Positions 1-64,000 of a stretch of DNA of 64,000 nucleotides are shown in pieces. The position numbers and the translations under genes were made by a program. This stretch comes from an uncultured Clostridia bacterium (GTDB taxonomy: Bacteria; Bacillota; Clostridia; TANB77; CAG-508). Under the pieces are notes generated by a model. That model worked only from the letters and a program-made list of their open reading frames with translations, was not told where the DNA came from and did not search any database. Each line of letters opens with the position of its first letter. Within the stretch, counting starts at the first letter, position 1. The DNA lies in NCBI GenBank assembly GCA_944390285.1, contig CALXPN010000002.1, forward strand, positions 157,762-221,761, given 5' to 3'.

Positions 1-1126
1 TTAAATTTACTAATTCATCATTTTCAGATACTGCTAAATAGTACTGATCTTTACTTACAGGTGTTTGAGAATTATCTGTATAAATTTCCATATTATTAAT
101 AAATGAAAATGGTTTATAATCTACATAATCAATTCTAAATGGTCCTAATATATATTTTTGGCTTATAGAATCAAAACTAACTGTTGCTTCTTTACTTGTA
201 GAAGTAAAGTTTGGATCTATATCTATAGCAAAACCTGTGAAAGTTTGTCCATCTTCTGTAGTATATTGAGTTCTTTCTCCTCCTGCTGCTGTGTTTACAT
301 AGTTTTGGAAATCAAATGCTGCTTCACTTATTTCATTTCCACCAGAACCACTTTTTGTTACAGCCCACCATGCATATTGAATAGGTGTATATTCATTAGG
401 ACTACCTATTGTACAATTATCTACTTCAGATAATACTATAGCTTCTGCTGGTGTACATTCTTTATCTACACCTGTATATTTACTTGAAGTTCTGAAATAT
501 TTTTCATAACTTTGAACTTTTTTATCAAGTTCTGCAATTTTGGCCATTGCTTCATCTGCTTCTTTTAAAGAATATGTTTCGGTAACAGGATATTCTAATC
601 CTTCTACTTGTGCAATTAATTCTGTTATAGTTGGATCATCATGTTCCCAATAATTTCCTGTTGCTTTGTAGTCTTCTACATAATTATTTGTTCCTGTTAA
701 TCCAGTCCCTTGTGCTGTACATAAAAGTCCTACCTCGTTTTGCAAATCTTGATACCAGATTTCTCCATTTGCACCTGGTTGGAAACCAGAATCTGCAGAT
801 ACTACTTCTTTTTCAAATCCATCGACTCCATTCCAACTCCAAGATATATTTCCATCATTTCCTCCAGCACCTGCTCCTTCATAAAAATCTAAAACTCCAT
901 CATCTATTTGAAGATCTACATCTTCTGAGCTTCCACCTTCATATTTTATAATTCCATCTGTAAATCCCATGTTTTCCCATTCAGGTGGACCATCATTTAT
1001 AGCTGAGTTTGCAAGCATTGGAAGTGCTCCTGCAAATACTTTGTAGATGATACTAATTATAGAAAATATTATTATAGCAATAATTAGAATTCTGTTTTTT
1101 AGGACTGTTTTTCTATCATTTTCCAT
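1..1126 (-). CDS. Large surface protein, N-terminal part (runs off the window)
   Basis: Incomplete CDS starting at an ATG at 1126 and open to the window edge, so at least 375 residues. It begins with a short basic stretch and a hydrophobic segment (about residues 13-29) ending near VFAGA, a signal peptide or anchor. The next 340 residues are acidic, Gly/Thr/Asn-rich and look extracellular. A Cys-containing LLCTAQG motif is followed about 125 residues later by TPIQYAWW. Together these resemble the Cys and Gln motifs of thioester-forming adhesin domains; that is inference. The start is one base after the stop of the large surface gene at 1128-6647, so translation is probably coupled. It corresponds in position to the second half of the 3908-residue protein at 33740-45466. 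Function unknown beyond being a probable adhesin. Confidence 0.75.
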   Translation of the reverse strand, partial: MENDRKTVLKNRILIIAIIIFSIISIIYKVFAGALPMLANSAINDGPPEWENMGFTDGIIKYEGGSSEDVDLQIDDGVLDFYEGAGAGGNDGNISWSWNGVDGFEKEVVSADSGFQPGANGEIWYQDLQNEVGLLCTAQGTGLTGTNNYVEDYKATGNYWEHDDPTITELIAQVEGLEYPVTETYSLKEADEAMAKIAELDKKVQSYEKYFRTSSKYTGVDKECTPAEAIVLSEVDNCTIGSPNEYTPIQYAWWAVTKSGSGGNEISEAAFDFQNYVNTAAGGERTQYTTEDGQTFTGFAIDIDPNFTSTSKEATVSFDSISQKYILGPFRIDYVDYKPFSFINNMEIYTDNSQTPVSKDQYYLAVSENDELVNL

Positions 1127-1127
1127 A

Positions 1128-4100
1128 TTAGATCACCCACTTTCTTTTTGAAACTTTTAATTTACTATAAGTTATAAATACAATTATACTTCCTAATAAT
1201 ATACTAGTTATTATTATTGAAATATAAATAAATACCTCTCCTGTTTTTATTGAAACAATTAAGTCTGCTGAACTTAAATCATTTTCATTTTGAGCTCTAT
1301 TTCCTGGTACTGAATTCATATCTGAGATTCCATATGTATTATAATCTTCATATATTTCTACTTGATTATTTATAATACCTGTATTTTCCTCATTCATTTG
1401 TTTTGTAAGCACCAGTTTTAATGTTACAGAATCTCCTGGATTCAATTCTCTATTTGCTAAAGCTTCACTGTAAAGATTTCCATCTGATCCTGTATACCAA
1501 TCAGCATTTGCTTCTAATGCTGAATTAAATGTCATTCCTTCTGGTATATAATCCACTATTTTTCTTGCATATCCTTTAATATCTCCTACATTAGATACTG
1601 TTATATTGTATTCTACATATACTGTAGATGCAGATACATATTTTGCAGCAACTTCTGTTTTTGCAAGCTTAGTATTATCATATTCTTCAGTTGTTGTTTC
1701 ATTTGGAGTTTGTAACATTACTTTTGAAATTGCTTTATCAATTTGAAGATCAAATTTATCTACAGACATCAAACCTATATCTATATTAGATATACTTCCA
1801 CCTTCAATTTTAATTATATCTGTTACTGCTCCTTCTTTACTTTGTCCTTCTTGATTTATTGTTGTTAAAATAACATCTGAATTTACATTACTTACAACAC
1901 CTTCTTTTTGGTATGTTGTTACAATATATTTAGTTGAATCATATTCAAATACTATTAAATATGTTCCATTTTTTACACCTGAAAATACATACTCGCCATT
2001 TGAATCTGTTGTTTGTGTATTTTGAATTACACCTGATGAACTATCTACCAATTTTGCTGTTATATTACTTAATAATTCTTCATTTGAATCCCTCATACCA
2101 TTTTGATTTGCATCAAACCATGCAACACCTGATATTCTATAAGTTTTTTCTATATTATTACCTTCTGCTAATGTATATGAATTTTGACCACTCGAATTAT
2201 CTTTTTCAGTTGATTCTACTATATGAGTTATTGAATTACTTGTAAGCATACTTACTTCTTCTGCTTGTACTGTAGCATAATTAATAACTGATTTTTCTTC
2301 TGCTCCATTTAAACTTAATGCTACAGCATCTAAATCAACTACCATTTCAGCTCCTGGATCTAAGTTTGTCAATATATTTACATTACTTTCTATTACTCCA
2401 CCTCTACTTGTTTCAACTCCATTAACAGTATAGCTTACACTTCTAATTCCAACTCCTTCTGGAACAAATTCTGTCAAGTTTACAGAATATGCCACTACCT
2501 CTCCTTCATTTTTTACAAGATATTGATAGTGTATTGGATCTCCTTCTTTTACATATGTATTAGTAGTATTAGATGTCTGTGTTATTACTAATATTGGTTT
2601 TGCAATACTTACTGATAATGTATTTGATGTATAGGTCTCTGTACCATCTGCTTTTACTGTACTTGAGAGTTCTACACTTGTTTTTGAAACATTTTCTTCT
2701 AATTCATTTACAGATAATACTAGTTCTAAAGTTATATCTTTATTTTTCTCTAATTTTTCTATATTCCAAGTTATTATTCTTGAATTTTCATCATAATTAT
2801 ATCCTTCTGTTGCACTTACAAATGAAAATTCTTTTGGAATTTCTTTTGTTACTACAAGATTAGTCATTTCTTTATTTGAGTTTTCATTTTCAACTTTTAT
2901 TCTTAAATTTATCTCATCTCCGAATCTTTTAAGTACACTTATATCTGTATTAGTTGATTCTGTAATTGAAATTTCAGCTGATCTTACTTTAAAACTTACT
3001 ACTTCTTTTAATTCTTTTCCAAGTTGATCAGCAGTAACAATTACTGTTTGAGTTGCATCTGCTTCTGTTATATTTTCTAATATGTCATATGTACCATCTT
3101 CATTTGGCTCATCTGCATAATTCATACCATTATTTAAATTCAATGCTGTTGTATATATTTTTAATTCTGCCTTTTCTGATACATTTAAACTAGGTACTGT
3201 TAAAATAAGTCCATTATAATAATCAGCTTTTTGATAAGAAGTATTTTCTATATTACTTTCATGTCTTATATAAGCAACTCTTGTACCTAAATGTATATCT
3301 ACTTTAATATTACTTGCAGTTACTTGTCCAATATTTTCTATTGTAATATTTAAACAATTCTCTTCATATTCTTTTACTTCGTTCTTGCTTGGAGATATAG
3401 TCAAACTTAATTCTGGACCTATTCCTGTTGTTAATCCTACTAAATCTGCAACTGAAACTTCATTTGTTTTAGCTACTTCTGAATTGTTTTTATAATATAC
3501 TCCAAATGTTCCATATGAATATTCATTGTATTTTAGATTTTCTGGAACTAAATATGTATATGTAAATCTTAATACTTCTGATGAACCCATATGATAATTT
3601 GTATCTTCTGGAATTATTAAATATGATTTTATATTCTCTATATTTGCTGGTGTTTCTGTCCAGCCATTTGCTCCATCTGATAGATCTTGTGTTGCTTCTC
3701 CATTTTCTGAATAATATATTTTAAATGTTCCTCTATTTCTTTCATCTCCTATAAGTAAGCTTGCCATTTTGCTTTCTATTGTTGTTCCTAATTCTTCTCC
3801 TGTTTGTATATCTTTTACTCCTACATGTGGCACTCTTCCTAGTATTTTCATTTCACTTACTGTATTGCTATTATTGTTCATTACTATTATTTCTGTTGTA
3901 ACTTCTCTTCCTTGTGCATATACATTTAAAATACCTTCTTTTTTACCTTGTCTTACAGATGTTGTAACTGTACCATTGTCATCATAATTAGAAACTGTAT
4001 TTACAGCAACTAAACCTGTTGGTGCTGAATAATTTATTCCTACTTCTTTATATCCTCCATCTACATAGTTTGTTGCTTCACTATTTGTATATCTCATTAC

Positions 4101-6647
4101 TATATTTTCTGTTTTCGCTGGAGTGTATAAGTTTACTTTTATGTTCGCTTTTATTACTATATTTGTTCCATTTGTTAATACTCCTGAGTTTATTCCTTCT
4201 TGTTTTCCATCTACTATTACTCTTATTGTTTTTCCATTTACTTCACTTCCTGTTATTTCTAGCCCTTCTCCATATAGCATACTTACATTTGTTACTTCTA
4301 CACTTTCTATATTCTCTGGTAATACTATTTCAAATTCTGAATGTCCATATATATCTGATGTTTCTCTTGCATTATTTAATTCTATTCTCATCTCTACATC
4401 TTTATTTTCTTCTATTGTTGATAAACTTTCTCTATCTATTACCAAATTTGCTTCTGTATTTGTATCTACTAATTTTGTACTCGTTTCTACTGTTCCTACT
4501 TCCACTGCTCCTTCTACATAACTATATTTTGCTGTTATGCTTGAACTTGTACTTATTCTATCTATATTTATATATGTTTGTTTATCTACTCCTGCTCCAT
4601 TTATCGCTTTTACTGTACTTATTACTAAGTTTCCTTCTCCTGCTGGTTTACTTATTTCAAAACTTAATTTTCCATATCTTCCTTCAAATCCTATTTCTAT
4701 ATTTCCTGCTTCATTTACACTACTATCTTTATTTACTACTGCTATTACATTTCCTGCTTCATCTTTTACTTTTACTTCTCCTGTTTCTCCTAATATGCCA
4801 TCAAAGTTCTCTTTTGCTATACTTATTCTCTTATAATATATATCTCCTGTTTCTACTCTATTTCCTGCTTTATCTACATATTCATTTCTTTCATCTTTTA
4901 CTTCTATTCCTTCTACTATATCTTTATATGATATATTTACTATTACTTCTTCTCCTATTTCTGTTTCATATTTCCCTGCATTATTATAATTTACATATGT
5001 ATATGCTTTACTTATTTCTCCTTTTTTATTTTCTTTATTTAATGATACTATGTCTCCTGCTTTACCTTGTAACTCATAATTATATTCTTTATTTTCTGTT
5101 ACTGTTGTTTCATTATTTTCTCCTTCTACTCCACTTACTGTTGTCATTTTTGTTGTTACATTTGTTCCTACTGTTACTTTCTCTTCTTCTCCTACTTCTA
5201 CATTCTCATATGTATATGTTACTAAATATTCATCTATTCCTGTTCCATTATAATATCTTTCTTCTTCTTTTGTTTCTCCTTCTTGTAAGTATTCTCCTTC
5301 ATTTTCTTTTACTTCTACTTTTTGTTTTGTATTTTCTACTTTTATTATTAATTTATTTTCTTCTGCATTATATTCCCAGTTATCTTCACTAAATTCTACT
5401 TCTCCTGCTCCTTCTCCATTTGTTGCCTCTAAACTGTTTGCTACTACTGTTATTTTACTTGGCTTTGCTTCTTTTAGTGTTGGTACATTTATTTCTATTT
5501 CTGTTGCTTTTACTGGTAATGTTTTTTCTTCTGATTCATTATTTATTCTTTCTACTGTTTGTAATATTACTCCTGCTCCATAATCTATATATTTTGTTGC
5601 TTCTGATTCTGTATTTATTTCTTTTTCATCTTTCCATGATACATTTAATGTTACTTCTTTTGATACTTCTACTTCTTCTCCTTCATTGTCTACAAATATT
5701 CCTGAAAAAATAATTTTGCAATCATTTGAAAATTGATTTTCATTTACAAATTCTTCATTTTTATATTCTATTGGAACTTCAATTCTTACTTCTGAATCTC
5801 CAGCAACTTGATTTAAATAAAAAGTATTATTTTCAAATTTTTCAATATGCTCTTCTGATTCAATAACTTGATTTATTGTTTTTTCTTGAGATTCTTCTTG
5901 TATCTCTGGTTCTTCTTGAATATTTTCATCTGAAACTTCTGAATTTGATATTTCTGCTTCTTCTACTGTTTCTGTTTGATTTTCTGGCTCTCCTGTAGTT
6001 TCTGTAGACTCTTCTACTATATTTGCCATTTCATCAGTAATAGTATTTTCAGAACTTTCTATTTCCTGTGCTTCATTTTGAACATTATTTTCTTCTTGAA
6101 TTTGAGATACATTTTGATTTTCAACTTCTTCTGCACTATTTAAAACTTCATTTTCAAATTGTTCTAAAATTTCTTCTTGTAAAAGATTCTCATTTTGTTC
6201 TTCTGTAGTTTCATTTACTTCTTCTGAATCTTCTGTTGGAACAATATTATTTTGATCTGTTGAACTAATCTCTTCTTCTGTTTCAAGCTTTTTAGATGAT
6301 TCTGAAACATCTTGTCTTACATCAAAATTAATACCTTTTCCTGGTTCAGTTTCTGCAATCGAAATTTTAGCATCTTTTAAATAACCTTTATTTCTTACAT
6401 TTAGCCCAATTGATATAAATAAATCTTTATTATTTACATCACTAATAACTGAGGCACTATTTCCTACCTCAGTTTCAAAAAATGCATCAAAACTAACATT
6501 GTTGCTACCTGTATCACTTGTCTCGCCAAATATCACTTCTGCTAAACTTGATGCATAACTTTTGGTTGTAAATGCAAAATTTGCAAAGGTTAATGTAAAT
6601 ATTAAAATTATTGCTAATAATTTTTTTAGGAATTTGTTTTTAGACAT
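1128..6647 (-). CDS. Giant DUF11/SdrD-B surface protein (locus A)
   Basis: Protein of 1839 residues. The start is placed at the ATG at 6647, which has an AGAAAGGG site about 6 bases upstream; an in-frame ATG at 6680 has no such site. The signal segment covers about residues 7-32. An acidic, Glu/Asn/Thr-rich low-complexity region follows (about 100-280), then several beta-rich modules. DUF11-like units lie in the last third (for example around ITWNIEKLEKNKDITLEL). One SdrD-B-like domain (AWFDANQNGMRDSNEE) lies near residues 1510-1590. The C-terminus is Lys-Thr-Gly, a hydrophobic helix and a basic tail (KVSKRKW), with no LPXTG. Residues from about 310 to 850 are Glu/Val/Thr-rich and Leu-poor. 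Probably a membrane-anchored surface stalk or adhesin. It is related in layout to the first half of the 3908-residue protein. Confidence 0.85.
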   Translation of the reverse strand: MSKNKFLKKLLAIILIFTLTFANFAFTTKSYASSLAEVIFGETSDTGSNNVSFDAFFETEVGNSASVISDVNNKDLFISIGLNVRNKGYLKDAKISIAETEPGKGINFDVRQDVSESSKKLETEEEISSTDQNNIVPTEDSEEVNETTEEQNENLLQEEILEQFENEVLNSAEEVENQNVSQIQEENNVQNEAQEIESSENTITDEMANIVEESTETTGEPENQTETVEEAEISNSEVSDENIQEEPEIQEESQEKTINQVIESEEHIEKFENNTFYLNQVAGDSEVRIEVPIEYKNEEFVNENQFSNDCKIIFSGIFVDNEGEEVEVSKEVTLNVSWKDEKEINTESEATKYIDYGAGVILQTVERINNESEEKTLPVKATEIEINVPTLKEAKPSKITVVANSLEATNGEGAGEVEFSEDNWEYNAEENKLIIKVENTKQKVEVKENEGEYLQEGETKEEERYYNGTGIDEYLVTYTYENVEVGEEEKVTVGTNVTTKMTTVSGVEGENNETTVTENKEYNYELQGKAGDIVSLNKENKKGEISKAYTYVNYNNAGKYETEIGEEVIVNISYKDIVEGIEVKDERNEYVDKAGNRVETGDIYYKRISIAKENFDGILGETGEVKVKDEAGNVIAVVNKDSSVNEAGNIEIGFEGRYGKLSFEISKPAGEGNLVISTVKAINGAGVDKQTYINIDRISTSSSITAKYSYVEGAVEVGTVETSTKLVDTNTEANLVIDRESLSTIEENKDVEMRIELNNARETSDIYGHSEFEIVLPENIESVEVTNVSMLYGEGLEITGSEVNGKTIRVIVDGKQEGINSGVLTNGTNIVIKANIKVNLYTPAKTENIVMRYTNSEATNYVDGGYKEVGINYSAPTGLVAVNTVSNYDDNGTVTTSVRQGKKEGILNVYAQGREVTTEIIVMNNNSNTVSEMKILGRVPHVGVKDIQTGEELGTTIESKMASLLIGDERNRGTFKIYYSENGEATQDLSDGANGWTETPANIENIKSYLIIPEDTNYHMGSSEVLRFTYTYLVPENLKYNEYSYGTFGVYYKNNSEVAKTNEVSVADLVGLTTGIGPELSLTISPSKNEVKEYEENCLNITIENIGQVTASNIKVDIHLGTRVAYIRHESNIENTSYQKADYYNGLILTVPSLNVSEKAELKIYTTALNLNNGMNYADEPNEDGTYDILENITEADATQTVIVTADQLGKELKEVVSFKVRSAEISITESTNTDISVLKRFGDEINLRIKVENENSNKEMTNLVVTKEIPKEFSFVSATEGYNYDENSRIITWNIEKLEKNKDITLELVLSVNELEENVSKTSVELSSTVKADGTETYTSNTLSVSIAKPILVITQTSNTTNTYVKEGDPIHYQYLVKNEGEVVAYSVNLTEFVPEGVGIRSVSYTVNGVETSRGGVIESNVNILTNLDPGAEMVVDLDAVALSLNGAEEKSVINYATVQAEEVSMLTSNSITHIVESTEKDNSSGQNSYTLAEGNNIEKTYRISGVAWFDANQNGMRDSNEELLSNITAKLVDSSSGVIQNTQTTDSNGEYVFSGVKNGTYLIVFEYDSTKYIVTTYQKEGVVSNVNSDVILTTINQEGQSKEGAVTDIIKIEGGSISNIDIGLMSVDKFDLQIDKAISKVMLQTPNETTTEEYDNTKLAKTEVAAKYVSASTVYVEYNITVSNVGDIKGYARKIVDYIPEGMTFNSALEANADWYTGSDGNLYSEALANRELNPGDSVTLKLVLTKQMNEENTGIINNQVEIYEDYNTYGISDMNSVPGNRAQNENDLSSADLIVSIKTGEVFIYISIIITSILLGSIIVFITYSKLKVSKRKWVI

Positions 6648-6711
6648 AATATTAACCCTTTCTTTAGTAACGTTTGACATAGTATTCTTTATTTACTATT
6701 TTATAAATAAT

Positions 6712-6739
6712 ATTTTACTAGATTTTTTTAATAAATCAA
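6712..6739 (-). promoter_or_regulatory. Promoter of locus A surface gene
   Basis: Reading leftward, TTGATT (6739-6734) and TAAAAT (6717-6712) are separated by 16 bases. They lie 65 bases upstream of the preferred ATG at 6647. The spacer length equals that of the promoters of the large surface genes at 45.5 and 57.1 kb. Confidence 0.5.
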
Positions 6740-6910
6740 TATCCCAAACCTTTGCAGTGCAATACATTTCAAGTTTTTAACTTCTATACCTTTACGGAAC
6801 TTCTTTTTAATAGTTTTAAGTCATAAAATATAAAATTTTTATTACTTTTTACTTATTTCTTTTTTACAAAACCTATAAAACTTATTTGCGTAAGATTTTT
6901 TAAAAATACT
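6740..6910 (-). promoter_or_regulatory. Upstream region of locus A sharing blocks with two other surface genes
   Basis: The stretch from 6681 to 6991 has no gene. Its leftward strand carries a TACGCAAATAA block near 6882-6892, also found upstream of the 45.5 kb surface gene. It also carries a TCCGTAAAGG block near 6792-6801, also found upstream of the 57.1 kb LRR-dockerin gene. The blocks lie upstream of the predicted -35 box, so they look like regulator sites or an upstream leader. No known riboswitch was recognised. Confidence 0.4.
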
Positions 6911-6991
6911 CCTCTTTTTGTAATATATTTGCAACTTTTATTTATTCTTTGCATATATTGATAGTAATATAACACAAGGGAGGTAATAGTT

Positions 6992-7132
6992 TTGAATAAT
7001 ATGGATATAAATAAACTTCTTGCTGCTATTTCAAAAATGGATAAACAAGAATTAGAAAAAAATATTTATAAAGCTCAAAAAATTTTAGAAAACTCAAATA
7101 TAAAAAAAGACATAAAAAAAGGTGAGGATTAA
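6992..7132 (+). CDS. Small hypothetical protein (46 aa)
   Basis: A 46-codon frame begins with TTG at 6992 and has an excellent AAGGGAGGT site 8 bases upstream; an in-frame ATG lies at 7001. The product is a charged helical peptide (LLAAISKMDKQELEKNIYKA) with no membrane segment. It ends one base before the ATG of the next gene, so the two form an operon with translational coupling. The family is not recognised. Small charged protein pairs of this kind occur in spore formers, but no function can be assigned. Confidence 0.65.
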   Translation: MNNMDINKLLAAISKMDKQELEKNIYKAQKILENSNIKKDIKKGED

Positions 7133-7133
7133 T

Positions 7134-7532
7134 ATGGAAAATGATTTCTCTGAAGTAATTAATAAATTCTCAAAAATTTTAAAAGATAAAAATATAGATT
7201 TAAATAACTTAGCAGGTGGAAATCCACCTGCTGAAAACATAGATTCTTCTGCTAATAGTAATGATTCTACTATTGATATAGAAACTATATTAAAAATTAA
7301 AGAAATTATTTCTAAAATAAATAAAAATCAAAACTCTCCAAGAAATAATCTTTTACTTGCTTTAAAACCTTATTTGGAAAATGACAAACAAGAAAAACTT
7401 GAAAAATATATTAAAATTGCAAATCTATTAAGTATTTTAGAGGATTTCGATGTAAAACTTGATTTTTTTAATGATGAAAAAAAAGGCTATGATTTTATTT
7501 TAATCATAACCTTGTTTTTACTTATCTTATAG
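7134..7532 (+). CDS. Hypothetical protein (132 aa) whose end overlaps a terminator
   Basis: The start is the ATG at 7134, preceded by GGTGAGG; a GTG at 7122 is open but would overlap the upstream gene. The N-terminal helix is followed by a short Gly/Pro/Asn/Ser linker and a helical region with the motif SPRNNLLLALKPYLEND. This resembles small conserved Clostridia proteins of unknown role; I recognise the flavour but not a named family. The last 15 or so residues (from GYDFILI) are hydrophobic and encoded by the intrinsic terminator hairpin at 7485-7518. That tail may be a by-product of a lost stop codon rather than a real membrane helix. Confidence 0.7.
   Translation: MENDFSEVINKFSKILKDKNIDLNNLAGGNPPAENIDSSANSNDSTIDIETILKIKEIISKINKNQNSPRNNLLLALKPYLENDKQEKLEKYIKIANLLSILEDFDVKLDFFNDEKKGYDFILIITLFLLIL
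7485..7518. terminator. Bidirectional intrinsic terminator inside the 3' end of a CDS
   Basis: A ten-base arm at 7485-7494 pairs with 7502-7511 with one mismatch. It has T-rich flanks on the right and an A-run on the left, so it can serve the rightward small-gene operon and the leftward mre-min cluster. Confidence 0.75.
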
Positions 7533-7552
7533 GAATTTAAAATTATTTAATC

Positions 7553-8158
7553 TTAGCAAATTATAATTTCATTTTTTTCTATTTTACAAATTGGACATTT
7601 ATTTGTTCTTTCTGGAATTTCTGTAACTAAATTTGCTATTCTTACTTGTGTAACATCTATATAGTTTGCTGAAATTATTGCCATTGTATTTCCATTTGCT
7701 CCAGCATGAGCTACACCTCTTAATGCACCTAATACCATTATATTTCCTCCTGCAATAACCTCTGCACCTGAATTTACATCTCCACATATAACTAGACTAC
7801 CAGAATATTCTTCTCTTCTACCACATCTTAATGAACCTTGTATAAATTTTGTTTCTGAAATATCTGTATCAACCTCAAAGGTTTTCTTTATTGCATGCAA
7901 TCCTAAAAGATCTGAAATATCATCAAACCTAATCTCTACAGGTATTTGACTTGTTATTATTTTTTTCACTTTTTCCATCTCAGAATCTGTAAATAATCTT
8001 CCTTTTATTCTAATTGGAATTGTTGAGGTCTGGTAAAAATCTTTTAATTTTGGTAATCTTGTTTTTAATTCTTCTAAAACCTCATTAATTGTTGCTATAA
8101 CATTTACAGTCAATATAACTTCTTCTGTTGTTTGGCTTATTTTAATATTGTTTAACAT
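7553..8158 (-). CDS. minC: Septum site-determining protein MinC
   Basis: Protein of 201 residues. It inhibits FtsZ polymerisation and, with MinD, keeps the division septum away from the poles. The N-terminal domain covers about residues 1-95. The C-terminal right-handed beta-helix domain (about 100-180) is clear from the repeating SLRCGRREEYSGSLVICGD / GAEVIAGGNIMVLGALRG / GVAHAG pattern. The ATG at 8158 has a GAGGG site 8 bases upstream. It is last in the mre-PBP2 cluster, 15 bases after mrdA; minD and minE are not adjacent. The protein ends in an unusual Cys-containing tail (CPIC, then a terminal Cys) that resembles half of a zinc ribbon and is not a standard MinC part. Confidence 0.93.
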   Translation of the reverse strand: MLNNIKISQTTEEVILTVNVIATINEVLEELKTRLPKLKDFYQTSTIPIRIKGRLFTDSEMEKVKKIITSQIPVEIRFDDISDLLGLHAIKKTFEVDTDISETKFIQGSLRCGRREEYSGSLVICGDVNSGAEVIAGGNIMVLGALRGVAHAGANGNTMAIISANYIDVTQVRIANLVTEIPERTNKCPICKIEKNEIIIC

Positions 8159-8173
8159 CCTTTTTCCCTCTTT

Positions 8174-10315
8174 CTATCTAAAAGATTCTGTTTCTGTTGA
8201 AGCAGACATATCTTCTGTTACTTCTTGTATGTTCATTCCAAAATATTCTGTCATAATTTCTTTTACAACTTGTGCTGTATAATATCCATGTCCACCTTTT
8301 TCTACCATAACAACTATCGCAATTTCTGGATCTTCATAAGGAGCAAATCCTGCAAACCAAGCTATTACATCTTTTGAATCCTTATTGCTTGAAAGCTCAG
8401 CTGACCCTGTTTTTCCTCCTAATTCTATTGCAAAATCTCTAAATACCGAATATGCTGTTCCTCCTTCTTCTTCTGCAACAGATTTCATTCCTTCTTTAAC
8501 TGCATTAATTGTTTCTGGATTTATATTTTTATCCTCTGTAACTTGTGTTTCAGTACCTAATTTTTTATTTACATATGCATCTATTTCTTCTTTTGAAGCT
8601 TGTGAGCCATTTGAATTTATTACATTTTTTACAATTGACAAATCTATAGGATGACCACCATTTGCTACCATTGAAATATATTTTGCCATTTGTATTGGTG
8701 TAAACGAATTATAACTTTGACCAATTGATGCAGAAGCAGTATATGCTGCTGACCAAACTTCTCCATTTTCTTCTGCCACTTCTCTTGATGCAACTGTTCC
8801 GGTTGATTCTGTAAGCTCAATTCCTGTTCTTCTTCCTAATCCAAAATAATCTGTATATACATTTAAAGTATCTATTCCCATTCTATTACTTACATCAAAG
8901 AAATAATAATTACATGATTTCATTAATGCACCTACTACATTTAATCTTCCATGTCCTCTACCATATTCATTATAATACCAACATGCAGGGTTATTATAAT
9001 TTGGATCATCTGAAACTATAAATCTTCCATTATCATTTATTGTTTCATCTACTGTAACAACTCCAGATTCTAATCCTGCTATTGCTGTAACCATTTTAAA
9101 TATAGAACCAGGAGGATATAATCCTTGTGTTGCTCTACTAAATAATGGTCTTAAAGAACTTGGATCATTATATTCATTATATTTATCCTGTGATATTCCA
9201 TCATAAAATAATGCTGGTTCATAGTCTGGGTAACTTGCCATCGCTAAAATTTCACCTGTTTTTACATTTGTTACTACAACTGCACCACCTTCTGCTGGAT
9301 AAGCATTTCCCCAATATCCTTCTCTTATTTGCATTATATTTCTTTCTAGAGACTCTTCTGCTACTCTTTGAAGATTTGCATCTATTGTAAGAACAACATT
9401 AGCACCTCCTATTGCTTCTTGTGCAGTATATTCACCAGTAACTGTTCCATCTACAGACATATCTATTTGTTTTATTCCATCTTCACCTCTTAAATAGTTC
9501 TCAAACACTTTCTCTATTCCAGATTGACCAACTTTATCATCTGAATCATATTCATGTGTATCTCCTTCTTCTTCAAATTCTTTTTTATTATTATCTGAAA
9601 TTCTTCCCATATAACCAATAATGTGTGAAGCTAAATTTCCAGTATGATAAACTCTAATTGGTTCTACTACTATATTTATACCTGTTAAGTTTTGAGAATT
9701 TTCTTGAAGTTGTACTGCACTTTCTCTTGATATATTATCTGATATTTCAATTGATCTTGTTGTAGAATATCCTATTGTTGTGATTGCATATCTTATTGCT
9801 AAAATTCTTCTAATTTCTTTTACATCTTCACTTTGTATTTGATATTTATCTCTAAATAAATAAAAAGCTTCTTCAGCAGATGCAGTCTCTGGTATATCAT
9901 ATTCTTCTTTCCATTTTGCTAGTTCTTCATCACTTTCAAAATGATATTCAAAAGGTTCTATACTTATTGGAAATGTATCTACATATGAATTACCATTATT
10001 TTCTAGAATTTGTGTCATTAAAGAAATAGAATCATTAAGCTGTGCATCATCTGTTTTTGATTTATACATTTCTAGCGAAAAATTCATTTCAGTACTAACA
10101 AGTACATTTCCACTTCTATCTAAAATACTTCCTCTGGCCGCCTCTATTGTAGCTTCACGTGCAAGTCTAGTATTAGAATCTTCTCTATATTCTGCTCCAT
10201 TTACAATTTGCAAATTAAATAATCTAAATAAAATAATTATACCTACTATATATACAATTGCTATCATTAAATTATATCTAAAATTTGAATTTTCTATCTC
10301 AGTTTTATTTTTCAG
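8174..10315 (-). CDS. mrdA: Penicillin-binding protein 2 (elongation-specific transpeptidase)
   Basis: Class B PBP that cross-links peptidoglycan in the elongasome with RodA, MreC and MreD. There is one N-terminal membrane helix (about residues 17-36), then a pedestal/dimerisation domain, then the transpeptidase domain. The catalytic motifs are SIFK (about 403), SCN (about 465) and KTGSAE (about 633). The first ATG is at 10267, but that leaves almost no cytoplasmic tail. The frame stays open upstream, and an AAGGTGG site sits 4 bases before an in-frame CTG at 10315. This gives 713 residues with a normal basic N-terminus (LKNKTEIENSN). The CTG start is inference; 10267 is the conservative alternative. 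Located between mreD and minC. Confidence 0.93.
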   Translation of the reverse strand: MKNKTEIENSNFRYNLMIAIVYIVGIIILFRLFNLQIVNGAEYREDSNTRLAREATIEAARGSILDRSGNVLVSTEMNFSLEMYKSKTDDAQLNDSISLMTQILENNGNSYVDTFPISIEPFEYHFESDEELAKWKEEYDIPETASAEEAFYLFRDKYQIQSEDVKEIRRILAIRYAITTIGYSTTRSIEISDNISRESAVQLQENSQNLTGINIVVEPIRVYHTGNLASHIIGYMGRISDNNKKEFEEEGDTHEYDSDDKVGQSGIEKVFENYLRGEDGIKQIDMSVDGTVTGEYTAQEAIGGANVVLTIDANLQRVAEESLERNIMQIREGYWGNAYPAEGGAVVVTNVKTGEILAMASYPDYEPALFYDGISQDKYNEYNDPSSLRPLFSRATQGLYPPGSIFKMVTAIAGLESGVVTVDETINDNGRFIVSDDPNYNNPACWYYNEYGRGHGRLNVVGALMKSCNYYFFDVSNRMGIDTLNVYTDYFGLGRRTGIELTESTGTVASREVAEENGEVWSAAYTASASIGQSYNSFTPIQMAKYISMVANGGHPIDLSIVKNVINSNGSQASKEEIDAYVNKKLGTETQVTEDKNINPETINAVKEGMKSVAEEEGGTAYSVFRDFAIELGGKTGSAELSSNKDSKDVIAWFAGFAPYEDPEIAIVVMVEKGGHGYYTAQVVKEIMTEYFGMNIQEVTEDMSASTETESFR

Positions 10316-10343
10316 AGGTCCACCTTCTTTCTGTCCACATTTT

Positions 10344-10878
10344 TTAAAAATATCTTGTTAAAATATTATTTTTCTTAAAATTTCTATCTATTGAATACCC
10401 CAATTTTTGAATAATTGGATATAAAATTATTGATAATAATACATTGTATAATGTTTCTATTAAAACAATCTTAAAAAAGTATAAATATTCTCTTTCAAAT
10501 TCCAATATAATAGAATTTATAAAATATGTCCCAAACTCAAAAATTATTGTAGCTCCTATTACCATAAAAATTATTGTCAATTTATTTTCTTTTGAAAAGT
10601 TTTTATCAAAATAAGATCCTAAATATCCTATAGCACATAACATTATAGCTGTAACTCCTATTGCTTTACCATAAATTAAATCTATAATCAAACCACATAT
10701 AACTCCAAATGATATTCCGGACTGCTTGATTTGCAAAAAGTCCTATGAATAATACATACATTATAAAAAGATTTGGTTTCACTCCAGCAATTGTAAATGT
10801 ACTAAAAATATTAACTTGAAGAAAATATATTATAAAAAAAGTTATTATTAATGCAATTATTATAGAGATTTTTTTCAT
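10344..10878 (-). pseudogene. mreD: mreD with a frameshift (rod shape-determining membrane protein)
   Basis: MreD is a multi-helix membrane protein of the elongasome. Here it is split. Frame one (10878 down to about 10720) encodes the first two helices up to GLFANQAVR. A second frame (about 10736 to 10344) picks up ISFGVICGLIIDLIYG and continues to the normal C-terminus. Removing one base around 10717-10722 joins them as NQAVGISFGVICGL, which reads as an ordinary MreD. Each half is too short alone. The cause is a one-base insertion, either real or an assembly error. Gene order DUF4321-mreC-mreD-PBP2 is preserved and both flanking genes look intact. An essential-type gene would not usually be broken, so I lean towards an error. 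Confidence 0.85.
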
Positions 10879-10914
10879 TTTTTCTCCCTTTGTTTCTTTT
10901 TAATTTGATTTTAA

Positions 10915-11736
10915 TTAATTATTTTTTATTAATAATACAGTATCTACCTTAGAAAAATCTACTGCAGGTTCAACTATAGCATATCTATCTGTAATATTAC
11001 TTGTTGTAATTATTTCCTTTATTGTTCCTATTATAATTCCTTTTGGATAAATTCCTCCGATCCCTGAAGTATATACAGTATCTCCTTGTATTAATTCTGC
11101 ACCAGTAGGAATATATGAAGCTCTTAGTATTTGACTATTCTCCTCAAGAGTTCCTTTACAAATTATACTTTCATTTGTTGTACTAATTGTAGAACTTACT
11201 GTACTCGCTGGATCTATTATTACTTGTACTTTACAAGTTGATTCTTCAACTGAAATTACATGTCCAACTAAACCTTTATCCGCAATTACTGTCATATTTT
11301 CTGTTATACCGTCATTTGATCCAACATTTAAAATTAATGTACTACTAAAATTACTTACATCTTTATTTATAACATAAGCTGGAATTGTATCATAAGACGA
11401 ATATTTTTGTGTTAAATTCATATATGCTTGAAGAGTTGCATTCTCAGCCTTTATCATTTCTAATTCTCTTAATTGTGTTTCAAGTTCGCTATTTTTAGCT
11501 TTTAATTCTTCATTTTCTTTTGTTATACTATCCATATTTGAAAAATAAGTAGAATTTCCTTGAATTTTATTTCCTAAATCTGCAAATACTCTTTGAATTG
11601 GATTTACAATAGAACTCGCTACACTTTCGATATAAGAAAGTTTATTTGTTTCAACATTTGATAAAAAAATCAAAAGTATTAAAATTATTACTGTTATAAT
11701 GCCACCTAATATTTCAGTTTGTTTATTTCTATTCAT
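10915..11736 (-). CDS. mreC: Rod shape-determining protein MreC
   Basis: Protein of 273 residues. It is a bitopic scaffold linking MreB/MreD and PBP2. A short basic N-terminus is followed by a membrane helix (about residues 8-27). A periplasm-side coiled coil follows (about 70-105, ENEELKAKNSELETQLRELE), then the two beta domains (about 110-270), including the conserved VISVEESTCKVQVIIDP and YTSGIGGIYPKGIIIG stretches. Length is normal for Firmicutes. It lies 36 bases before mreD and 29 after the DUF4321 gene, consistent with a single operon. mreB is not in the window. Confidence 0.96.
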   Translation of the reverse strand: MNRNKQTEILGGIITVIILILLIFLSNVETNKLSYIESVASSIVNPIQRVFADLGNKIQGNSTYFSNMDSITKENEELKAKNSELETQLRELEMIKAENATLQAYMNLTQKYSSYDTIPAYVINKDVSNFSSTLILNVGSNDGITENMTVIADKGLVGHVISVEESTCKVQVIIDPASTVSSTISTTNESIICKGTLEENSQILRASYIPTGAELIQGDTVYTSGIGGIYPKGIIIGTIKEIITTSNITDRYAIVEPAVDFSKVDTVLLIKNN

Positions 11737-11765
11737 TAAAATCTTCCTTTCTTTAAAAAATGTTT

Positions 11766-12023
11766 TTAAACTTTTCTATACCAAAAAACAGCTATTGCCA
11801 TACCTATTATACTTGCTATATTTATTCTAAACATACATGAAAAAGAAATTTTAAGTACACTTAAATTTAAAGTAACTGGATCTGCAAGTCCAAAATCTTC
11901 TCCATATGACAACCACCAAAGCCAACTTACTCTGTTTGCTAGTTCTCCTAATAATCCTCCTAATACTAATCCTGATAACATAAATATTAAAAATATCCAA
12001 AAATTTTTTTCTTTTGTTGCCAT
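11766..12023 (-). CDS. DUF4321 small membrane protein
   Basis: Protein of 85 residues with two hydrophobic segments (about 9-28 and 60-80) separated by a Trp-rich loop (VSWLWWLSYGEDFGL). The length, the double helix and the position beside mreC match the DUF4321 family found next to mre genes in Clostridia. Its role is unknown; an accessory part in cell-wall elongation is a guess from context. The start has a GGAGG site 6 bases upstream. First gene of the mre-min operon. Confidence 0.75.
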   Translation of the reverse strand: MATKEKNFWIFLIFMLSGLVLGGLLGELANRVSWLWWLSYGEDFGLADPVTLNLSVLKISFSCMFRINIASIIGMAIAVFWYRKV

Positions 12024-12072
12024 TTTTTACCTCCATTTTTTCTTACGGAAATTTGCATTTTTTTACTGTTAT

Positions 12073-12101
12073 ATTATATATTGATAATAGTATTTTTTCA
12101 A
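12073..12101 (-). promoter_or_regulatory. Promoter of the DUF4321-mre-min operon
   Basis: Reading leftward, TTGAAA (12101-12096) and TATAAT (12078-12073) are spaced by 17 bases. They lie 50 bases before the DUF4321 start. Confidence 0.65.
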
Positions 12102-12180
12102 GTAATTTATTTAAGATTTTTTAATATAATTAATTACATGGAACTATATTTTAAATTATTTTTATTAACATTTATTAACA

Positions 12181-12208
12181 TTTACTTTTTATTTATATGT
12201 TGTATAAT
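12181..12208 (+). promoter_or_regulatory. Possible promoter of the mecA-like gene
   Basis: TTTACT (12181-12186) and TATAAT (12203-12208) have a 16-base spacer, 22 bases before the start codon. The -35 box is weak. A direct repeat of ATTAACATTT precedes it. Confidence 0.4.
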
Positions 12209-12230
12209 TTATTTATATCGGAGGTTGCAA

Positions 12231-12827
12231 ATGAAAATCAACTTATTGAATAAAAATAAAATAAAAATTATGTTTGACTATAAAGAATTAGAAGAAAATA
12301 ATATATCTGTACATTCGTTTTTATCTACTCCTTTAGAAAAACAATCTTTTTTTACAGCAATACTAGATATTGCTAGAGAAGACTTTGGATTTGAATATAC
12401 ATCTTTTCCAATTTTTTATGAAATAATTTCATTTAATAACAAATACTTTATTGTTTTTGTAAAAAAAACAACAGAAGATCAAAATCTAATACATAATTCT
12501 GAATACAGTTCTACTTATACAAAAACTCTTTTTTTTAAATTTAATGACTTAGATACTGTATTTAGTTTTTGTAATAATTTAAAAATATTATTTCCAGAAT
12601 TGAAATTTGATAGTAACTTATATAAATATGAAAATAATTTTTTTTTAAAAGTTGATTTAAAAAAATTTAACACTGAATTACAAAATAAAATAAGTTTAAT
12701 TATTTCTGAATTTGAAGATAAAATAGTTCTTAGTAAATTATCTATGATAAAATTTGAAGAATTTGCAGATATTTTGATAGAAAATAATGCAATATCAGTT
12801 TTAAGTATTTTATCTAGATATAACTAA
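12231..12827 (+). CDS. mecA: MecA-like adaptor protein
   Basis: Protein of 198 residues. In the MecA family the N-terminal domain binds substrates such as ComK or other regulators, and the C-terminal domain docks on ClpC to start degradation. The N-terminal sequence (FDYKELEENNISVHSFLST, then FFTAILDIAREDFGFE) matches the family pattern of a short substrate-binding domain. The remainder shows the alternating strands and helices of the C-terminal domain. The start is the ATG at 12231 with a GGAGG site 6 bases upstream; the frame is open further back but has no start with a ribosome site. The stop codon lies in the left arm of the palindromic element at 12824-13002. ComM and DprA genes elsewhere in the window fit a competence theme, but no comK is visible. 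Confidence 0.8.
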   Translation: MKINLLNKNKIKIMFDYKELEENNISVHSFLSTPLEKQSFFTAILDIAREDFGFEYTSFPIFYEIISFNNKYFIVFVKKTTEDQNLIHNSEYSSTYTKTLFFKFNDLDTVFSFCNNLKILFPELKFDSNLYKYENNFFLKVDLKKFNTELQNKISLIISEFEDKIVLSKLSMIKFEEFADILIENNAISVLSILSRYN

Positions 12828-13002
12828 TATTATAAAATAATAATAAATATCTTAGGGTCAAGCAAATTTTCAAAGAAATTCTAAAAATAGACTTGTCAGC
12901 GCCCTCAAGAATAAACTTGAGATTCCCTAACAAATCTATTTTAAGAATTTCTATATTCAAATTTCTTTCCAAATGATATTTATTATTATTTTATACTATT
13001 AG
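12824..13002. repeat. Palindromic repeat element, long form
   Basis: The ends form an inverted repeat: 12831-12851 matches 12975-12995 perfectly (21 bp) and extends outward 7 bases with one mismatch. The inside carries a further imperfect arm (about 12875-12892 with 12935-12952) and a small CTCAAG/CTTGAG hairpin with a six-base loop. Its outer sequence (CTTAGGGTCAAGC near the left arm, TTTCCAAATGATAT near the right) is shared with the shorter element at 32311-32413. It lies between the convergent genes mecA and the M23 peptidase. Could be a MITE-like element, a structured RNA, or an elaborate shared terminator. Confidence 0.7.
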
Positions 13003-13014
13003 TTAAATCATACA

Positions 13015-13046
13015 AAAAACGAAGAAACAATCTGTTCTTCGTTTTT
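13015..13046 (-). terminator. Terminator of the M23 peptidase gene
   Basis: A perfect 12-bp stem (13015-13026 with 13035-13046) with an eight-base loop and a T-run at the leftward end, 10 bases past the peptidase stop. Confidence 0.85.
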
Positions 13047-13056
13047 ATATTTCTTA

Positions 13057-14037
13057 TTAATATACATAATTTTGTGGATTTTTAGCAACACCATTTACTC
13101 TTACTTCTAAATGTAAATGTGGCCCTGTAGAATTTCCTGTTGAACCTACTGCTGCTATAGTCTCCCCCTGTGAAACAGTTTGTCCTTTACTTACATACAA
13201 TTTACTACAATGGCAATAATATGTTTGAATTGAATTTGTATGTGCTATAATTACCATATTACCATATGAACCTTTGTATCCTGAATAAATTACTGTTCCA
13301 GCTGCAGCAGCTTTTATTGGAGTTCCAGCAGAAGTTGCTATATCCAGACCAGTATGTGTTCCACTTGATCTTCTTCCAAATCTTGAAGTAATTGTTCCAT
13401 TAATTGGTTTAATTAATGCTATTCCTAATGCTGTATTTGTATAATCAACTGTTTTCTTTGTAACAAATTTTGTAGTTGTTATTTTTGGCATTTCTTTATA
13501 TAATGCCGCAACTGCAGTGTTTGTATCAGTAAAATCTTTTAGTTGTGTTTCATATTTTAAAGTATAAGTTATTGTATCTTTATTTTGACTATTTTTATTT
13601 TTTAATTCTTGAACTATTGCTTCTGCTTCTTCATAAGATTGAACATAGTATTTTTCTTCACCATTATCTAGTATAGCATAATACTTATAATAAGGGACTC
13701 CAGAACTAATAACTTTATCAAAAATTTCATTGTCATTTGCAGTAAGCCCTTTTTGCAATAAGCATAAATTGTATTCTGGTAAATTATCAATCTCAACAAA
13801 AGCTACTGTTTTACTATCTCCACTTTTAATATACTCATTAATTTTCTTTTGTAGTCTCCCTCTATCTTCTGTATATCCTATAAATTCTCCATTCAGAGAA
13901 ACGCTATACATTGGTTTATATACAACAAATACTATGAATCCTATAATTGCTAATCCTATTAATAACAGAACAATTAATTTTGTCCAAGTTCTTAAAAAGA
14001 TAACAATATTTCTAAAAATGCTAGTTATTGTTCTCAC
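13057..14037 (-). CDS. M23 family peptidase (LytM-type endopeptidase)
   Basis: Protein of 326 residues with one N-terminal membrane helix (about 17-40) and an extracellular middle region (about 45-195, mixed alpha/beta, unknown). The C-terminal M23 domain carries the zinc-ligand motif HTGLD (about 227) and HLHLEVR (about 309), preceded by SRFGRRSSGTHTG. Such enzymes cut peptidoglycan cross-bridges, and spore formers use many of them in remodelling. All catalytic residues are present, so it is probably active. The start used is the GTG at 14037, although the GGGG directly abuts it. A 29-codon ATG frame at 14110-14021 overlaps the start by 17 bases. Monocistronic, with its own terminator. Confidence 0.88.
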   Translation of the reverse strand: MRTITSIFRNIVIFLRTWTKLIVLLLIGLAIIGFIVFVVYKPMYSVSLNGEFIGYTEDRGRLQKKINEYIKSGDSKTVAFVEIDNLPEYNLCLLQKGLTANDNEIFDKVISSGVPYYKYYAILDNGEEKYYVQSYEEAEAIVQELKNKNSQNKDTITYTLKYETQLKDFTDTNTAVAALYKEMPKITTTKFVTKKTVDYTNTALGIALIKPINGTITSRFGRRSSGTHTGLDIATSAGTPIKAAAAGTVIYSGYKGSYGNMVIIAHTNSIQTYYCHCSKLYVSKGQTVSQGETIAAVGSTGNSTGPHLHLEVRVNGVAKNPQNYVY

Positions 14038-14116
14038 CCCTTTTGTGATAACCTTTTATAAGGTTTTGAAATATTTTTGTAATATTTTTACAAACTTTTA
14101 CATATTTCATGTTTAG

Positions 14117-14143
14117 CTTATAATATTTATAAAATATTGTCAA
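14117..14143 (-). promoter_or_regulatory. Possible promoter of the M23 peptidase gene
   Basis: Reading leftward, a perfect TTGACA (14143-14138) is followed by TATAAG (14122-14117) at a short 15-base spacing. The spacing makes it a weak candidate. Confidence 0.35.
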
Positions 14144-14300
14144 TAGATAAATTTACCAAAATTTTATTAATTTTTTCTTTTTTTATTGAAATACTTTACT
14201 TTTCTTAAATTTTTATTTTTTTCAAAAAATTTTTTATTTTAATTCTTTTATACGGATTGACGCATAAGAAAACTTTTTAATCAATTCAATATTCATTTAT
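14144..14300. other. AT-rich non-coding stretch
   Basis: Between the M23 gene and the coat protein pair. Apart from the candidate promoter to the left and the terminator to the right, I see only AT-rich sequence and no frame with a ribosome site. Confidence 0.5.
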
Positions 14301-14364
14301 AAAAATAAATAGCAAACTATATAGTATAATTTTTATTATTACTATAAGTTTGCTATTTATTTTT
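14301..14364 (-). terminator. Terminator of the coat F gene pair
   Basis: A perfect 18-bp outer stem (14301-14318 with 14347-14364), with an AT-rich inner part that also pairs partly. It lies just past the coat gene stop at 14373 and has runs of A/T on both sides, so it may act in both directions. Confidence 0.8.
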
Positions 14365-14372
14365 ATTTAGAA

Positions 14373-14621
14373 TTATGAATTTGTTACTTCATTTTTAACA
14401 CAAGTAATTTCTTCTTGTGTTGCATTTTGAGCAGGTGTGTAATATCCTTTTGATTCTGCAAGTTTAAATAATTCATATTGAAAACTTTCAGACGAATTTC
14501 TTAAATTTTGAAAAGTTTGTCTTAATTCCATGTTTGCTGTTTCTATAATTGCTCCTTCATAATCTTTTAAACATGATTTTGTTGATGATAAAACATCATT
14601 TACTATTGCTTTTTCTTCCAT
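14373..14621 (-). CDS. Coat F domain spore coat-like protein
   Basis: Protein of 82 residues. The helical core (STKSCLKDYEGAIIETAN, then ELRQTFQNLRNSSESFQYEL, then ESKGYYTPA) matches the coat F (CotF) fold, in which an acidic helix hairpin precedes a GYY motif. Expected to sit in the spore coat or forespore. It lies 9 bases after a smaller partner of the same fold, and the two probably share an operon and may pair. No catalytic residues are expected. Confidence 0.82.
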   Translation of the reverse strand: MEEKAIVNDVLSSTKSCLKDYEGAIIETANMELRQTFQNLRNSSESFQYELFKLAESKGYYTPAQNATQEEITCVKNEVTNS

Positions 14622-14630
14622 ATTAACCTC

Positions 14631-14816
14631 CTAACCTAAAAAAGATATTAATTTTTGTTTTGAATTTAGAGAATCTTGTGCTGCTTTATTTAAAATTTGT
14701 TTTATTTGTGGATCTACTGCTGTATCTGCATAATGAGTAAGTTTTGCATATGAATTCTCCTGCTCACCTATAAAATGACGCAAATTTTGTAATTCCATTT
14801 GATTTAAAGTTCCCAT
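14631..14816 (-). CDS. Small coat F-like partner protein
   Basis: Protein of 61 residues, all helix (LQNLRHFIGEQENSYAKLTHYA, then IKQILNKAAQDSLNSKQKLISFL). The pattern resembles the N-terminal half of coat F or ferritin-like spore proteins and is common as the first gene of a two-gene pair in Clostridia. An AAAGGAAG site lies 7 bases before the ATG. The family call rests on pattern and on the neighbour at 14373. Confidence 0.68.
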   Translation of the reverse strand: MGTLNQMELQNLRHFIGEQENSYAKLTHYADTAVDPQIKQILNKAAQDSLNSKQKLISFLG

Positions 14817-14910
14817 AATTCTTCCTTTCTATAAATTTTTTATTTATTATTTCCAAGAGTTCAATTATTATTCAATTTTTTTAAATATACAATTCAATTT
14901 TTTAAATTCA

Positions 14911-14940
14911 TTGACAAATATACCTTTTTTGTTTTATAAT
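14911..14940 (+). promoter_or_regulatory. Promoter of tRNA-Lys
   Basis: Perfect consensus boxes TTGACA (14911-14916) and TATAAT (14935-14940) with an 18-base spacer, 20 bases before the mature tRNA 5' end. Confidence 0.85.
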
Positions 14941-14960
14941 ATATATTGTGTTTAAGTTAT

Positions 14961-15036
14961 GCGCCATTAGCTCAGTTGGTAGAGCAGTTGACTCTTAATC
15001 AAATGGTCGGAGGTTCGAATCCTCTATGGCGCACCA
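14961..15036 (+). tRNA. tRNA-Lys (anticodon CUU)
   Basis: A complete 76-base cloverleaf with encoded CCA. The acceptor arm GCGCCAT pairs with ATGGCGC. The D arm is GCTC/GAGC. The anticodon loop CTCTTAA places CTT at positions 34-36, reading AAG codons. The T arm carries GGTTCGAATCC. The top pair of the anticodon stem is mismatched (G with A), a minor oddity. It is flanked by a consensus promoter and an intrinsic terminator, so it is a single-gene transcript. Confidence 0.96.
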
Positions 15037-15066
15037 AAACCTCTAGTAAAACTAGAGGTTTTATAT
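15037..15066 (+). terminator. Terminator of tRNA-Lys
   Basis: A ten-bp stem AAACCTCTAG/CTAGAGGTTT with a five-base loop and a T-run directly after the tRNA CCA end. Confidence 0.88.
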
Positions 15067-15197
15067 ATATATTTATTCTTTTCATAATATAATATATTTT
15101 ATTATAAAATATTCTTGCTAACTCTATAGCTTTTTATTATGCTAATATGTTATAATTTATTTATAAATTTAAGTTTTTTATATAAGGAGAATTTAGT

Positions 15198-15491
15198 ATG
15201 GATTATAAAGGATGGTTAGAAAGATATAGGACAAAAAAAATTCTAGATTTAAAAAAACTTTTAACTGATGACGAAATAGAACTTTTGAAAAAATTAGGAT
15301 TAGAAATTGAAGATAAAATATACACAGAACAAGAATTTGATTTAATAGATGATGAACTTTGTTCTTATTATAGAGAAGATGGTTATACAGAAGAAGAATT
15401 AGCTGTTACAAAAGAGCTTCCTAAAGATGTCTCTTTTGAAGAATATAATAAACTTCTTGAAAAATTTTATAATATTGCAGCAAGTATTTAA
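15198..15491 (+). CDS. Hypothetical small acidic protein (97 aa)
   Basis: A charged, mostly helical protein without membrane segments (LKKLLTDDEIELLKKLGLEIEDKIYTEQEFD, then YYREDGYTEEEL). The start ATG has an AAGGAG site 8 bases upstream, and the gene has its own terminator at 15501-15542. Codon use is like its neighbours. I do not recognise the family; it is probably cytosolic. A TATAAT-like box lies near 15149, but no convincing -35 is visible. Confidence 0.72.
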   Translation: MDYKGWLERYRTKKILDLKKLLTDDEIELLKKLGLEIEDKIYTEQEFDLIDDELCSYYREDGYTEEELAVTKELPKDVSFEEYNKLLEKFYNIAASI

Positions 15492-15500
15492 TTTTAGCAA

Positions 15501-15542
15501 AAAAGAAATCCCCAAATTGTAAAAATATTGGGGATTTCTTTT
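15501..15542. terminator. Bidirectional terminator between convergent genes
   Basis: A perfect 15-bp stem (15501-15515 with 15528-15542) with a GGGG/CCCC core, A-run on the left and T-run on the right. It serves both the small hypothetical gene and ftsH. Confidence 0.9.
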
Positions 15543-15565
15543 AGTATTTAATTAGATTTTGAGGT

Positions 15566-17380
15566 TTAAGAATTCATTATATTTGAGAATTCTTCTCCAT
15601 CTATCTTTTCTTTTTCTAATAAGACACCTGCAACTTGATGTAATTTATCCATGTTTGCATTTAAAATATCAACTGTTTTTTGATATGCAGTATCTATTAT
15701 TCTTTTTACTTCTTCATCTATTAATCCTGAAGTTTCTTCACTAAAATTCTTTTGTTGAGCAAAATCTCTTCCTAAAAATACTTCTTCTTGTCCTGAACCA
15801 AAAGTTATTGCTCCTAAACGTTTACTCATACCATATTTTGTTACCATGTTTCTTGCAATTTTAGAAGCTCTTTCTATATCATTACTTGCACCTGTAGAAA
15901 TATCTCCTAAAACTAATTCTTCTGCTACTCTACCTCCTAATAATGATACAATTTGTTCTTCCATTTCAGATTTACTCATAAATTGTTTATCTTCTGATGG
16001 TCTATACATTGTATAACCACCAGCCATACCTCTAGGAATAATAGAAATTTGGTGTACATCATCTTGAGTTGGTAAAAATTTACTTACAACAGCATGACCT
16101 GCTTCATGGAAAGCAACAAGTTTTTTCTCTTTATCACTTATTACTCTAGATTTTTTCTCTGGTCCCATTGTAACTTTTACCATAGCATCTTCTATTTCTT
16201 CCATTCCTATTTCTGTTTTATCTCTTCTTGCTGCAAGTAATGCTGCTTCATTTAAAATATTTTCCAAATCTGCTCCAACAAAACCTGCTGTATTCTTAGC
16301 TATTGTTGATAAATCAACATCATCTGCTAATTTTTTCTTTCTTGCATGAACTTTTAATATTTCTTCTCTTGCTTTAATATCTGGTGCTCCAACTACTATT
16401 TGTCTGTCAAATCTTCCAGCTCTTAATAAAGCTTTATCTAATACATCTGGTCTATTTGTAGCAGCTATTACTATTACTCCTTCGTTAGCTGAGAAACCAT
16501 CCATTTCAACTAATAATTGATTTAATGTTTGTTCCCTTTCATCATGTCCACCACCAAGACCAGCACCTCTTTGACGTCCAACTGCATCTATTTCATCTAT
16601 AAATATAATACATGGTGCATTCTTCTTAGCTTGTTCGAATAAATCTCTTACTCTTGATGCACCTACACCAACAAACATTTCAACAAAATCAGATCCACTT
16701 ATTATAAAAAATGGTACTCCTGCTTCTCCTGCAACAGCTTTTGCTAAAAGTGTTTTACCTGTTCCAGGATGCCCCACTAATAATACTCCTTTTGGAATTC
16801 TAGCTCCCATATCTGTAAATTTTTTAGGTGATTTCAAGAACTCCACTATTTCTGCTAATTCTTCTTTTTCTTCTTCTATACCTGCAACATCTTTAAATGT
16901 TACTTTTGTTTTTCCATCATTTGTATTTAACATTCTTGCTTTACTTTTTCCAAAGCTCATAGATTTATTATTATTTTGATTTGGATTCATAAGTATTAAC
17001 CAGAAAATTAAAAATACAATTAATATAATAAATGGTGAAAAAGCACTAAGTACTGTCATGATTATAGATTCTTCTTCTTGTGTTATTGTAACTTGTCCAT
17101 TTACTATATTTTCTGATATTTGATCCATAAATGAATCTAAACTTGGGATTATAACTTCTTTTTGTGGTTCATTGGAAGTTTCCTCACCTTTTAAAGTAAC
17201 ATATGCAGTTGATTTATCTGAAGATATTAATACTTCAGTTACTTCTCCTGTTGATATTTTACTTATTAATTCAGAATAACTCATTTTTGTTTCTGGATTA
17301 TTGAATGCAGCATTTAGTAATCCAACAAATATAATAGCTAATATTAGCCATACTGCCAATGTTTTAATTCCGTTTTTCAA
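15566..17380 (-). CDS. ftsH: ATP-dependent zinc metalloprotease FtsH
   Basis: Membrane AAA+ protease that removes misassembled membrane proteins and regulators. Two N-terminal helices (about 7-25 and 105-127) flank an extracytoplasmic domain. The AAA module has Walker A near residue 200 and Walker B ([11 protein letters not shown]), plus the arginine-finger region ([20 protein letters not shown]). The zinc site is HEAGH (about 423). The start is placed at the TTG at 17380, 8 bases after a GGAGG; this fits the promoter at 17439-17467, which the longest ORF (from 17467) would overlap. It gives 604 residues. Walker A reads GHPGTGKT where GPPGTGKT is usual. Lies beside tilS as in other Firmicutes. 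Confidence 0.96.
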
Positions 17381-17438
17381 ATTCAATTCCTCCATATCTT
17401 TTATACACTTTTTGCTTTTAATGTTTTCTACTGGATAA

Positions 17439-17467
17439 AATATAGCATAGCATTTTTTCATTTGCAA
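17439..17467 (-). promoter_or_regulatory. Promoter of ftsH
   Basis: Reading leftward, TTGCAA (17467-17462) and TATATT (17444-17439) are 17 bases apart and about 60 bases before the TTG start. Confidence 0.6.
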
Positions 17468-17526
17468 GACTTTATTTCAAAAGAAATATTCTTGTAATAT
17501 TTAATTTTAAAAATTGCTACGGATAC

Positions 17527-18543
17527 TTATTTTATTAGTTCTATATAGATTTTTTTATTTTTTATTACAATTTTAGTTTTTTTATTTGGAGTTAGATATT
17601 TATTTCCAATATTTTTGTTACACAATTTTATTATATCTTCTATATGTATTTTCTCTATGCCTTTTGTAGTTTTGAATAATTTATTTATAGAATATAATAT
17701 AACTCTTTTTTGGATAGCTTTATCACAGCTATTAAACTTTTTTAAATCTAATATAATTCTAGCCTCTTTTTCCACAATATATACATCATTTGTGATATTT
17801 TTTTCCTCTAAACATAAATTTTTGTATATACTTTCTGTCTGATGATTTAAATATTCTACATCATCTTTTACTATATCAGATAACCTATTTATTGTATCTA
17901 TAATATTAGGATTTAACTCCTTTTTTATATAAGGTATTAATACATTTCTTATTTTATTTCTTGTATATATATTTTCATCATTTGATTCGTCATGCCTTGG
18001 TGATAAGTTATTTATATCACAATATTCTTCAATTTCCTCTCTTTTACTATTTATTAGAGGTCTTATATATTTTCCATTTTTAGGTTCTATTCCTTTTATC
18101 CCTGTAAGTCCACTTCCCCTAAAGATATTCATTAATATAGTTTCTGCATTATCATTTTCATTATGTGCTATTGCAATTTTATTTGAACCGGTTTTTTCTA
18201 GAATCTCATCAAAAAAAGCATATCTAACTTTTCTTCCAGTTTCTTCTAATCCTTTTTTTTCTTTTTCTGCAATCATTTTTATATTTGTATTTAAAACATA
18301 ACATTCTACATCTATTTTTTCACAAAATTTTTTAACAAACTCTTCATCCTTTTTTGCATTTTCCCTTATTCCATGATTTATATGAGCAACATATATATTA
18401 AATTTCATTTTTGATTTAAAACTATTTAATATATTTAACATTGCTAGTGAATCCGGTCCCCCTGAAACACCTAAAACTATCTTATCATTTTCTTTTATTA
18501 ACTCATATTTTTGAATTGTGTTTAATACTTTCTCTTCTAACAT
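17527..18543 (-). CDS. tilS: tRNA(Ile)-lysidine synthetase TilS
   Basis: Converts C34 of tRNA-Ile(CAU) to lysidine using ATP and lysine, which makes the tRNA read AUA codons, abundant in this AT-rich genome. The PP-loop motif SGGPDS is at residues 27-32. The HINHGIR and IAHNENDNAETILMNIFRGSG motifs of the N-type ATPase follow, and a C-terminal TilS domain ends the protein. The start is the ATG at 18543, with GGAG 5 bases upstream; the longer open frame to 18594 overlaps dnaB. Length 338 residues, slightly short but complete. It follows dnaB by 37 bases. Confidence 0.94.
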   Translation of the reverse strand: MLEEKVLNTIQKYELIKENDKIVLGVSGGPDSLAMLNILNSFKSKMKFNIYVAHINHGIRENAKKDEEFVKKFCEKIDVECYVLNTNIKMIAEKEKKGLEETGRKVRYAFFDEILEKTGSNKIAIAHNENDNAETILMNIFRGSGLTGIKGIEPKNGKYIRPLINSKREEIEEYCDINNLSPRHDESNDENIYTRNKIRNVLIPYIKKELNPNIIDTINRLSDIVKDDVEYLNHQTESIYKNLCLEEKNITNDVYIVEKEARIILDLKKFNSCDKAIQKRVILYSINKLFKTTKGIEKIHIEDIIKLCNKNIGNKYLTPNKKTKIVIKNKKIYIELIK

Positions 18544-18580
18544 ATTTACTCCTATTATATAAAAATAATGAAGAAGTTGT

Positions 18581-19918
18581 TTAAGCTCCTTCAAAAAATC
18601 TTTTTTCTAAGTTTGCAAATTTTGTATAGCTTGGAAGCCAAGCCAAATCAACTGTACCTGTTGCTCCTCCCCTATGTTTAGCTAATATTACTTCTGCTAC
18701 ATTCTTTTTTTCACTATCATCATTATAATAATCATCTCTATAAAGAAACATTACTATATCAGCATCTTGCTCAATTGCTCCAGATTCTCTTAAATCTGAT
18801 AACATTGGTCTTTTATCATCACGTTTTTCTACACCACGTGAAAGCTGTGATAAAGCAATTACTGGAATATCTAATTCTTTTGCAAGAATTTTTAAAGATC
18901 TACTTATTTCAGATATTTCTTGCTCACGACTTGAATTTCTTTTTCCACTTCCTTGAATTAGTTGTAAATAATCTATTACTACAAGTCCTATATCTTTCTC
19001 TAACTTTAATTTTCTGCATTTTGCTCGTATCTCCATTATGGAAATACCAGCAGTATCATCTATATATATAGGTGCCTCAGATAATCTTCCAAGTGTTGAA
19101 GCAAGTTTCATCCAATCTTCATCTTCTACTTGTCCTGTTCTAATCTTATTGCTATCTACCATTGCTTCACTACACAAAATTCTATTTCCAACTTGTTCTT
19201 TTGACATTTCCAAATTAAATATCGCAACTGGTGTTCCACTCAAAGCCAAATTTGTTGCTATATTTATTGCAAAAGCAGATTTACCCATTGCAGGTCTTGC
19301 AGCAACTATTATTAAATCAGAATTATGTAATCCAGATGTTCTTAAGTCTAAATCTGTAAATCCTGTTGTTTTTCCACTTATTTTTCCTTTTTGATTATAT
19401 AATTCTTCTAATTTTGCAAAAGATTCTACTAAAACATCTTTAATTGGAGTATATCCTTTTGTATTTTTTTTCTGTGCTAAATCAAAAACTTTTTTTTCCG
19501 CTAAATCCATTATGCTATCTACTTCTTCTGTTTCATTATAGCCTAGTGAAACAAGTTCATTTGCAGTAGATATTAAACTTCTTAGCATTGCTTTTTCTTC
19601 TACAATTTTTATATATCTATCAACATTTGATGTTGTTGGCACTCTTTCTGGAAGTTCTGCTAAATATTCAAGTCCTCCAATTCTTTCAAAATTCCCGTTT
19701 TCTACAAGTTCTGCTTTTACTGTTATTATATCTATAGGTTCACTTTTAGCATACAAACTTAAAATAGCTGCATATATTGCTTTATTGTCTTCTCTGTAAA
19801 ATGCATCTTCTTTTAGAACTTCAATTGCACTAATTACAGCATCTTTATCTGTAAGCATAGAACCAAGTATTGCTTGCTCTGCTTCAATATCATGTGGTGG
19901 TATTTTTCCTAGTTCCAT
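18581..19918 (-). CDS. dnaB: Replicative DNA helicase DnaB
   Basis: Hexameric helicase at the replication fork (called DnaC in Bacillus). The N-terminal primase-interacting domain (about 1-105) starts PPHDIEAEQAILGSM. The RecA-like C-terminal domain has Walker A (ARPAMGKSA, about 206-214), Walker B (LVVIDYLQLI) and the REQEISEISRSLK and AKHRGGATGTVDL motifs. At 445 residues it has the normal length and shows no intein. It lies 23 bases after rplI in the conserved gdpP-rplI-dnaB order. Confidence 0.97.
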   Translation of the reverse strand: MELGKIPPHDIEAEQAILGSMLTDKDAVISAIEVLKEDAFYREDNKAIYAAILSLYAKSEPIDIITVKAELVENGNFERIGGLEYLAELPERVPTTSNVDRYIKIVEEKAMLRSLISTANELVSLGYNETEEVDSIMDLAEKKVFDLAQKKNTKGYTPIKDVLVESFAKLEELYNQKGKISGKTTGFTDLDLRTSGLHNSDLIIVAARPAMGKSAFAINIATNLALSGTPVAIFNLEMSKEQVGNRILCSEAMVDSNKIRTGQVEDEDWMKLASTLGRLSEAPIYIDDTAGISIMEIRAKCRKLKLEKDIGLVVIDYLQLIQGSGKRNSSREQEISEISRSLKILAKELDIPVIALSQLSRGVEKRDDKRPMLSDLRESGAIEQDADIVMFLYRDDYYNDDSEKKNVAEVILAKHRGGATGTVDLAWLPSYTKFANLEKRFFEGA

Positions 19919-19941
19919 AATTATTACCTCTTAAAAAATTA

Positions 19942-20394
19942 TTATTTTGGTACTACCATCACTTGAACTTTTGCCATAACACCTTCATTTAGTTTTATAT
20001 CTACATTTGTAGTACCTGCTACTTTTATAGTTTCACTTAGTAAAATCTTCTTTTTATCTACATTTATATTATAATCTTTCTTCAATGTTTCAGCTATTTC
20101 TTTTGCTGTAACACCTCCAAATAATTTTCCATTTTCTCCAGTTTTTACATATATTTTAACAATTATGTTTTTCATTTTTTCTGCTATTTTTTTTGCTTCT
20201 TTTAAATCTTCACCTTTTCTGTATGCTATAGATTCATTTTTTGACTTTAAATTATTCATATTTCCTGCATCTGCTGGTACTGCTAGTTTCTTTGGAAAAA
20301 GAAAATTTCTAGCATATCCATCTGCAGCATTTATAACTTGGTCTTTTTTTCCTACACCCTTTATATCTTGTTTTAAAATTACCTTCACTTCCAA
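19942..20394 (-). CDS. rplI: Ribosomal protein bL9
   Basis: Protein of 150 residues. The N-terminal RNA-binding domain (VILKQDIKGVGKKDQVINAADGYARNFLFPKKLA) is diagnostic. A long connecting helix (about 40-75) and the C-terminal domain (GKLFGGVTAKEIAETLKK) complete it. A GGAGG site precedes the ATG, and the gene follows gdpP by 21 bases in the same transcript. Confidence 0.98.
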   Translation of the reverse strand: MEVKVILKQDIKGVGKKDQVINAADGYARNFLFPKKLAVPADAGNMNNLKSKNESIAYRKGEDLKEAKKIAEKMKNIIVKIYVKTGENGKLFGGVTAKEIAETLKKDYNINVDKKKILLSETIKVAGTTNVDIKLNEGVMAKVQVMVVPK

Positions 20395-20415
20395 ACCTCC
20401 TATTCTTTTAAAACT

Positions 20416-22416
20416 TTATTCCGTTTCAGATAAATATTCATTTATTTTTTCAATAAGTTCTTGTTTTGCTTCTTCTAATGTAACTCCTTCAAGTTGTGCT
20501 CCAGCCAAAGTAATATGACCTCCACCACCTAATTTTTCTAATATTAATTGAACATTAATATTTCCTATTGAGCGTCCACTTATACAAACTTTATCACTCA
20601 TTTTAGCCATTACAAAAGATGCTGTTATATCACTAATAGTTAAAAGCTCATCTGCAGCTTTTGCACAAATTAAATTTGAATCATCATTTTCTTCATTATA
20701 AGTGGATATTGCTATTGTATCATCAATTATTTCAACATTTCTAACAATATCTGCTATTGTATTGTAACTTTCTAAATCTGCTTGAAACCATTTTTTTACT
20801 TTTATTATATCTACACCATATTTTCTTAAATAAGCTGCAGCTTCAAATGTTCTTACACCAGTTTTAAAAGTAAAATTTTTAGTATCAACCATTATTCCAC
20901 CATATAAACTTTCTGCTTCAAGGATTGTTAGTTTTATACCTTCTTTAGCATATTGTATAATTTCTGTTACAAGTTCTGCTGCAGAAGATGCATATACTTC
21001 ATGAAATGATATTAGAACATTTTCTATACAATCTGGAGCTTTTCTATGATGATCTATTACAATTTTCTTATCAATTTTTTCTAATAAACTTGGAAATTCT
21101 ACATATGAAATTTTGTGTGTATCTACTACAATAAGTAAAGTATTGTCTGTAATTATATCAAAAGCTTCTTCTTCTGTTAATATGTTTTCTTTATATTCTT
21201 CATCATTTCTTAAAATTTCCAAGAATTTTCCTAGTGATTTTCCTGTAGGTTCTGAAACAATATAACATTCTTTTCCTAAAGTTTTAGATAATCTATATAA
21301 TCCCAATGCAGAACCTATTGCATCAATATCTATATTCTTATGTCCCATTATAATTACATTATCTGAAGATGTTATGATACTTGAAATTGATTGAGCAATA
21401 GTTCTTGCTTTTACTTTTGCTCTTTTTTCTACCTCTAATGTTTTACCACCATAAAATTTATATTTTCCGTTTTTTCTAACAACAGCTTGGTCACCACCTC
21501 TACCTAAAACAATTTCCATTGCAGATAAAGCTGACTTATATTTTTCATAATTATTTGTTCCCTCATTTGAAATTGCTAAACTTAAAGTAATAGGAACTCT
21601 ACTATCTATTTCTAATTTTTTTACTCTGTCAAGAATATTGAACTTTTCTTTTTCAAATTCAGATAAATATTTTTGTTCAAAAATATAAACAAAAGCATCT
21701 CTTTCGGTTTTTACTATTAAACCACCTGTTTTTGTTACCCAATCTATAAGTTCTTTTTCTATTTTAGCAAGTAATTCAATTTTTCTTTCTGGAAGAATAA
21801 TTTGCACAATTTCATCATAATTATCAATCATTGCAAGTCCTATACATACTTGACAATTATTATAATTATCAAAAAGTTCATTATATTTTGTTTCATCTAT
21901 AAAATATAATGATAATATATATTCCTTTTCTTTTCTTCTCTTAGTTCTTACAACACTACCACGTATCTTGTATACTCTTTTTTCAATATTAAATTGTTTC
22001 ACTATTTCGATATTTTCATTATTTTTTTCTATGTCAATCTTTATTTCTTTTATAATTGGATTCAAATATGTTGCTATATCAATATTTTGAAACTCTTCAA
22101 CAAATTTTCTACTTCTCCAAATTATATTTCCACCTGTTTCTATTAATACTAATGGTATTGGTGTATTTACTAAATTAACTTTTGAAGCTGAGCTCATATC
22201 TGATGTAACATCTTTTATATGATTTTCTATCTCTTCTCTTTTTTTATCTGATATCCATAATGTATAGGTTATAGTCATAGCAAAAATAACAATCGATGGA
22301 ATTACCCATCTTAAATTATATACACTTAATGTAATACATAAAAAAGCAATTACAAGTATATAAACTATATTTTTACCTGTTAATTTATCTAAAATTTTAT
22401 CATTTCTATACGGCAT
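20416..22416 (-). CDS. gdpP: GdpP cyclic-di-AMP phosphodiesterase
   Basis: Degrades c-di-AMP to pApA and so tunes cell-wall and osmotic balance. There are two N-terminal membrane helices (about 13-50), then a degenerate PAS-like region (about 75-170) and a degenerate GGDEF-like domain (about 175-300). The DHH/DHHA1 phosphodiesterase module has the metal-binding motifs GHKNIDIDA (about 357), VVDTH (about 420) and DHHRKAPD (about 457). The C-terminal GGGGHITLAGAQ lies near 630. All catalytic motifs are present. The start ATG follows AAGGAG, and a consensus promoter sits just upstream. First gene of gdpP-rplI-dnaB-tilS. Confidence 0.95.
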   Translation of the reverse strand: MPYRNDKILDKLTGKNIVYILVIAFLCITLSVYNLRWVIPSIVIFAMTITYTLWISDKKREEIENHIKDVTSDMSSASKVNLVNTPIPLVLIETGGNIIWRSRKFVEEFQNIDIATYLNPIIKEIKIDIEKNNENIEIVKQFNIEKRVYKIRGSVVRTKRRKEKEYILSLYFIDETKYNELFDNYNNCQVCIGLAMIDNYDEIVQIILPERKIELLAKIEKELIDWVTKTGGLIVKTERDAFVYIFEQKYLSEFEKEKFNILDRVKKLEIDSRVPITLSLAISNEGTNNYEKYKSALSAMEIVLGRGGDQAVVRKNGKYKFYGGKTLEVEKRAKVKARTIAQSISSIITSSDNVIIMGHKNIDIDAIGSALGLYRLSKTLGKECYIVSEPTGKSLGKFLEILRNDEEYKENILTEEEAFDIITDNTLLIVVDTHKISYVEFPSLLEKIDKKIVIDHHRKAPDCIENVLISFHEVYASSAAELVTEIIQYAKEGIKLTILEAESLYGGIMVDTKNFTFKTGVRTFEAAAYLRKYGVDIIKVKKWFQADLESYNTIADIVRNVEIIDDTIAISTYNEENDDSNLICAKAADELLTISDITASFVMAKMSDKVCISGRSIGNINVQLILEKLGGGGHITLAGAQLEGVTLEEAKQELIEKINEYLSETE

Positions 22417-22449
22417 AAAATCTCCTTATAAACATAAAATAACATAATA

Positions 22450-22478
22450 ATTATACTACCATAGAGTCTTTTTGTCAA
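22450..22478 (-). promoter_or_regulatory. Promoter of the gdpP-rplI-dnaB-tilS operon
   Basis: Perfect consensus TTGACA (22478-22473) and TATAAT (22455-22450) with a 17-base spacer, 34 bases before gdpP. Confidence 0.85.
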
Positions 22479-22497
22479 ACGTAGCAATAGTAAAGAA

Positions 22498-22532
22498 AAA
22501 TAGATGTAACTTTATTTACATCTATTTTATTT
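22498..22532 (-). terminator. Terminator of the Ig-like protein gene
   Basis: A perfect 12-bp stem AAATAGATGTAA with its complement around a six-base loop, with a T-rich end in the leftward direction. It separates the Ig-like gene from the gdpP promoter. Confidence 0.82.
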
Positions 22533-22536
22533 AATA

Positions 22537-23181
22537 TTATTTTTTTATTGTTAATTTTACAGATTTTTCTGTATCTGTATATGAATCATATACTGTGATA
22601 GTCACTTTTCCAGGTGCAACTCCTGTAACTATTCCACTTGCATCAACTGTTGCTATTTCTTCATCACTAGATGTATATGTAAGTGTGTCTATATAAGCAT
22701 CAGAAGGCGAAACTTTTAATTTCATTTGTAAGTCTTTTCCTACTCTAATCGTACTATTTGTTGAAGTAAATGTCATGCTTTTTATAGGTGTAATTACTCT
22801 TATATCTGCTGTTGCATCCATTCCATCATAATTAGCTGTTATTGTAGCTTTTCCATCTGATACAGCTACTAATTCATTATCATCATTTATTTTAACTATC
22901 TCTTCATCTGATGAAGAAAATGTAACTCCTTCTGTGACTATTTCATTATCTATTGTAACAGTCATTGTGGCTGTCTCTTTTTTATTTTTTGAAGATAAAT
23001 ACTCATCTGATAATTCTAATTTTAACTGTGGTAATATTTGTTCTTCTTCCTCTTCTACTGGTTCTGAATATACCAAAGCATAACTACCAATATGTCCTTT
23101 ATTTAAAACCAATACTAATGATGCTATCGCTATTATTACAAAAATACATATTGATATCTTTAAAGCTATTTTAGTTTTCAT
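22537..23181 (-). CDS. Secreted or anchored Ig-like (BIG2) domain protein
   Basis: Protein of 214 residues. A membrane or signal segment (about 7-27) is followed by a Glu-rich spacer (EPVEEEEEQ). Two bacterial Ig-like group 2 units lie at about 55-130 and 131-213, recognised by FSSSDEEIVKINDDNELVAVSDGKATITA and YTSSDEEIATVDASGIVTGVAPGKVTITV. No sortase motif or lipobox is seen, so it is probably anchored by its N-terminal helix. It has its own promoter and terminator. Its partner or ligand is unknown. Confidence 0.82.
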   Translation of the reverse strand: MKTKIALKISICIFVIIAIASLVLVLNKGHIGSYALVYSEPVEEEEEQILPQLKLELSDEYLSSKNKKETATMTVTIDNEIVTEGVTFSSSDEEIVKINDDNELVAVSDGKATITANYDGMDATADIRVITPIKSMTFTSTNSTIRVGKDLQMKLKVSPSDAYIDTLTYTSSDEEIATVDASGIVTGVAPGKVTITVYDSYTDTEKSVKLTIKK

Positions 23182-23219
23182 AGTTAGTCTCCTTATATTC
23201 TTTTATTAAAGTAAGTTAT

Positions 23220-23248
23220 ATTATATACTATATACTATTTTAAATCAA
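23220..23248 (-). promoter_or_regulatory. Promoter of the Ig-like protein gene
   Basis: Reading leftward, TTGATT (23248-23243) and TATAAT (23225-23220) are separated by 17 bases, 38 bases before the ATG. Confidence 0.65.
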
Positions 23249-23268
23249 TACCAGATTTTTCAATTTAA

Positions 23269-23298
23269 AAGAACTTTAAGGAAAACCTTAAAGTTCTT
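23269..23298 (-). terminator. rpoBC terminator overlapping the rpoC stop
   Basis: A perfect 13-bp stem (23269-23281 with 23286-23298) with a four-base loop, directly overlapping the last codons of rpoC. The T-run is short, so efficiency is uncertain. Confidence 0.75.
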
Positions 23299-26200
23299 CT
23301 TCAGAAGTTTCTTCTTCTTTTGGTTGAGATTTTTTCTCTGTATTTATTTTAATTTTTTGATAACGTTTTAAACCAGTACCTGTTGGAATTAATTTACCAA
23401 TAATAACATTTTCTTTTAATCCCATTAAGTTATCAACTTTACCTTTTATAGCTGCTTCTGTTAATACTTTTGTTGTTTCTTGGAATGAAGCAGCTGATAA
23501 GAAACTCTCTGTTGCAAGTGATGCTTTTGTTATTCCAAGTAATACTCTCTTATATGTTGCTGGTTTTTTACCTTCAGCAATTAGTTCCTCATTTCTATGC
23601 TCAACTTCTAATAAATCTACAAGTGAAGCTGTATAGAATTCTGAATCTCCTGGATCTTCAATTCTAACTTTTTTAAGCATTTGTCTTGCAATTACTTCAA
23701 TATGTTTATCATTTATATCAACACCTTGGTTTCTATAAACTTTTTGAACTTCTGAAATTATATAAGTATAAACTCCTTCTACACCTTTAACTGCAAGCAA
23801 ATCTGATGGATTTATAGATCCTTCTGTAAGTGGATCACCAGCTTTTACTTCATCTCCATCTTTTACTTTTATTTTTGATCCAAAACTAATTGTATATGTT
23901 TTACTATTATCTTTACTTGTAACAATAACTTCTTTTCTTCTTTTTTCATCATTTATTTTAACTACACCATCAATTTCAGTAATTATAGCTAAACCTTTTG
24001 GATTTCTTGCTTCAAATAACTCTTCAACTCTAGGAAGACCTTGTGTAATATCTCCACCAGCTACACCACCTGTATGGAAGGTTCTCATTGTAAGCTGTGT
24101 ACCAGGTTCACCTATTGATTGTGCAGCAATAATACCAACTGATTCACCTTCATTTACTCTTTCACGAGTTGCTAAGCCCATACCATAACATTTACTACAA
24201 GCTCCATGTCTTGCTCTACATTCTAATATAGAACGAACTTTTACTTTAGTAAATCCAGCATCAACTATTTGTTTTGCAATTTTATCATTTATCATTGTAT
24301 CTTTATCAACAATTAATTCTCCAGTTTCTGGATTTTTAATATCTTCTAATGGGAATCTTCCTACAAGTCTTTCTTGTAATGGTTCTATTATTTGATTTCC
24401 ATCTTTAATATCTTCTACTTCTATACCTTTTGTTGTTCCACAATCTGCTTCTCTTATAATTATATCTTGTGAAACATCAACTAATCTTCTTGTTAGATAT
24501 CCAGAGTCTGCTGTTCTTAAAGCTGTATCTGTTAAACCTTTTCTAGCACCATGAGCAGAAATGAAATATTCTAGAGAATCTAATCCTTCACGGAAACATG
24601 ATTTAACTGGTATTTCGACAGCTTTACCAGATGTATTAGCCATAAGTCCACGCATACCTGCAATTTGTCTTAATTGGTTCATATTACCACGGGCACCAGA
24701 TTGAGCCATCATGTATATTGGATTTAATTCATCAAAATTATTTTTCATTGCTTCTGTAACATCATCTGTTGCTTTTTCCCAAATTTTAATAATAGCATCA
24801 TATCTTTCATCATTAGTAATCATACCACGTTGATATTGTCTAAATATTTGAGAAACATCCTCATCTGCTTTTGCTAATATATCTTTTTTAGCTTCTGGAA
24901 CCGCAACATCGGCAACAGAAACTGTTATAGCACCTTTTGTTGAGTATTTATATCCTGTAGATTTGATATAATCTAATACTTCTGCTGTTTTAGATAAACC
25001 ATGTACATTAATACAATTTGCAACTATTTTTCCTAAATTCTTTTTAATTACAGGAAAATCAATTTCTAAATCAAATTCTTTTTCTGGATCTGTTCTATCA
25101 ACAAAACCTAAATCTTGAGGTATACCTTGATTATAAATTAATCTACCTACTGTTGTTTCTATAGTTTTATGTCTTACTGTTCCATCTTCATCTGTTTTAA
25201 ATCTTCTAACTTTTATTTTGCAATGTAATCCAACATCACCATTTTGATAAGCCATCATAGCTTCATCTTCATCTTTAAAATATAAACCTTCACCTTTTTC
25301 TCCATCAATTTGAACTGTCAAGTAGTAAGCACCTAATATCATATCTTGTGTAGGTACTGTAACTGGCTTACCATCTTGTGGTTTTAATAGGTTATTTGTT
25401 GAAAGCATTAAATATCTTGCTTCTGCAATTGCTTCTGGTGTAAGTGGAACATGAACTGCCATTTGGTCACCATCAAAGTCAGCATTAAATGCTGTACAAA
25501 CTAATGGGTGAAGCTTTATAGCTCTACCTTCAACAAGTATTGGTTGGAATGCTTGAATACCTAACCTGTGTAGTGTAGGAGCACGGTTTAACATTACAGG
25601 ATGATCTTGAATAACTTCTTCTAATATATCCCACACTTCTGGTTTTAATCTTTCAACCATTCTTTTTGCATTTTTTATATTATGAGCTATTCCTCTTGAA
25701 ACTAATTCTTTCATTACAAATGGTTTAAAAAGTTCAACTGCCATCTCTTTTGGAAGACCACATTGATAAATTTTAAGTTCTGGACCAACAACTATAACTG
25801 AACGTCCAGAATAGTCAACTCTTTTTCCTAAAAGATTTTGACGGAATCTACCTTGTTTTCCTTTTAGCATATCTGATAATGATTTTAAAGGTCTATTTCC
25901 AGCACCTGTAACTGGTCTACCTCTTCTACTATTATCAATTAGAGCATCAACTGATTCTTGAAGCATTCTTTTTTCATTTCTTACTATTATTTCTGGAGCT
26001 CCAAGTTCTAATAATCTTTTTAATCTATTATTTCTATTTATAACTCTTCTATATAAATCATTTAAATCTGATGTAGCAAATCTACCACCATCTAATTGAA
26101 CCATTGGTCTTAATTCTGGTGGAATTACTGGTATAACACTCATTACCATCCATTCTGGTTTGTTTCCAGAAACTCTAAATGATTCTACTGTGTCAAGTCT

Positions 26201-26827
26201 TTTTATGATTTTAGCCTTTTTTTGTTCACTTGCTTTTGCAAGCTCTTTTTTTAGTTTATTTGATAATTTTTGTATATCTATTTCTGCTAATAATTTCTTT
26301 ATTGCTTCAGCACCCATTTCAGCTTTAAAAGAACCTTTGCCATATTTTTCTATTGCTTCTATATATTCTTTTTCAGTTAATACTTGACATTTTAATAGTC
26401 CAGATGTTCCTTTATCTGTAACAATATATGATGCAAAATATATAACTTTTTCTAAGCTTCTTGGTGATATATCTAATAATAATCCTATTCTACTTGGAAT
26501 TCCTTTAAAATACCAAATATGTGCAATTGGAGCAGCAAGTTCAATATGTCCCATTCTTTCTCTTCTTACTTTAGAAGTTGTAACTTCAACTCCACATCTA
26601 TCACAAACAATTCCTTTATATCTTACTCTTTTATATTTTCCACAATGACATTCCCAGTCTTTTGTTGGACCAAATATTTTTTCACAAAATAAACCATCTT
26701 TTTCTGGTTTTAAAGTTCTATAATTAATAGTTTCTGGTTTTTTTACTTCACCATGAGACCATTCTCTTATTTTCTCATCTGAAGCTAATCCAATTTTTAA
26801 CTTGTTAAAAACTTCTAATTCTTCCAC
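23288..26827 (-). CDS. rpoC: RNA polymerase subunit beta prime
   Basis: Largest catalytic subunit of RNA polymerase. The N-terminal zinc ribbon has Cys pairs at about residues 60/62 and 75/78 (CHC and CDRC). The catalytic Mg site is NADFDGDQM (about 446-454). The bridge-helix and trigger-loop region is intact ([19 protein letters not shown]), and the second Cys cluster is [11 protein letters not shown] (about 866-876). The start is placed at the GTG at 26827, with an AAGGGGG site 11 bases upstream. The longer open frame (to 26926) runs into the hairpin between rpoB and rpoC and has no family similarity. Length 1179 residues. The C-terminus is acidic and short (EEETSEEEL). Confidence 0.97.
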
Positions 26828-26889
26828 TTTTAAAGTAGCCCCCTTATATTTTTTAATTTTTATTAGGTGGCAAATAAATATATTTACCA

Positions 26890-26956
26890 ATTTCCAAATA
26901 TGCTTTAAATTAACACTGCTGTACAATTTATTATGAATTTAAAGCATTTTGGAAAT
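26890..26956 (-). promoter_or_regulatory. Long hairpin between rpoB and rpoC
   Basis: Arms of about 21 bases (26890-26911 and 26936-26956) are complementary with one bulged base, enclosing a 24-base loop. There is no T-run, so it is not an intrinsic terminator. It may be an RNase III processing site or an mRNA stability element separating the two large cistrons. Confidence 0.6.
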
Positions 26957-26981
26957 ATACATATTCAATTGTTTAATTTTA

Positions 26982-29900
26982 TTATTCATCTTCTGAATCT
27001 AAATCTTTAAAAATTTTATCATCCGGTATATCATCTTCATCTAATATATTTGTGAAAAATTCATCTTCATTTTCTAATTCATCTTCATTTTCTAGTTCTT
27101 CTTCTGTTACTTCATTTAAGTTATCTGCTTCTAATTCACTTTCATCTATTCTTTCTTCAACTCCATCAAGTCCTTCTTCAGTATGTTCTTTGATTTCTAT
27201 TTCTTCATCTTTATCACTATAAAGTTTTACATCTAATCCTAAAGATTGTAATTCCTTAATTAATACCTTGAAACTTTCTGGAATTCCTGGTTCTGGAATG
27301 TTTTCACCTTTAACAATTGCTTCATATGTTTTTACTCTACCAACAACATCATCTGATTTTACAGTTAATATTTCTTGAAGAGTATATGCAGCACCATATG
27401 CTTCTAGTGCCCAAACTTCCATTTCACCAAATCTTTGTCCACCAAATTGTGCTTTACCACCAAGTGGTTGTTGTGTAACTAAAGAATATGGTCCAGTTGA
27501 ACGAGCATGTATTTTATCATCTACTAAGTGGTGAAGTTTTAACATATACATTACACCAACTGTAATTGGATGATCAAATGGTTCTCCTGTTCTACCATCA
27601 TAAAGAACTGTTTTTCCAGTTGTATCAAGTCCTGCAAATTCAAGCATTGATTCAATATCTTCCTCTGTTGCTCCATCAAATACTGGTGTTGCCATTTTCC
27701 ATCCAAGTAATCTTGCTGCTGCACCTAAATGTACTTCTAGCACCTGTCCTAAGTTCATACGAGAAGGTACACCAAGTGGATTTAAAACAACATCTACTGG
27801 AGTTCCATCTGGTAAGAATGGCATATCTTCTTCTGGTAATATTCTAGAAATAACACCTTTATTACCATGACGTCCAGCCATTTTATCACCAACTGAAATT
27901 TTTCTTTTTTGAGCTATATAGATTCTTATTACTTCATTTACACCTGGTGCTAATTCATCAGAATTTTCTCTTGTAAATATTTTAACATCTACAACAGTTC
28001 CTGCTTCACCATGTGGTACTCTTAATGAAGTATCTCTAACTTCTCTTGCTTTTTCTCCAAATATTGCTCTTAATAATCTTTCTTCTGCTGTTAGTTCTGT
28101 TTCACCTTTTGGTGTAACTTTACCAACTAAAATATCTCCTGGTCTAACTTCGGCTCCAACTCTTATTATACCATTATCGTCTAAATCACGAAGTGAATCT
28201 TCACCAACATTTGGTATATCACGAGTAATTTCTTCAGGTCCAAGTTTTGTATCTCTACATTCACAATCATAATCTTCTATGTGTAATGATGTAAGTACGT
28301 CTTCTTTTACTAATCTTTCATTTAATAAAATAGCATCTTCATAGTTATAACCTTCCCAAGTTGTAAAAGCTATAAGTAAGTTTTTACCTAATGCCATTTC
28401 ACCTTTATCTGTTGCAGGACCATCTGCTATAACATCTCCACGTTTAACTTTTTCTCCTTCTTTAACTATAGGTCTTTGATTTATACATGTACTACCATTT
28501 GTTCTTTTAAACTTTCTTAAATGATATATTCTTTTTTGTCCTGCTTCATTTTTAACAACAATTTTATCTCCCTCTACTTTTTCTACAGTACCATCTTCTT
28601 CAGAAATTACCATAACTCCTGAATCTTTCGCTGCTTTATATTCAATACCTGTTCCTACCATTGGTGAATCTGTAATCATTAGAGGAACTGCTTGACGTTG
28701 CATGTTTGAACCCATAAGTGCACGGTTTGCATCGTCATGCTCTAAGAAAGGTATCATAGCTGCACCAACAGAAACTAATTGTTTTGGTGAAACATCTATG
28801 TAATCTACCATAGATCTTGAAACTTCCTTAATTTCTGCTTTATCTCTTACTCTAACTCTTTTATTTGCCAAACAATTATTTTCATCTACTGGTTCAGATG
28901 CTTGACAAATAATGTATTGATCTTCTTCATCTGCTGTCATATATTTTACTTCATCTGTAACCTTGCAAGTTTCTTTATCTATTTTTCTATATGGTGTTTC
29001 AATAAATCCATATTCATTTATAATAGCAAATGTTGAAAGTGCTGATATAAGTCCGATATTTGGTCCTTCTGGTGATTCTATTGGACATAATCTACCATAG
29101 TGAGTATAATGAATATCACGAACTTCGAATCCAGCTCTTTCTCTTGATAATCCTCCAGGTCCTAATGCTGAAATTCTTCTTTTATGTGTTAATTCTGATA
29201 ATGGATTTGTTTGATCCATAAATTGTGATAATTGAGAACTTCCAAAAAACTCTCTAATTGAAGATGTAATTGGTTTTGTGTTAATTAAACTTTGTGGTGT
29301 AACTACATCTAAATCTTGAAGTGTCATTCTTTCACGAACAACTCTTTCAAGTCTTGTTAAACCAATTCTAAATTGATTTTGTAATAATTCTCCAACACAT
29401 CTAATACGTCTATTTCCTAAATGATCTATATCATCAATATATCCTAATTTTGGTTTTGCTGGATCTGTAATTAGAACATTATATTCCAAATTTAACAAAT
29501 AGTTTATTGAAGCTAGAATATCTTCTGTAACTATATGTTTTGGAACTAATTCATCTAATCTATCTTCTATAGCTTTTCTTAATTCTTTATCATTTTTTGC
29601 TGTTTCTAATATGTTTTTTAATACAGCATAATTAACATCTACTTTTATTTTTAATTCTTTAGCAATTTCAGGATCTACATATTCTCTAATATCTACTGTA
29701 CCATTTCCTATTACTTTTGCTTTTTTACCTTCTATGTTTACATATACAACATTTATTCCAGAATCTTGGATTTCTTTTGCTTTTTCTTTAGAAATTTTCT
29801 CATCTTTTTCTACAATAACTTCTCCAGTTTCTGGATTAACAATATTTTCATATGAAATATGATTTGCTATTCTTGAAGCTAAACTTAATTTTTTATTATA

Positions 29901-30731
29901 TTTATATCTACCAACTTTTGCTAAATCATAACGTCTATTATCAAAAAATAAACCATCAAATAAATTTCTTGCAGCATCTACTGTTGGAAGTTCACCTGGT
30001 CTTAATTTCTTGTAAATTTCTATTAAGGCTTCATCTGCTGTTTTTACTGGATCTTTTGCAATTGTTGCTAATAATTTATCTTCTTCTCCAAAGAAATCTA
30101 TAATTTTTTCATCTGTATCTAAACCTATTGCTCTTAATAATGAAGTAACAGGTAATTTTCTTGTTCTATCTAATCTTACCCAAAAAACATCATTACTATC
30201 TGTTTCATATTCTATCCATGCACCTCTTATAGGCATTACAGAACCTGTATAAAGTTTTTTACCAGTTTTATCATATGATGAATCATAATAACAACCTGGT
30301 GAACGAACTAATTGGCTTACTACAACTCTTTCTGCTCCATTTATTACGAAAGTTCCACTATCTGTCATAAGTGGAAAATCACCTAAATAAATTTCTTGCT
30401 CTTTAATTTCTCCTGTTTCACGGTTGATTAATCTTACTTTTACATGTAGTCTTGTTGAATAAGTTGCATCTCTTTCTTTTGCTTCCTCTAAAGTATACTT
30501 TGTTTTATCCTCCATGTAATAATCAAAAAATTCTAATACTAAATTACCAGAATAGTCTACTATTGGTGAAATATCTTTTAATACTTCTCCTAAACCTTCT
30601 TTAATAAACCAGTTATAAGAATCTTTTTGAACTTTTAATAAATTAGGTATTTCAACAAAATCACCTATTTTAGAAAAAGTTTTACGTACACATTTTTCAT
30701 GTACAACATCTTTTACTTTGATTTTTTCCAA
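26982..30731 (-). CDS. rpoB: RNA polymerase subunit beta
   Basis: Catalytic beta subunit, 1249 residues. Classic stretches are intact: the rifampicin pocket ([20 protein letters not shown], then [13 protein letters not shown], about 495-525) has the susceptible-type D, H and S residues. [11 protein letters not shown]-like and [24 protein letters not shown] are present. The start is a TTG at 30731 with a GGTGG site 9 bases upstream. The C-terminus carries an acidic, repetitive tail of about 65 residues (from roughly 1183) containing two copies of ELENEDE, which is not part of the conserved subunit. Its upstream neighbour is not rplL but a foreign-looking gene. It has its own consensus promoter and a structured leader. 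Confidence 0.98.
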
Positions 30732-30782
30732 AATAAAATACCACCTTCTCTATAAATTTAGCAGGTAATGTATAATTATTTT

Positions 30783-30887
30783 CTAATAGGTCCCTCTTGC
30801 AATAAAAGGTTTTTATTCCCAAAACTCCCCCCTGCCAAAAGGCAAATTTTAAAAATAGTTCCTCTTTTACTCAATTCCTCCTATTAG
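30783..30887 (-). ncRNA. Structured 5' leader of rpoB
   Basis: The transcript from the promoter at 30912-30941 would begin near 30905. An outer stem CTAATAGG (30887-30880) pairs with CCTATTAG (30790-30783), plus one extra pair. It encloses TGCC-TTTT-GGCA (30844-30833) and AATAAAA/TTTTATT (30817-30801) hairpins, with purine-rich GAGGAA and GGGGGGAG segments. No intrinsic terminator is seen, so control, if any, would be at translation or processing. It could be a divergent ribosomal-protein-type leader; I cannot match it to a known family. Confidence 0.5.
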
Positions 30888-30911
30888 AGATACGCATAAA
30901 ATTACTACAAT

Positions 30912-30941
30912 ATTATATATTACTTGTGCATAATAAGTCAA
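30912..30941 (-). promoter_or_regulatory. Promoter of rpoBC
   Basis: Reading leftward, TTGACT (30941-30936) and TATAAT (30917-30912) with an 18-base spacer. The leader to rpoB is about 170 bases. Confidence 0.78.
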
Positions 30942-31002
30942 GCATTTTTTCATTTTTTCTTAGGGAATTACGCCTTTAGAATGTAACATTTTATTTTTAT
31001 CT

Positions 31003-31046
31003 AAAAAAGTGGAGAGAACACCCTTAAGTATTCTCTCCACTTTTTT
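31003..31046 (-). terminator. Strong terminator of the foreign-looking coiled-coil gene
   Basis: A perfect 16-bp stem (31003-31018 with 31031-31046) with AAAAAA/TTTTTT ends and a GGAGAG core, 20 bases beyond the gene stop. It insulates rpoBC from the upstream gene. Confidence 0.92.
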
Positions 31047-31066
31047 GTTTGCTTTTTCACCTCCGG

Positions 31067-31498
31067 TCACTCTTCTTCATCATAATCTTCATCATAACCT
31101 TCAGTCAAAAAGTGTCTGATGGCTGAGATGTCAGCTTCCGCTCTCATCAGATTATGCTTGCATGTAGCAAGCTCCTCTCTTTTCTTTGAAACATTTTCTT
31201 CTACTTCGGGAATTTTCTTAATAGAAGACACATAACGCGTGATGTTGTTTGCAATGTCTGTGAGTACTTCCAATGATTGAACAGTTCTTGCACTTGTTCT
31301 TAACACACGTCCCTGACTTGCAAAGTTTTCTTTGCAAATTCTTGCCGTTTCCTCCAGTTCTGCTAAATGCCCCTTTTCTTCTTCAAAAGCATTTTCTGCT
31401 GTTTGGCGGATTTCCGCCGCCTCATCTCTGTTTTCCAGTGCGTCAGCATACATTGCTTTAAATACTTCTTTGTATGCCGCCCGTAAGTTTTTTGCCAT
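31067..31498 (-). CDS. Hypothetical coiled-coil protein of foreign composition
   Basis: Protein of 143 residues. The start is the ATG at 31498 with GGAGG 8 bases upstream; the longer frame to 31528 is unlikely. It is almost all helix with heptads (EIRQTAENAFEEEKGHLAEL, then VEENVSKKREELATCKHNLM) and an acidic tail (DEDYDEEE). There is no membrane segment and no recognised family. Base use is clearly unlike the window: codons such as GCC, GCG, CGC, CTC and GGC are common, with GC well above its neighbours. It has its own consensus promoter and strong terminator, the look of an imported single-gene cassette. It occupies the place where rplJ-rplL usually precede rpoB. Confidence 0.75.
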   Translation of the reverse strand: MAKNLRAAYKEVFKAMYADALENRDEAAEIRQTAENAFEEEKGHLAELEETARICKENFASQGRVLRTSARTVQSLEVLTDIANNITRYVSSIKKIPEVEENVSKKREELATCKHNLMRAEADISAIRHFLTEGYDEDYDEEE

Positions 31499-31592
31499 CT
31501 CTTTTCCCTCCTTATACTGTTGTGGCAAAGTTGTATTGTTACTTGTTGATACTAAGGAAGTTTATATATTACTTTACAAAGTATCTTTATAT

Positions 31593-31621
31593 AGTATAAA
31601 AGATTTTTTATATTATGTCAA
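31593..31621 (-). promoter_or_regulatory. Promoter of the foreign-looking gene
   Basis: Perfect TTGACA (31621-31616) and TATACT (31598-31593) with a 17-base spacer, about 95 bases before the start codon. Confidence 0.75.
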
Positions 31622-31704
31622 CAGTTCATTTTTTAAAATTTAAATATAGCTTGATTTTTAATAAAAAATAAATTATTATTAACATGATGAAAGGAATTAG
31701 TAAA

Positions 31705-32310
31705 ATGAACGAACTTTTTGAATTTCACAGAAAATTAAATTTTAAAAAAATCGCTATAATTATTATTTTTGCTTTGTTTACTATTATAGTTATTTTTGAT
31801 ATCTTATCATTTATTTTTAAGAGTGATGATGAAAAATTAGATGATACAAAAAACTCTAATAATCCTAATACAATTTTTTATGACTCTAATAATACTATAA
31901 GTCTTGAACTTTCTAAGCAATATAATTTATCTCAATATGAATCAAGTAATAATTATTTAATAGAATTAAGATCTGAAAATAATTTAAATATATTTGTTTC
32001 ACATCAAGATTTAGTACAAAATAAAACATTATCAGAAGTTGTATCAGCAGACCATAGAACATATGTCAATGAGTTTACAAGTTATTCTAATTTATCTGAA
32101 GTAAAAGATATTTCTACAAATGATAAACAAGCCTATACATATAGCTTTCATTATTTAGATTCAAAAACAAATACGGCTTATTATCTTCAAATTGTTTGGA
32201 TTGAAACAGAAAATGGATATTACATATTAGATATTGAATTTCCACTTGAAAATCTGAATAATTATACACATATAATAAATGATGTTTTAGATACATTTAA
32301 TACTTTATAA
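31705..32310 (+). CDS. Hypothetical membrane-anchored protein (201 aa)
   Basis: The start is placed at the ATG at 31705, 8 bases after AAAGGAA; upstream ATGs at 31684 and 31687 lack a site. A short cytoplasmic part precedes one membrane helix (about 12-32). A 165-residue extracellular domain follows, with alternating strands and acidic loops (SLELSKQYNLSQYESSNN, then YSFHYLDSKTNTAYYLQIVW). The domain resembles PsbP/MOG1-type or lipoprotein-like folds in pattern only, so no function is assigned. It is a single gene, converging on the AI-2E transporter across a palindromic element. Confidence 0.65.
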   Translation: MNELFEFHRKLNFKKIAIIIIFALFTIIVIFDILSFIFKSDDEKLDDTKNSNNPNTIFYDSNNTISLELSKQYNLSQYESSNNYLIELRSENNLNIFVSHQDLVQNKTLSEVVSADHRTYVNEFTSYSNLSEVKDISTNDKQAYTYSFHYLDSKTNTAYYLQIVWIETENGYYILDIEFPLENLNNYTHIINDVLDTFNTL

Positions 32311-32413
32311 ATTAAAATAATAATAACTATCTATTAATATCTTAAGCTCAAGCTAATTTTCATAACAATCACTTTCCAAATGATATTAATAAATAGTTAT
32401 TATTATTTTTAAT
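32311..32413. repeat. Palindromic repeat element, short form
   Basis: Arms 32314-32341 and 32382-32409 (28 bases) are complementary with one mismatch, extended outward by a few bases. The 40-base centre shares the CTTAAGCTCAAGC and TTTCCAAATGATAT blocks with the long form at 12824-13002 but lacks its inner 70 bases or so. Like that copy, it lies between convergent genes, so it may be used as a bidirectional terminator. Confidence 0.7.
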
Positions 32414-32437
32414 AAAAAACTCAGAATTTATACTATC

Positions 32438-33601
32438 TTATTTCTTTTCTTCTTGTGGGTAAACTTTTTCTAAGAACCCTTTTTTATTTCTATATTCTAT
32501 GATATCTTCAAGCATTAGTTTTAAAAATGCCATAACAGGAACTCCTAAAAACATTCCCAAAACGCCAAAATAAGCTCCGCCTATTGTAACTGAAAAAATC
32601 ACTAAGATAGGACTTAAATCCAGTGAATTTCCAAGTATTCTTGGGTTTATAATATTAGCATCTATTTGTTGTAATATTATTACTATAATTCCAAGCCATA
32701 TTGCTTGAATAAAACCACCTGTAAAAATTGTTATTATTATAGCTATTATTACAGCTGCTATTGCACCAAAATATGGTATTATATTAAATAATCCTATCAT
32801 AAAACCTAATAAAATAGCATATTTTACACCCATTATACTCATTGCTATTGAAGTTATTATTCCTATTATAATAGCATCTAATATTTGTCCAGATATAAAA
32901 TGGAAAAAAATACTATTTGTTTTTTTATAATATCTTCCAATAGCCATATTAGTTTTTTTACTAAAAATCGCTTTAGATAATTCTACTAAAAAGTTTTTTA
33001 TATTATTTCTTTCAAGTAATATATATATTGAAACTACAATTGTTACAAACGAGTCAAAAATTATATTTGCAGCTCCCATAATTCCTTTTATATATGAATT
33101 TATATTATCTAAGCTAATCCATTTTATTATTTCTTTTGCAAAATCAAATTCTTGTAATGATTCAACATAACTATTTATATTTAATCTTACAAGTATTGAA
33201 TTCTCATCTAAATTATTAAAATAATCTATTGCACTATTATAGTAATTTGGAAGATTTTCTGTTAAATCTTTTACACTTGTTGTAACTGCTGGAATAATAA
33301 AATTAATTATTACAAAAATTAATAATATTGAAATTATATATACTAATAAAACACTTAATCCTCTTGCATGTTTTTTAAATATTTTAAATTTTATTCTTTT
33401 TATTCCACTTTCTACACTTTTACATGGAATATACAATATATATGCTATTAGTATTGCCATTAAAAATGGCATAATTAAATCAAAAAAATTAATAATTCCA
33501 GTTATTACACTTGAAACACTATCTATAGTTTTATATACAACTATAGCTGCTACTGCAAAAGAAAACCAAAACAACCACTTTTTCCATTCTTTATTATTCA
33601 T
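32438..33601 (-). CDS. AI-2E family transporter (PerM/YtvI type)
   Basis: Membrane protein of 387 residues with about seven or eight hydrophobic helices. Conserved signatures are DSFVTIVVSIYILLERNN in the middle and ILGNSLDLSPILVIFSVTIGGAYFGVLGMFLGVPV near the end, typical of the AI-2E/PerM family. Members export small molecules or act as Na+/H+ antiporters; the substrate cannot be read from sequence. A basic tail (YRNKKGFLEKVYPQEEKK) ends the protein. It is transcribed alone, downstream of the giant locus B gene. Confidence 0.88.
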   Translation of the reverse strand: MNNKEWKKWLFWFSFAVAAIVVYKTIDSVSSVITGIINFFDLIMPFLMAILIAYILYIPCKSVESGIKRIKFKIFKKHARGLSVLLVYIISILLIFVIINFIIPAVTTSVKDLTENLPNYYNSAIDYFNNLDENSILVRLNINSYVESLQEFDFAKEIIKWISLDNINSYIKGIMGAANIIFDSFVTIVVSIYILLERNNIKNFLVELSKAIFSKKTNMAIGRYYKKTNSIFFHFISGQILDAIIIGIITSIAMSIMGVKYAILLGFMIGLFNIIPYFGAIAAVIIAIIITIFTGGFIQAIWLGIIVIILQQIDANIINPRILGNSLDLSPILVIFSVTIGGAYFGVLGMFLGVPVMAFLKLMLEDIIEYRNKKGFLEKVYPQEEKK

Positions 33602-33676
33602 AAAATTCTCCTAATTGTTTTACAATATTATTTAATTTGTTTTTATGTTTATGTTTTGATATTTTCTAATATTTTT

Positions 33677-33710
33677 AATATAAGGAGAACATATAAGTTC
33701 TCCTTATATT
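33677..33710 (-). terminator. Hairpin after the giant locus B gene
   Basis: A perfect stem of at least 12 bp (TATAAGGAGAAC and its complement) with a six-base loop, 30 bases past the gene stop. The T-tract is poor, so it may be a weak terminator or an mRNA end-stabiliser. Confidence 0.6.
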
Positions 33711-33739
33711 ATTTGTTATTATGATTTTAAATTTAAGTT

Positions 33740-36700
33740 TTATTTATAGAATTTTTTGAATGTTACATTTTTCAAACTTCTCTTTAAAATTATTACTACT
33801 ATAACTACAGCTATTACTATTGCAACCATTACAATTTGATCTCTTGCTATACTCAAATAATATTCAGCTTTCTCAAGACCAGTAGGCGGTGCAAGTGTTA
33901 TTCTTTCTGTAAAGTCTGAGTCATCTTCATATTCAGGATTTGAATTCATATTTAAGTTACCAACTGTTGTTGAAAGCTTTGTTACTCTACCTGTTACAGA
34001 AGTATATTCTATAATTTCTGCACTATTGTCATAAACCATATCTTCTGTATCAGATTCACCTGAAACTACTTTTGAAGCTACCATGTAAACACTTCCTGCA
34101 CTCTTAGTAAAATCTGAAACATGTGGTTTTAAGAATATTGATAAAGCTTTATTTAAGTTATTACTATCATTTTCTGATATTCTATCATCAACAGATACTG
34201 CTAAATTATGTCTTGTGTCTACATCATATGTAACATCATCTTCGTCTAATAATTGTTTTACACCCTGTACTTGTGTTTCTCCATCTTGTTTTATTGTCTC
34301 TTGAATTACCTTAAATATTCCTGGTGCTACTAAACCTTGATCTAGTAATTCATCATCTGCCATTGTTCTCCAATATCTATTTTCTGCTTGATTTTTATCT
34401 TGTTGCATTGTCATATTATTATCTACATAATCTAAGATTTTATTTACTTTTAATTCTGCAACTATATCATTTGAACCAACATTTCCTGAATAATATGTTT
34501 CACCTAAGTATTTTCCATAATATCCGTTTGTTCCATCATAAGTTGTTTTTTCTTCAGTTCTATATGTTGCTCCATCTGTTTTAAAGTATTTAGAGTATAA
34601 TTCATTTCTTGCTGTTCCTGCTGCAGTATACTCATCATCAAAATATTGTTCATATCCAGTTGCATCAACTTTATATCTTAATTTATATAAATTTTGACTA
34701 ATTCTGTCTACTTCACTATCATTGTTTACAGAAAATACATATGTGATATCTACTGTACAACCTTGAAGTATATCTTCATCCACATTTAGATATGCTAAAC
34801 CTTTTACATCATCTACTGTTGGAAGATATTGTAAGTTTTCATATCCTACTGATGTTTCTGTATTAATTGTTGTTCCAATAATTCTTCCGCTTTGCACTCC
34901 ATCTGCTTCTTCATATACATTATCAAAATTAATGTCTGCTAAAATATTTCCGTCTGAAGTTGTTAATTTAATTTCAGATATAAATTCTTCTATACTTACA
35001 TTTACTTCTGGTCTATATTCTATACCAAAATCAATGTTTTCTACTTTATATCTTAAATCACTGTTTACTCCTGATTCATATTGATCAAATGTATACTCTT
35101 TTATGTCATATGTTGTTTTTTCTGCTCTTATAGGGAAGCTTTCAGTATTTGCATTCATATTTGTATTTTCCATGAATTCTTCTGAATATTCTTCAGGTGA
35201 ATTCTTTTGAGCTTCTTCTGTTTTTCTATTATTTACTGTTTCACTGTATCTTATTACTTCTAGTCTTCTTATCTCATCATCTCTTGCATCTGATTTGTTT
35301 TCCTCTTCAAGAGCACTTAATACTTTATCTCCTGAATCTGGTTCTTCTGTGATTTTATCATCTATATTATAATATGTTGTTGATTTATATTCTTGTCCAT
35401 TATAGACAACATCTTCTACACTTTCACCATAATCAAATCTTACTATATATTCACCAGGTATAAATGATTCTAATGTATATGAACCATCTTCAGATGTTCT
35501 TGTAGTCATAATTGAATCATCCCAAGTTTTGATAGATTCTTCATAAATTCTGTTTTCACCATTTTTTGGAACATTTACTATTTCTACAAGATTTACTTTT
35601 ATTCCTTCAGCAGGTTGATCTGTGCTTTCATCTAGTAATAAATTATCATGTTCATCTACTTTTTGGTTACTTGCAGCTTCTGCAATTTTACTATCTACTC
35701 CGATATTTTTTATACCATTACCACGATATTGTGTATCTCCTCCTTGTCCAGAAGTTGTAGATCTTGCATCATCCCATACACTACCTTTTATAACTCTTTC
35801 TAAAGTTCCTTCATTATCTGTATCTTCAGGATCATCTGGGTCTGGGTTATCAGAATCTCCATCTTTTAATATACTTAATGTAACACCTGTTTTATAAGCA
35901 TCATTTTCGTATTCACTATAATCCTCAATACTTGCATTTTCTGTTCCGTTTGGATTATTTGCATCTGTTTGTAATCCAAGGTTACCTGGATTTGAGTTAG
36001 TATCTACATATCCAGCTGGTCTATTATCATCTGCATAATATGTTGAATATGCATTTATCTCTACAATATTATTTTTATCACCTAAGAATTGGTTTGTAGC
36101 TGTTGTTCCATCTTCTGTATCTACAACAAATTTAATATAAATATCAAAACTATCTCCTTCTGATAAATTGATATTGTCAAATCCACTTAAATATACAACA
36201 TCATATTTTGCTTCTCCTCTATCATTTGTACCTAAATCTACTTTTGCATGTTCAGGATAAATTGGAGTATTACTTAAAGTTACTTCACCTGTGATTTTTT
36301 GATTATTTGAATCTATAAATTCATACCAAGCTTCTACATTGTTTATAACTTTATCTTGTAAATATCCATCTTCACCCATTACTTTAATTGTTTTTGTATT
36401 ACTATTTGGATCATATTTTATGAAATCTTGACTATAGTAATCAACAACTTCTCTTACTTTAGTATAAACATTGTTATCATCTTGTACATCATGATTTGTA
36501 ATTGTCATCTTATATGTTATTTCTGTATTTAATTCTGTATTTACTTTGTAATCTACTACATCTTGATTTGTATATTGTGTATGTTTATAGTAGTAGTCTG
36601 ATGCATATAATTTGAATTGATAATTAATTGGATTCTGTTCTCCACCAGTTACATATTCTCCACCATAAGGTGAATTTGATTTATTACCTTGGTCTAGAAC

Positions 36701-39700
36701 ATATGTCATTTCTGTTCCATTTACTGTTGTTTTTAAACTATAAACATCTTGATCTATACTTATATCAAAATCTCTAGTTTGTAAACCTAAATTGATGTAT
36801 TTTAAGTATTCTGTTTCTCCTTCTTCTGAGAAGAATAACATATTTATGTTTTTACCATCTTGTATGTTACCATTATGTGGTTGATTTTGCATTATAAAAC
36901 TATATGCACTCATACCAGAATTTTCTGTTAAATCTAATGTACTTATATGTCCATCTTTTGTATAAGTAATATTTTGTGTATTATTTCCGTTTTCTACAGT
37001 TCCGTTAATACCTTTATTGTATTCTATTGTTTCTAAGTTATTATTAAACTCATCTCTAACATCTGAATATTCATAAGCATTAGAGTCTGTCATATATGCT
37101 GTTGTTATTGAATTATCAGCTTTATTTATATTTTGCATACCATCATTTCCAGCATATATTGTTGATGTATATCTTACACCATTATAATAGAATTCTACAT
37201 AGTAATTAATATATTCACTATTTTCATTATAATTTCCTGTTGTATCATCTCTATTTGTAGCTTTTATAATTCTTCCGCTATTGTCGCCACCTTCAACCAT
37301 TTTCTTATTAGAATCTGATCCATCTGCATTTTTACCATTTGTTTCACCAAATAAGTAATTTCCTTGTGCATCTGTGAAGGTTGTTGCAACTTTTTTATTT
37401 GTATCATCATGTAATATTACTTCTATTCCTGATAATTTACCTTCATTATCATCCATTTTTCCATCTCTGTTTGTATCTACCCAAACTTTACCAGATAGAA
37501 CTAAGTTCTTTAGTCTTACATATTCGATATTATCGTTATTAGTATATTTAATCATATCTATTGGTATTAAATCTATCTCATTTCTATTAAATATACTTGT
37601 AATCTTAAGTTCATTCTTTAAGTTTAATAAATACATATTTGATTTTGTAATATCACATTTTAATTCTATTACAATATATTCACCAGCATTTAATTCTCCT
37701 GAATAATTATATGTAATCTGATTTCCATTTACAGTTTCCTTAATATTTGAAGATGTAGAATCTTTTGATCCATTTGACTTATATTTTGTCATTGACACTG
37801 TTTGAGAATATGTTAATCCATCTTCTAAAGTATCTACAAGTGTTGCATTATTTAATATTGTTGTACCTTTATTTCTTAATACAATTGTATATACTATATT
37901 ATCATATTTTTCTACTTCAACAGGAGAATCATATTTTGCAGTATTTGTCATACTTTCTCTTCCTGTAACAGCTTGTGAATTATGACTAGATAAGTATTTT
38001 CTTACTTCTAATTCATATATTTGATATTCCATTGTTGCAGTTGAACTAGTTGGAACTATATGTGTTAATGTTACATTATTTTTATTTACTGCTGTTGACA
38101 CTGTTGCTGTATTTGAAATTTGGACTTTGTCTTTACTTTGTAATATTACTTTCATATTTATAGTTAAAGTTGCTGTTTGTCCTGGTGCTAAAGGTCCATT
38201 ATATGTGTATTTTGTATTACTATTTCTTGTCCATCCACTTCCACTAGCAGATAAGAATTGTAATTGACCTGCATCAAATGTATCATCTAAAACTATTCTG
38301 TAAATATTACCAAAGTCTGCTGAACTTCTTCCTGTATTTTTTACTTGTATTGTATATGTAATTGTATCTCCTAATTCACATTTTGTAAGATCTGTTACTT
38401 TACCATTGTTTATACTGGTTACTTTCTTAGATACGCTAATATTATATCCAAGTATTTTTACAGTAGATTCACTCTTTAGGTTAGAATTTATTAAGTATCC
38501 TCCATTAATCAAATCTACACTATTTCTATTTCTAGCAGACACTATTTCTACATAATTTGTTCTTGATTGTGATTCTTTACTTAATAAGCTTTCAGTAACT
38601 CTCATGCTAATATATTTTGTAGTTGTTCCACCAGAATTCAATGTTGCCTCATATACATAATTATTTCCTTCTTTCGTCCAACCACTTGATTCTGTTACAG
38701 CAAATCCATCCGGTACTGTTTCTGAAACCTTATATGTAATTGCTCCATATGCATCAGAAGCTGAACCATTATTATTTTTAACTACAACTTTATATTGAAT
38801 TACATCTCCTACTTCAACTGAATTTACTGTTGATTTTGGAGCACCATTTGCACTTGTTATAGCATTTACTGTTTTTTCTATTGAAATATTATATTGTTTA
38901 CATTTTACATATGTACTATCTTTTGTTTGATTTCCTTTTTTATTTATTGTAACTTTGTCACCAATTCTAAAGTTACTAATTTCGGCAGTATTTGTTAATT
39001 GTGTGTTACTATCAGCAGATACATTTTCTTTAACTCTTAATGCTACATAATATGTATATTTTGATTTCTTTGGAAGTGTAATATTATTTTTAGTTATTGT
39101 ACCTCCACTTACATTACAGTCATTAGTATTAAGATCTTCATGATACATTCCAACAAATTCATATTGGTTTGTATCAAATGTATCTTTTAAGTCAATTTTA
39201 ACTGCCATTCCATTATTTTGCATTACTATTTTAAAGTATACTATATCTTTTCTATCAACATAATCGCCTTCTTTAATGTTAGTTCCTGTACTATATATGT
39301 TTTCATTTGTAAGTGATTTTCTTATAACTTCTTTTGTTAAAGTAACGTCTGCGACAGAATCTAATTTGTATTCAGCTTTTGTAGGCTGTGATCCTTTTTT
39401 ACCTCTTAATAAAGCTCTATTTTGACCACTACCATCCAAAAAAATACTAAGAATTCTAGCCTCATATACTTCCATAGATGCACTAATTTTCACTCTTACT
39501 TTATCTAAGTCAGCATCTCCAAATGCAGAAAGCGGAATATAGAATTTCTTTTCGCTACAATTACTTGTATTGAAATCTACTAATGTACCTGATGCATTTA
39601 ACACTTTTCCTGAATATTGTGTATAAGAGTCTCCAGAATTTGTTGAGATTTCTAATTTAGCATTTGTTGGAAATTTTGCATAAATAGCACCGAAACCATC

Positions 39701-42700
39701 AATATTTGAATTATACTGTAATTTTTCGGTATTATCCTTTTTAGATACTCCTCCACCACTTGCTTCAAGATTGTTAGCGTAAGTTTCTCCTTCTCTCTTA
39801 GCTCTATTATAATTCTCTTTATAAGCTGGTGTCTTTTCGTCTTCATAACCAGTTACACTTAAATTCAACACTGCATTTATATTTCCTGAATTATCCCTTA
39901 AATAATGTGCCATGAAGTTTTTATAATAATAATCATCTCCAATACTTCCATATGAAGTATTCTCTGCTATGTATCCCATATATGCTAATACTGCTGCTGT
40001 TTTACTATCATCCGATTTTGTTCCACTAACTGAATTAGCATCATAATGTAAACCTTTAATATCTGTTATACCAACAATTTTTCTATATTTACCACCCTCA
40101 TCATTACTTATATTAGCACCATGTATACACATATCCGTAGGATTACTATCTGGATTATTAACAGCTACTTCAGTTCCTTTATAAAAATTTCTTGTTAAAT
40201 ATGTATTTATATTCATACTAACATAATCATCCATACTGTCAGCTGCATAGACTTTTATTATTATGCATAATATAGAAATTATTATTAATGAAATTACAAT
40301 TATTAATTTATTAATAAAATTAACTTTTTTCTTATCATCTTTTATTAGCTTACTTACTATAAGCATAGCTATAAATGCTATTGCCAAAGCTACCAATATA
40401 ACTATAATATAATAAACTGCACCTGTTTTTATACTTAACATTACTTCTACTTCTGAGCTATTATTTTCTTCATTAGCATCAGATAATTGTAAATCATTTG
40501 TAGATTCTAATATCTGCGCTGTATTTTTATAAACACCTGTTGTCTCACCATTCACTGCTTTTGTTAAGATTAATGTTAACTCTTCTGTTTCTCCAGCTTC
40601 TATTAATTTTTTACTCAATGATGTACTATATAATGCACCATCTTCTCCCATTTGCCAATTAGGATTTAATGTTTCATTAAATTCAAAGCCTTCTGGTATA
40701 TAATTAACTATTTGATTAATATATCCAGCAGTTTTTGCATTATTAGTAATTTTTACTCCATATTCTACGGTTATATTACTTGAATTTATATATTTAGAAG
40801 CTATTTCTATTTTAGCTATTCTATCATCTTCTGTAAATTCTTGTATATCTGTTCCTTTTTCATTTTCTGTTGTTATTTTTTTAACATAAGTTGTTATTGC
40901 CATATCAAAATCAGAATTTTCTTTTATTCCCATATTGATATTTATAATGTTTTTATCAGAAATTTCTATTATATCAGATACAGCATAATATTTTTGTTCA
41001 TTATTTAAAGTAATATTTTTTGAGAATACACTTGATGACTTAGAATCTATTTTTCCATTTGCTTGATACGTTGTAACTTCATATTTTGTATTGTCATAAT
41101 CAAATACAACAACATATTTACCTGAATCTAAATTACTAAATACATATTCACCATTATTATTTGTAGTTGTTTCATCAACTATATTAGAATCATTTAATGA
41201 AATTTCGGAATTATCACTATTTAAAAGCATTACTTTTATATTACTCAATAATTCTTCATCATTAAATATACCATTTTTATCTTTATCTAACCATGCCTTG
41301 CCTGAAATAGAGTATTTTATAGAATTTACATTTTGCATAGTAAGTTCTTCAGGTATATTAGATTGAGATTCTTCTGTAGTTTGATTTTGATTGTTTAAAT
41401 TATTATTTACATTATTATTATTTTGTTCATCATTTTGATTATTAGATTGGTTATTGTTTTGATTATTATCATTGTTTATACTTAAATCATTATTACTGTC
41501 ATTATTATCTTGATTAATATTTTGTGAATTATTATTTTCGTTTTCAATAATATTTTGTTCTTCTTCATCTGAATTAATATTTTCATCTGAGTTAATTGTA
41601 TTATCTATAATATTACCATCGTTTTCTTCTAAATTCTCATTGTCTTCATCATCTGGCACTCCATCATCCGGTTCTTGTGGAAGTTGTGATGGATCAACAT
41701 AAAATACAATTTCTTCTATATCTGTTCTGTTTATTTCTGGTAATATTTCTAAATCATTTTCAATTGTAGTTTGATTTGTTCTTAAATCATCAATATCCAC
41801 GACACTATCTATATCAATTGATAAGCTTTGTTGTGGTTCTAATGTATAATTTGTCATAAAATAATTATATTCTGTGATTTCTAAATCCTCTTGACTTCCA
41901 TCTGGTAATGTTAATTTTACACTGCCAACATTTAAACCATATGGAAGATAATTTGTTATATCAACAAGTCCATTTACTAATCCTGTATTTTGAATTTGAA
42001 TATTATATTTAACATCATCATTATCTTTAACAATAGAGCCATTTTCTCTATTTGCTGTATAGTTAACATTTAAAAATGTTTCACTTTGAGTAACTATTCT
42101 TGTATATTCATTACTTAAATATAATTGTCCATCAATACTTGCATTTGATGTTACTGTAGCTATTGTTTCTAAAATGTTTAAGTCTATACTATCAATATTA
42201 GTAGCAATAGTTAAATTTTTACTTTCTCCTTTTTCAAGTGTTGGAATAATAAAACTAATCATTTTTCCGGTTGATGTATCTTGTGATGAAATTGTTACAT
42301 TCTCATTATAAACTTCTGTTTCAGCTTGATTAAAAATAAGTAACTCTGGCACAATTAAATTTACTTTAATATTTTCTAAATCATCATTAGAAATATTTTT
42401 TATAGTGGCAGTTAAATTATACATATCCTTCGTATATATCTTCATTATATTAGCATCTTCTTTACCAGATCTTGTTAATGAAAGCTCAATTTTTGCATCT
42501 CTTATTTTATTTTTAATTGTTTGATATTCTTTTTCTTCAATTCCATCTGCTGAAATTATTATTTTTCCATATACTTCATCTGAATTTGCATCTTCTAATT
42601 TTTTTACTTTTACTTGATAAGAAAATGTTTTTGTCTCACCAGGTAAAATAGAATCTATTGTTCCTTCTTCATATATATGTGAACTATCTGTATCTTCTTT

Positions 42701-45466
42701 CCATTCACCTGTTAAAACTTCTGTTCCATCTGTACTACTTGTTGTTGTATATGTATACCAATAATAACTATTAGTATTTTCACCATAACCTTGTAATTTT
42801 ACATTTGTTATAGGATTACTTGTATTATTTGTTAAAACAACATTATATCTTAATATTTGACCTTCATTTATTTGGTCATTTTCATCAACTGTCTCTCCAC
42901 CTCTTGTAACTTGTGTTCCTATTGTTAATTCAGGAGTTTCTTCTATAACTTGACAATCTTCCATAGCTAAAGCTTTTACTTCAGATTCTAAACCTAGTAT
43001 TGAGCTATCAGCTACTTCTTGATTATTTAAATTATAATATGTTGTAATCAAATTATATGCTGATGCATTATAACCTACATTTTCTGGTATATTTAAATTG
43101 TAAGAAATTTCTATTTTTTCTCCAACTTTCATTGTAGGATTTTCTACTACTACTTTAAAGCTTTTTATTTGTGAAAAATCAGTAATATTTTCTTGCCAAT
43201 TTCCACTGTCTTTATCAGGATTTTCTTCTGTTGAATAATATACTTTTCCTACTAAACCATTTAATGTTACAGGTCCTGCTAAGCTTGTATTAAATGTTGT
43301 GTTTAAATCTACACCGTCTTTTGTATTTCCTATGTATGGTATTTTTCCAACCACCTGTACATTTCCTATTTCATTTGCATAGTTATTCATTACAACTGTT
43401 GAAACTTTAGCAGTTTTTCCTGTATTGTTTGCTTCTATTGCTCCTACTACTGTTTCATCTTCATATGTAACTAAAACATCATTTGCATCATTAAAGTTTT
43501 CAAGTTTTGCTTCTTTTAATATACCACTTCTTGAAACATAATTAACTTCTACATCTTCACTAGCTTTTCCAGCTACTTCATAAGATATATTATTTCCTGC
43601 TTCATTTGTATATCTCAATTTTACTGAACTTTTTCCATTTGCTGTTATTTTATTTAAGTCTAAATTTGCTGTTATTAATACTGTTGTTCCTTCAATTAAA
43701 GTTCCTGGTGCATATTCTGCTTGTGTACCCTCTAAAGCAACTTGAATTGTATTTGTTCCCATTTCATTTTGAACAACATTCCAACTACTTAATGATAATC
43801 CATTTTTATACATTAAATTAACATTTTTTATTTCAACATTTTGTACAGCTGAAGGTAATTCAATAGAAATTGTAGGGTTTCTAAATAAATCATATCTTTC
43901 TTCATTTGTTTTTAATGTTACTGAAAAAGTAACTTCATTTTGTTCTGTTGTAATGAAATCTGTTTTATCTAATTCTAATGTCATTTTAGATTCTGTTTCT
44001 TCTAAATTCATACTACTTTCAGATTGAATTTGTTGAACTATTATTTCATTATCATTTACATTTTTTGCTATTTTATTTACAGAACTAAATTTAATTGATT
44101 TAAAAGAAGAAATATATTCTCTTGAAAAATCATCTGTTCCTTTTAGTACTTTATCATTTTTTATGTTTAATGTTTTATTACTTTCTGCATTTATTATTCT
44201 AAATATAACTCTATCTACATCTGTAGAATAATTAAATACATATCTATTATTTACTATTTCTGAAGACTTGTTTATTTCTCCTAATTTTTCACCTAATACA
44301 TTATATATTTCTATATAACCACCAGATCCTAAAATTGAATCAAACTCATCAACACTAACAGAGCTTGTTTTATAAGACACTTGGTTTATTAAATCTATTT
44401 CACCTCTTGTGTCTGAAACAAACTTATCTATATTATTTTCAACTATAATTTCATCTATAAAATTAGCGTCTTTTACATCAACCACATTTGTTGTAGTATA
44501 TGCAATATCTTTCTTATTTTCTAATAGATTATTTGCATATAAATATCCTTTATATCTACTAGATGTATCTGTATTTAATGAATAATTTGCTAAAGGTTCA
44601 GAAGTTTCTTTAGCTTCTTGTGTTTCATTAAATTCACCTAATACTTGATATCCTTGAACATTTACTTTTACTCCACCATTAATTTTTACTTCTGTTCCTG
44701 AAAAAGTTTCTTCAGAATATATTAATGTCATTCTCAATTCTTCTTCATAGTGGTTTACAACTTCATTAATAGTTAAGTAAATCTTTTTAGCTTCGTCATC
44801 TTGAACAATTTCCATATTATCTGATATTTCTTCTACTTTATATATAGTAGGTAACACATCAGATATATTAGGAAGAGTAAAATCAAGCTCGACACTATCT
44901 ACATCAAAATCTTTAGTATCAATATCAAATTTAAATGTTAAATCTACTAAAGTTCCTTTTCCACTTTCATTATCATATTTTATTAATTTATTAATTTGTA
45001 ATCCAGTATTAGCAGTTATTTCTTGAAGTGCTTGTAATTCTTCTTCTGAAAGTTCAGGCTGTGTTTCTTCTGGAACTGTAGTATTTAAATCTACTTCATT
45101 TTTTTCCTCTTCAGAAACTATCTCTTCAGAAGTTTGATTTTCTTCATTTTCTACTACATTTTCTTCTGAAACTTCTGCAGTATTTTCTTCTGAAATTTCT
45201 TCTCCTGGAAGCTCTTCTACTGGTTGTTCTTCATTATTTGTAGTATTTTCTGAAGTATCAGTTTCTCCTTCCTCTTCTGGATTAATTTGGCCATCATCTT
45301 CTGTTCTTACATTGCTTGTGAAATCAGATTGCCATTCAACTTCTGTTGCTAAAGCAATATTAGAAAATTCACCTAATATCATTATATGATTAGCAAGTAA
45401 ACTAATCACAAAGGCAATTACTAATATCTTTTTTAGCACATTAATTCTCCCCTTATTCTTTTTCAT
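33740..45466 (-). CDS. Giant 3908-residue DUF11/SdrD-B surface protein (locus B, apparent fusion)
   Basis: One uninterrupted frame. Part one: signal segment (about 10-38), Glu-rich spacer (45-150), beta modules, and DUF11-like units (about 850-1240). An Asn/Gln-rich linker (about 1310-1370), an SdrD-B unit (AWLDKDKNGIFND, about 1380) and Lys-Thr-Gly plus a membrane helix (about 1675-1700) end it. Part two begins after about 15 cytoplasmic-type residues with another signal-like helix (IIVISLIIISILC, about 1713-1735). It has a DMCIHG domain, four DUF11-like units (about 2035-2600), SdrD-B units (about 2655 and 3235-3350), APPTGLE, a final helix and a basic tail. The whole would form two extracellular arms joined by a membrane hairpin. 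A GGAG site precedes the ATG. Confidence 0.9.
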   Translation of the reverse strand: MKKNKGRINVLKKILVIAFVISLLANHIMILGEFSNIALATEVEWQSDFTSNVRTEDDGQINPEEEGETDTSENTTNNEEQPVEELPGEEISEENTAEVSEENVVENEENQTSEEIVSEEEKNEVDLNTTVPEETQPELSEEELQALQEITANTGLQINKLIKYDNESGKGTLVDLTFKFDIDTKDFDVDSVELDFTLPNISDVLPTIYKVEEISDNMEIVQDDEAKKIYLTINEVVNHYEEELRMTLIYSEETFSGTEVKINGGVKVNVQGYQVLGEFNETQEAKETSEPLANYSLNTDTSSRYKGYLYANNLLENKKDIAYTTTNVVDVKDANFIDEIIVENNIDKFVSDTRGEIDLINQVSYKTSSVSVDEFDSILGSGGYIEIYNVLGEKLGEINKSSEIVNNRYVFNYSTDVDRVIFRIINAESNKTLNIKNDKVLKGTDDFSREYISSFKSIKFSSVNKIAKNVNDNEIIVQQIQSESSMNLEETESKMTLELDKTDFITTEQNEVTFSVTLKTNEERYDLFRNPTISIELPSAVQNVEIKNVNLMYKNGLSLSSWNVVQNEMGTNTIQVALEGTQAEYAPGTLIEGTTVLITANLDLNKITANGKSSVKLRYTNEAGNNISYEVAGKASEDVEVNYVSRSGILKEAKLENFNDANDVLVTYEDETVVGAIEANNTGKTAKVSTVVMNNYANEIGNVQVVGKIPYIGNTKDGVDLNTTFNTSLAGPVTLNGLVGKVYYSTEENPDKDSGNWQENITDFSQIKSFKVVVENPTMKVGEKIEISYNLNIPENVGYNASAYNLITTYYNLNNQEVADSSILGLESEVKALAMEDCQVIEETPELTIGTQVTRGGETVDENDQINEGQILRYNVVLTNNTSNPITNVKLQGYGENTNSYYWYTYTTTSSTDGTEVLTGEWKEDTDSSHIYEEGTIDSILPGETKTFSYQVKVKKLEDANSDEVYGKIIISADGIEEKEYQTIKNKIRDAKIELSLTRSGKEDANIMKIYTKDMYNLTATIKNISNDDLENIKVNLIVPELLIFNQAETEVYNENVTISSQDTSTGKMISFIIPTLEKGESKNLTIATNIDSIDLNILETIATVTSNASIDGQLYLSNEYTRIVTQSETFLNVNYTANRENGSIVKDNDDVKYNIQIQNTGLVNGLVDITNYLPYGLNVGSVKLTLPDGSQEDLEITEYNYFMTNYTLEPQQSLSIDIDSVVDIDDLRTNQTTIENDLEILPEINRTDIEEIVFYVDPSQLPQEPDDGVPDDEDNENLEENDGNIIDNTINSDENINSDEEEQNIIENENNNSQNINQDNNDSNNDLSINNDNNQNNNQSNNQNDEQNNNNVNNNLNNQNQTTEESQSNIPEELTMQNVNSIKYSISGKAWLDKDKNGIFNDEELLSNIKVMLLNSDNSEISLNDSNIVDETTTNNNGEYVFSNLDSGKYVVVFDYDNTKYEVTTYQANGKIDSKSSSVFSKNITLNNEQKYYAVSDIIEISDKNIININMGIKENSDFDMAITTYVKKITTENEKGTDIQEFTEDDRIAKIEIASKYINSSNITVEYGVKITNNAKTAGYINQIVNYIPEGFEFNETLNPNWQMGEDGALYSTSLSKKLIEAGETEELTLILTKAVNGETTGVYKNTAQILESTNDLQLSDANEENNSSEVEVMLSIKTGAVYYIIVILVALAIAFIAMLIVSKLIKDDKKKVNFINKLIIVISLIIISILCIIIKVYAADSMDDYVSMNINTYLTRNFYKGTEVAVNNPDSNPTDMCIHGANISNDEGGKYRKIVGITDIKGLHYDANSVSGTKSDDSKTAAVLAYMGYIAENTSYGSIGDDYYYKNFMAHYLRDNSGNINAVLNLSVTGYEDEKTPAYKENYNRAKREGETYANNLEASGGGVSKKDNTEKLQYNSNIDGFGAIYAKFPTNAKLEISTNSGDSYTQYSGKVLNASGTLVDFNTSNCSEKKFYIPLSAFGDADLDKVRVKISASMEVYEARILSIFLDGSGQNRALLRGKKGSQPTKAEYKLDSVADVTLTKEVIRKSLTNENIYSTGTNIKEGDYVDRKDIVYFKIVMQNNGMAVKIDLKDTFDTNQYEFVGMYHEDLNTNDCNVSGGTITKNNITLPKKSKYTYYVALRVKENVSADSNTQLTNTAEISNFRIGDKVTINKKGNQTKDSTYVKCKQYNISIEKTVNAITSANGAPKSTVNSVEVGDVIQYKVVVKNNNGSASDAYGAITYKVSETVPDGFAVTESSGWTKEGNNYVYEATLNSGGTTTKYISMRVTESLLSKESQSRTNYVEIVSARNRNSVDLINGGYLINSNLKSESTVKILGYNISVSKKVTSINNGKVTDLTKCELGDTITYTIQVKNTGRSSADFGNIYRIVLDDTFDAGQLQFLSASGSGWTRNSNTKYTYNGPLAPGQTATLTINMKVILQSKDKVQISNTATVSTAVNKNNVTLTHIVPTSSTATMEYQIYELEVRKYLSSHNSQAVTGRESMTNTAKYDSPVEVEKYDNIVYTIVLRNKGTTILNNATLVDTLEDGLTYSQTVSMTKYKSNGSKDSTSSNIKETVNGNQITYNYSGELNAGEYIVIELKCDITKSNMYLLNLKNELKITSIFNRNEIDLIPIDMIKYTNNDNIEYVRLKNLVLSGKVWVDTNRDGKMDDNEGKLSGIEVILHDDTNKKVATTFTDAQGNYLFGETNGKNADGSDSNKKMVEGGDNSGRIIKATNRDDTTGNYNENSEYINYYVEFYYNGVRYTSTIYAGNDGMQNINKADNSITTAYMTDSNAYEYSDVRDEFNNNLETIEYNKGINGTVENGNNTQNITYTKDGHISTLDLTENSGMSAYSFIMQNQPHNGNIQDGKNINMLFFSEEGETEYLKYINLGLQTRDFDISIDQDVYSLKTTVNGTEMTYVLDQGNKSNSPYGGEYVTGGEQNPINYQFKLYASDYYYKHTQYTNQDVVDYKVNTELNTEITYKMTITNHDVQDDNNVYTKVREVVDYYSQDFIKYDPNSNTKTIKVMGEDGYLQDKVINNVEAWYEFIDSNNQKITGEVTLSNTPIYPEHAKVDLGTNDRGEAKYDVVYLSGFDNINLSEGDSFDIYIKFVVDTEDGTTATNQFLGDKNNIVEINAYSTYYADDNRPAGYVDTNSNPGNLGLQTDANNPNGTENASIEDYSEYENDAYKTGVTLSILKDGDSDNPDPDDPEDTDNEGTLERVIKGSVWDDARSTTSGQGGDTQYRGNGIKNIGVDSKIAEAASNQKVDEHDNLLLDESTDQPAEGIKVNLVEIVNVPKNGENRIYEESIKTWDDSIMTTRTSEDGSYTLESFIPGEYIVRFDYGESVEDVVYNGQEYKSTTYYNIDDKITEEPDSGDKVLSALEEENKSDARDDEIRRLEVIRYSETVNNRKTEEAQKNSPEEYSEEFMENTNMNANTESFPIRAEKTTYDIKEYTFDQYESGVNSDLRYKVENIDFGIEYRPEVNVSIEEFISEIKLTTSDGNILADINFDNVYEEADGVQSGRIIGTTINTETSVGYENLQYLPTVDDVKGLAYLNVDEDILQGCTVDITYVFSVNNDSEVDRISQNLYKLRYKVDATGYEQYFDDEYTAAGTARNELYSKYFKTDGATYRTEEKTTYDGTNGYYGKYLGETYYSGNVGSNDIVAELKVNKILDYVDNNMTMQQDKNQAENRYWRTMADDELLDQGLVAPGIFKVIQETIKQDGETQVQGVKQLLDEDDVTYDVDTRHNLAVSVDDRISENDSNNLNKALSIFLKPHVSDFTKSAGSVYMVASKVVSGESDTEDMVYDNSAEIIEYTSVTGRVTKLSTTVGNLNMNSNPEYEDDSDFTERITLAPPTGLEKAEYYLSIARDQIVMVAIVIAVVIVVIILKRSLKNVTFKKFYK

Positions 45467-45525
45467 TTGACTCTCCTAACTACACAAAATTATAGTGTTA
45501 TATTTATAATAATACTTACTTAATA

Positions 45526-45553
45526 ATTATAAATATTTTTTATTTCTTTTCAA
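45526..45553 (-). promoter_or_regulatory. Promoter of the giant locus B gene
   Basis: Reading leftward, TTGAAA (45553-45548) and a perfect TATAAT (45531-45526) with a 16-base spacer, 60 bases before the ATG. The region 45554-45732 upstream has no gene and carries a TACGCAAATAA block near 45702-45712, shared with locus A. Confidence 0.65.
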
Positions 45554-45732
45554 TACCAGTATTTTCCAGTTTTTTCTATAGCCTTAAATTCATCTATCGG
45601 AAGCTTATTTTTTAAGTTTTAACTATTTTTGTTTCTTTTTCATATCTTTTTAGTTACATTTTTTACAAAAATACTATTTAAACTAAAAAAATCATATAAA
45701 CTTTATTTGCGTAGCATTTTTAAAAAGTCTTT

Positions 45733-46116
45733 TTATGAGAATATATTTTTAATATGATTAATAAAATAATTCTTCTTATTTATATATACTTCTATAATAT
45801 CAAATCTAATTAATTTATTATCAATTTTATTCTTATATATGAAATATCTACTCACATCTAATATGTGCTTTATTTTTTCAGCATTTACAGCATCTACAGG
45901 TTTTCCATAAGTTCCTGAACTTCTGCTTTTTACTTCTATAAAAACATATTCTTCCTTATCTTTTGCAATTATATCTATTTCTCCTTGTCTGCTCACAAAA
46001 TTTTTTAAAAGAATCTTATATCCTAATTGTTTTAAATATTTTGTAGCTTTTGTTTCCCCAAAGTTTCCTAAGTTTTTTCTATAATTTGAATTTTTTATAA
46101 TTTCTTCTTTTTTCAC
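45733..46116 (-). CDS. yraN: YraN/UPF0102 family protein (predicted nuclease fold)
   Basis: Protein of 127 residues with the restriction-endonuclease-like core typical of UPF0102: GNFGETKATKYLKQLGYKIL, then QGEIDIIAKDKEEYVFIEVKSRS, where the E, D and ExK residues form the expected metal-binding site. Probably acts in DNA repair or recombination, but the family is poorly characterised. The GTG start overlaps the dprA stop by four bases (GTGA), so expression is coupled. Confidence 0.88.
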   Translation of the reverse strand: MKKEEIIKNSNYRKNLGNFGETKATKYLKQLGYKILLKNFVSRQGEIDIIAKDKEEYVFIEVKSRSSGTYGKPVDAVNAEKIKHILDVSRYFIYKNKIDNKLIRFDIIEVYINKKNYFINHIKNIFS

Positions 46117-47015
46117 TCACATTCCTCCTGTTTTTTTATCATATATTTTCCACTAATTTGTCTATAAATTAAATTTTTAAGTTCCATTTCCATCAAAAGT
46201 GTAATTACTTCTTTATATCTAAGTCCTGAATTTTCAATTAAATCTTCTAAAAATTTACCTTCATCTTCTATTAGTTTATAAATTTTTAAATATTTTCTAT
46301 CAACTTTGTTTAGTTTTTTTATACTGGTTTTCCTCTTTTTATTCATAAATTGTGGATAATGTTCTATAATATCATTTATATTAGTTGTTAATATTGCTCC
46401 TTCTTTTATAAGCTTATTTACACCTATTCCAAGATAACTATCTAATTTTCCAGGTAGTGCAAAAACTTTTTTACCTTGATCTTTCGCATTATTTGCTGTT
46501 ATACTTGTCCCACTTCTATATGCCGCTTCTATTACTAAAACTCCTTCAGAAATTGCTGTTATTATTCTGTTTCTAGCCGGAAAATTTCTTTTATATGGTT
46601 CTACATTTTTCTCATACTCTGTAATTATAAGTCCATCATTCTCTAAAATTTCATAAAAAAGTTCTGTATTCTCTTTTGGATAAATATGATTAAATCCACT
46701 TCCAAGTACTGCTATTGTTTTTCCACCATACTTTAAAACTGTTTTATGAGCAACAGCATCTGTTCCTATTGCCATACCACTTACTACTGGTATATCTCTA
46801 AAAGCAAACTCTTTTGAAATTTTTTCACAATTTTCTTTTCCATAATCTGAAATTTTTCTTGTTCCAACTATTGCAAAACATGAATCATTTAATAATTCTA
46901 TATTTCCAACTCCATATAATACTTTAGGAACTTTTTTTATTTTTTTTAATTTTTCAGGATAATCTTTTTCTTCTAACTTGATAATTTTATATTTTTCCTT
47001 AATCTTCATTCTCAT
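46113..47015 (-). CDS. dprA: DNA processing protein DprA
   Basis: Protein of 300 residues that loads RecA on incoming single-stranded DNA during transformation. The Rossmann core is clear: FAIVGTRKISDYG, VVSGMAIGTDAVAHK, IAVLGSGFNHIYP, RNRIITAISEGVLVIEA and GTSITANNAKDQGK. The C-terminal winged-helix-like domain (about 235-295) is present. The start ATG has GGAG 5 bases upstream and overlaps the end of comM by 17 bases. Confidence 0.95.
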   Translation of the reverse strand: MRMKIKEKYKIIKLEEKDYPEKLKKIKKVPKVLYGVGNIELLNDSCFAIVGTRKISDYGKENCEKISKEFAFRDIPVVSGMAIGTDAVAHKTVLKYGGKTIAVLGSGFNHIYPKENTELFYEILENDGLIITEYEKNVEPYKRNFPARNRIITAISEGVLVIEAAYRSGTSITANNAKDQGKKVFALPGKLDSYLGIGVNKLIKEGAILTTNINDIIEHYPQFMNKKRKTSIKKLNKVDRKYLKIYKLIEDEGKFLEDLIENSGLRYKEVITLLMEMELKNLIYRQISGKYMIKKQEECE

Positions 47016-48516
47016 CTAAACTCCTATATTGTATTGCTTCTATTACATGTTCTAATTCTACACTTTCACTTTGTTCTAAATCTGCTATTGTTCTTGCTAC
47101 TTTTAAAACCTTGAAATATGCTCTTGTTGTCATTTTCATTTTCAAAAAATATTTATCTAATATTTGTTTTGCTTTATTTTTTAATATACAATATTTTTCT
47201 ATTAAATTAGGTGTCATTTCTGAATTAGAATAAATAGAATATTTTTTATATCTTTCATATTGTATTTTTCTAGCAATATTAACTCTTTCTCTTATTGCTT
47301 TTGAATTTTCTATATCTGTATCATTTAATTCTTTATATTTTATTGATGATACCTTTATATGCATATCAAATCTATCTATAATTGGCCCACTCAGTTTAGC
47401 TCTATATTTTTTTATTTGTTTTTCAGTACAAATACATTTTTTTAATTTACTTCCATAATAACCACAAGGACATGGATTAGTACTTGCTACTAGCATAAAA
47501 TTAGCAGGATACGTTACATTCATTCCCACTCTACTTATATTTACAGTTTTATTTTCGATAGGGATTCTTAAAAGTTCTAATGTACTTTTATTAAATTCTA
47601 AAAATTCATCTAAAAACAATACTCCCATATGTGCCAAACTTATTTCTCCAGGTTTTGGTATTTTTCCTCCACCTATCAAAGCTGTATTTGTAATTGTATG
47701 ATGTGGACTTCGAAAAGGTCTTTTTTTCATTAAAAAATCATTTTTTAATATTCCAGCTACACTATAAATTTTACTAATTTCTAATGCCTCATCAAAACTC
47801 AAATCTGGCATAATGCTTGGAATTCTTTGTGCCATCATGGTTTTCCCGCATCCAGGACTTCCTATTAGTAAACAATTATGACTTCCACTTGTTGCAATTT
47901 CTAATGCTCTTTTTATCGTTTGCTGACCCTTAACATCTATATAATCTAAAATATCTTCATTCTTAACAACATTTGTTACTACTTCTTGTTCTTCTTTAAT
48001 ATTAATTTTTCCATTCAAATAATCTATACATTCATTTAAGTTTTCTACTCCTACTATTTTTATTCCATTTATTATTCTTGCTTCTTTAGCATTTATTTTG
48101 GGTAAAATAATTTTTTCTATTTTTTGTTTTTTAGCTTCTATACACATTGGTAGAACACCATTTATTTTATTTAATTTACCACTAAGTGATAACTCACCTA
48201 TAAGTATCATATTATTAAAATCTTGATTTTTTATAATGCCAATAGATTTTAGGATTCCTATTGCAATTGGTAAATCTAGTAAAGTTCCTGTTTTTTTTAT
48301 GGTAGCTGGAGATAAATTTATAATATATTTTCTACTTAATAATTCTATTCCACAATTTTTTATTGCTGTTTTCACTCTTTCTTTTGCTTCTCTTATATTT
48401 GTATCTGGTAATCCCACTATATCCCAACAAGGCATTCCTCCTGATACATCAACTTCTACATTAATTAAAAATCCCTCTAAACCATGTAAAACTATACTTT
48501 TTATTACTGATAACAA
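46999..48516 (-). CDS. comM: ComM/YifB family AAA+ ATPase (Mg chelatase-like)
   Basis: Protein of 505 residues. ComM helicases extend branch migration during integration of transforming DNA. The N-terminal Lon-like domain (about 1-170, SIVLHGLEGFLINVEVDVSGGMP) precedes the AAA+ core. Walker A is GSPGCGKT (about 213) and Walker B LFLDEFLEF, with NPCPCGYYG and the C-terminal domain following. The start is a TTG at 48516, 6 bases after AGGAGG. First gene of comM-dprA-yraN, with its own promoter and a leader of about 170 bases. Confidence 0.95.
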   Translation of the reverse strand: MLSVIKSIVLHGLEGFLINVEVDVSGGMPCWDIVGLPDTNIREAKERVKTAIKNCGIELLSRKYIINLSPATIKKTGTLLDLPIAIGILKSIGIIKNQDFNNMILIGELSLSGKLNKINGVLPMCIEAKKQKIEKIILPKINAKEARIINGIKIVGVENLNECIDYLNGKINIKEEQEVVTNVVKNEDILDYIDVKGQQTIKRALEIATSGSHNCLLIGSPGCGKTMMAQRIPSIMPDLSFDEALEISKIYSVAGILKNDFLMKKRPFRSPHHTITNTALIGGGKIPKPGEISLAHMGVLFLDEFLEFNKSTLELLRIPIENKTVNISRVGMNVTYPANFMLVASTNPCPCGYYGSKLKKCICTEKQIKKYRAKLSGPIIDRFDMHIKVSSIKYKELNDTDIENSKAIRERVNIARKIQYERYKKYSIYSNSEMTPNLIEKYCILKNKAKQILDKYFLKMKMTTRAYFKVLKVARTIADLEQSESVELEHVIEAIQYRSLDENED

Positions 48517-48690
48517 AAAGATCCTCCTTTCTTTTAGGATTTAAATTTTTACGTTTTAATTTAAATATTTTTTTACCACCTCCTATACATATAACTAAGT
48601 GTTTTTTGATAATTTCATAAATTTATTATTATTAATTAATTGAAAAAATTTGGCGAACGCCTAGAAAATTGAAAAAATTAAATTTGAATT

Positions 48691-48719
48691 ATAATACTAT
48701 ATTGAAATTTAGTTGTCAA
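48691..48719 (-). promoter_or_regulatory. Promoter of comM-dprA-yraN
   Basis: Perfect TTGACA (48719-48714) and TATTAT (48696-48691) with a 17-base spacer. The leader contains a GGCGAACGCC palindrome (48652-48661) followed leftward by a T-run, and a repeated AATTGAAAAAATT flanks it. It could be a weak attenuator. Confidence 0.68.
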
Positions 48720-48733
48720 GAATAAATAAAAAA

Positions 48734-48762
48734 ATAATCAGAAAATTTAATTTTCTGATTAT
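48734..48762 (-). terminator. Terminator of the 3D-domain protein gene
   Basis: A perfect 13-bp stem (48734-48746 with 48750-48762) with a three-base loop, followed leftward by a run of seven T, just past the stop. Confidence 0.88.
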
Positions 48763-48767
48763 CTTTA

Positions 48768-49742
48768 TTATTCATATATATAACACTCTAAATTTTTTCT
48801 TCCAAATGATATTGCAGAAGCATGTGAACCCATGTAAATATCTATTCTGTTATTAGATATTGCTCCTCCTCTATCTTCTACTACAAACCAACCACCATTT
48901 GGTTTATTTGCAAGTGCTGGAATATAAATTACTGTTCCAATTGGATAACCACTTCCTGCTGCTACTGTATACCATTCTTTTGCTTTTGCACCAGAACTTG
49001 TTATACCATTTGTTTTTCCTGTGCATTTAGCACAAGCACAATATGCAGAAGTATTTAAAGTTGCTACTTTTGGAGTCATCCCTGCAACACTTGCTTCTAA
49101 AGCTGATGGAGAATATGTTTGATTTCTTGAACTAGATCTTGAAATTATTTTAGTAGAAATTTGAATTATTTTATTTACAGGTTCTTTCAAAATTTGTTCT
49201 GATATAACATTTCTTTCTACTTCTTGGTTGTCTTGATATTTTACTTTATATTTTATTTCTTTTAAACCATTTTCTCCTTCTTGAAGAACTGTATCTTTTG
49301 TCTCAGTTCCTGCTGTTGAAACATCCTTTGTTATTGTTTCATAAGGTATTTCTACTTGTTCTGTAATAATTTTTTCTGTAACAGTTATATATTTTCCTAA
49401 AATTTCCTCTGTTGACACACTAATATTTTCTTCTGCAACTATTTTAGGTTCTTCTGTTTTCTTAGAAATTGTAATAGTTTTAGTGAAATCTATATTAGAA
49501 TTTTCTTCTGGATACACTTTTTCATCTGGTAAAACTATTATATGATTCTCCGCTAAAATATCTGACACTAAAACACTTGAAGTCATAACTGTTATTTCAT
49601 AATCTTCTGGAAATGTTATCGTTACATAATTCACATCAGATTTTGATGCTTTTACACCTATAGTTAATAAGAAAATTAAAATAATACTTATAAAAACGAT
49701 TTTTCTAATTATCTTAATTGATAATTTTTCTTCTGTTTTCAT
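48768..49742 (-). CDS. G5 and 3D domain cell-wall protein (YabE/Sps-like)
   Basis: Protein of 324 residues. A signal or anchor helix (about 13-32) precedes a DUF348-like ubiquitin fold (about 38-100), a G5 domain (about 115-190, EKIITEQVEIPYETITKDVS) and a Ser-rich linker. The C-terminal 3D double-psi barrel (about 228-324) has TSAYCACAKCTG, GTVIYIPALA and the Asp triad (VEDRGGAI, RIDIYMGSH). Such proteins resemble MltA-type lytic transglycosylases and Rpf/Sps stationary-phase factors. It probably cleaves peptidoglycan during remodelling or outgrowth. Single gene with its own promoter. Confidence 0.9.
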   Translation of the reverse strand: MKTEEKLSIKIIRKIVFISIILIFLLTIGVKASKSDVNYVTITFPEDYEITVMTSSVLVSDILAENHIIVLPDEKVYPEENSNIDFTKTITISKKTEEPKIVAEENISVSTEEILGKYITVTEKIITEQVEIPYETITKDVSTAGTETKDTVLQEGENGLKEIKYKVKYQDNQEVERNVISEQILKEPVNKIIQISTKIISRSSSRNQTYSPSALEASVAGMTPKVATLNTSAYCACAKCTGKTNGITSSGAKAKEWYTVAAGSGYPIGTVIYIPALANKPNGGWFVVEDRGGAISNNRIDIYMGSHASAISFGRKNLECYIYE

Positions 49743-49769
49743 AAATCTCCTCCTTAAACTCGCAAAGCC

Positions 49770-49798
49770 ATTATACTATTAAAGTCGATTTTTGTCAA
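49770..49798 (-). promoter_or_regulatory. Promoter of the 3D-domain protein gene
   Basis: Perfect TTGACA (49798-49793) and TATAAT (49775-49770) with a 17-base spacer, 28 bases before the ATG and just past the htpX stop. Confidence 0.85.
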
Positions 49799-49817
49799 TG
49801 CCAGTTCATTTTTATAA

Positions 49818-50711
49818 TTATCTCAAATTCTCTAGAGCCTCAATTCTTTCCTCAATAGCTGGATGTGTAGAAAACAAATTACTTTTACTAGTTTTTCTTT
49901 TATTTTTAAATGGAGTTACTATATACATATGTGCATTACTATTACTTGCTACATCTAACTCTGAATCATCTGAACTAATTTTCCTTAAAGCAGATATTAA
50001 ACCATCTGGATTTCTAGTAAAAGATACTGCTGTTGCATCAGCTAAATATTCTCTTCTTCTAGATACTGCAAGTTGTATAAGTTGTGATACTATTGGTGAT
50101 ATTATGAGAAAAACTAGTCCTAAAATTAATAATATTGCATTAGCATTTCCTCTATCATTATCATTACTTCTTCTTGGCATCCAAAATACTCTTAAAAACA
50201 TATCAGAAAGCATTATAACAAAGCCTACCATTACACTTACAACAGCAGATAATCTAATATCATAATTTTTTATATGTGCAAGCTCATGTGCCACAACACC
50301 TTCTAATTCATAATAATCTAGTTTTTCAAGTAATCCTTTTGTAACACAAATTACAGAATGTTCTGGATCTCTACCTGTAGCAAAAGCATTAGGTTGCATA
50401 GAATCTACTACATATAAATCCGGTTTATGTTCAAGTCCAGAACTTACCATTAATCCTTCTAAAATATTAGTAAGTTGCAAGTCTTCTTCTTTAGTTGCAG
50501 GTCTTGCTCTTACAGAAGCAAGTACCACTTTATCACAATTATAATAAGTGGCCACAGTAGATATTATTGAAAATATAAGAGCTATTATAATAGCATATTC
50601 ACTATATCCAAATGCATAACATATATAATATATAATTAAAGTTATCATTGTTAAAAATGCAAATACAATTATTCCTGTTTTAAATTTATTTTTCTTTATA
50701 TCATCATACAT
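49818..50711 (-). CDS. htpX: M48 family metalloprotease (HtpX-like)
   Basis: Membrane zinc protease of 297 residues that degrades misfolded membrane proteins. Two N-terminal helices (about 13-50) come first. The catalytic HELAH motif (about 138-142) is followed by two more helices (about 150-175 and 195-215) and the downstream Glu ligand region REYLADATAV. The FSTHPAIEERIEAL ending is typical. It follows lemA, the usual partner, though a terminator-like hairpin lies between them. Confidence 0.94.
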   Translation of the reverse strand: MYDDIKKNKFKTGIIVFAFLTMITLIIYYICYAFGYSEYAIIIALIFSIISTVATYYNCDKVVLASVRARPATKEEDLQLTNILEGLMVSSGLEHKPDLYVVDSMQPNAFATGRDPEHSVICVTKGLLEKLDYYELEGVVAHELAHIKNYDIRLSAVVSVMVGFVIMLSDMFLRVFWMPRRSNDNDRGNANAILLILGLVFLIISPIVSQLIQLAVSRRREYLADATAVSFTRNPDGLISALRKISSDDSELDVASNSNAHMYIVTPFKNKRKTSKSNLFSTHPAIEERIEALENLR

Positions 50712-50784
50712 TTATTTCTTTCTTCCTTATAATTATATTTAGGTTTTTAAGGAATATACCTATAACCTTTAAAAATAGAATAAA

Positions 50785-50820
50785 AATCCGCTACTCAAAA
50801 TTAGAATAGCGGTTTTATTT
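50785..50820 (-). terminator. Terminator-like hairpin between lemA and htpX
   Basis: The stem CCGCTA/TAGCGG, extended by A/T pairs, has a 13-base loop and is followed leftward by a T-rich run. It probably gives partial termination after lemA. Confidence 0.7.
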
Positions 50821-50825
50821 TTTTA

Positions 50826-51392
50826 TTATTTACTAAAATCAACTTTTACATTTTTTCTAGCTTCTTCAGAATCTGTTTTAAATAATTCTTGTTCTTTAAA
50901 ATTAAACATTGAAGCTATTATGTTAGTTGGTACAACTTGTAGTTTAGTATTGTACATTGTGGCAGAATCATTATAAAATTGTCTTGCATATGAAATCTTA
51001 TTTTCTGTATTTCTTAATTCTTCCTGTAATTCACTAAAATTTTGGCTTGCTTTTAAATCTGGATAATTTTCAGAAACAGCCATAATTGTTTTTAATGCTC
51101 CTGTTAATTCATTATCTAATTCAGCTTTTTCTGCAACTGTTGTTGCATTTGCCCATGAAGATCTAAGTTCTGTAACTTTTGTTAAAGTTTCTTGTTCATG
51201 AGTCATATAACCCTTTACAGCTTCTACTAGGTTTGGAATTAAATCAAACCTTCTTTGTAACTGAACATCAATTTGACTCCATGCATTTTCTACTTTATTT
51301 CTTGATTGAATTAAACCATTGTACATTCCAATAACCGCTACTATTATTACTACAATAATTATTACCAATATAATCATTTCTTTTTCCTCCAT
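50826..51392 (-). CDS. lemA: LemA family protein
   Basis: Protein of 188 residues with an N-terminal membrane helix (about 6-25) and a long helical bundle. The signature [38 protein letters not shown] is complete, followed by [25 protein letters not shown]. The exact role is unknown, but it commonly pairs with HtpX. The start has an AGGAGG-like site, and a promoter lies just upstream. Confidence 0.95.
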
Positions 51393-51408
51393 TATCTAAA
51401 TATAATAT

Positions 51409-51437
51409 ATTATATCAATTTAACTTATTTTATGCAA
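51409..51437 (-). promoter_or_regulatory. Promoter of lemA
   Basis: Reading leftward, TTGCAT (51437-51432) and TATAAT (51414-51409) with a 17-base spacer, 17 bases before the ATG. Confidence 0.65.
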
Positions 51438-51514
51438 TACTTTAAAAATAATTCTTCTTAGATTTGATAAATATAAAATTTGTTTATAACTTTAAGTGAG
51501 GCTTTTATTATAAA

Positions 51515-51549
51515 AAAAATCCAAGTTATTTTTTCATAACTCGGATTTT
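51515..51549 (-). terminator. Terminator of the cohesin-like gene
   Basis: An imperfect stem (AAAATCCAAGTTAT with ATAACTCGGATTTT, one mismatch) around a six-base loop, followed leftward by a T-run. Confidence 0.82.
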
Positions 51550-51571
51550 AATTTCATAAATTATTTAATTT

Positions 51572-52438
51572 TTACTTTATATCTTTATATTTTACGTATC
51601 TATTATAACTTACTATTGCAAGTATAATTAATACTATTGCTGGTACTATAATTACTTTAGCACCTGTTGCTGGCAAAATTCCTGATACTGTATTGTCGTC
51701 TTGATTTCCTGCAGAATTTGTGTTTGAATTTCTGTTTGTATTACTATTTGTGTTACTATTTGAATTTCTATTTGCATTTTGGTTAGTATTTTTGTTTGTA
51801 TTTTTGTTAGTATTTTCATTTTTGTTTTGATTATTATCGTCATCATTATTATCACCAGCAGAAGCTGATTTTATTGTTAAAGTAACGCTTTTAGTAATTT
51901 CCTTAGATTGTTCTGATCCTGCAGTTATAACAAACATTGAATATGAAATTGCATCTTTAATTTCACCTTCTGTTGCATTTTCTTTTACTTTAAAATCTAT
52001 TTTTAATAAATCTTCATCTGTTGTTATTCCATCTTGAAAATCAATAACTATTCTTGAATTATTATCACCTGATGGATTCCCATTAAAAGCTACATATGAA
52101 GATGATGTTGGGATTTCATTTATATTAGCATTTGTTAAATCCTCAACTTTTAGTGTTTCATTTCCTATTGTTACAGTATTATCTTCATTTTTTTGAATAC
52201 TATCTACACTAATAGCTTCAATAACATTTGTATTATAATTAATATATCCTTCTATACTTTCAACTTTTTTACTGCTATCTACATCTTGTAAAGATAAAGT
52301 TACTGTTACAGTATCTCCTTTATTTAAAGATGTACTTGATGCTGATAATCCAATTGTAGTGCTAGCAGCATAGACACTTGTGCATAATAGTATTAAAATA
52401 ATAAATACTTGTACTAATATTAACTTATTTTTCTTCAT
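51572..52438 (-). CDS. LPXTG-anchored cohesin-like surface protein
   Basis: Protein of 288 residues. The start is taken as the ATG at 52438, 10 bases after GAGGAG; ATGs at 52456, 52447 and 52444 are alternatives. The signal peptide (about 1-25) ends at VYAA. A single beta-sandwich domain (about 28-190) fits the cohesin pattern: TSLNKGDTVTVTLSLQDV, EGYINYNTNVIEAISV, SRIVIDFQDG and LKIDFKVKENATEG. An Asn/Asp/Thr-rich linker (about 193-245) spans the wall. The sorting signal is LPATG, a hydrophobic helix and a basic tail (YNRYVKYKDIK). The domain probably binds dockerins; a dockerin ends the neighbouring upstream gene. It has its own promoter. Confidence 0.85.
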   Translation of the reverse strand: MKKNKLILVQVFIILILLCTSVYAASTTIGLSASSTSLNKGDTVTVTLSLQDVDSSKKVESIEGYINYNTNVIEAISVDSIQKNEDNTVTIGNETLKVEDLTNANINEIPTSSSYVAFNGNPSGDNNSRIVIDFQDGITTDEDLLKIDFKVKENATEGEIKDAISYSMFVITAGSEQSKEITKSVTLTIKSASAGDNNDDDNNQNKNENTNKNTNKNTNQNANRNSNSNTNSNTNRNSNTNSAGNQDDNTVSGILPATGAKVIIVPAIVLIILAIVSYNRYVKYKDIK

Positions 52439-52476
52439 AATCATCATTCTCCTCATTTGCTTGCTTATACACTATA

Positions 52477-52505
52477 AGGATATCATTTATTGTTTTAAAT
52501 TGCAA
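52477..52505 (-). promoter_or_regulatory. Promoter of the cohesin-like gene
   Basis: Reading leftward, TTGCAA (52505-52500) and TATCCT (52482-52477) with a 17-base spacer, about 40 bases before the start. It allows expression independent of the LRR-dockerin gene. Confidence 0.5.
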
Positions 52506-52530
52506 TACCTTTTTTTAGTATTTTTTTATC

Positions 52531-52566
52531 AAATACTTAGGAGGTTTTTGAACCTCCTAAATACTA
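52531..52566 (-). terminator. Hairpin after the LRR-dockerin gene
   Basis: A perfect ten-bp stem TTAGGAGGTT/AACCTCCTAA with a four-base loop. No T-run follows in the leftward direction, so it is a weak or processing-type end and some read-through into the cohesin gene is likely. Confidence 0.5.
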
Positions 52567-52593
52567 TATTTGTACTATATTTGTTTAGATAGA

Positions 52594-55500
52594 TTATTTT
52601 TTGAAGTTTAAATCATATCCTGTTACTTCAGCTCTATGATATAATAATAATTTAGCATCTGTAACATTTACAACTCCATCATTATTTATATCAGCAGCTT
52701 CGAATTCATATCCTTCTAAAACTTGTACTTCATTTCTATGTGCTTTGATTAAAACTGTATCTAATGAATTTGCATATCCATCTCCATTAATGTCACCTTT
52801 TACAACTACATGATATGCTATTTCATCTCCGTTTTCATCAACTGCTGTATTTCCATTTGTATCTACAAGTTTTACTTCCATACCTGTTGTCATATATCCT
52901 GATGTAATTTCTCTATTATCTTTTGTAACTTCTACAGTATATTCTAATCCATTTAAGAAAATTGATTCAAAATCTTTTATTGGTGTTTTAGCAGCTACAT
53001 TTGTTAAATAAGTATTTTCTTTATCATATCCTAAATCATCTGGATCTACTACTGAACCTGTAGGATCATCTGGATCTACTGTATTATCACCTGGATCTAC
53101 TACATTCTCACCTGGATCTACTACATTCTCACCTGGATCTACTACATTCTCATCTGGATCTACTACATTCTCATCTGGATCTACTACATTCTCATCTGGG
53201 TCTACTACATTTTCATCTGGATCTATTACATTCTCGTCTGGATCTACTGTATTTCCTGGATCTATTACATTCTCGTCTGGATCTACTGTATTTCCTGGAT
53301 CCACTGTATTATCATCATCTGATATTCCAGGATTTGATGGCAATTTTACTTCTACCATATCTAGTACACTTGGTTTAAAGTTTGATCTTGCAATAACTAG
53401 TATACTATCAGATTCTTCATCTTCTCCAATTGTTAATAATCCTTCTGGTGAAATAGTTGTATTTTCACTTGAATTATCTTCTACTTCCCATGTAACTGTT
53501 TTATCATTTAAGTCTTCCCCTTCAACTGTTGCCATAAATTGTATTGTATCTCCATTTTCAGCTTCTAAATTATCTGATGGATAAATTCTTACACTATTTA
53601 CTGTTCTATCTTTTACTGTATAATAAATTGTTGCTGTTGTTCCTTCTCCTATACAAGTTTCAACTTCTTCACCATTTCCACTCATTGCTAAAACAACAAC
53701 TTTTCCCATTTTATCTCCAGTTGTTCTGGTATTTAATGTTACATATGTACCTTCTGATTCTATTCTACCATTTTGACTTGTTTCACCAAAAGCTGTTCTT
53801 TCAGTATCTATTGCTAATAATTGTGTAAATATTTTTGGCAATTCAACATCAATTGTTGTAGGATAATCAGATAAGTATATAGGATCATATACTCTAAGTT
53901 CTATATTTTGTTTACTTAAATCAATATTAATTGTATCTTCTCTTGCTAAATAATTAGCATAATCTCCACCTGAAATATAATCTAAATATACTAATAAACT
54001 TTCAATATCAGTAATTTGATTTCCAGATAAGTTAAATTCTAACATATTTTTAAATAATTTTTGATATTGCTCTTCAGGAATATCTAATTTTCCTGCAATC
54101 AAGTTATTACTTAAATTTAATGATTTTAAATTTGGTAAATTTGTAAGTGGTGTAATATCTGAAATATAGTTATAAGCTAAAGATAAATTTTTCAATTTAG
54201 TCATACTAGCCCAATCTACATTTGAAACATCTGCTATATAACAATAACTTGCATCTAAATTATATAAGCTTGTTAATTCTGCAATTCTTTCAATATTTTC
54301 TAATTCGGCATTATATGATATATCCAAATCTTTTAATCTTGCAAGTGTAACATATCTTTCAACATCACCATTTAATAATTTATTAGCTAATGTTATCATT
54401 TGATTATATAAGAATCTTACATCTTTTTCTCCTAAATAATCATCATTTATTACTTCATATAAATCAACTGTATTTATTATTTGATCTGCTCTTTGTCCTA
54501 ATTTTCCTAAAACATATTCAATATTAGCTTGGCTTGCTGTATCAGATTTTGCTGCATTTAATGCATTTGTGATTAATTCATCTTGTGTATATGCTGTATA
54601 TTCTACAAGCATTTTATCTAATGGTATATATTCTCCTTTACATGCATTTACTATAATTTCATCAGAATCTTCATTTGTATAAGTAGCATATCTATTTACA
54701 TAACTTTTGTATGTGTCATATAATGAACTATATGATTTATTTTCTTTTATTGCACTTAAAACTGCTTCTTCTAAAGGTGTATCAATATCTTCTATATCAA
54801 AATCACTTATTTTTCTTTCAAGATATTCTTCTTCATAGCAATATCCTGATGCTGTATCTACATTCATTCTTTTAATTAAACAGTAATTTGCCATTTCAGA
54901 ATATAATGCTATTTCTCTAATTCTATTTATAATATCTACTGTTTCTGTTCTACTAAAATTATTTTTTTGTAGAAGTTCATCAAAATAATCTGCAAGAGGT
55001 GTTTTTGTTTTTGTTGTATCAAAAACTACACCAAACTCTTTAGTAAACAATAATTTATCTAAATCTGATAATCCATTTTGTGTTTCTAATGTTTTTAAGA
55101 AACTGATTTCGCTATTTAATAAAGCTTTAGCACTTTCTGCTGATTCATGAATTGCTTGATCATATGCTTGATATTCCTCATAATTCATGTAATTTAATTC
55201 TGGACTTAAAAGAGTTGTTAATTTATATTCATCAACATATTCTAAATATAATATTTGTAAATAATAGTATATTTCATTTATTGAATTATTAATCTCATCT
55301 ATTGCTCCATCAAATTCTTCTCCATTAGCAGTATAGCCTTGAATTAAATCCCAATATCCTGGTTTATAATTTCCTTCATCATCTGTTTTTCCATAAATAT
55401 CATCTAAAATTGCATTTATTGAACTAGCTTTTGACTCTAAATCAGACTGATAATTTTCTTTAGTTGTATCTACATCTGCAGCTTCTGCTAAAATATTTAA

Positions 55501-57090
55501 AATTCTACTATAAGCATCTGTTATAGATTTTTTATTTGTTCCTATTGTTTCAAAAGCACCATTTGTATCTCCAGCAGCTGTTGCTAAACTTCCTTCTTCT
55601 CTTCCTTTTAACCATTTTGTATATTCAGCTACCATTTGAGCTTCCCAATTTGCTTTTTGTGTTTCCATATTATAAATTGGTTCAATATCATTTAAATAAT
55701 TATGAGAAACATTTAATTTAGATTTTAATCCAATAAAATATTCTATTCCTGATAAATCTCTTATTTGTTTATTATTTAATATTAATGATGTAATATCATT
55801 TGTTAAAACTGCATCATAAATAACAAATGTTTTTGCATCATCATATGCTTGAATATATAATGTTCTATTTGAATCTTCTCCAACAAAAGCTATTTTATAT
55901 CCAGCTTTACTTGAAATATTTCCTTCATCATCTTCTTCTGATATTGTTATTTCTTCTATAATTGTATTTACAACATCTCCTATATCTGATCCATCATATT
56001 CATATAAAGTTTTTGTTTCTGGATTGTATGCATATTGTTCTTTCCCTGTCTCTATATTTTTTAATATTCTATAATCTCCATCTACTTTATATGTAAATTC
56101 TTCATATACAATATTTCCATTTGGATCAATTGCATATGGATAACTTGGTAAATCTGAATTTATAGTTTGTCCTGCTGTTAATTGTTCTTTTATCGCATTA
56201 TATAAATTTGTATCCATTGTTGTAATTGCTTCAGAAGATTTATCATGAACAACATAGTATAATTTAAACTCACTTCCATTTAAAATATTTTCAGCTGCTT
56301 TATTTGGATTTTTTTCACTCGCTGCTTCTGTTGCATCATCATAAATGTGAATAATTACTTCTAATAATCCATAATATCCTTTACCTGATTCACTACAAAT
56401 ATTTACTTCTATTGTATGAGTTTCTGAATTAACATACATTGGAATTCCATCAGCATCTAAAAATGGTGCTGTAGAATAATATGTTTCAGGAACACTATTA
56501 GTTGATTTCCAACAAGATTTAATGTACCCTGCAAGTTCAAGTATTGGTGGTAATTCAAATGTTGCGGTTTCAGCATCATCTGATCCTTCCTCAGAATCTA
56601 CATAAACACTTTCTACTATACTAACACTTTGATTACTTAATATAATTGTACCTTGAGATTGTAATCTAGATATTAATTCTCTTATTTCGCTTACATCTTC
56701 TAATCTATTTGTAGATAAATCTAAGTAAGTTAAAGGCAAACTATTTAATACTCCTAAATTACTATCTTTTGTTAAATTGTTACCAGATAACTCTAAATGT
56801 GTTAAATTTGAAAAAGCATCTAAACCTGTTAAATCTGAAATTGAACTATCATTTAAATTCAATTCAGTAATAGAAGCTTTTGCATCACTACTTAAAATTA
56901 TTGTATGTGTAACATCATTCTTTGAATAAAGTATACCTTGTTTGCTAAGGCTAGACTTTACTGCTTTGTATAAGCTACTGTTTAGTTGAATCTCTTCTCC
57001 CTCTACTGCATTTACCACAAAACTTGGCATAATGCAATTCAATAGCATAATCGTAATCAATGCAATTGAGATTAACATTTTCCTTTTCAT
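52594..57090 (-). CDS. Large secreted LRR protein with C-terminal dockerin
   Basis: Protein of 1498 residues with a signal peptide (about 5-28). Leucine-rich repeats lie at about 70-140 (LTHLELSGNNLTK, LTYLDLSTNRLED), 440-470 and 940-1045 (LKNLSLAYNYISDITPL, LKSLNLSNNLI). A large helical region sits between them (about 475-900), unusual for internalin-like proteins. An Ig-like BIG domain follows (about 1165-1250), then an Asp/Pro tandem repeat (about 1260-1345) and a short beta module. The dockerin (about 1430-1490) has two 12-residue calcium loops, DINGDGYANSLD and DINNDGVVNVTD. No anchor is present, so the dockerin is the likely attachment device. A GGGAGG site precedes the ATG. Confidence 0.9.
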   Translation of the reverse strand: MKRKMLISIALITIMLLNCIMPSFVVNAVEGEEIQLNSSLYKAVKSSLSKQGILYSKNDVTHTIILSSDAKASITELNLNDSSISDLTGLDAFSNLTHLELSGNNLTKDSNLGVLNSLPLTYLDLSTNRLEDVSEIRELISRLQSQGTIILSNQSVSIVESVYVDSEEGSDDAETATFELPPILELAGYIKSCWKSTNSVPETYYSTAPFLDADGIPMYVNSETHTIEVNICSESGKGYYGLLEVIIHIYDDATEAASEKNPNKAAENILNGSEFKLYYVVHDKSSEAITTMDTNLYNAIKEQLTAGQTINSDLPSYPYAIDPNGNIVYEEFTYKVDGDYRILKNIETGKEQYAYNPETKTLYEYDGSDIGDVVNTIIEEITISEEDDEGNISSKAGYKIAFVGEDSNRTLYIQAYDDAKTFVIYDAVLTNDITSLILNNKQIRDLSGIEYFIGLKSKLNVSHNYLNDIEPIYNMETQKANWEAQMVAEYTKWLKGREEGSLATAAGDTNGAFETIGTNKKSITDAYSRILNILAEAADVDTTKENYQSDLESKASSINAILDDIYGKTDDEGNYKPGYWDLIQGYTANGEEFDGAIDEINNSINEIYYYLQILYLEYVDEYKLTTLLSPELNYMNYEEYQAYDQAIHESAESAKALLNSEISFLKTLETQNGLSDLDKLLFTKEFGVVFDTTKTKTPLADYFDELLQKNNFSRTETVDIINRIREIALYSEMANYCLIKRMNVDTASGYCYEEEYLERKISDFDIEDIDTPLEEAVLSAIKENKSYSSLYDTYKSYVNRYATYTNEDSDEIIVNACKGEYIPLDKMLVEYTAYTQDELITNALNAAKSDTASQANIEYVLGKLGQRADQIINTVDLYEVINDDYLGEKDVRFLYNQMITLANKLLNGDVERYVTLARLKDLDISYNAELENIERIAELTSLYNLDASYCYIADVSNVDWASMTKLKNLSLAYNYISDITPLTNLPNLKSLNLSNNLIAGKLDIPEEQYQKLFKNMLEFNLSGNQITDIESLLVYLDYISGGDYANYLAREDTINIDLSKQNIELRVYDPIYLSDYPTTIDVELPKIFTQLLAIDTERTAFGETSQNGRIESEGTYVTLNTRTTGDKMGKVVVLAMSGNGEEVETCIGEGTTATIYYTVKDRTVNSVRIYPSDNLEAENGDTIQFMATVEGEDLNDKTVTWEVEDNSSENTTISPEGLLTIGEDEESDSILVIARSNFKPSVLDMVEVKLPSNPGISDDDNTVDPGNTVDPDENVIDPGNTVDPDENVIDPDENVVDPDENVVDPDENVVDPDENVVDPGENVVDPGENVVDPGDNTVDPDDPTGSVVDPDDLGYDKENTYLTNVAAKTPIKDFESIFLNGLEYTVEVTKDNREITSGYMTTGMEVKLVDTNGNTAVDENGDEIAYHVVVKGDINGDGYANSLDTVLIKAHRNEVQVLEGYEFEAADINNDGVVNVTDAKLLLYHRAEVTGYDLNFKK
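53056..53310 (-). repeat. Tandem 21-bp repeats encoding an Asp/Pro-rich spacer
   Basis: About a dozen copies of a 21-base unit encode V(V/I)DP(D/G)EN. The leftmost and central copies are nearly identical, and the rightmost carry an alternating shorter NTVDPG unit. It spaces the Ig-like domain from the dockerin module. Near-identity of units implies recent expansion and likely length variation between strains. Confidence 0.9.
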
Positions 57091-57123
57091 AATAAATCCT
57101 CCCTGAATATTTTCATTAGCAAT

Positions 57124-57151
57124 ATCATAGCATTTTAAAAATTTTTTTCAA
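57124..57151 (-). promoter_or_regulatory. Promoter of the LRR-dockerin gene
   Basis: Reading leftward, TTGAAA (57151-57146) and TATGAT (57129-57124) with a 16-base spacer, 34 bases before the ATG. Confidence 0.5.
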
Positions 57152-57300
57152 TAGTATTTTTTTTCAAAACTTCCAAATGATGTTAAAACCCTTTACGGAT
57201 TTGAACTTTAACTCTTTTTATTCTATTTTATTAAGTTTTTATTACTTTTTTTGCCAAATTTTATACTTTTCTTACGAAATAAGGATATTGGCGGCTTATT
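57152..57300 (-). promoter_or_regulatory. Upstream region of the LRR-dockerin gene
   Basis: It holds a hairpin built on TCCGTAAAGG (about 57184-57205, ten-bp stem with one mismatch, GTAAA loop); the same block occurs upstream of locus A. A GAAATAAG/CTTATTTC inverted repeat lies at 57285-57302. These are candidate regulator sites or leader structures. No gene is present. Confidence 0.4.
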
Positions 57301-57309
57301 TCATATAAA

Positions 57310-57336
57310 AAATTCCTATATAATATATAGGAATTT
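57310..57336 (-). terminator. Terminator of the tatD operon
   Basis: A perfect 11-bp stem (57310-57320 with 57326-57336) with a T-run leftward, 15 bases past the tatD stop. Confidence 0.85.
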
Positions 57337-57350
57337 ATAATACATAAAAT

Positions 57351-58115
57351 TTAATTTATATTATATATTTTGTTTGCATTTTTAAATGTTATTTCTGCAA
57401 TTTCTTCTAAAGATTTATTTTTAATATCTGCTATTCTTTGTGCAACATATATAACATTTCTTGGATCATTTCTCCTGCCTCTAACTGGTTCTGGTGACAA
57501 ATATGGTGAATCTGTTTCAATTAAGATTTTATCATCTGGCACTAAAGAAACAGCTTCTTCAGATTTTGCATTCTTGAACGTTATATTCCCACTAAAAGAT
57601 ATGTAAAATCCTAATTTTAAACCCTCTTTTATAAGTTCTTTATTTAAAGGACAGCAATGAAATATTCCTTTCTTCTTTACTGGATATTTTTTTAAAATTT
57701 CTAATGTATCCATAACAGCTTCTCTTGTATGTATTATTATAGGTTTTTCAATTTTATTTGCTATTTCTATTTGTTTTATAAAAGCCTCTTTTTGTTTTTC
57801 TTTATTTTCTTTATTCCAATAATAATCTAAACCTATTTCTCCAATTGCTACAACTTTATTTTTTACTCCTAAATTTTCAACTTTCTTTAGATCTTCTTCT
57901 GTAAAATTTTCTATATCATTTGGAGAAATCCCTACACTTGCAAAAATATATGGAACTGAATTTGCTATTTTAATTGCAAGTTCACTTTGTTTTATATTAT
58001 AGCCTACACAAACAGTTCTAGTTACTTTTTCTTTATATATTAATTTTATAATTTCATTTCTATCATTTTCAAATTTTTCATCATTAAAATGAGAATGTGA
58101 ATCAAAAAATTGCAT
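57351..58115 (-). CDS. tatD: TatD family hydrolase
   Basis: Metal-dependent 3'-5' exonuclease of the amidohydrolase fold, 254 residues. The start is the ATG at 58115 (MQFFDSHSHF), with AAGGAAAA upstream; the longer frame to 58139 overlaps the previous gene. The metal motifs are DSHSH (about 4-8), GEIGLDYYW (about 90), IIHTREA and ETDSPYLSPEP near the end. Likely acts in DNA repair or turnover. Last gene of the operon that starts at the WG-repeat gene. Confidence 0.93.
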   Translation of the reverse strand: MQFFDSHSHFNDEKFENDRNEIIKLIYKEKVTRTVCVGYNIKQSELAIKIANSVPYIFASVGISPNDIENFTEEDLKKVENLGVKNKVVAIGEIGLDYYWNKENKEKQKEAFIKQIEIANKIEKPIIIHTREAVMDTLEILKKYPVKKKGIFHCCPLNKELIKEGLKLGFYISFSGNITFKNAKSEEAVSLVPDDKILIETDSPYLSPEPVRGRRNDPRNVIYVAQRIADIKNKSLEEIAEITFKNANKIYNIN

Positions 58116-58128
58116 TTTATTTTCCTTT

Positions 58129-58736
58129 CTAATCTTCATAGTTTTTAGATATCAAATCATATATTTCTATTAATTCTTTTAAAAGCAATTCATCTGAATA
58201 ATTTAAATTTAATGTTCTATAAAAAGACTTTAAAATAAAAGCTTCATCTGCTGTTAAATATTCTTTTGCACTTTCTACTAATTTCTATCTTCTTCTGAAA
58301 GTGATTCTTTAAAAAGTCTTATTTCAGTTAATGCAGATATGACTGCACGTCTTGATGAAACTAATTTATTGCTTGTATACTTAATAGTATTTCCTTTTAA
58401 TTCAACTCGTTTTTTCTTTTTTTCTTCTTCTCTATGTATTTTATCATATGTTACTCTTAATGCATTTGGATTTTTTAAAAGATAATTACATATATTCAAT
58501 CTCAATGTATCATTACCAATTGATGGTATGAGAGCTAAATCATAACTATACTTTTCAGACAATTCAAAAAAAGCTAAAAAAGCTTCTGAATTAGAAGCAT
58601 CTGGATATTGTTCAAAATATCTTTTTACTAATTTAAAAAATGGTTGTGAAGACATTTCTGAATAACCTATATTTTTTAAAATATTTTTTGAATATTTATT
58701 TTGAGACCTTGCTAAAATATTATCAAAATTATACAT
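58129..58736 (-). pseudogene. Hypothetical gene interrupted by a frameshift near its end
   Basis: The intact frame 58736-58278 encodes 152 residues, rich in helices, with a basic EEEKKKKR stretch and no membrane segment. It stops at SEEDRN, but another frame continues without a stop to 58129 and encodes LVESAKEYLTADEAFILKSF through to SKNYED. This region has no start codon or ribosome site of its own. One extra A near 58281-58285 would join them as EEDKKLVESAKEYL. The full product would be about 202 residues. Family unknown. A GAGGAG site precedes the ATG. Either a recent lesion or an assembly error. Confidence 0.7.
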
Positions 58737-58769
58737 AATTTCTCCTCATAATTTATATTTTATTATAGA

Positions 58770-59147
58770 TTATTCATCTTTAGTTTGAAATATAGCTATA
58801 ACATTTGCTATTGCATAAGTTTTGCAATGTGAAAGGCTAACTTCTAAACTTTTTAAATTATTTATTTCAAAATTCAATTTTATAACTGGTTTTCCGTTTT
58901 TTTCATTAATAACTTCAAAATCATTCCAATAATATTTAAAATTTATATATTCACTTAATGCTTTATAAGTTGCTTCTTTTGCTGCAAATCTCACTGCATA
59001 ACTTTGATATTTGGAATTTTTCCTTTTTTCACAATATTCTATTTCTTTTTTGGTAAAAATTCTTTTTAAAAATTTGTCTCCATATTTTTCAATATTTTGT
59101 TTTATTCTATTTATTTCAATTATATCTGTTCCATTAGTTATTTTCAT
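58770..59147 (-). CDS. acpS: Holo-[acyl-carrier-protein] synthase
   Basis: Transfers phosphopantetheine from CoA to apo-ACP, which is essential for fatty-acid synthesis; 125 residues, the normal length. Motifs are NGTDIIEINRI (metal Asp), RFAAKEATYKAL, GKPVIKL and VSLSHCKTYAIANVIA. The usual second residue pair GID reads GTD, a mild change. No Shine-Dalgarno is visible; the start lies 11 bases after the preceding stop, so re-initiation is likely. Confidence 0.95.
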   Translation of the reverse strand: MKITNGTDIIEINRIKQNIEKYGDKFLKRIFTKKEIEYCEKRKNSKYQSYAVRFAAKEATYKALSEYINFKYYWNDFEVINEKNGKPVIKLNFEINNLKSLEVSLSHCKTYAIANVIAIFQTKDE

Positions 59148-59158
59148 TTAAAATTTGT

Positions 59159-60421
59159 TCAGGATAGCCAGTACATTAAGAATATAATATTTATTGTATT
59201 AAATATTAGTGAAAAAATTAATAATATAACTATTATAGAATAATATGTATTATTTTTTTCAATATTTAATTCCTTATATATAACTTCATACTTATTTTGA
59301 ATTTCACTATATAATTCTTCTAATTCTAAAGTTTTAATTAATGTTTTATAATACAATGCACCAGTATCGTCTAAAGTTACCTCCTTATTCCATAATTTTC
59401 TAGTAAATTGTGTAAAGCTATCTCTCATTTTTACAATTACATCATATTGCCTAAATTCGGCATTAAGCTTCATTAAAAATATTTTTTTATATAATGCTAA
59501 AATATATAAATAAAAATATTGATTTTCATACTCATATGGTAATTTCGTATAATTATAAGTATCTATACCAGAACATATTACATTTGAACTCATATTTGAA
59601 AGTGTAGTTTTAATATATTTAAATTTTTCAATAATATGTAAATTGTGTTCTATATTTGCTTTATTAAAATCTGAATTATAATTACTTGGAAGAACATTTG
59701 CATATCTTAAAAAATCATTTTCGATATTCGCAAAACTTGCTTTTTCACTCCAATTACTTGTTTCTACACATACATATGAATATGTATAAAACTGTGAATT
59801 AATTACATTTTCTCCACTACTAGTATTTTTACTTTTAGTATTTATTCCTGTAACCTGATTTATAAATTCAGAAATATCTTTTATATCATTAAAAGTATCT
59901 GTTTGAATATTTATGTTTTCATAATCTTTTAATGAAGCAAACTCAGAATTTATATCTTTAAATCTATAATTAAAATCCAATAAATCAGTAAATTTATTTG
60001 TGTTTTCTAAGTGTGTTTTCATTGTAAAAAAACATATTCCGGTTCTAAAACATATTAATTCTATTCCTTCTATTTTGAAAAAAATTCCATTTTCTGTTCC
60101 AACTTTTCCCTGGATATCTTCTGCAAAATCATATGTAAAATATTGAACAGGATCTTTAAGTATTTTTCTTTTCTTTTCTTCTATTTTTAAATCATTAAAA
60201 TCTTTTAATGCTTCTCCTCTTAATTCAAAAGTTGGAAAAAGATGTGATCTTACATTTGGTAAGAAAAAATTATATATATCTAAATCTTTTTCTTTTTCAA
60301 ATATTTTATAAGAACATCTTTTGTCTTTTAATAATTTCATTATGTATTTATCATACCTTGTTTCATCTATAATATACGGATGTATAAAATATGTATATTG
60401 ATACTTTGTCATTAGTTCCAC
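59159..60421 (-). CDS. Hypothetical tail-anchored membrane protein (420 aa)
   Basis: The GTG start at 60421 has AGGTAGG 8 bases upstream; the ATG three codons in is an alternative. A large soluble part (about 1-385) is followed by one long hydrophobic segment (about 393-418) at the very end. The soluble part begins with mixed alpha/beta (YFIHPYIIDETRYDKYIMKLLKD), contains an acidic helix-rich centre and ends in coiled coil (about 350-385, YSEIQNKYEVIYKELNIEKN). The layout, an alpha/beta domain then long helices then C-terminal membrane segment, recalls CorA-like proteins, but no GMN motif is present and I do not recognise the family. Located between a WG-repeat gene and acpS. Confidence 0.7.
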   Translation of the reverse strand: MELMTKYQYTYFIHPYIIDETRYDKYIMKLLKDKRCSYKIFEKEKDLDIYNFFLPNVRSHLFPTFELRGEALKDFNDLKIEEKKRKILKDPVQYFTYDFAEDIQGKVGTENGIFFKIEGIELICFRTGICFFTMKTHLENTNKFTDLLDFNYRFKDINSEFASLKDYENINIQTDTFNDIKDISEFINQVTGINTKSKNTSSGENVINSQFYTYSYVCVETSNWSEKASFANIENDFLRYANVLPSNYNSDFNKANIEHNLHIIEKFKYIKTTLSNMSSNVICSGIDTYNYTKLPYEYENQYFYLYILALYKKIFLMKLNAEFRQYDVIVKMRDSFTQFTRKLWNKEVTLDDTGALYYKTLIKTLELEELYSEIQNKYEVIYKELNIEKNNTYYSIIVILLIFSLIFNTINIIFLMYWLS

Positions 60422-60445
60422 AATTATTACCTACCTTTTCATATG

Positions 60446-61972
60446 TTACTTCGTATATACATTTATACTCAGATCATTAAATCTATTCCATTCTCCTATA
60501 AAATCTATATACAAATAATTATCAAGATTTCTACTAGGTTCTACAATATTAGTTCCATCTGAACCCAACACTCCCCATAAACCTTCTTTATTTACAGCAC
60601 AGAATCCAAATTCATTTTGCTCTTTAGCATCATCATATATGCAATCTACAATTCTTTCACCATTTTTATTTTCATAACCATATTTTCCATTTTCTTTTAC
60701 TAAGAATAATGTATTTGTAGCCAATATTTCTTTATTAGATTTTTCCTCAAATTTAAAATTATAAAATTTATAGTCTTCTCCTTCTCTTACTCTCAAATAT
60801 CCATCTTCTACATTTAATTCCGAAATTATAATATTACTTAAAACAGTATTGAAATTTGTATCTATTATATCTGTTGTATAATCTGATTTATCTGCTTCAA
60901 AAAAATCTGCTTCTTTTATATAAGATATATTTTCATAATTAAAGTCTATTTTAGTAACATTATCTTTCCCAATTATTCCGTATTTTCCATCTCTTTGAGC
61001 TATAAAGTTTCCTGAATTTGCAAATTTTATATTTTGATATTCTGCTGGTATCACTTCATTTCCTGTTTTGTCCAAAATTCCATATAAACCATTTCTTATA
61101 ATTATAAAATTATCTGACTCTATTCCTTCTATACTATCGAATCCTGAATTAAATATTGTTTCTTCTGAAGAATTTATTACTTTTGTTTCTCCATTTTCTA
61201 CTACTACATAGTATTTATTATCTGTTATTCTTTTTATATCATCATATTTTTCATCTAATATTTTTGTTTTATCTACTCCTATTAATCCAAGTTTATTTTG
61301 ATCATTTCTAACTATATAACCATTTTCATATGTATTTGAAATAGAAGATATTTCCAAATAATTTGGATCTATTATTATTCTTCCAGTACTTGAGTTTACT
61401 AATCCTTTTTTTCCATCTTTTTCAATTATAATACTTTTTTCTATTCCTGGTAATGCATAAATATTATCATATTCTGCTCGAATTAATTCTTTTCCTGAAA
61501 AATCAATTAATCCATACTTTCCATCTTTCGTATATTTTAAAACATTATCTTCATACCAGATTGTAGAATCATCTGTATTTTGTAAAGGTTCAACATTTTC
61601 ATATTGTGTCAATATATCATTTCCTTGAGAATCTATAACCTTTGTTTTATATGTTTCATTATCATAATTTACATCATATGTACAAATAAAAATATCTTCA
61701 TTTTTATTTGGTATTAAAATCATCTCATCATAACTTAAATTAATTACAATATTTCCTTTATTATCTATTACTCCCCATTTACCATTCTCATATGCACTCA
61801 TATATGTAGTAAGAGAAGAAACATCTTGACTTTTAGTACTTGAGCCTGTTAATAAATTCTTTAATGAAATTATAACTAATATAATAATTATAATTACTAC
61901 TATAGTTGCAAAAACCTTTTTTTTATTTAGTTTTGGTGAATCATCATATCTTCTTCCTCTACGTCTGCTCAT
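60446..61972 (-). CDS. WG-repeat (KWG) membrane-anchored protein
   Basis: Protein of 508 residues. The start is the ATG at 61972 with GGAGG 5 bases upstream. The basic N-terminus (MSRRRGRRYDD) precedes one membrane helix (about 22-40). The extracellular part has about eight WG repeats, each like GKWGVIDNKGNIVINLSYDE, GKYGLIDFSGKELIRAEYDN or GLYGILDKTGNEVIPAEYQN, likely forming a beta-propeller-like scaffold. Ligand unknown. First gene of a probable operon with the 420-residue protein, acpS, the frameshifted gene and tatD. Confidence 0.88.
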   Translation of the reverse strand: MSRRRGRRYDDSPKLNKKKVFATIVVIIIIILVIISLKNLLTGSSTKSQDVSSLTTYMSAYENGKWGVIDNKGNIVINLSYDEMILIPNKNEDIFICTYDVNYDNETYKTKVIDSQGNDILTQYENVEPLQNTDDSTIWYEDNVLKYTKDGKYGLIDFSGKELIRAEYDNIYALPGIEKSIIIEKDGKKGLVNSSTGRIIIDPNYLEISSISNTYENGYIVRNDQNKLGLIGVDKTKILDEKYDDIKRITDNKYYVVVENGETKVINSSEETIFNSGFDSIEGIESDNFIIIRNGLYGILDKTGNEVIPAEYQNIKFANSGNFIAQRDGKYGIIGKDNVTKIDFNYENISYIKEADFFEADKSDYTTDIIDTNFNTVLSNIIISELNVEDGYLRVREGEDYKFYNFKFEEKSNKEILATNTLFLVKENGKYGYENKNGERIVDCIYDDAKEQNEFGFCAVNKEGLWGVLGSDGTNIVEPSRNLDNYLYIDFIGEWNRFNDLSINVYTK

Positions 61973-62062
61973 TAATACCTCCACAACATACAAATTCTTA
62001 TAATATCACATATTTAATATAACATTTTAGGAGAAAAAAAACAATACTTTAGCTAATATAAT

Positions 62063-62095
62063 AAAAAAATTCCAATTCAAAATTGGAATTTTTTT
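62063..62095. terminator. Bidirectional terminator after rsmI
   Basis: A perfect 15-bp stem (62063-62077 with 62081-62095) with AAAAAAA/TTTTTTT ends, 20 bases beyond the rsmI stop. Confidence 0.9.
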
Positions 62096-62114
62096 ATTAT
62101 ATATTTATTTTAAA

Positions 62115-62948
62115 TTATAATTTTAGAAAATATTGATATATTTCATTTTTATTTACATTTCTATCTTTCGCAATTTTTTTTATAATCTCTTTTTTAGTAA
62201 TACCTTGACTTTTATAAAATTCATAATGTTCTTCTAAAGTTTTAGAATTTAAATTAGAAATTTCTTTATCTTTTTCAGATTCAGTACTTCCTTCTATTAA
62301 AATAACAAATTCTCCTTTTATTTCATCTATTTTATTTAAAATTTCTGATACCTTTCCTCTTATAAATTCTTCATGAATTTTAGTTAGTTCTCTTGCAAGT
62401 ACTAAATTTCTGTCTCCCAAAATTTCTAAAATCATTTCTAAAGTATTTTTCAATTTATGAGGTGCCTCATACAATATAATTGTTCTTGTTTCATTTTTAA
62501 TTTCCTCTAATTTTTCTTTTTTATCTTTTTTTAAGGAAGATAAAAATCCTATAAAAATAAACTCTTTTGTGCTCATTCCAGAAGCAATTAATGCATTTAC
62601 TAATGCACAAGCCCCTGGAATCGGAATCACTTTTATATTATTATTAACAGCTTCTCTTACTATTTCTTCTCCAGGATCTGATATTCCTGGTGTTCCAGCA
62701 TCAGAAACTAATGCTATATTTTTATTATCTAGTAATTTTTCAATTAATACTTTACTTTTACTTTTTTCTGTTTGTTTATAATAACTTATAAGAGGTTTTG
62801 AAATATTAAAATGGTTTAATAATTTTAGTGTATGCCTTGTGTCTTCAGCTGCTATAAAATCTACTTCTTTTAATATTTTTAAAGCTCTTAATGTTATATC
62901 TTCTAGATTTCCTATTGGAGTTGCAACTAAATATAAATTTCCAGCCAT
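62115..62948 (-). CDS. rsmI: 16S rRNA (cytidine-1402 2'-O)-methyltransferase RsmI
   Basis: SAM-dependent tetrapyrrole-methylase-fold enzyme, 277 residues. The motifs are LYLVATPIGNLEDITLRA, AEDTRHTLKLL, LVSDAGTPGISDPG and PIPGACALVNALIASG. It modifies the decoding-centre cytidine together with RsmH. It follows the TrmN6-like gene by 60 bases, as in other Firmicutes. Confidence 0.96.
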   Translation of the reverse strand: MAGNLYLVATPIGNLEDITLRALKILKEVDFIAAEDTRHTLKLLNHFNISKPLISYYKQTEKSKSKVLIEKLLDNKNIALVSDAGTPGISDPGEEIVREAVNNNIKVIPIPGACALVNALIASGMSTKEFIFIGFLSSLKKDKKEKLEEIKNETRTIILYEAPHKLKNTLEMILEILGDRNLVLARELTKIHEEFIRGKVSEILNKIDEIKGEFVILIEGSTESEKDKEISNLNSKTLEEHYEFYKSQGITKKEIIKKIAKDRNVNKNEIYQYFLKL

Positions 62949-63008
62949 TTTATTCCTTTATCCTTCTAATATTTTACATATTTATTTTAACATTTATCAC
63001 ATTAAATT

Positions 63009-63752
63009 TCAAACTTTTCCATAAATATTCAAAATCTCATCAGTGTATTCTCCATTTTCTTTATATATTATTAATGGTTTATCTATCTTTAAAAATTCTT
63101 TCGCATTTTTTTTAGATTTTATTAATATTAATGTAGGAGGCTCATTTATTTTTGAATGAACAAATCTGATATTTTTTGGTTCTAATTTATATTTTCTAAG
63201 TGTACACATAATATCTACAATTCTTTCTGCCCTATGTATCATATAAAATTCACCTAGTGATTTTAACAGTTTACTTGCATTTTGAACAATATCATCTAAA
63301 GTGCATTCTACTTCATGTCTTGATATTAATTGTCTTTTATCAACACTTTTTAAACCTGTATTATTTTTCTTATATGGTGGATTCGTAATAACTACATCAA
63401 AAATATTTTTTTCTAATATATTACATACATTTTTTACATTTATATTTAATATTTCTATTTTATTTTGAAGTTCATTTAAAGAAACACTTCTTTTAGCCAT
63501 ATCCGCAACTTCTTTTTGAATTTCTATGCCATATATTTTTTTCAAATTAGTTTTTTTACATAATAATAAAGATATAATTCCTGTTCCTGTTCCTATATCA
63601 ACAGCAATTGCATCTTTTTTTATATTTTTAGCATAATCAGCTAAAAGAACAGCATCTATACCAAAACAAAATCCTTTTTCATTTTGAATTATTTTTAATC
63701 CTTTATATTCTAAATCATCTATTCTTTCATCTTTTCTCAAAAAATCTTGCAA
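63009..63752 (-). CDS. TrmN6/YfiC-like SAM-dependent methyltransferase
   Basis: Protein of 247 residues. The Rossmann methyltransferase motif I is VDIGTGTGIISLLL (about 49-62) and the catalytic NPPY is at about 123, typical of N6-adenine methyltransferases acting on tRNA1(Val) A37. The N-terminal IIQNEKGFCFGIDAVLLADY stretch is diagnostic of the YabB/TrmN6 group. The substrate is inferred from the family. Pairs with rsmI. Confidence 0.9.
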   Translation of the reverse strand: MQDFLRKDERIDDLEYKGLKIIQNEKGFCFGIDAVLLADYAKNIKKDAIAVDIGTGTGIISLLLCKKTNLKKIYGIEIQKEVADMAKRSVSLNELQNKIEILNINVKNVCNILEKNIFDVVITNPPYKKNNTGLKSVDKRQLISRHEVECTLDDIVQNASKLLKSLGEFYMIHRAERIVDIMCTLRKYKLEPKNIRFVHSKINEPPTLILIKSKKNAKEFLKIDKPLIIYKENGEYTDEILNIYGKV

Positions 63753-63813
63753 TTTTTATCTCCTTATTTTTTTGTATATTTTACCACTTTTTATTATATT
63801 TATCAAATGTAGC

Positions 63814-64000
63814 CTACATATATCCTTCTACTTCATTTCCATCAACTAAAATCTTAATATTATTAACTTCCGTAAGTTCTGTTAATGTATTACTTATAGA
63901 TGTTCCAATATTAAGTTTTGCAGTACCATCTAAATTAGCTTCTTCTAATTCTTTACTAAAATTTATTATAACACAACCATTTTCAAATTTAGTTTCTAAA
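63814..64000 (-). CDS. GerMN-domain protein, C-terminal part
   Basis: Partial CDS, open at the right edge; 62 C-terminal codons ending in GYM and TAG. The stretch GCVIINFSKELEEANLDGTAKL and ISNTLTELTEVNNIKILVDGNEV matches the GerMN domain, including the usual closing 'I-L-V-D-G' segment. GerMN proteins act in spore formation and germination or are envelope lipoproteins. The N-terminus and anchoring lie outside the window. Confidence 0.75.
   Translation of the reverse strand, partial: LETKFENGCVIINFSKELEEANLDGTAKLNIGTSISNTLTELTEVNNIKILVDGNEVEGYM

Follow-up and report, generated by a model that had tools for sequence, protein, structure and literature searches.

How does a single open reading frame come to hold two giant surface proteins, and would the cell that reads it display one product or two? 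The gene that raises this question lies on the minus strand at 33740-45466 of the window, by which we mean the whole 64,000-nucleotide stretch analysed here, and runs as one uninterrupted frame of 3908 codons encoding a fused A+B surface protein of 3908 aa. Within the family, the usual state is two giant adhesin-like surface proteins, A and B, from neighbouring genes, which repeatedly appear instead as one protein of about 3,900 residues. The account that we somewhat favour from the sequences is that the gene represents a conserved fusion of an operon-partner, wall-anchored pair, working as a polyprotein that is cut into two chains. Its neighbours on the same strand are dprA and comM upstream (46113-48516) and an AI-2E transporter gene downstream (32438-33601), both syntenic in relatives. 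Elsewhere in the window, a cohesin-domain protein (51572-52456, minus strand) adjoins an LRR protein of 1498 aa (52594-57090, minus strand) whose C-terminus carries a dockerin, a possible adjacent cohesin-dockerin pair.

The anatomy of the product, all of it encoded on the minus strand, reads as two surface proteins in succession. The A part would begin with a signal peptide (residues 1-40, 45347-45466, ending NIALA/TEV, the boundary being placed by reading the sequence), followed by a long, predicted extracellular stalk (40436-45346) in which the best stretch of similarity to an SdrD B-like domain (Pfam PF17210) spans residues 1387-1486 (41009-41308). It closes with an internal sorting-type motif, SIKTG (residues 1678-1682, 40421-40435), identified from column counts over 99 A genes, and a predicted stop-transfer helix, helix 1 (about residues 1683-1707, 40346-40420), which is also helical in the structure model. 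A Lys-rich, predicted cytoplasmic turn follows (1708-1720, 40307-40345), with the inter-helix break of the model at about 1708-1711; this basic loop reads KDDKKKVNFINK. Helix 2 (1721-1741, 40244-40306), the predicted internal signal of B, ends KVYA/ADS (1738-1744), with a cut predicted after VYA and a signal-peptidase score of 16.2, against a median of 3.0 for A anchors. The preliminary description had placed a C-terminal-type ending inside the frame with a second signal-like helix behind it, and both are present; no stop codon lies between 40240 and 40440, and the frame is open throughout. Beyond helix 2 come a thioester-domain-like head (39347-40243), DUF11 and SdrD_B repeats recognised by Pfam (one of several DUF11 repeats, PF01345, at residues 2357-2460, 38087-38398), a C-terminal sorting-type motif, APPTG (3859-3863, 33878-33892), and a membrane anchor (33782-33835) with a basic tail ending KKFYK. 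A is best described as a predicted DUF11/SdrD_B stalk, and B as a predicted thioester-domain-like head on a stalk of the same repeats.

The unfused arrangement occurs in the same window, at locus A, where an A gene of 1850 aa (1128-6680, minus strand) ends in SIKTG, a helix and KRKWVI, followed by TAA, one base and the ATG of a B gene, of which the window holds only the start (2-1126, minus strand) and which encodes 3103 aa in the complete genome. This is the two-gene version that had been proposed. The N part of the fusion (about 1711 residues) gives two blastp alignments with the locus A gene, one of 345 aa at 37% (E 2e-56), the other of 951 aa at 24% (E 6e-47). The C part showed no similarity to the 375-aa in-window piece of the locus A B gene and matched full-length B genes from outside the window at 34% over about 550 aa (E 1e-38). 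Both halves are thus homologous to the expected partners, and the proposal of an in-frame fusion of two surface proteins stands, the fusion being conserved in many species. Locus A itself belongs to a run of giant surface genes in tandem A-B-A-B order at about 135.9-164.4 kb of contig G000:C2 (L012 and L013; window 2-6680). Across the 89 split pairs of the genus, B starts between 22 bases before and 5 bases after the A stop in 61 and 8 to 18 bases after it in 28, and the two genes share a reading frame in 17. Type-1 A genes typically end GGTGTTTAATATG, an ending that puts the B start immediately after the A stop, so that the Shine-Dalgarno (SD) sequence of B probably lies within the end of A.

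Both states recur among related genomes. The window genome is of uncultured gut-type Clostridia, probably of the GTDB order TANB77, and the closest RpoC among the named genomes scanned, from MAG ABMPRH_54_1, is 88% identical. Of the 53 genomes of the genus that were searched, 50 carry A genes, about 100 in all, seven of them fused at the same junction (in G000, which is the window genome, G015, G017, G031, G019, G027 and G004) and about 95 unfused; G004 carries a fused gene together with an adjacent split copy. An A-type match is present in 329 of 388 genomes of the order, nearly all in the family of the window genome, and other genera of that family add at least 14 genes with the fusion at this position, the junction being open in all 14 that were read and showing the same series of xTG, helix, basic loop, helix and export-signal-like end. 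Wherever the contig shows it, the seven genus fusions sit in a neighbourhood of 3D/G5, comM, dprA, AI-2E and rpoB genes; their exact slot within the comM/dprA/AI-2E/rpoB neighbourhood varies, and the G031 contig is too short to show it. We give almost no credence to the idea that the fusion is an artefact of assembly or sequencing, or that the gene is a decaying pseudogene. All of the genomes are multi-contig assemblies, and some fused frames break further into B (about 220 residues into it in G027, later in G354 and G221), as such an explanation would have it, but at least 21 genes of diverged species have open junctions with consistent anatomy, and complete fused frames of about 2,700-4,080 aa occur in 14 assemblies. 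Because seven genus genes are fused at one point and form one clade, the fusion is neither chance nor assembly error. Apparent frameshifts, real or due to assembly error, break A or B frames at L055 (G027), L308 (G354), L309 (G221) and L061 (G009). Separately, the fused genes of G246 and G410, which belong to different genera (L302, L303), have identical A tails and the same junctions, through either a recent transfer or a mis-binned contig.

The clade of seven genus fusions received an SH-aLRT of 98 in a tree of 102 A genes and bootstrap/SH values of 99/97 in a tree on about 1500 columns. The longer A tree groups the other-genus fused genes (13), the genus fused genes (6) and the split type-2 genes (7) in its inner clades, with SH-aLRT values of 97-100, and every outer row is split. 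Such a topology would fit two separate fusion events or a single old fusion with one re-split equally well. Many independent fusions were considered and dropped, as a single clade of all fused A tails was not rejected (p-AU 0.285). The B-tail tree places the fused tails in three positions, and a history of three separate fusions was rejected in turn, the B heads leaning towards the history of the A part. Specifically, the B heads of the displaced members are nearest, or about as near, to other fused heads (clearly for G027 with G019, weakly for G004), and for this reason we prefer tail exchange; the B tails of the G004 fusion and of G027 look as if exchanged with split copies, the adjacent copy in the former and split relatives in the latter. 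On contig G004:C5 (L048, L153), where the split and fused copies are adjacent, the two B tails group as sisters, a pattern that gene conversion could produce.

Does the fused gene still yield B on its own? Split B starts (n=89) are preceded by strong SD pairing (median -12.0 kcal/mol), whereas candidate internal starts at the seven genus junctions pair no more strongly than -3.8 kcal/mol, and other-genus junctions mostly lack an SD, with a few weak SD-like values of -4.9 to -5.6. From this difference, the window gene most likely yields B only within the fusion product. Internal initiation yielding a separate B is highly improbable; an in-frame ATG within helix 1 is common to four fused genes, as that explanation would want, but no SD stands near the internal starts in the seven genus members, and starts past helix 2 would leave B without a signal peptide. 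Since B lacks its own SD, any stop would silence it, and such a ratchet could alone maintain the frame, so that frame conservation is in itself no proof that joint synthesis is useful.

If the two are made together, the remaining question is whether they stay together, and the junction carries the evidence. All seven genus members combine a predicted stop-transfer helix with an internal signal helix and no independent B start, and in 7/7 the spacing from TG to the predicted cut is 58-60 residues. The helix-loop-helix segment is 67% identical among four relatives, against 32% in the 100 residues that follow, and the structure model predicts a helical hairpin. Conserved, fixed in its spacing and hairpin-like, this segment speaks for an uncut membrane hairpin with two giant extracellular arms tethered through two membrane helices, the main rival to cleavage and, in our estimate, an unlikely one. 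Against it stand the cut-site features. Scored with a weight matrix built from the signal peptides of the 89 split B genes, helix 2 gave 16.2, 8.4, 12.3, 7.1, 11.2, 5.5 and 15.3 in the seven genus members, above the A-anchor controls (median 3.0, 95% 8.9; p 4e-5), the lowest values being those of G017 (7.1) and G031 (5.5); other-genus genes scored lower, several from -0.3 to 5.3 (p 0.04 for the set). By a simple rule, a site with Ala at -1 occurs in 14 of 20 fused junctions, where 8.0 were expected in shuffled tails and 12 of 2000 shuffles reached 14; it occurs in 79 of 89 split B genes, at 8 of the 20 helix-1 ends in these fused proteins and in 36 of 95 A anchors, making the excess in fused genes a moderate one (Fisher p 0.009). 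These features lie above controls overall and are strong in G000, G015, G019, G027, G255, G081 and G221, and cutting by sortase at SIKTG would likewise part the arms.

The preliminary description had envisaged an uncut, two-armed hairpin. Its out-in-out topology follows from the sequence and the predicted helical hairpin; its persistence as one protein fares less well, as helix 2 keeps a signal-peptidase-I-like region in all seven genus members, weakly in two, and in many others, making separation into two chains at least as likely. The weak scores in G017, G031 and several other-genus genes suggest that some members may remain uncut. It seems doubtful that this gut Clostridia lineage presents a pair of giant adhesins as a single tethered and uncut chain whose path runs out of the cell, back in and out once more, and we know of no bacterial example of this surface architecture. 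Partial cleavage at a slow internal site, giving tethered and free forms and so a processing switch, would accommodate site scores that span -0.3 to 16.2 among the fused members, but this variation may be mere drift, and we regard such a switch as improbable. Taken together, the cut-site excess, a hairpin conserved above the B N-terminus and the presence of signal peptidase I and sortase genes in the window genome favour processing into two chains. In the two-chain account, ribosomes would produce A and B in a single chain, and Sec would export A up to the point where helix 1 halts translocation; the basic loop would remain cytosolic while helix 2 restarts export, now of B, threading the chain out, in and out again. 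A signal peptidase I cut after helix 2 would then free the N-terminus of B, which would be anchored through its C-terminal xPPTG signal, with A either kept in place by helix 1 or linked by sortase at SIKTG. Two surface or wall proteins would thus be produced in a fixed 1:1 ratio.

The B head bears on what would be delivered. Outside the type-2 lineage, the majority of split B heads have a Cys close to the N-terminus together with a QxAWW-type motif, both marks of thioester-domain adhesins (PMC4450167, PMC6194298). In the fused heads, Cys1780 (40127-40129) is aligned in 7/7 genus members and Gln2015 (39422-39424; 235 residues after the Cys in G000) in 6/7, the G027 frame ending before the Gln, while the QxAxW-type helix motif is absent from these heads and from their split sisters. 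The AlphaFold model of the fused head (pLDDT 75) has the Bacillus anthracis thioester protein BaTIE as its top Foldseek match in the PDB, with an E value of 2.5e-4 and a low TM of 0.20. Like the TIE/thioester adhesins BaTIE and SfbI, B has an N-terminal head with a Cys, a distant Gln and helices between strands, borne on a repeat stalk with a C-terminal sorting signal (PMC6194298, PMC4450167); unlike them, the fused form has no Pfam TED match and lacks the [YFL]C and TQxxPhiW motifs, and B is here joined to a second surface protein. On sequence and model, we infer that the head is that of a thioester adhesin or of a degenerate form. PD-L1 profile matches of the head (E about 0.08) were judged to be chance.

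Both proteins show sortase-type anatomy, with a signal peptide and a C-terminal motif, helix and basic tail. Of 89 complete B ends, 88 have an xPPTG-type motif, and 82 of these carry T at its fourth position; the A motif has the consensus [TSL][VI][KSR]TG; the canonical LPXTG is absent, B ends reading [TS]PPTG and A ends [VI]xTG. The B end, with its helix and basic tail, resembles the (S/P)PXTG signals of Clostridioides difficile SrtB substrates, from which it differs in organism and in motif-to-helix spacing (PMC4155245). NVQTG, which the A motif resembles, was not cut by SrtB in vitro (PMC4155245). The window genome (1.66 Mb) has eight sortase matches over the cut-off, none of them on contig C2, which carries the substrates studied here.

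Our literature search on internal sorting signals found nothing usable, and polyproteins parted at an internal signal sequence are, to our knowledge, rare in bacteria. Bradyrhizobium FbcH is one, a polyprotein of cytochrome b and c1 with proven cleavage at an internal signal sequence. As there, two normally separate exported proteins would be made as one chain and parted at an internal signal-type helix; the difference is that FbcH yields respiratory proteins by a demonstrated cut, whereas the products here are giant wall-anchored adhesins and their cut is inferred. Flavivirus-type polyproteins, which are processed by host signal peptidase (PMC7601889, PMC5402940), share the order of anchor helix, loop, internal signal helix and signal-peptidase cut (here a predicted one), and differ in being viral and in using the ER membrane. 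A fused pair of adhesins, retained across many species, offers a natural test of signal peptidase on internal signals in giant wall proteins. It also bears on why partner surface proteins would need a fixed ratio, and on the role of the ubiquitous A-B pair in this uncultured gut family.
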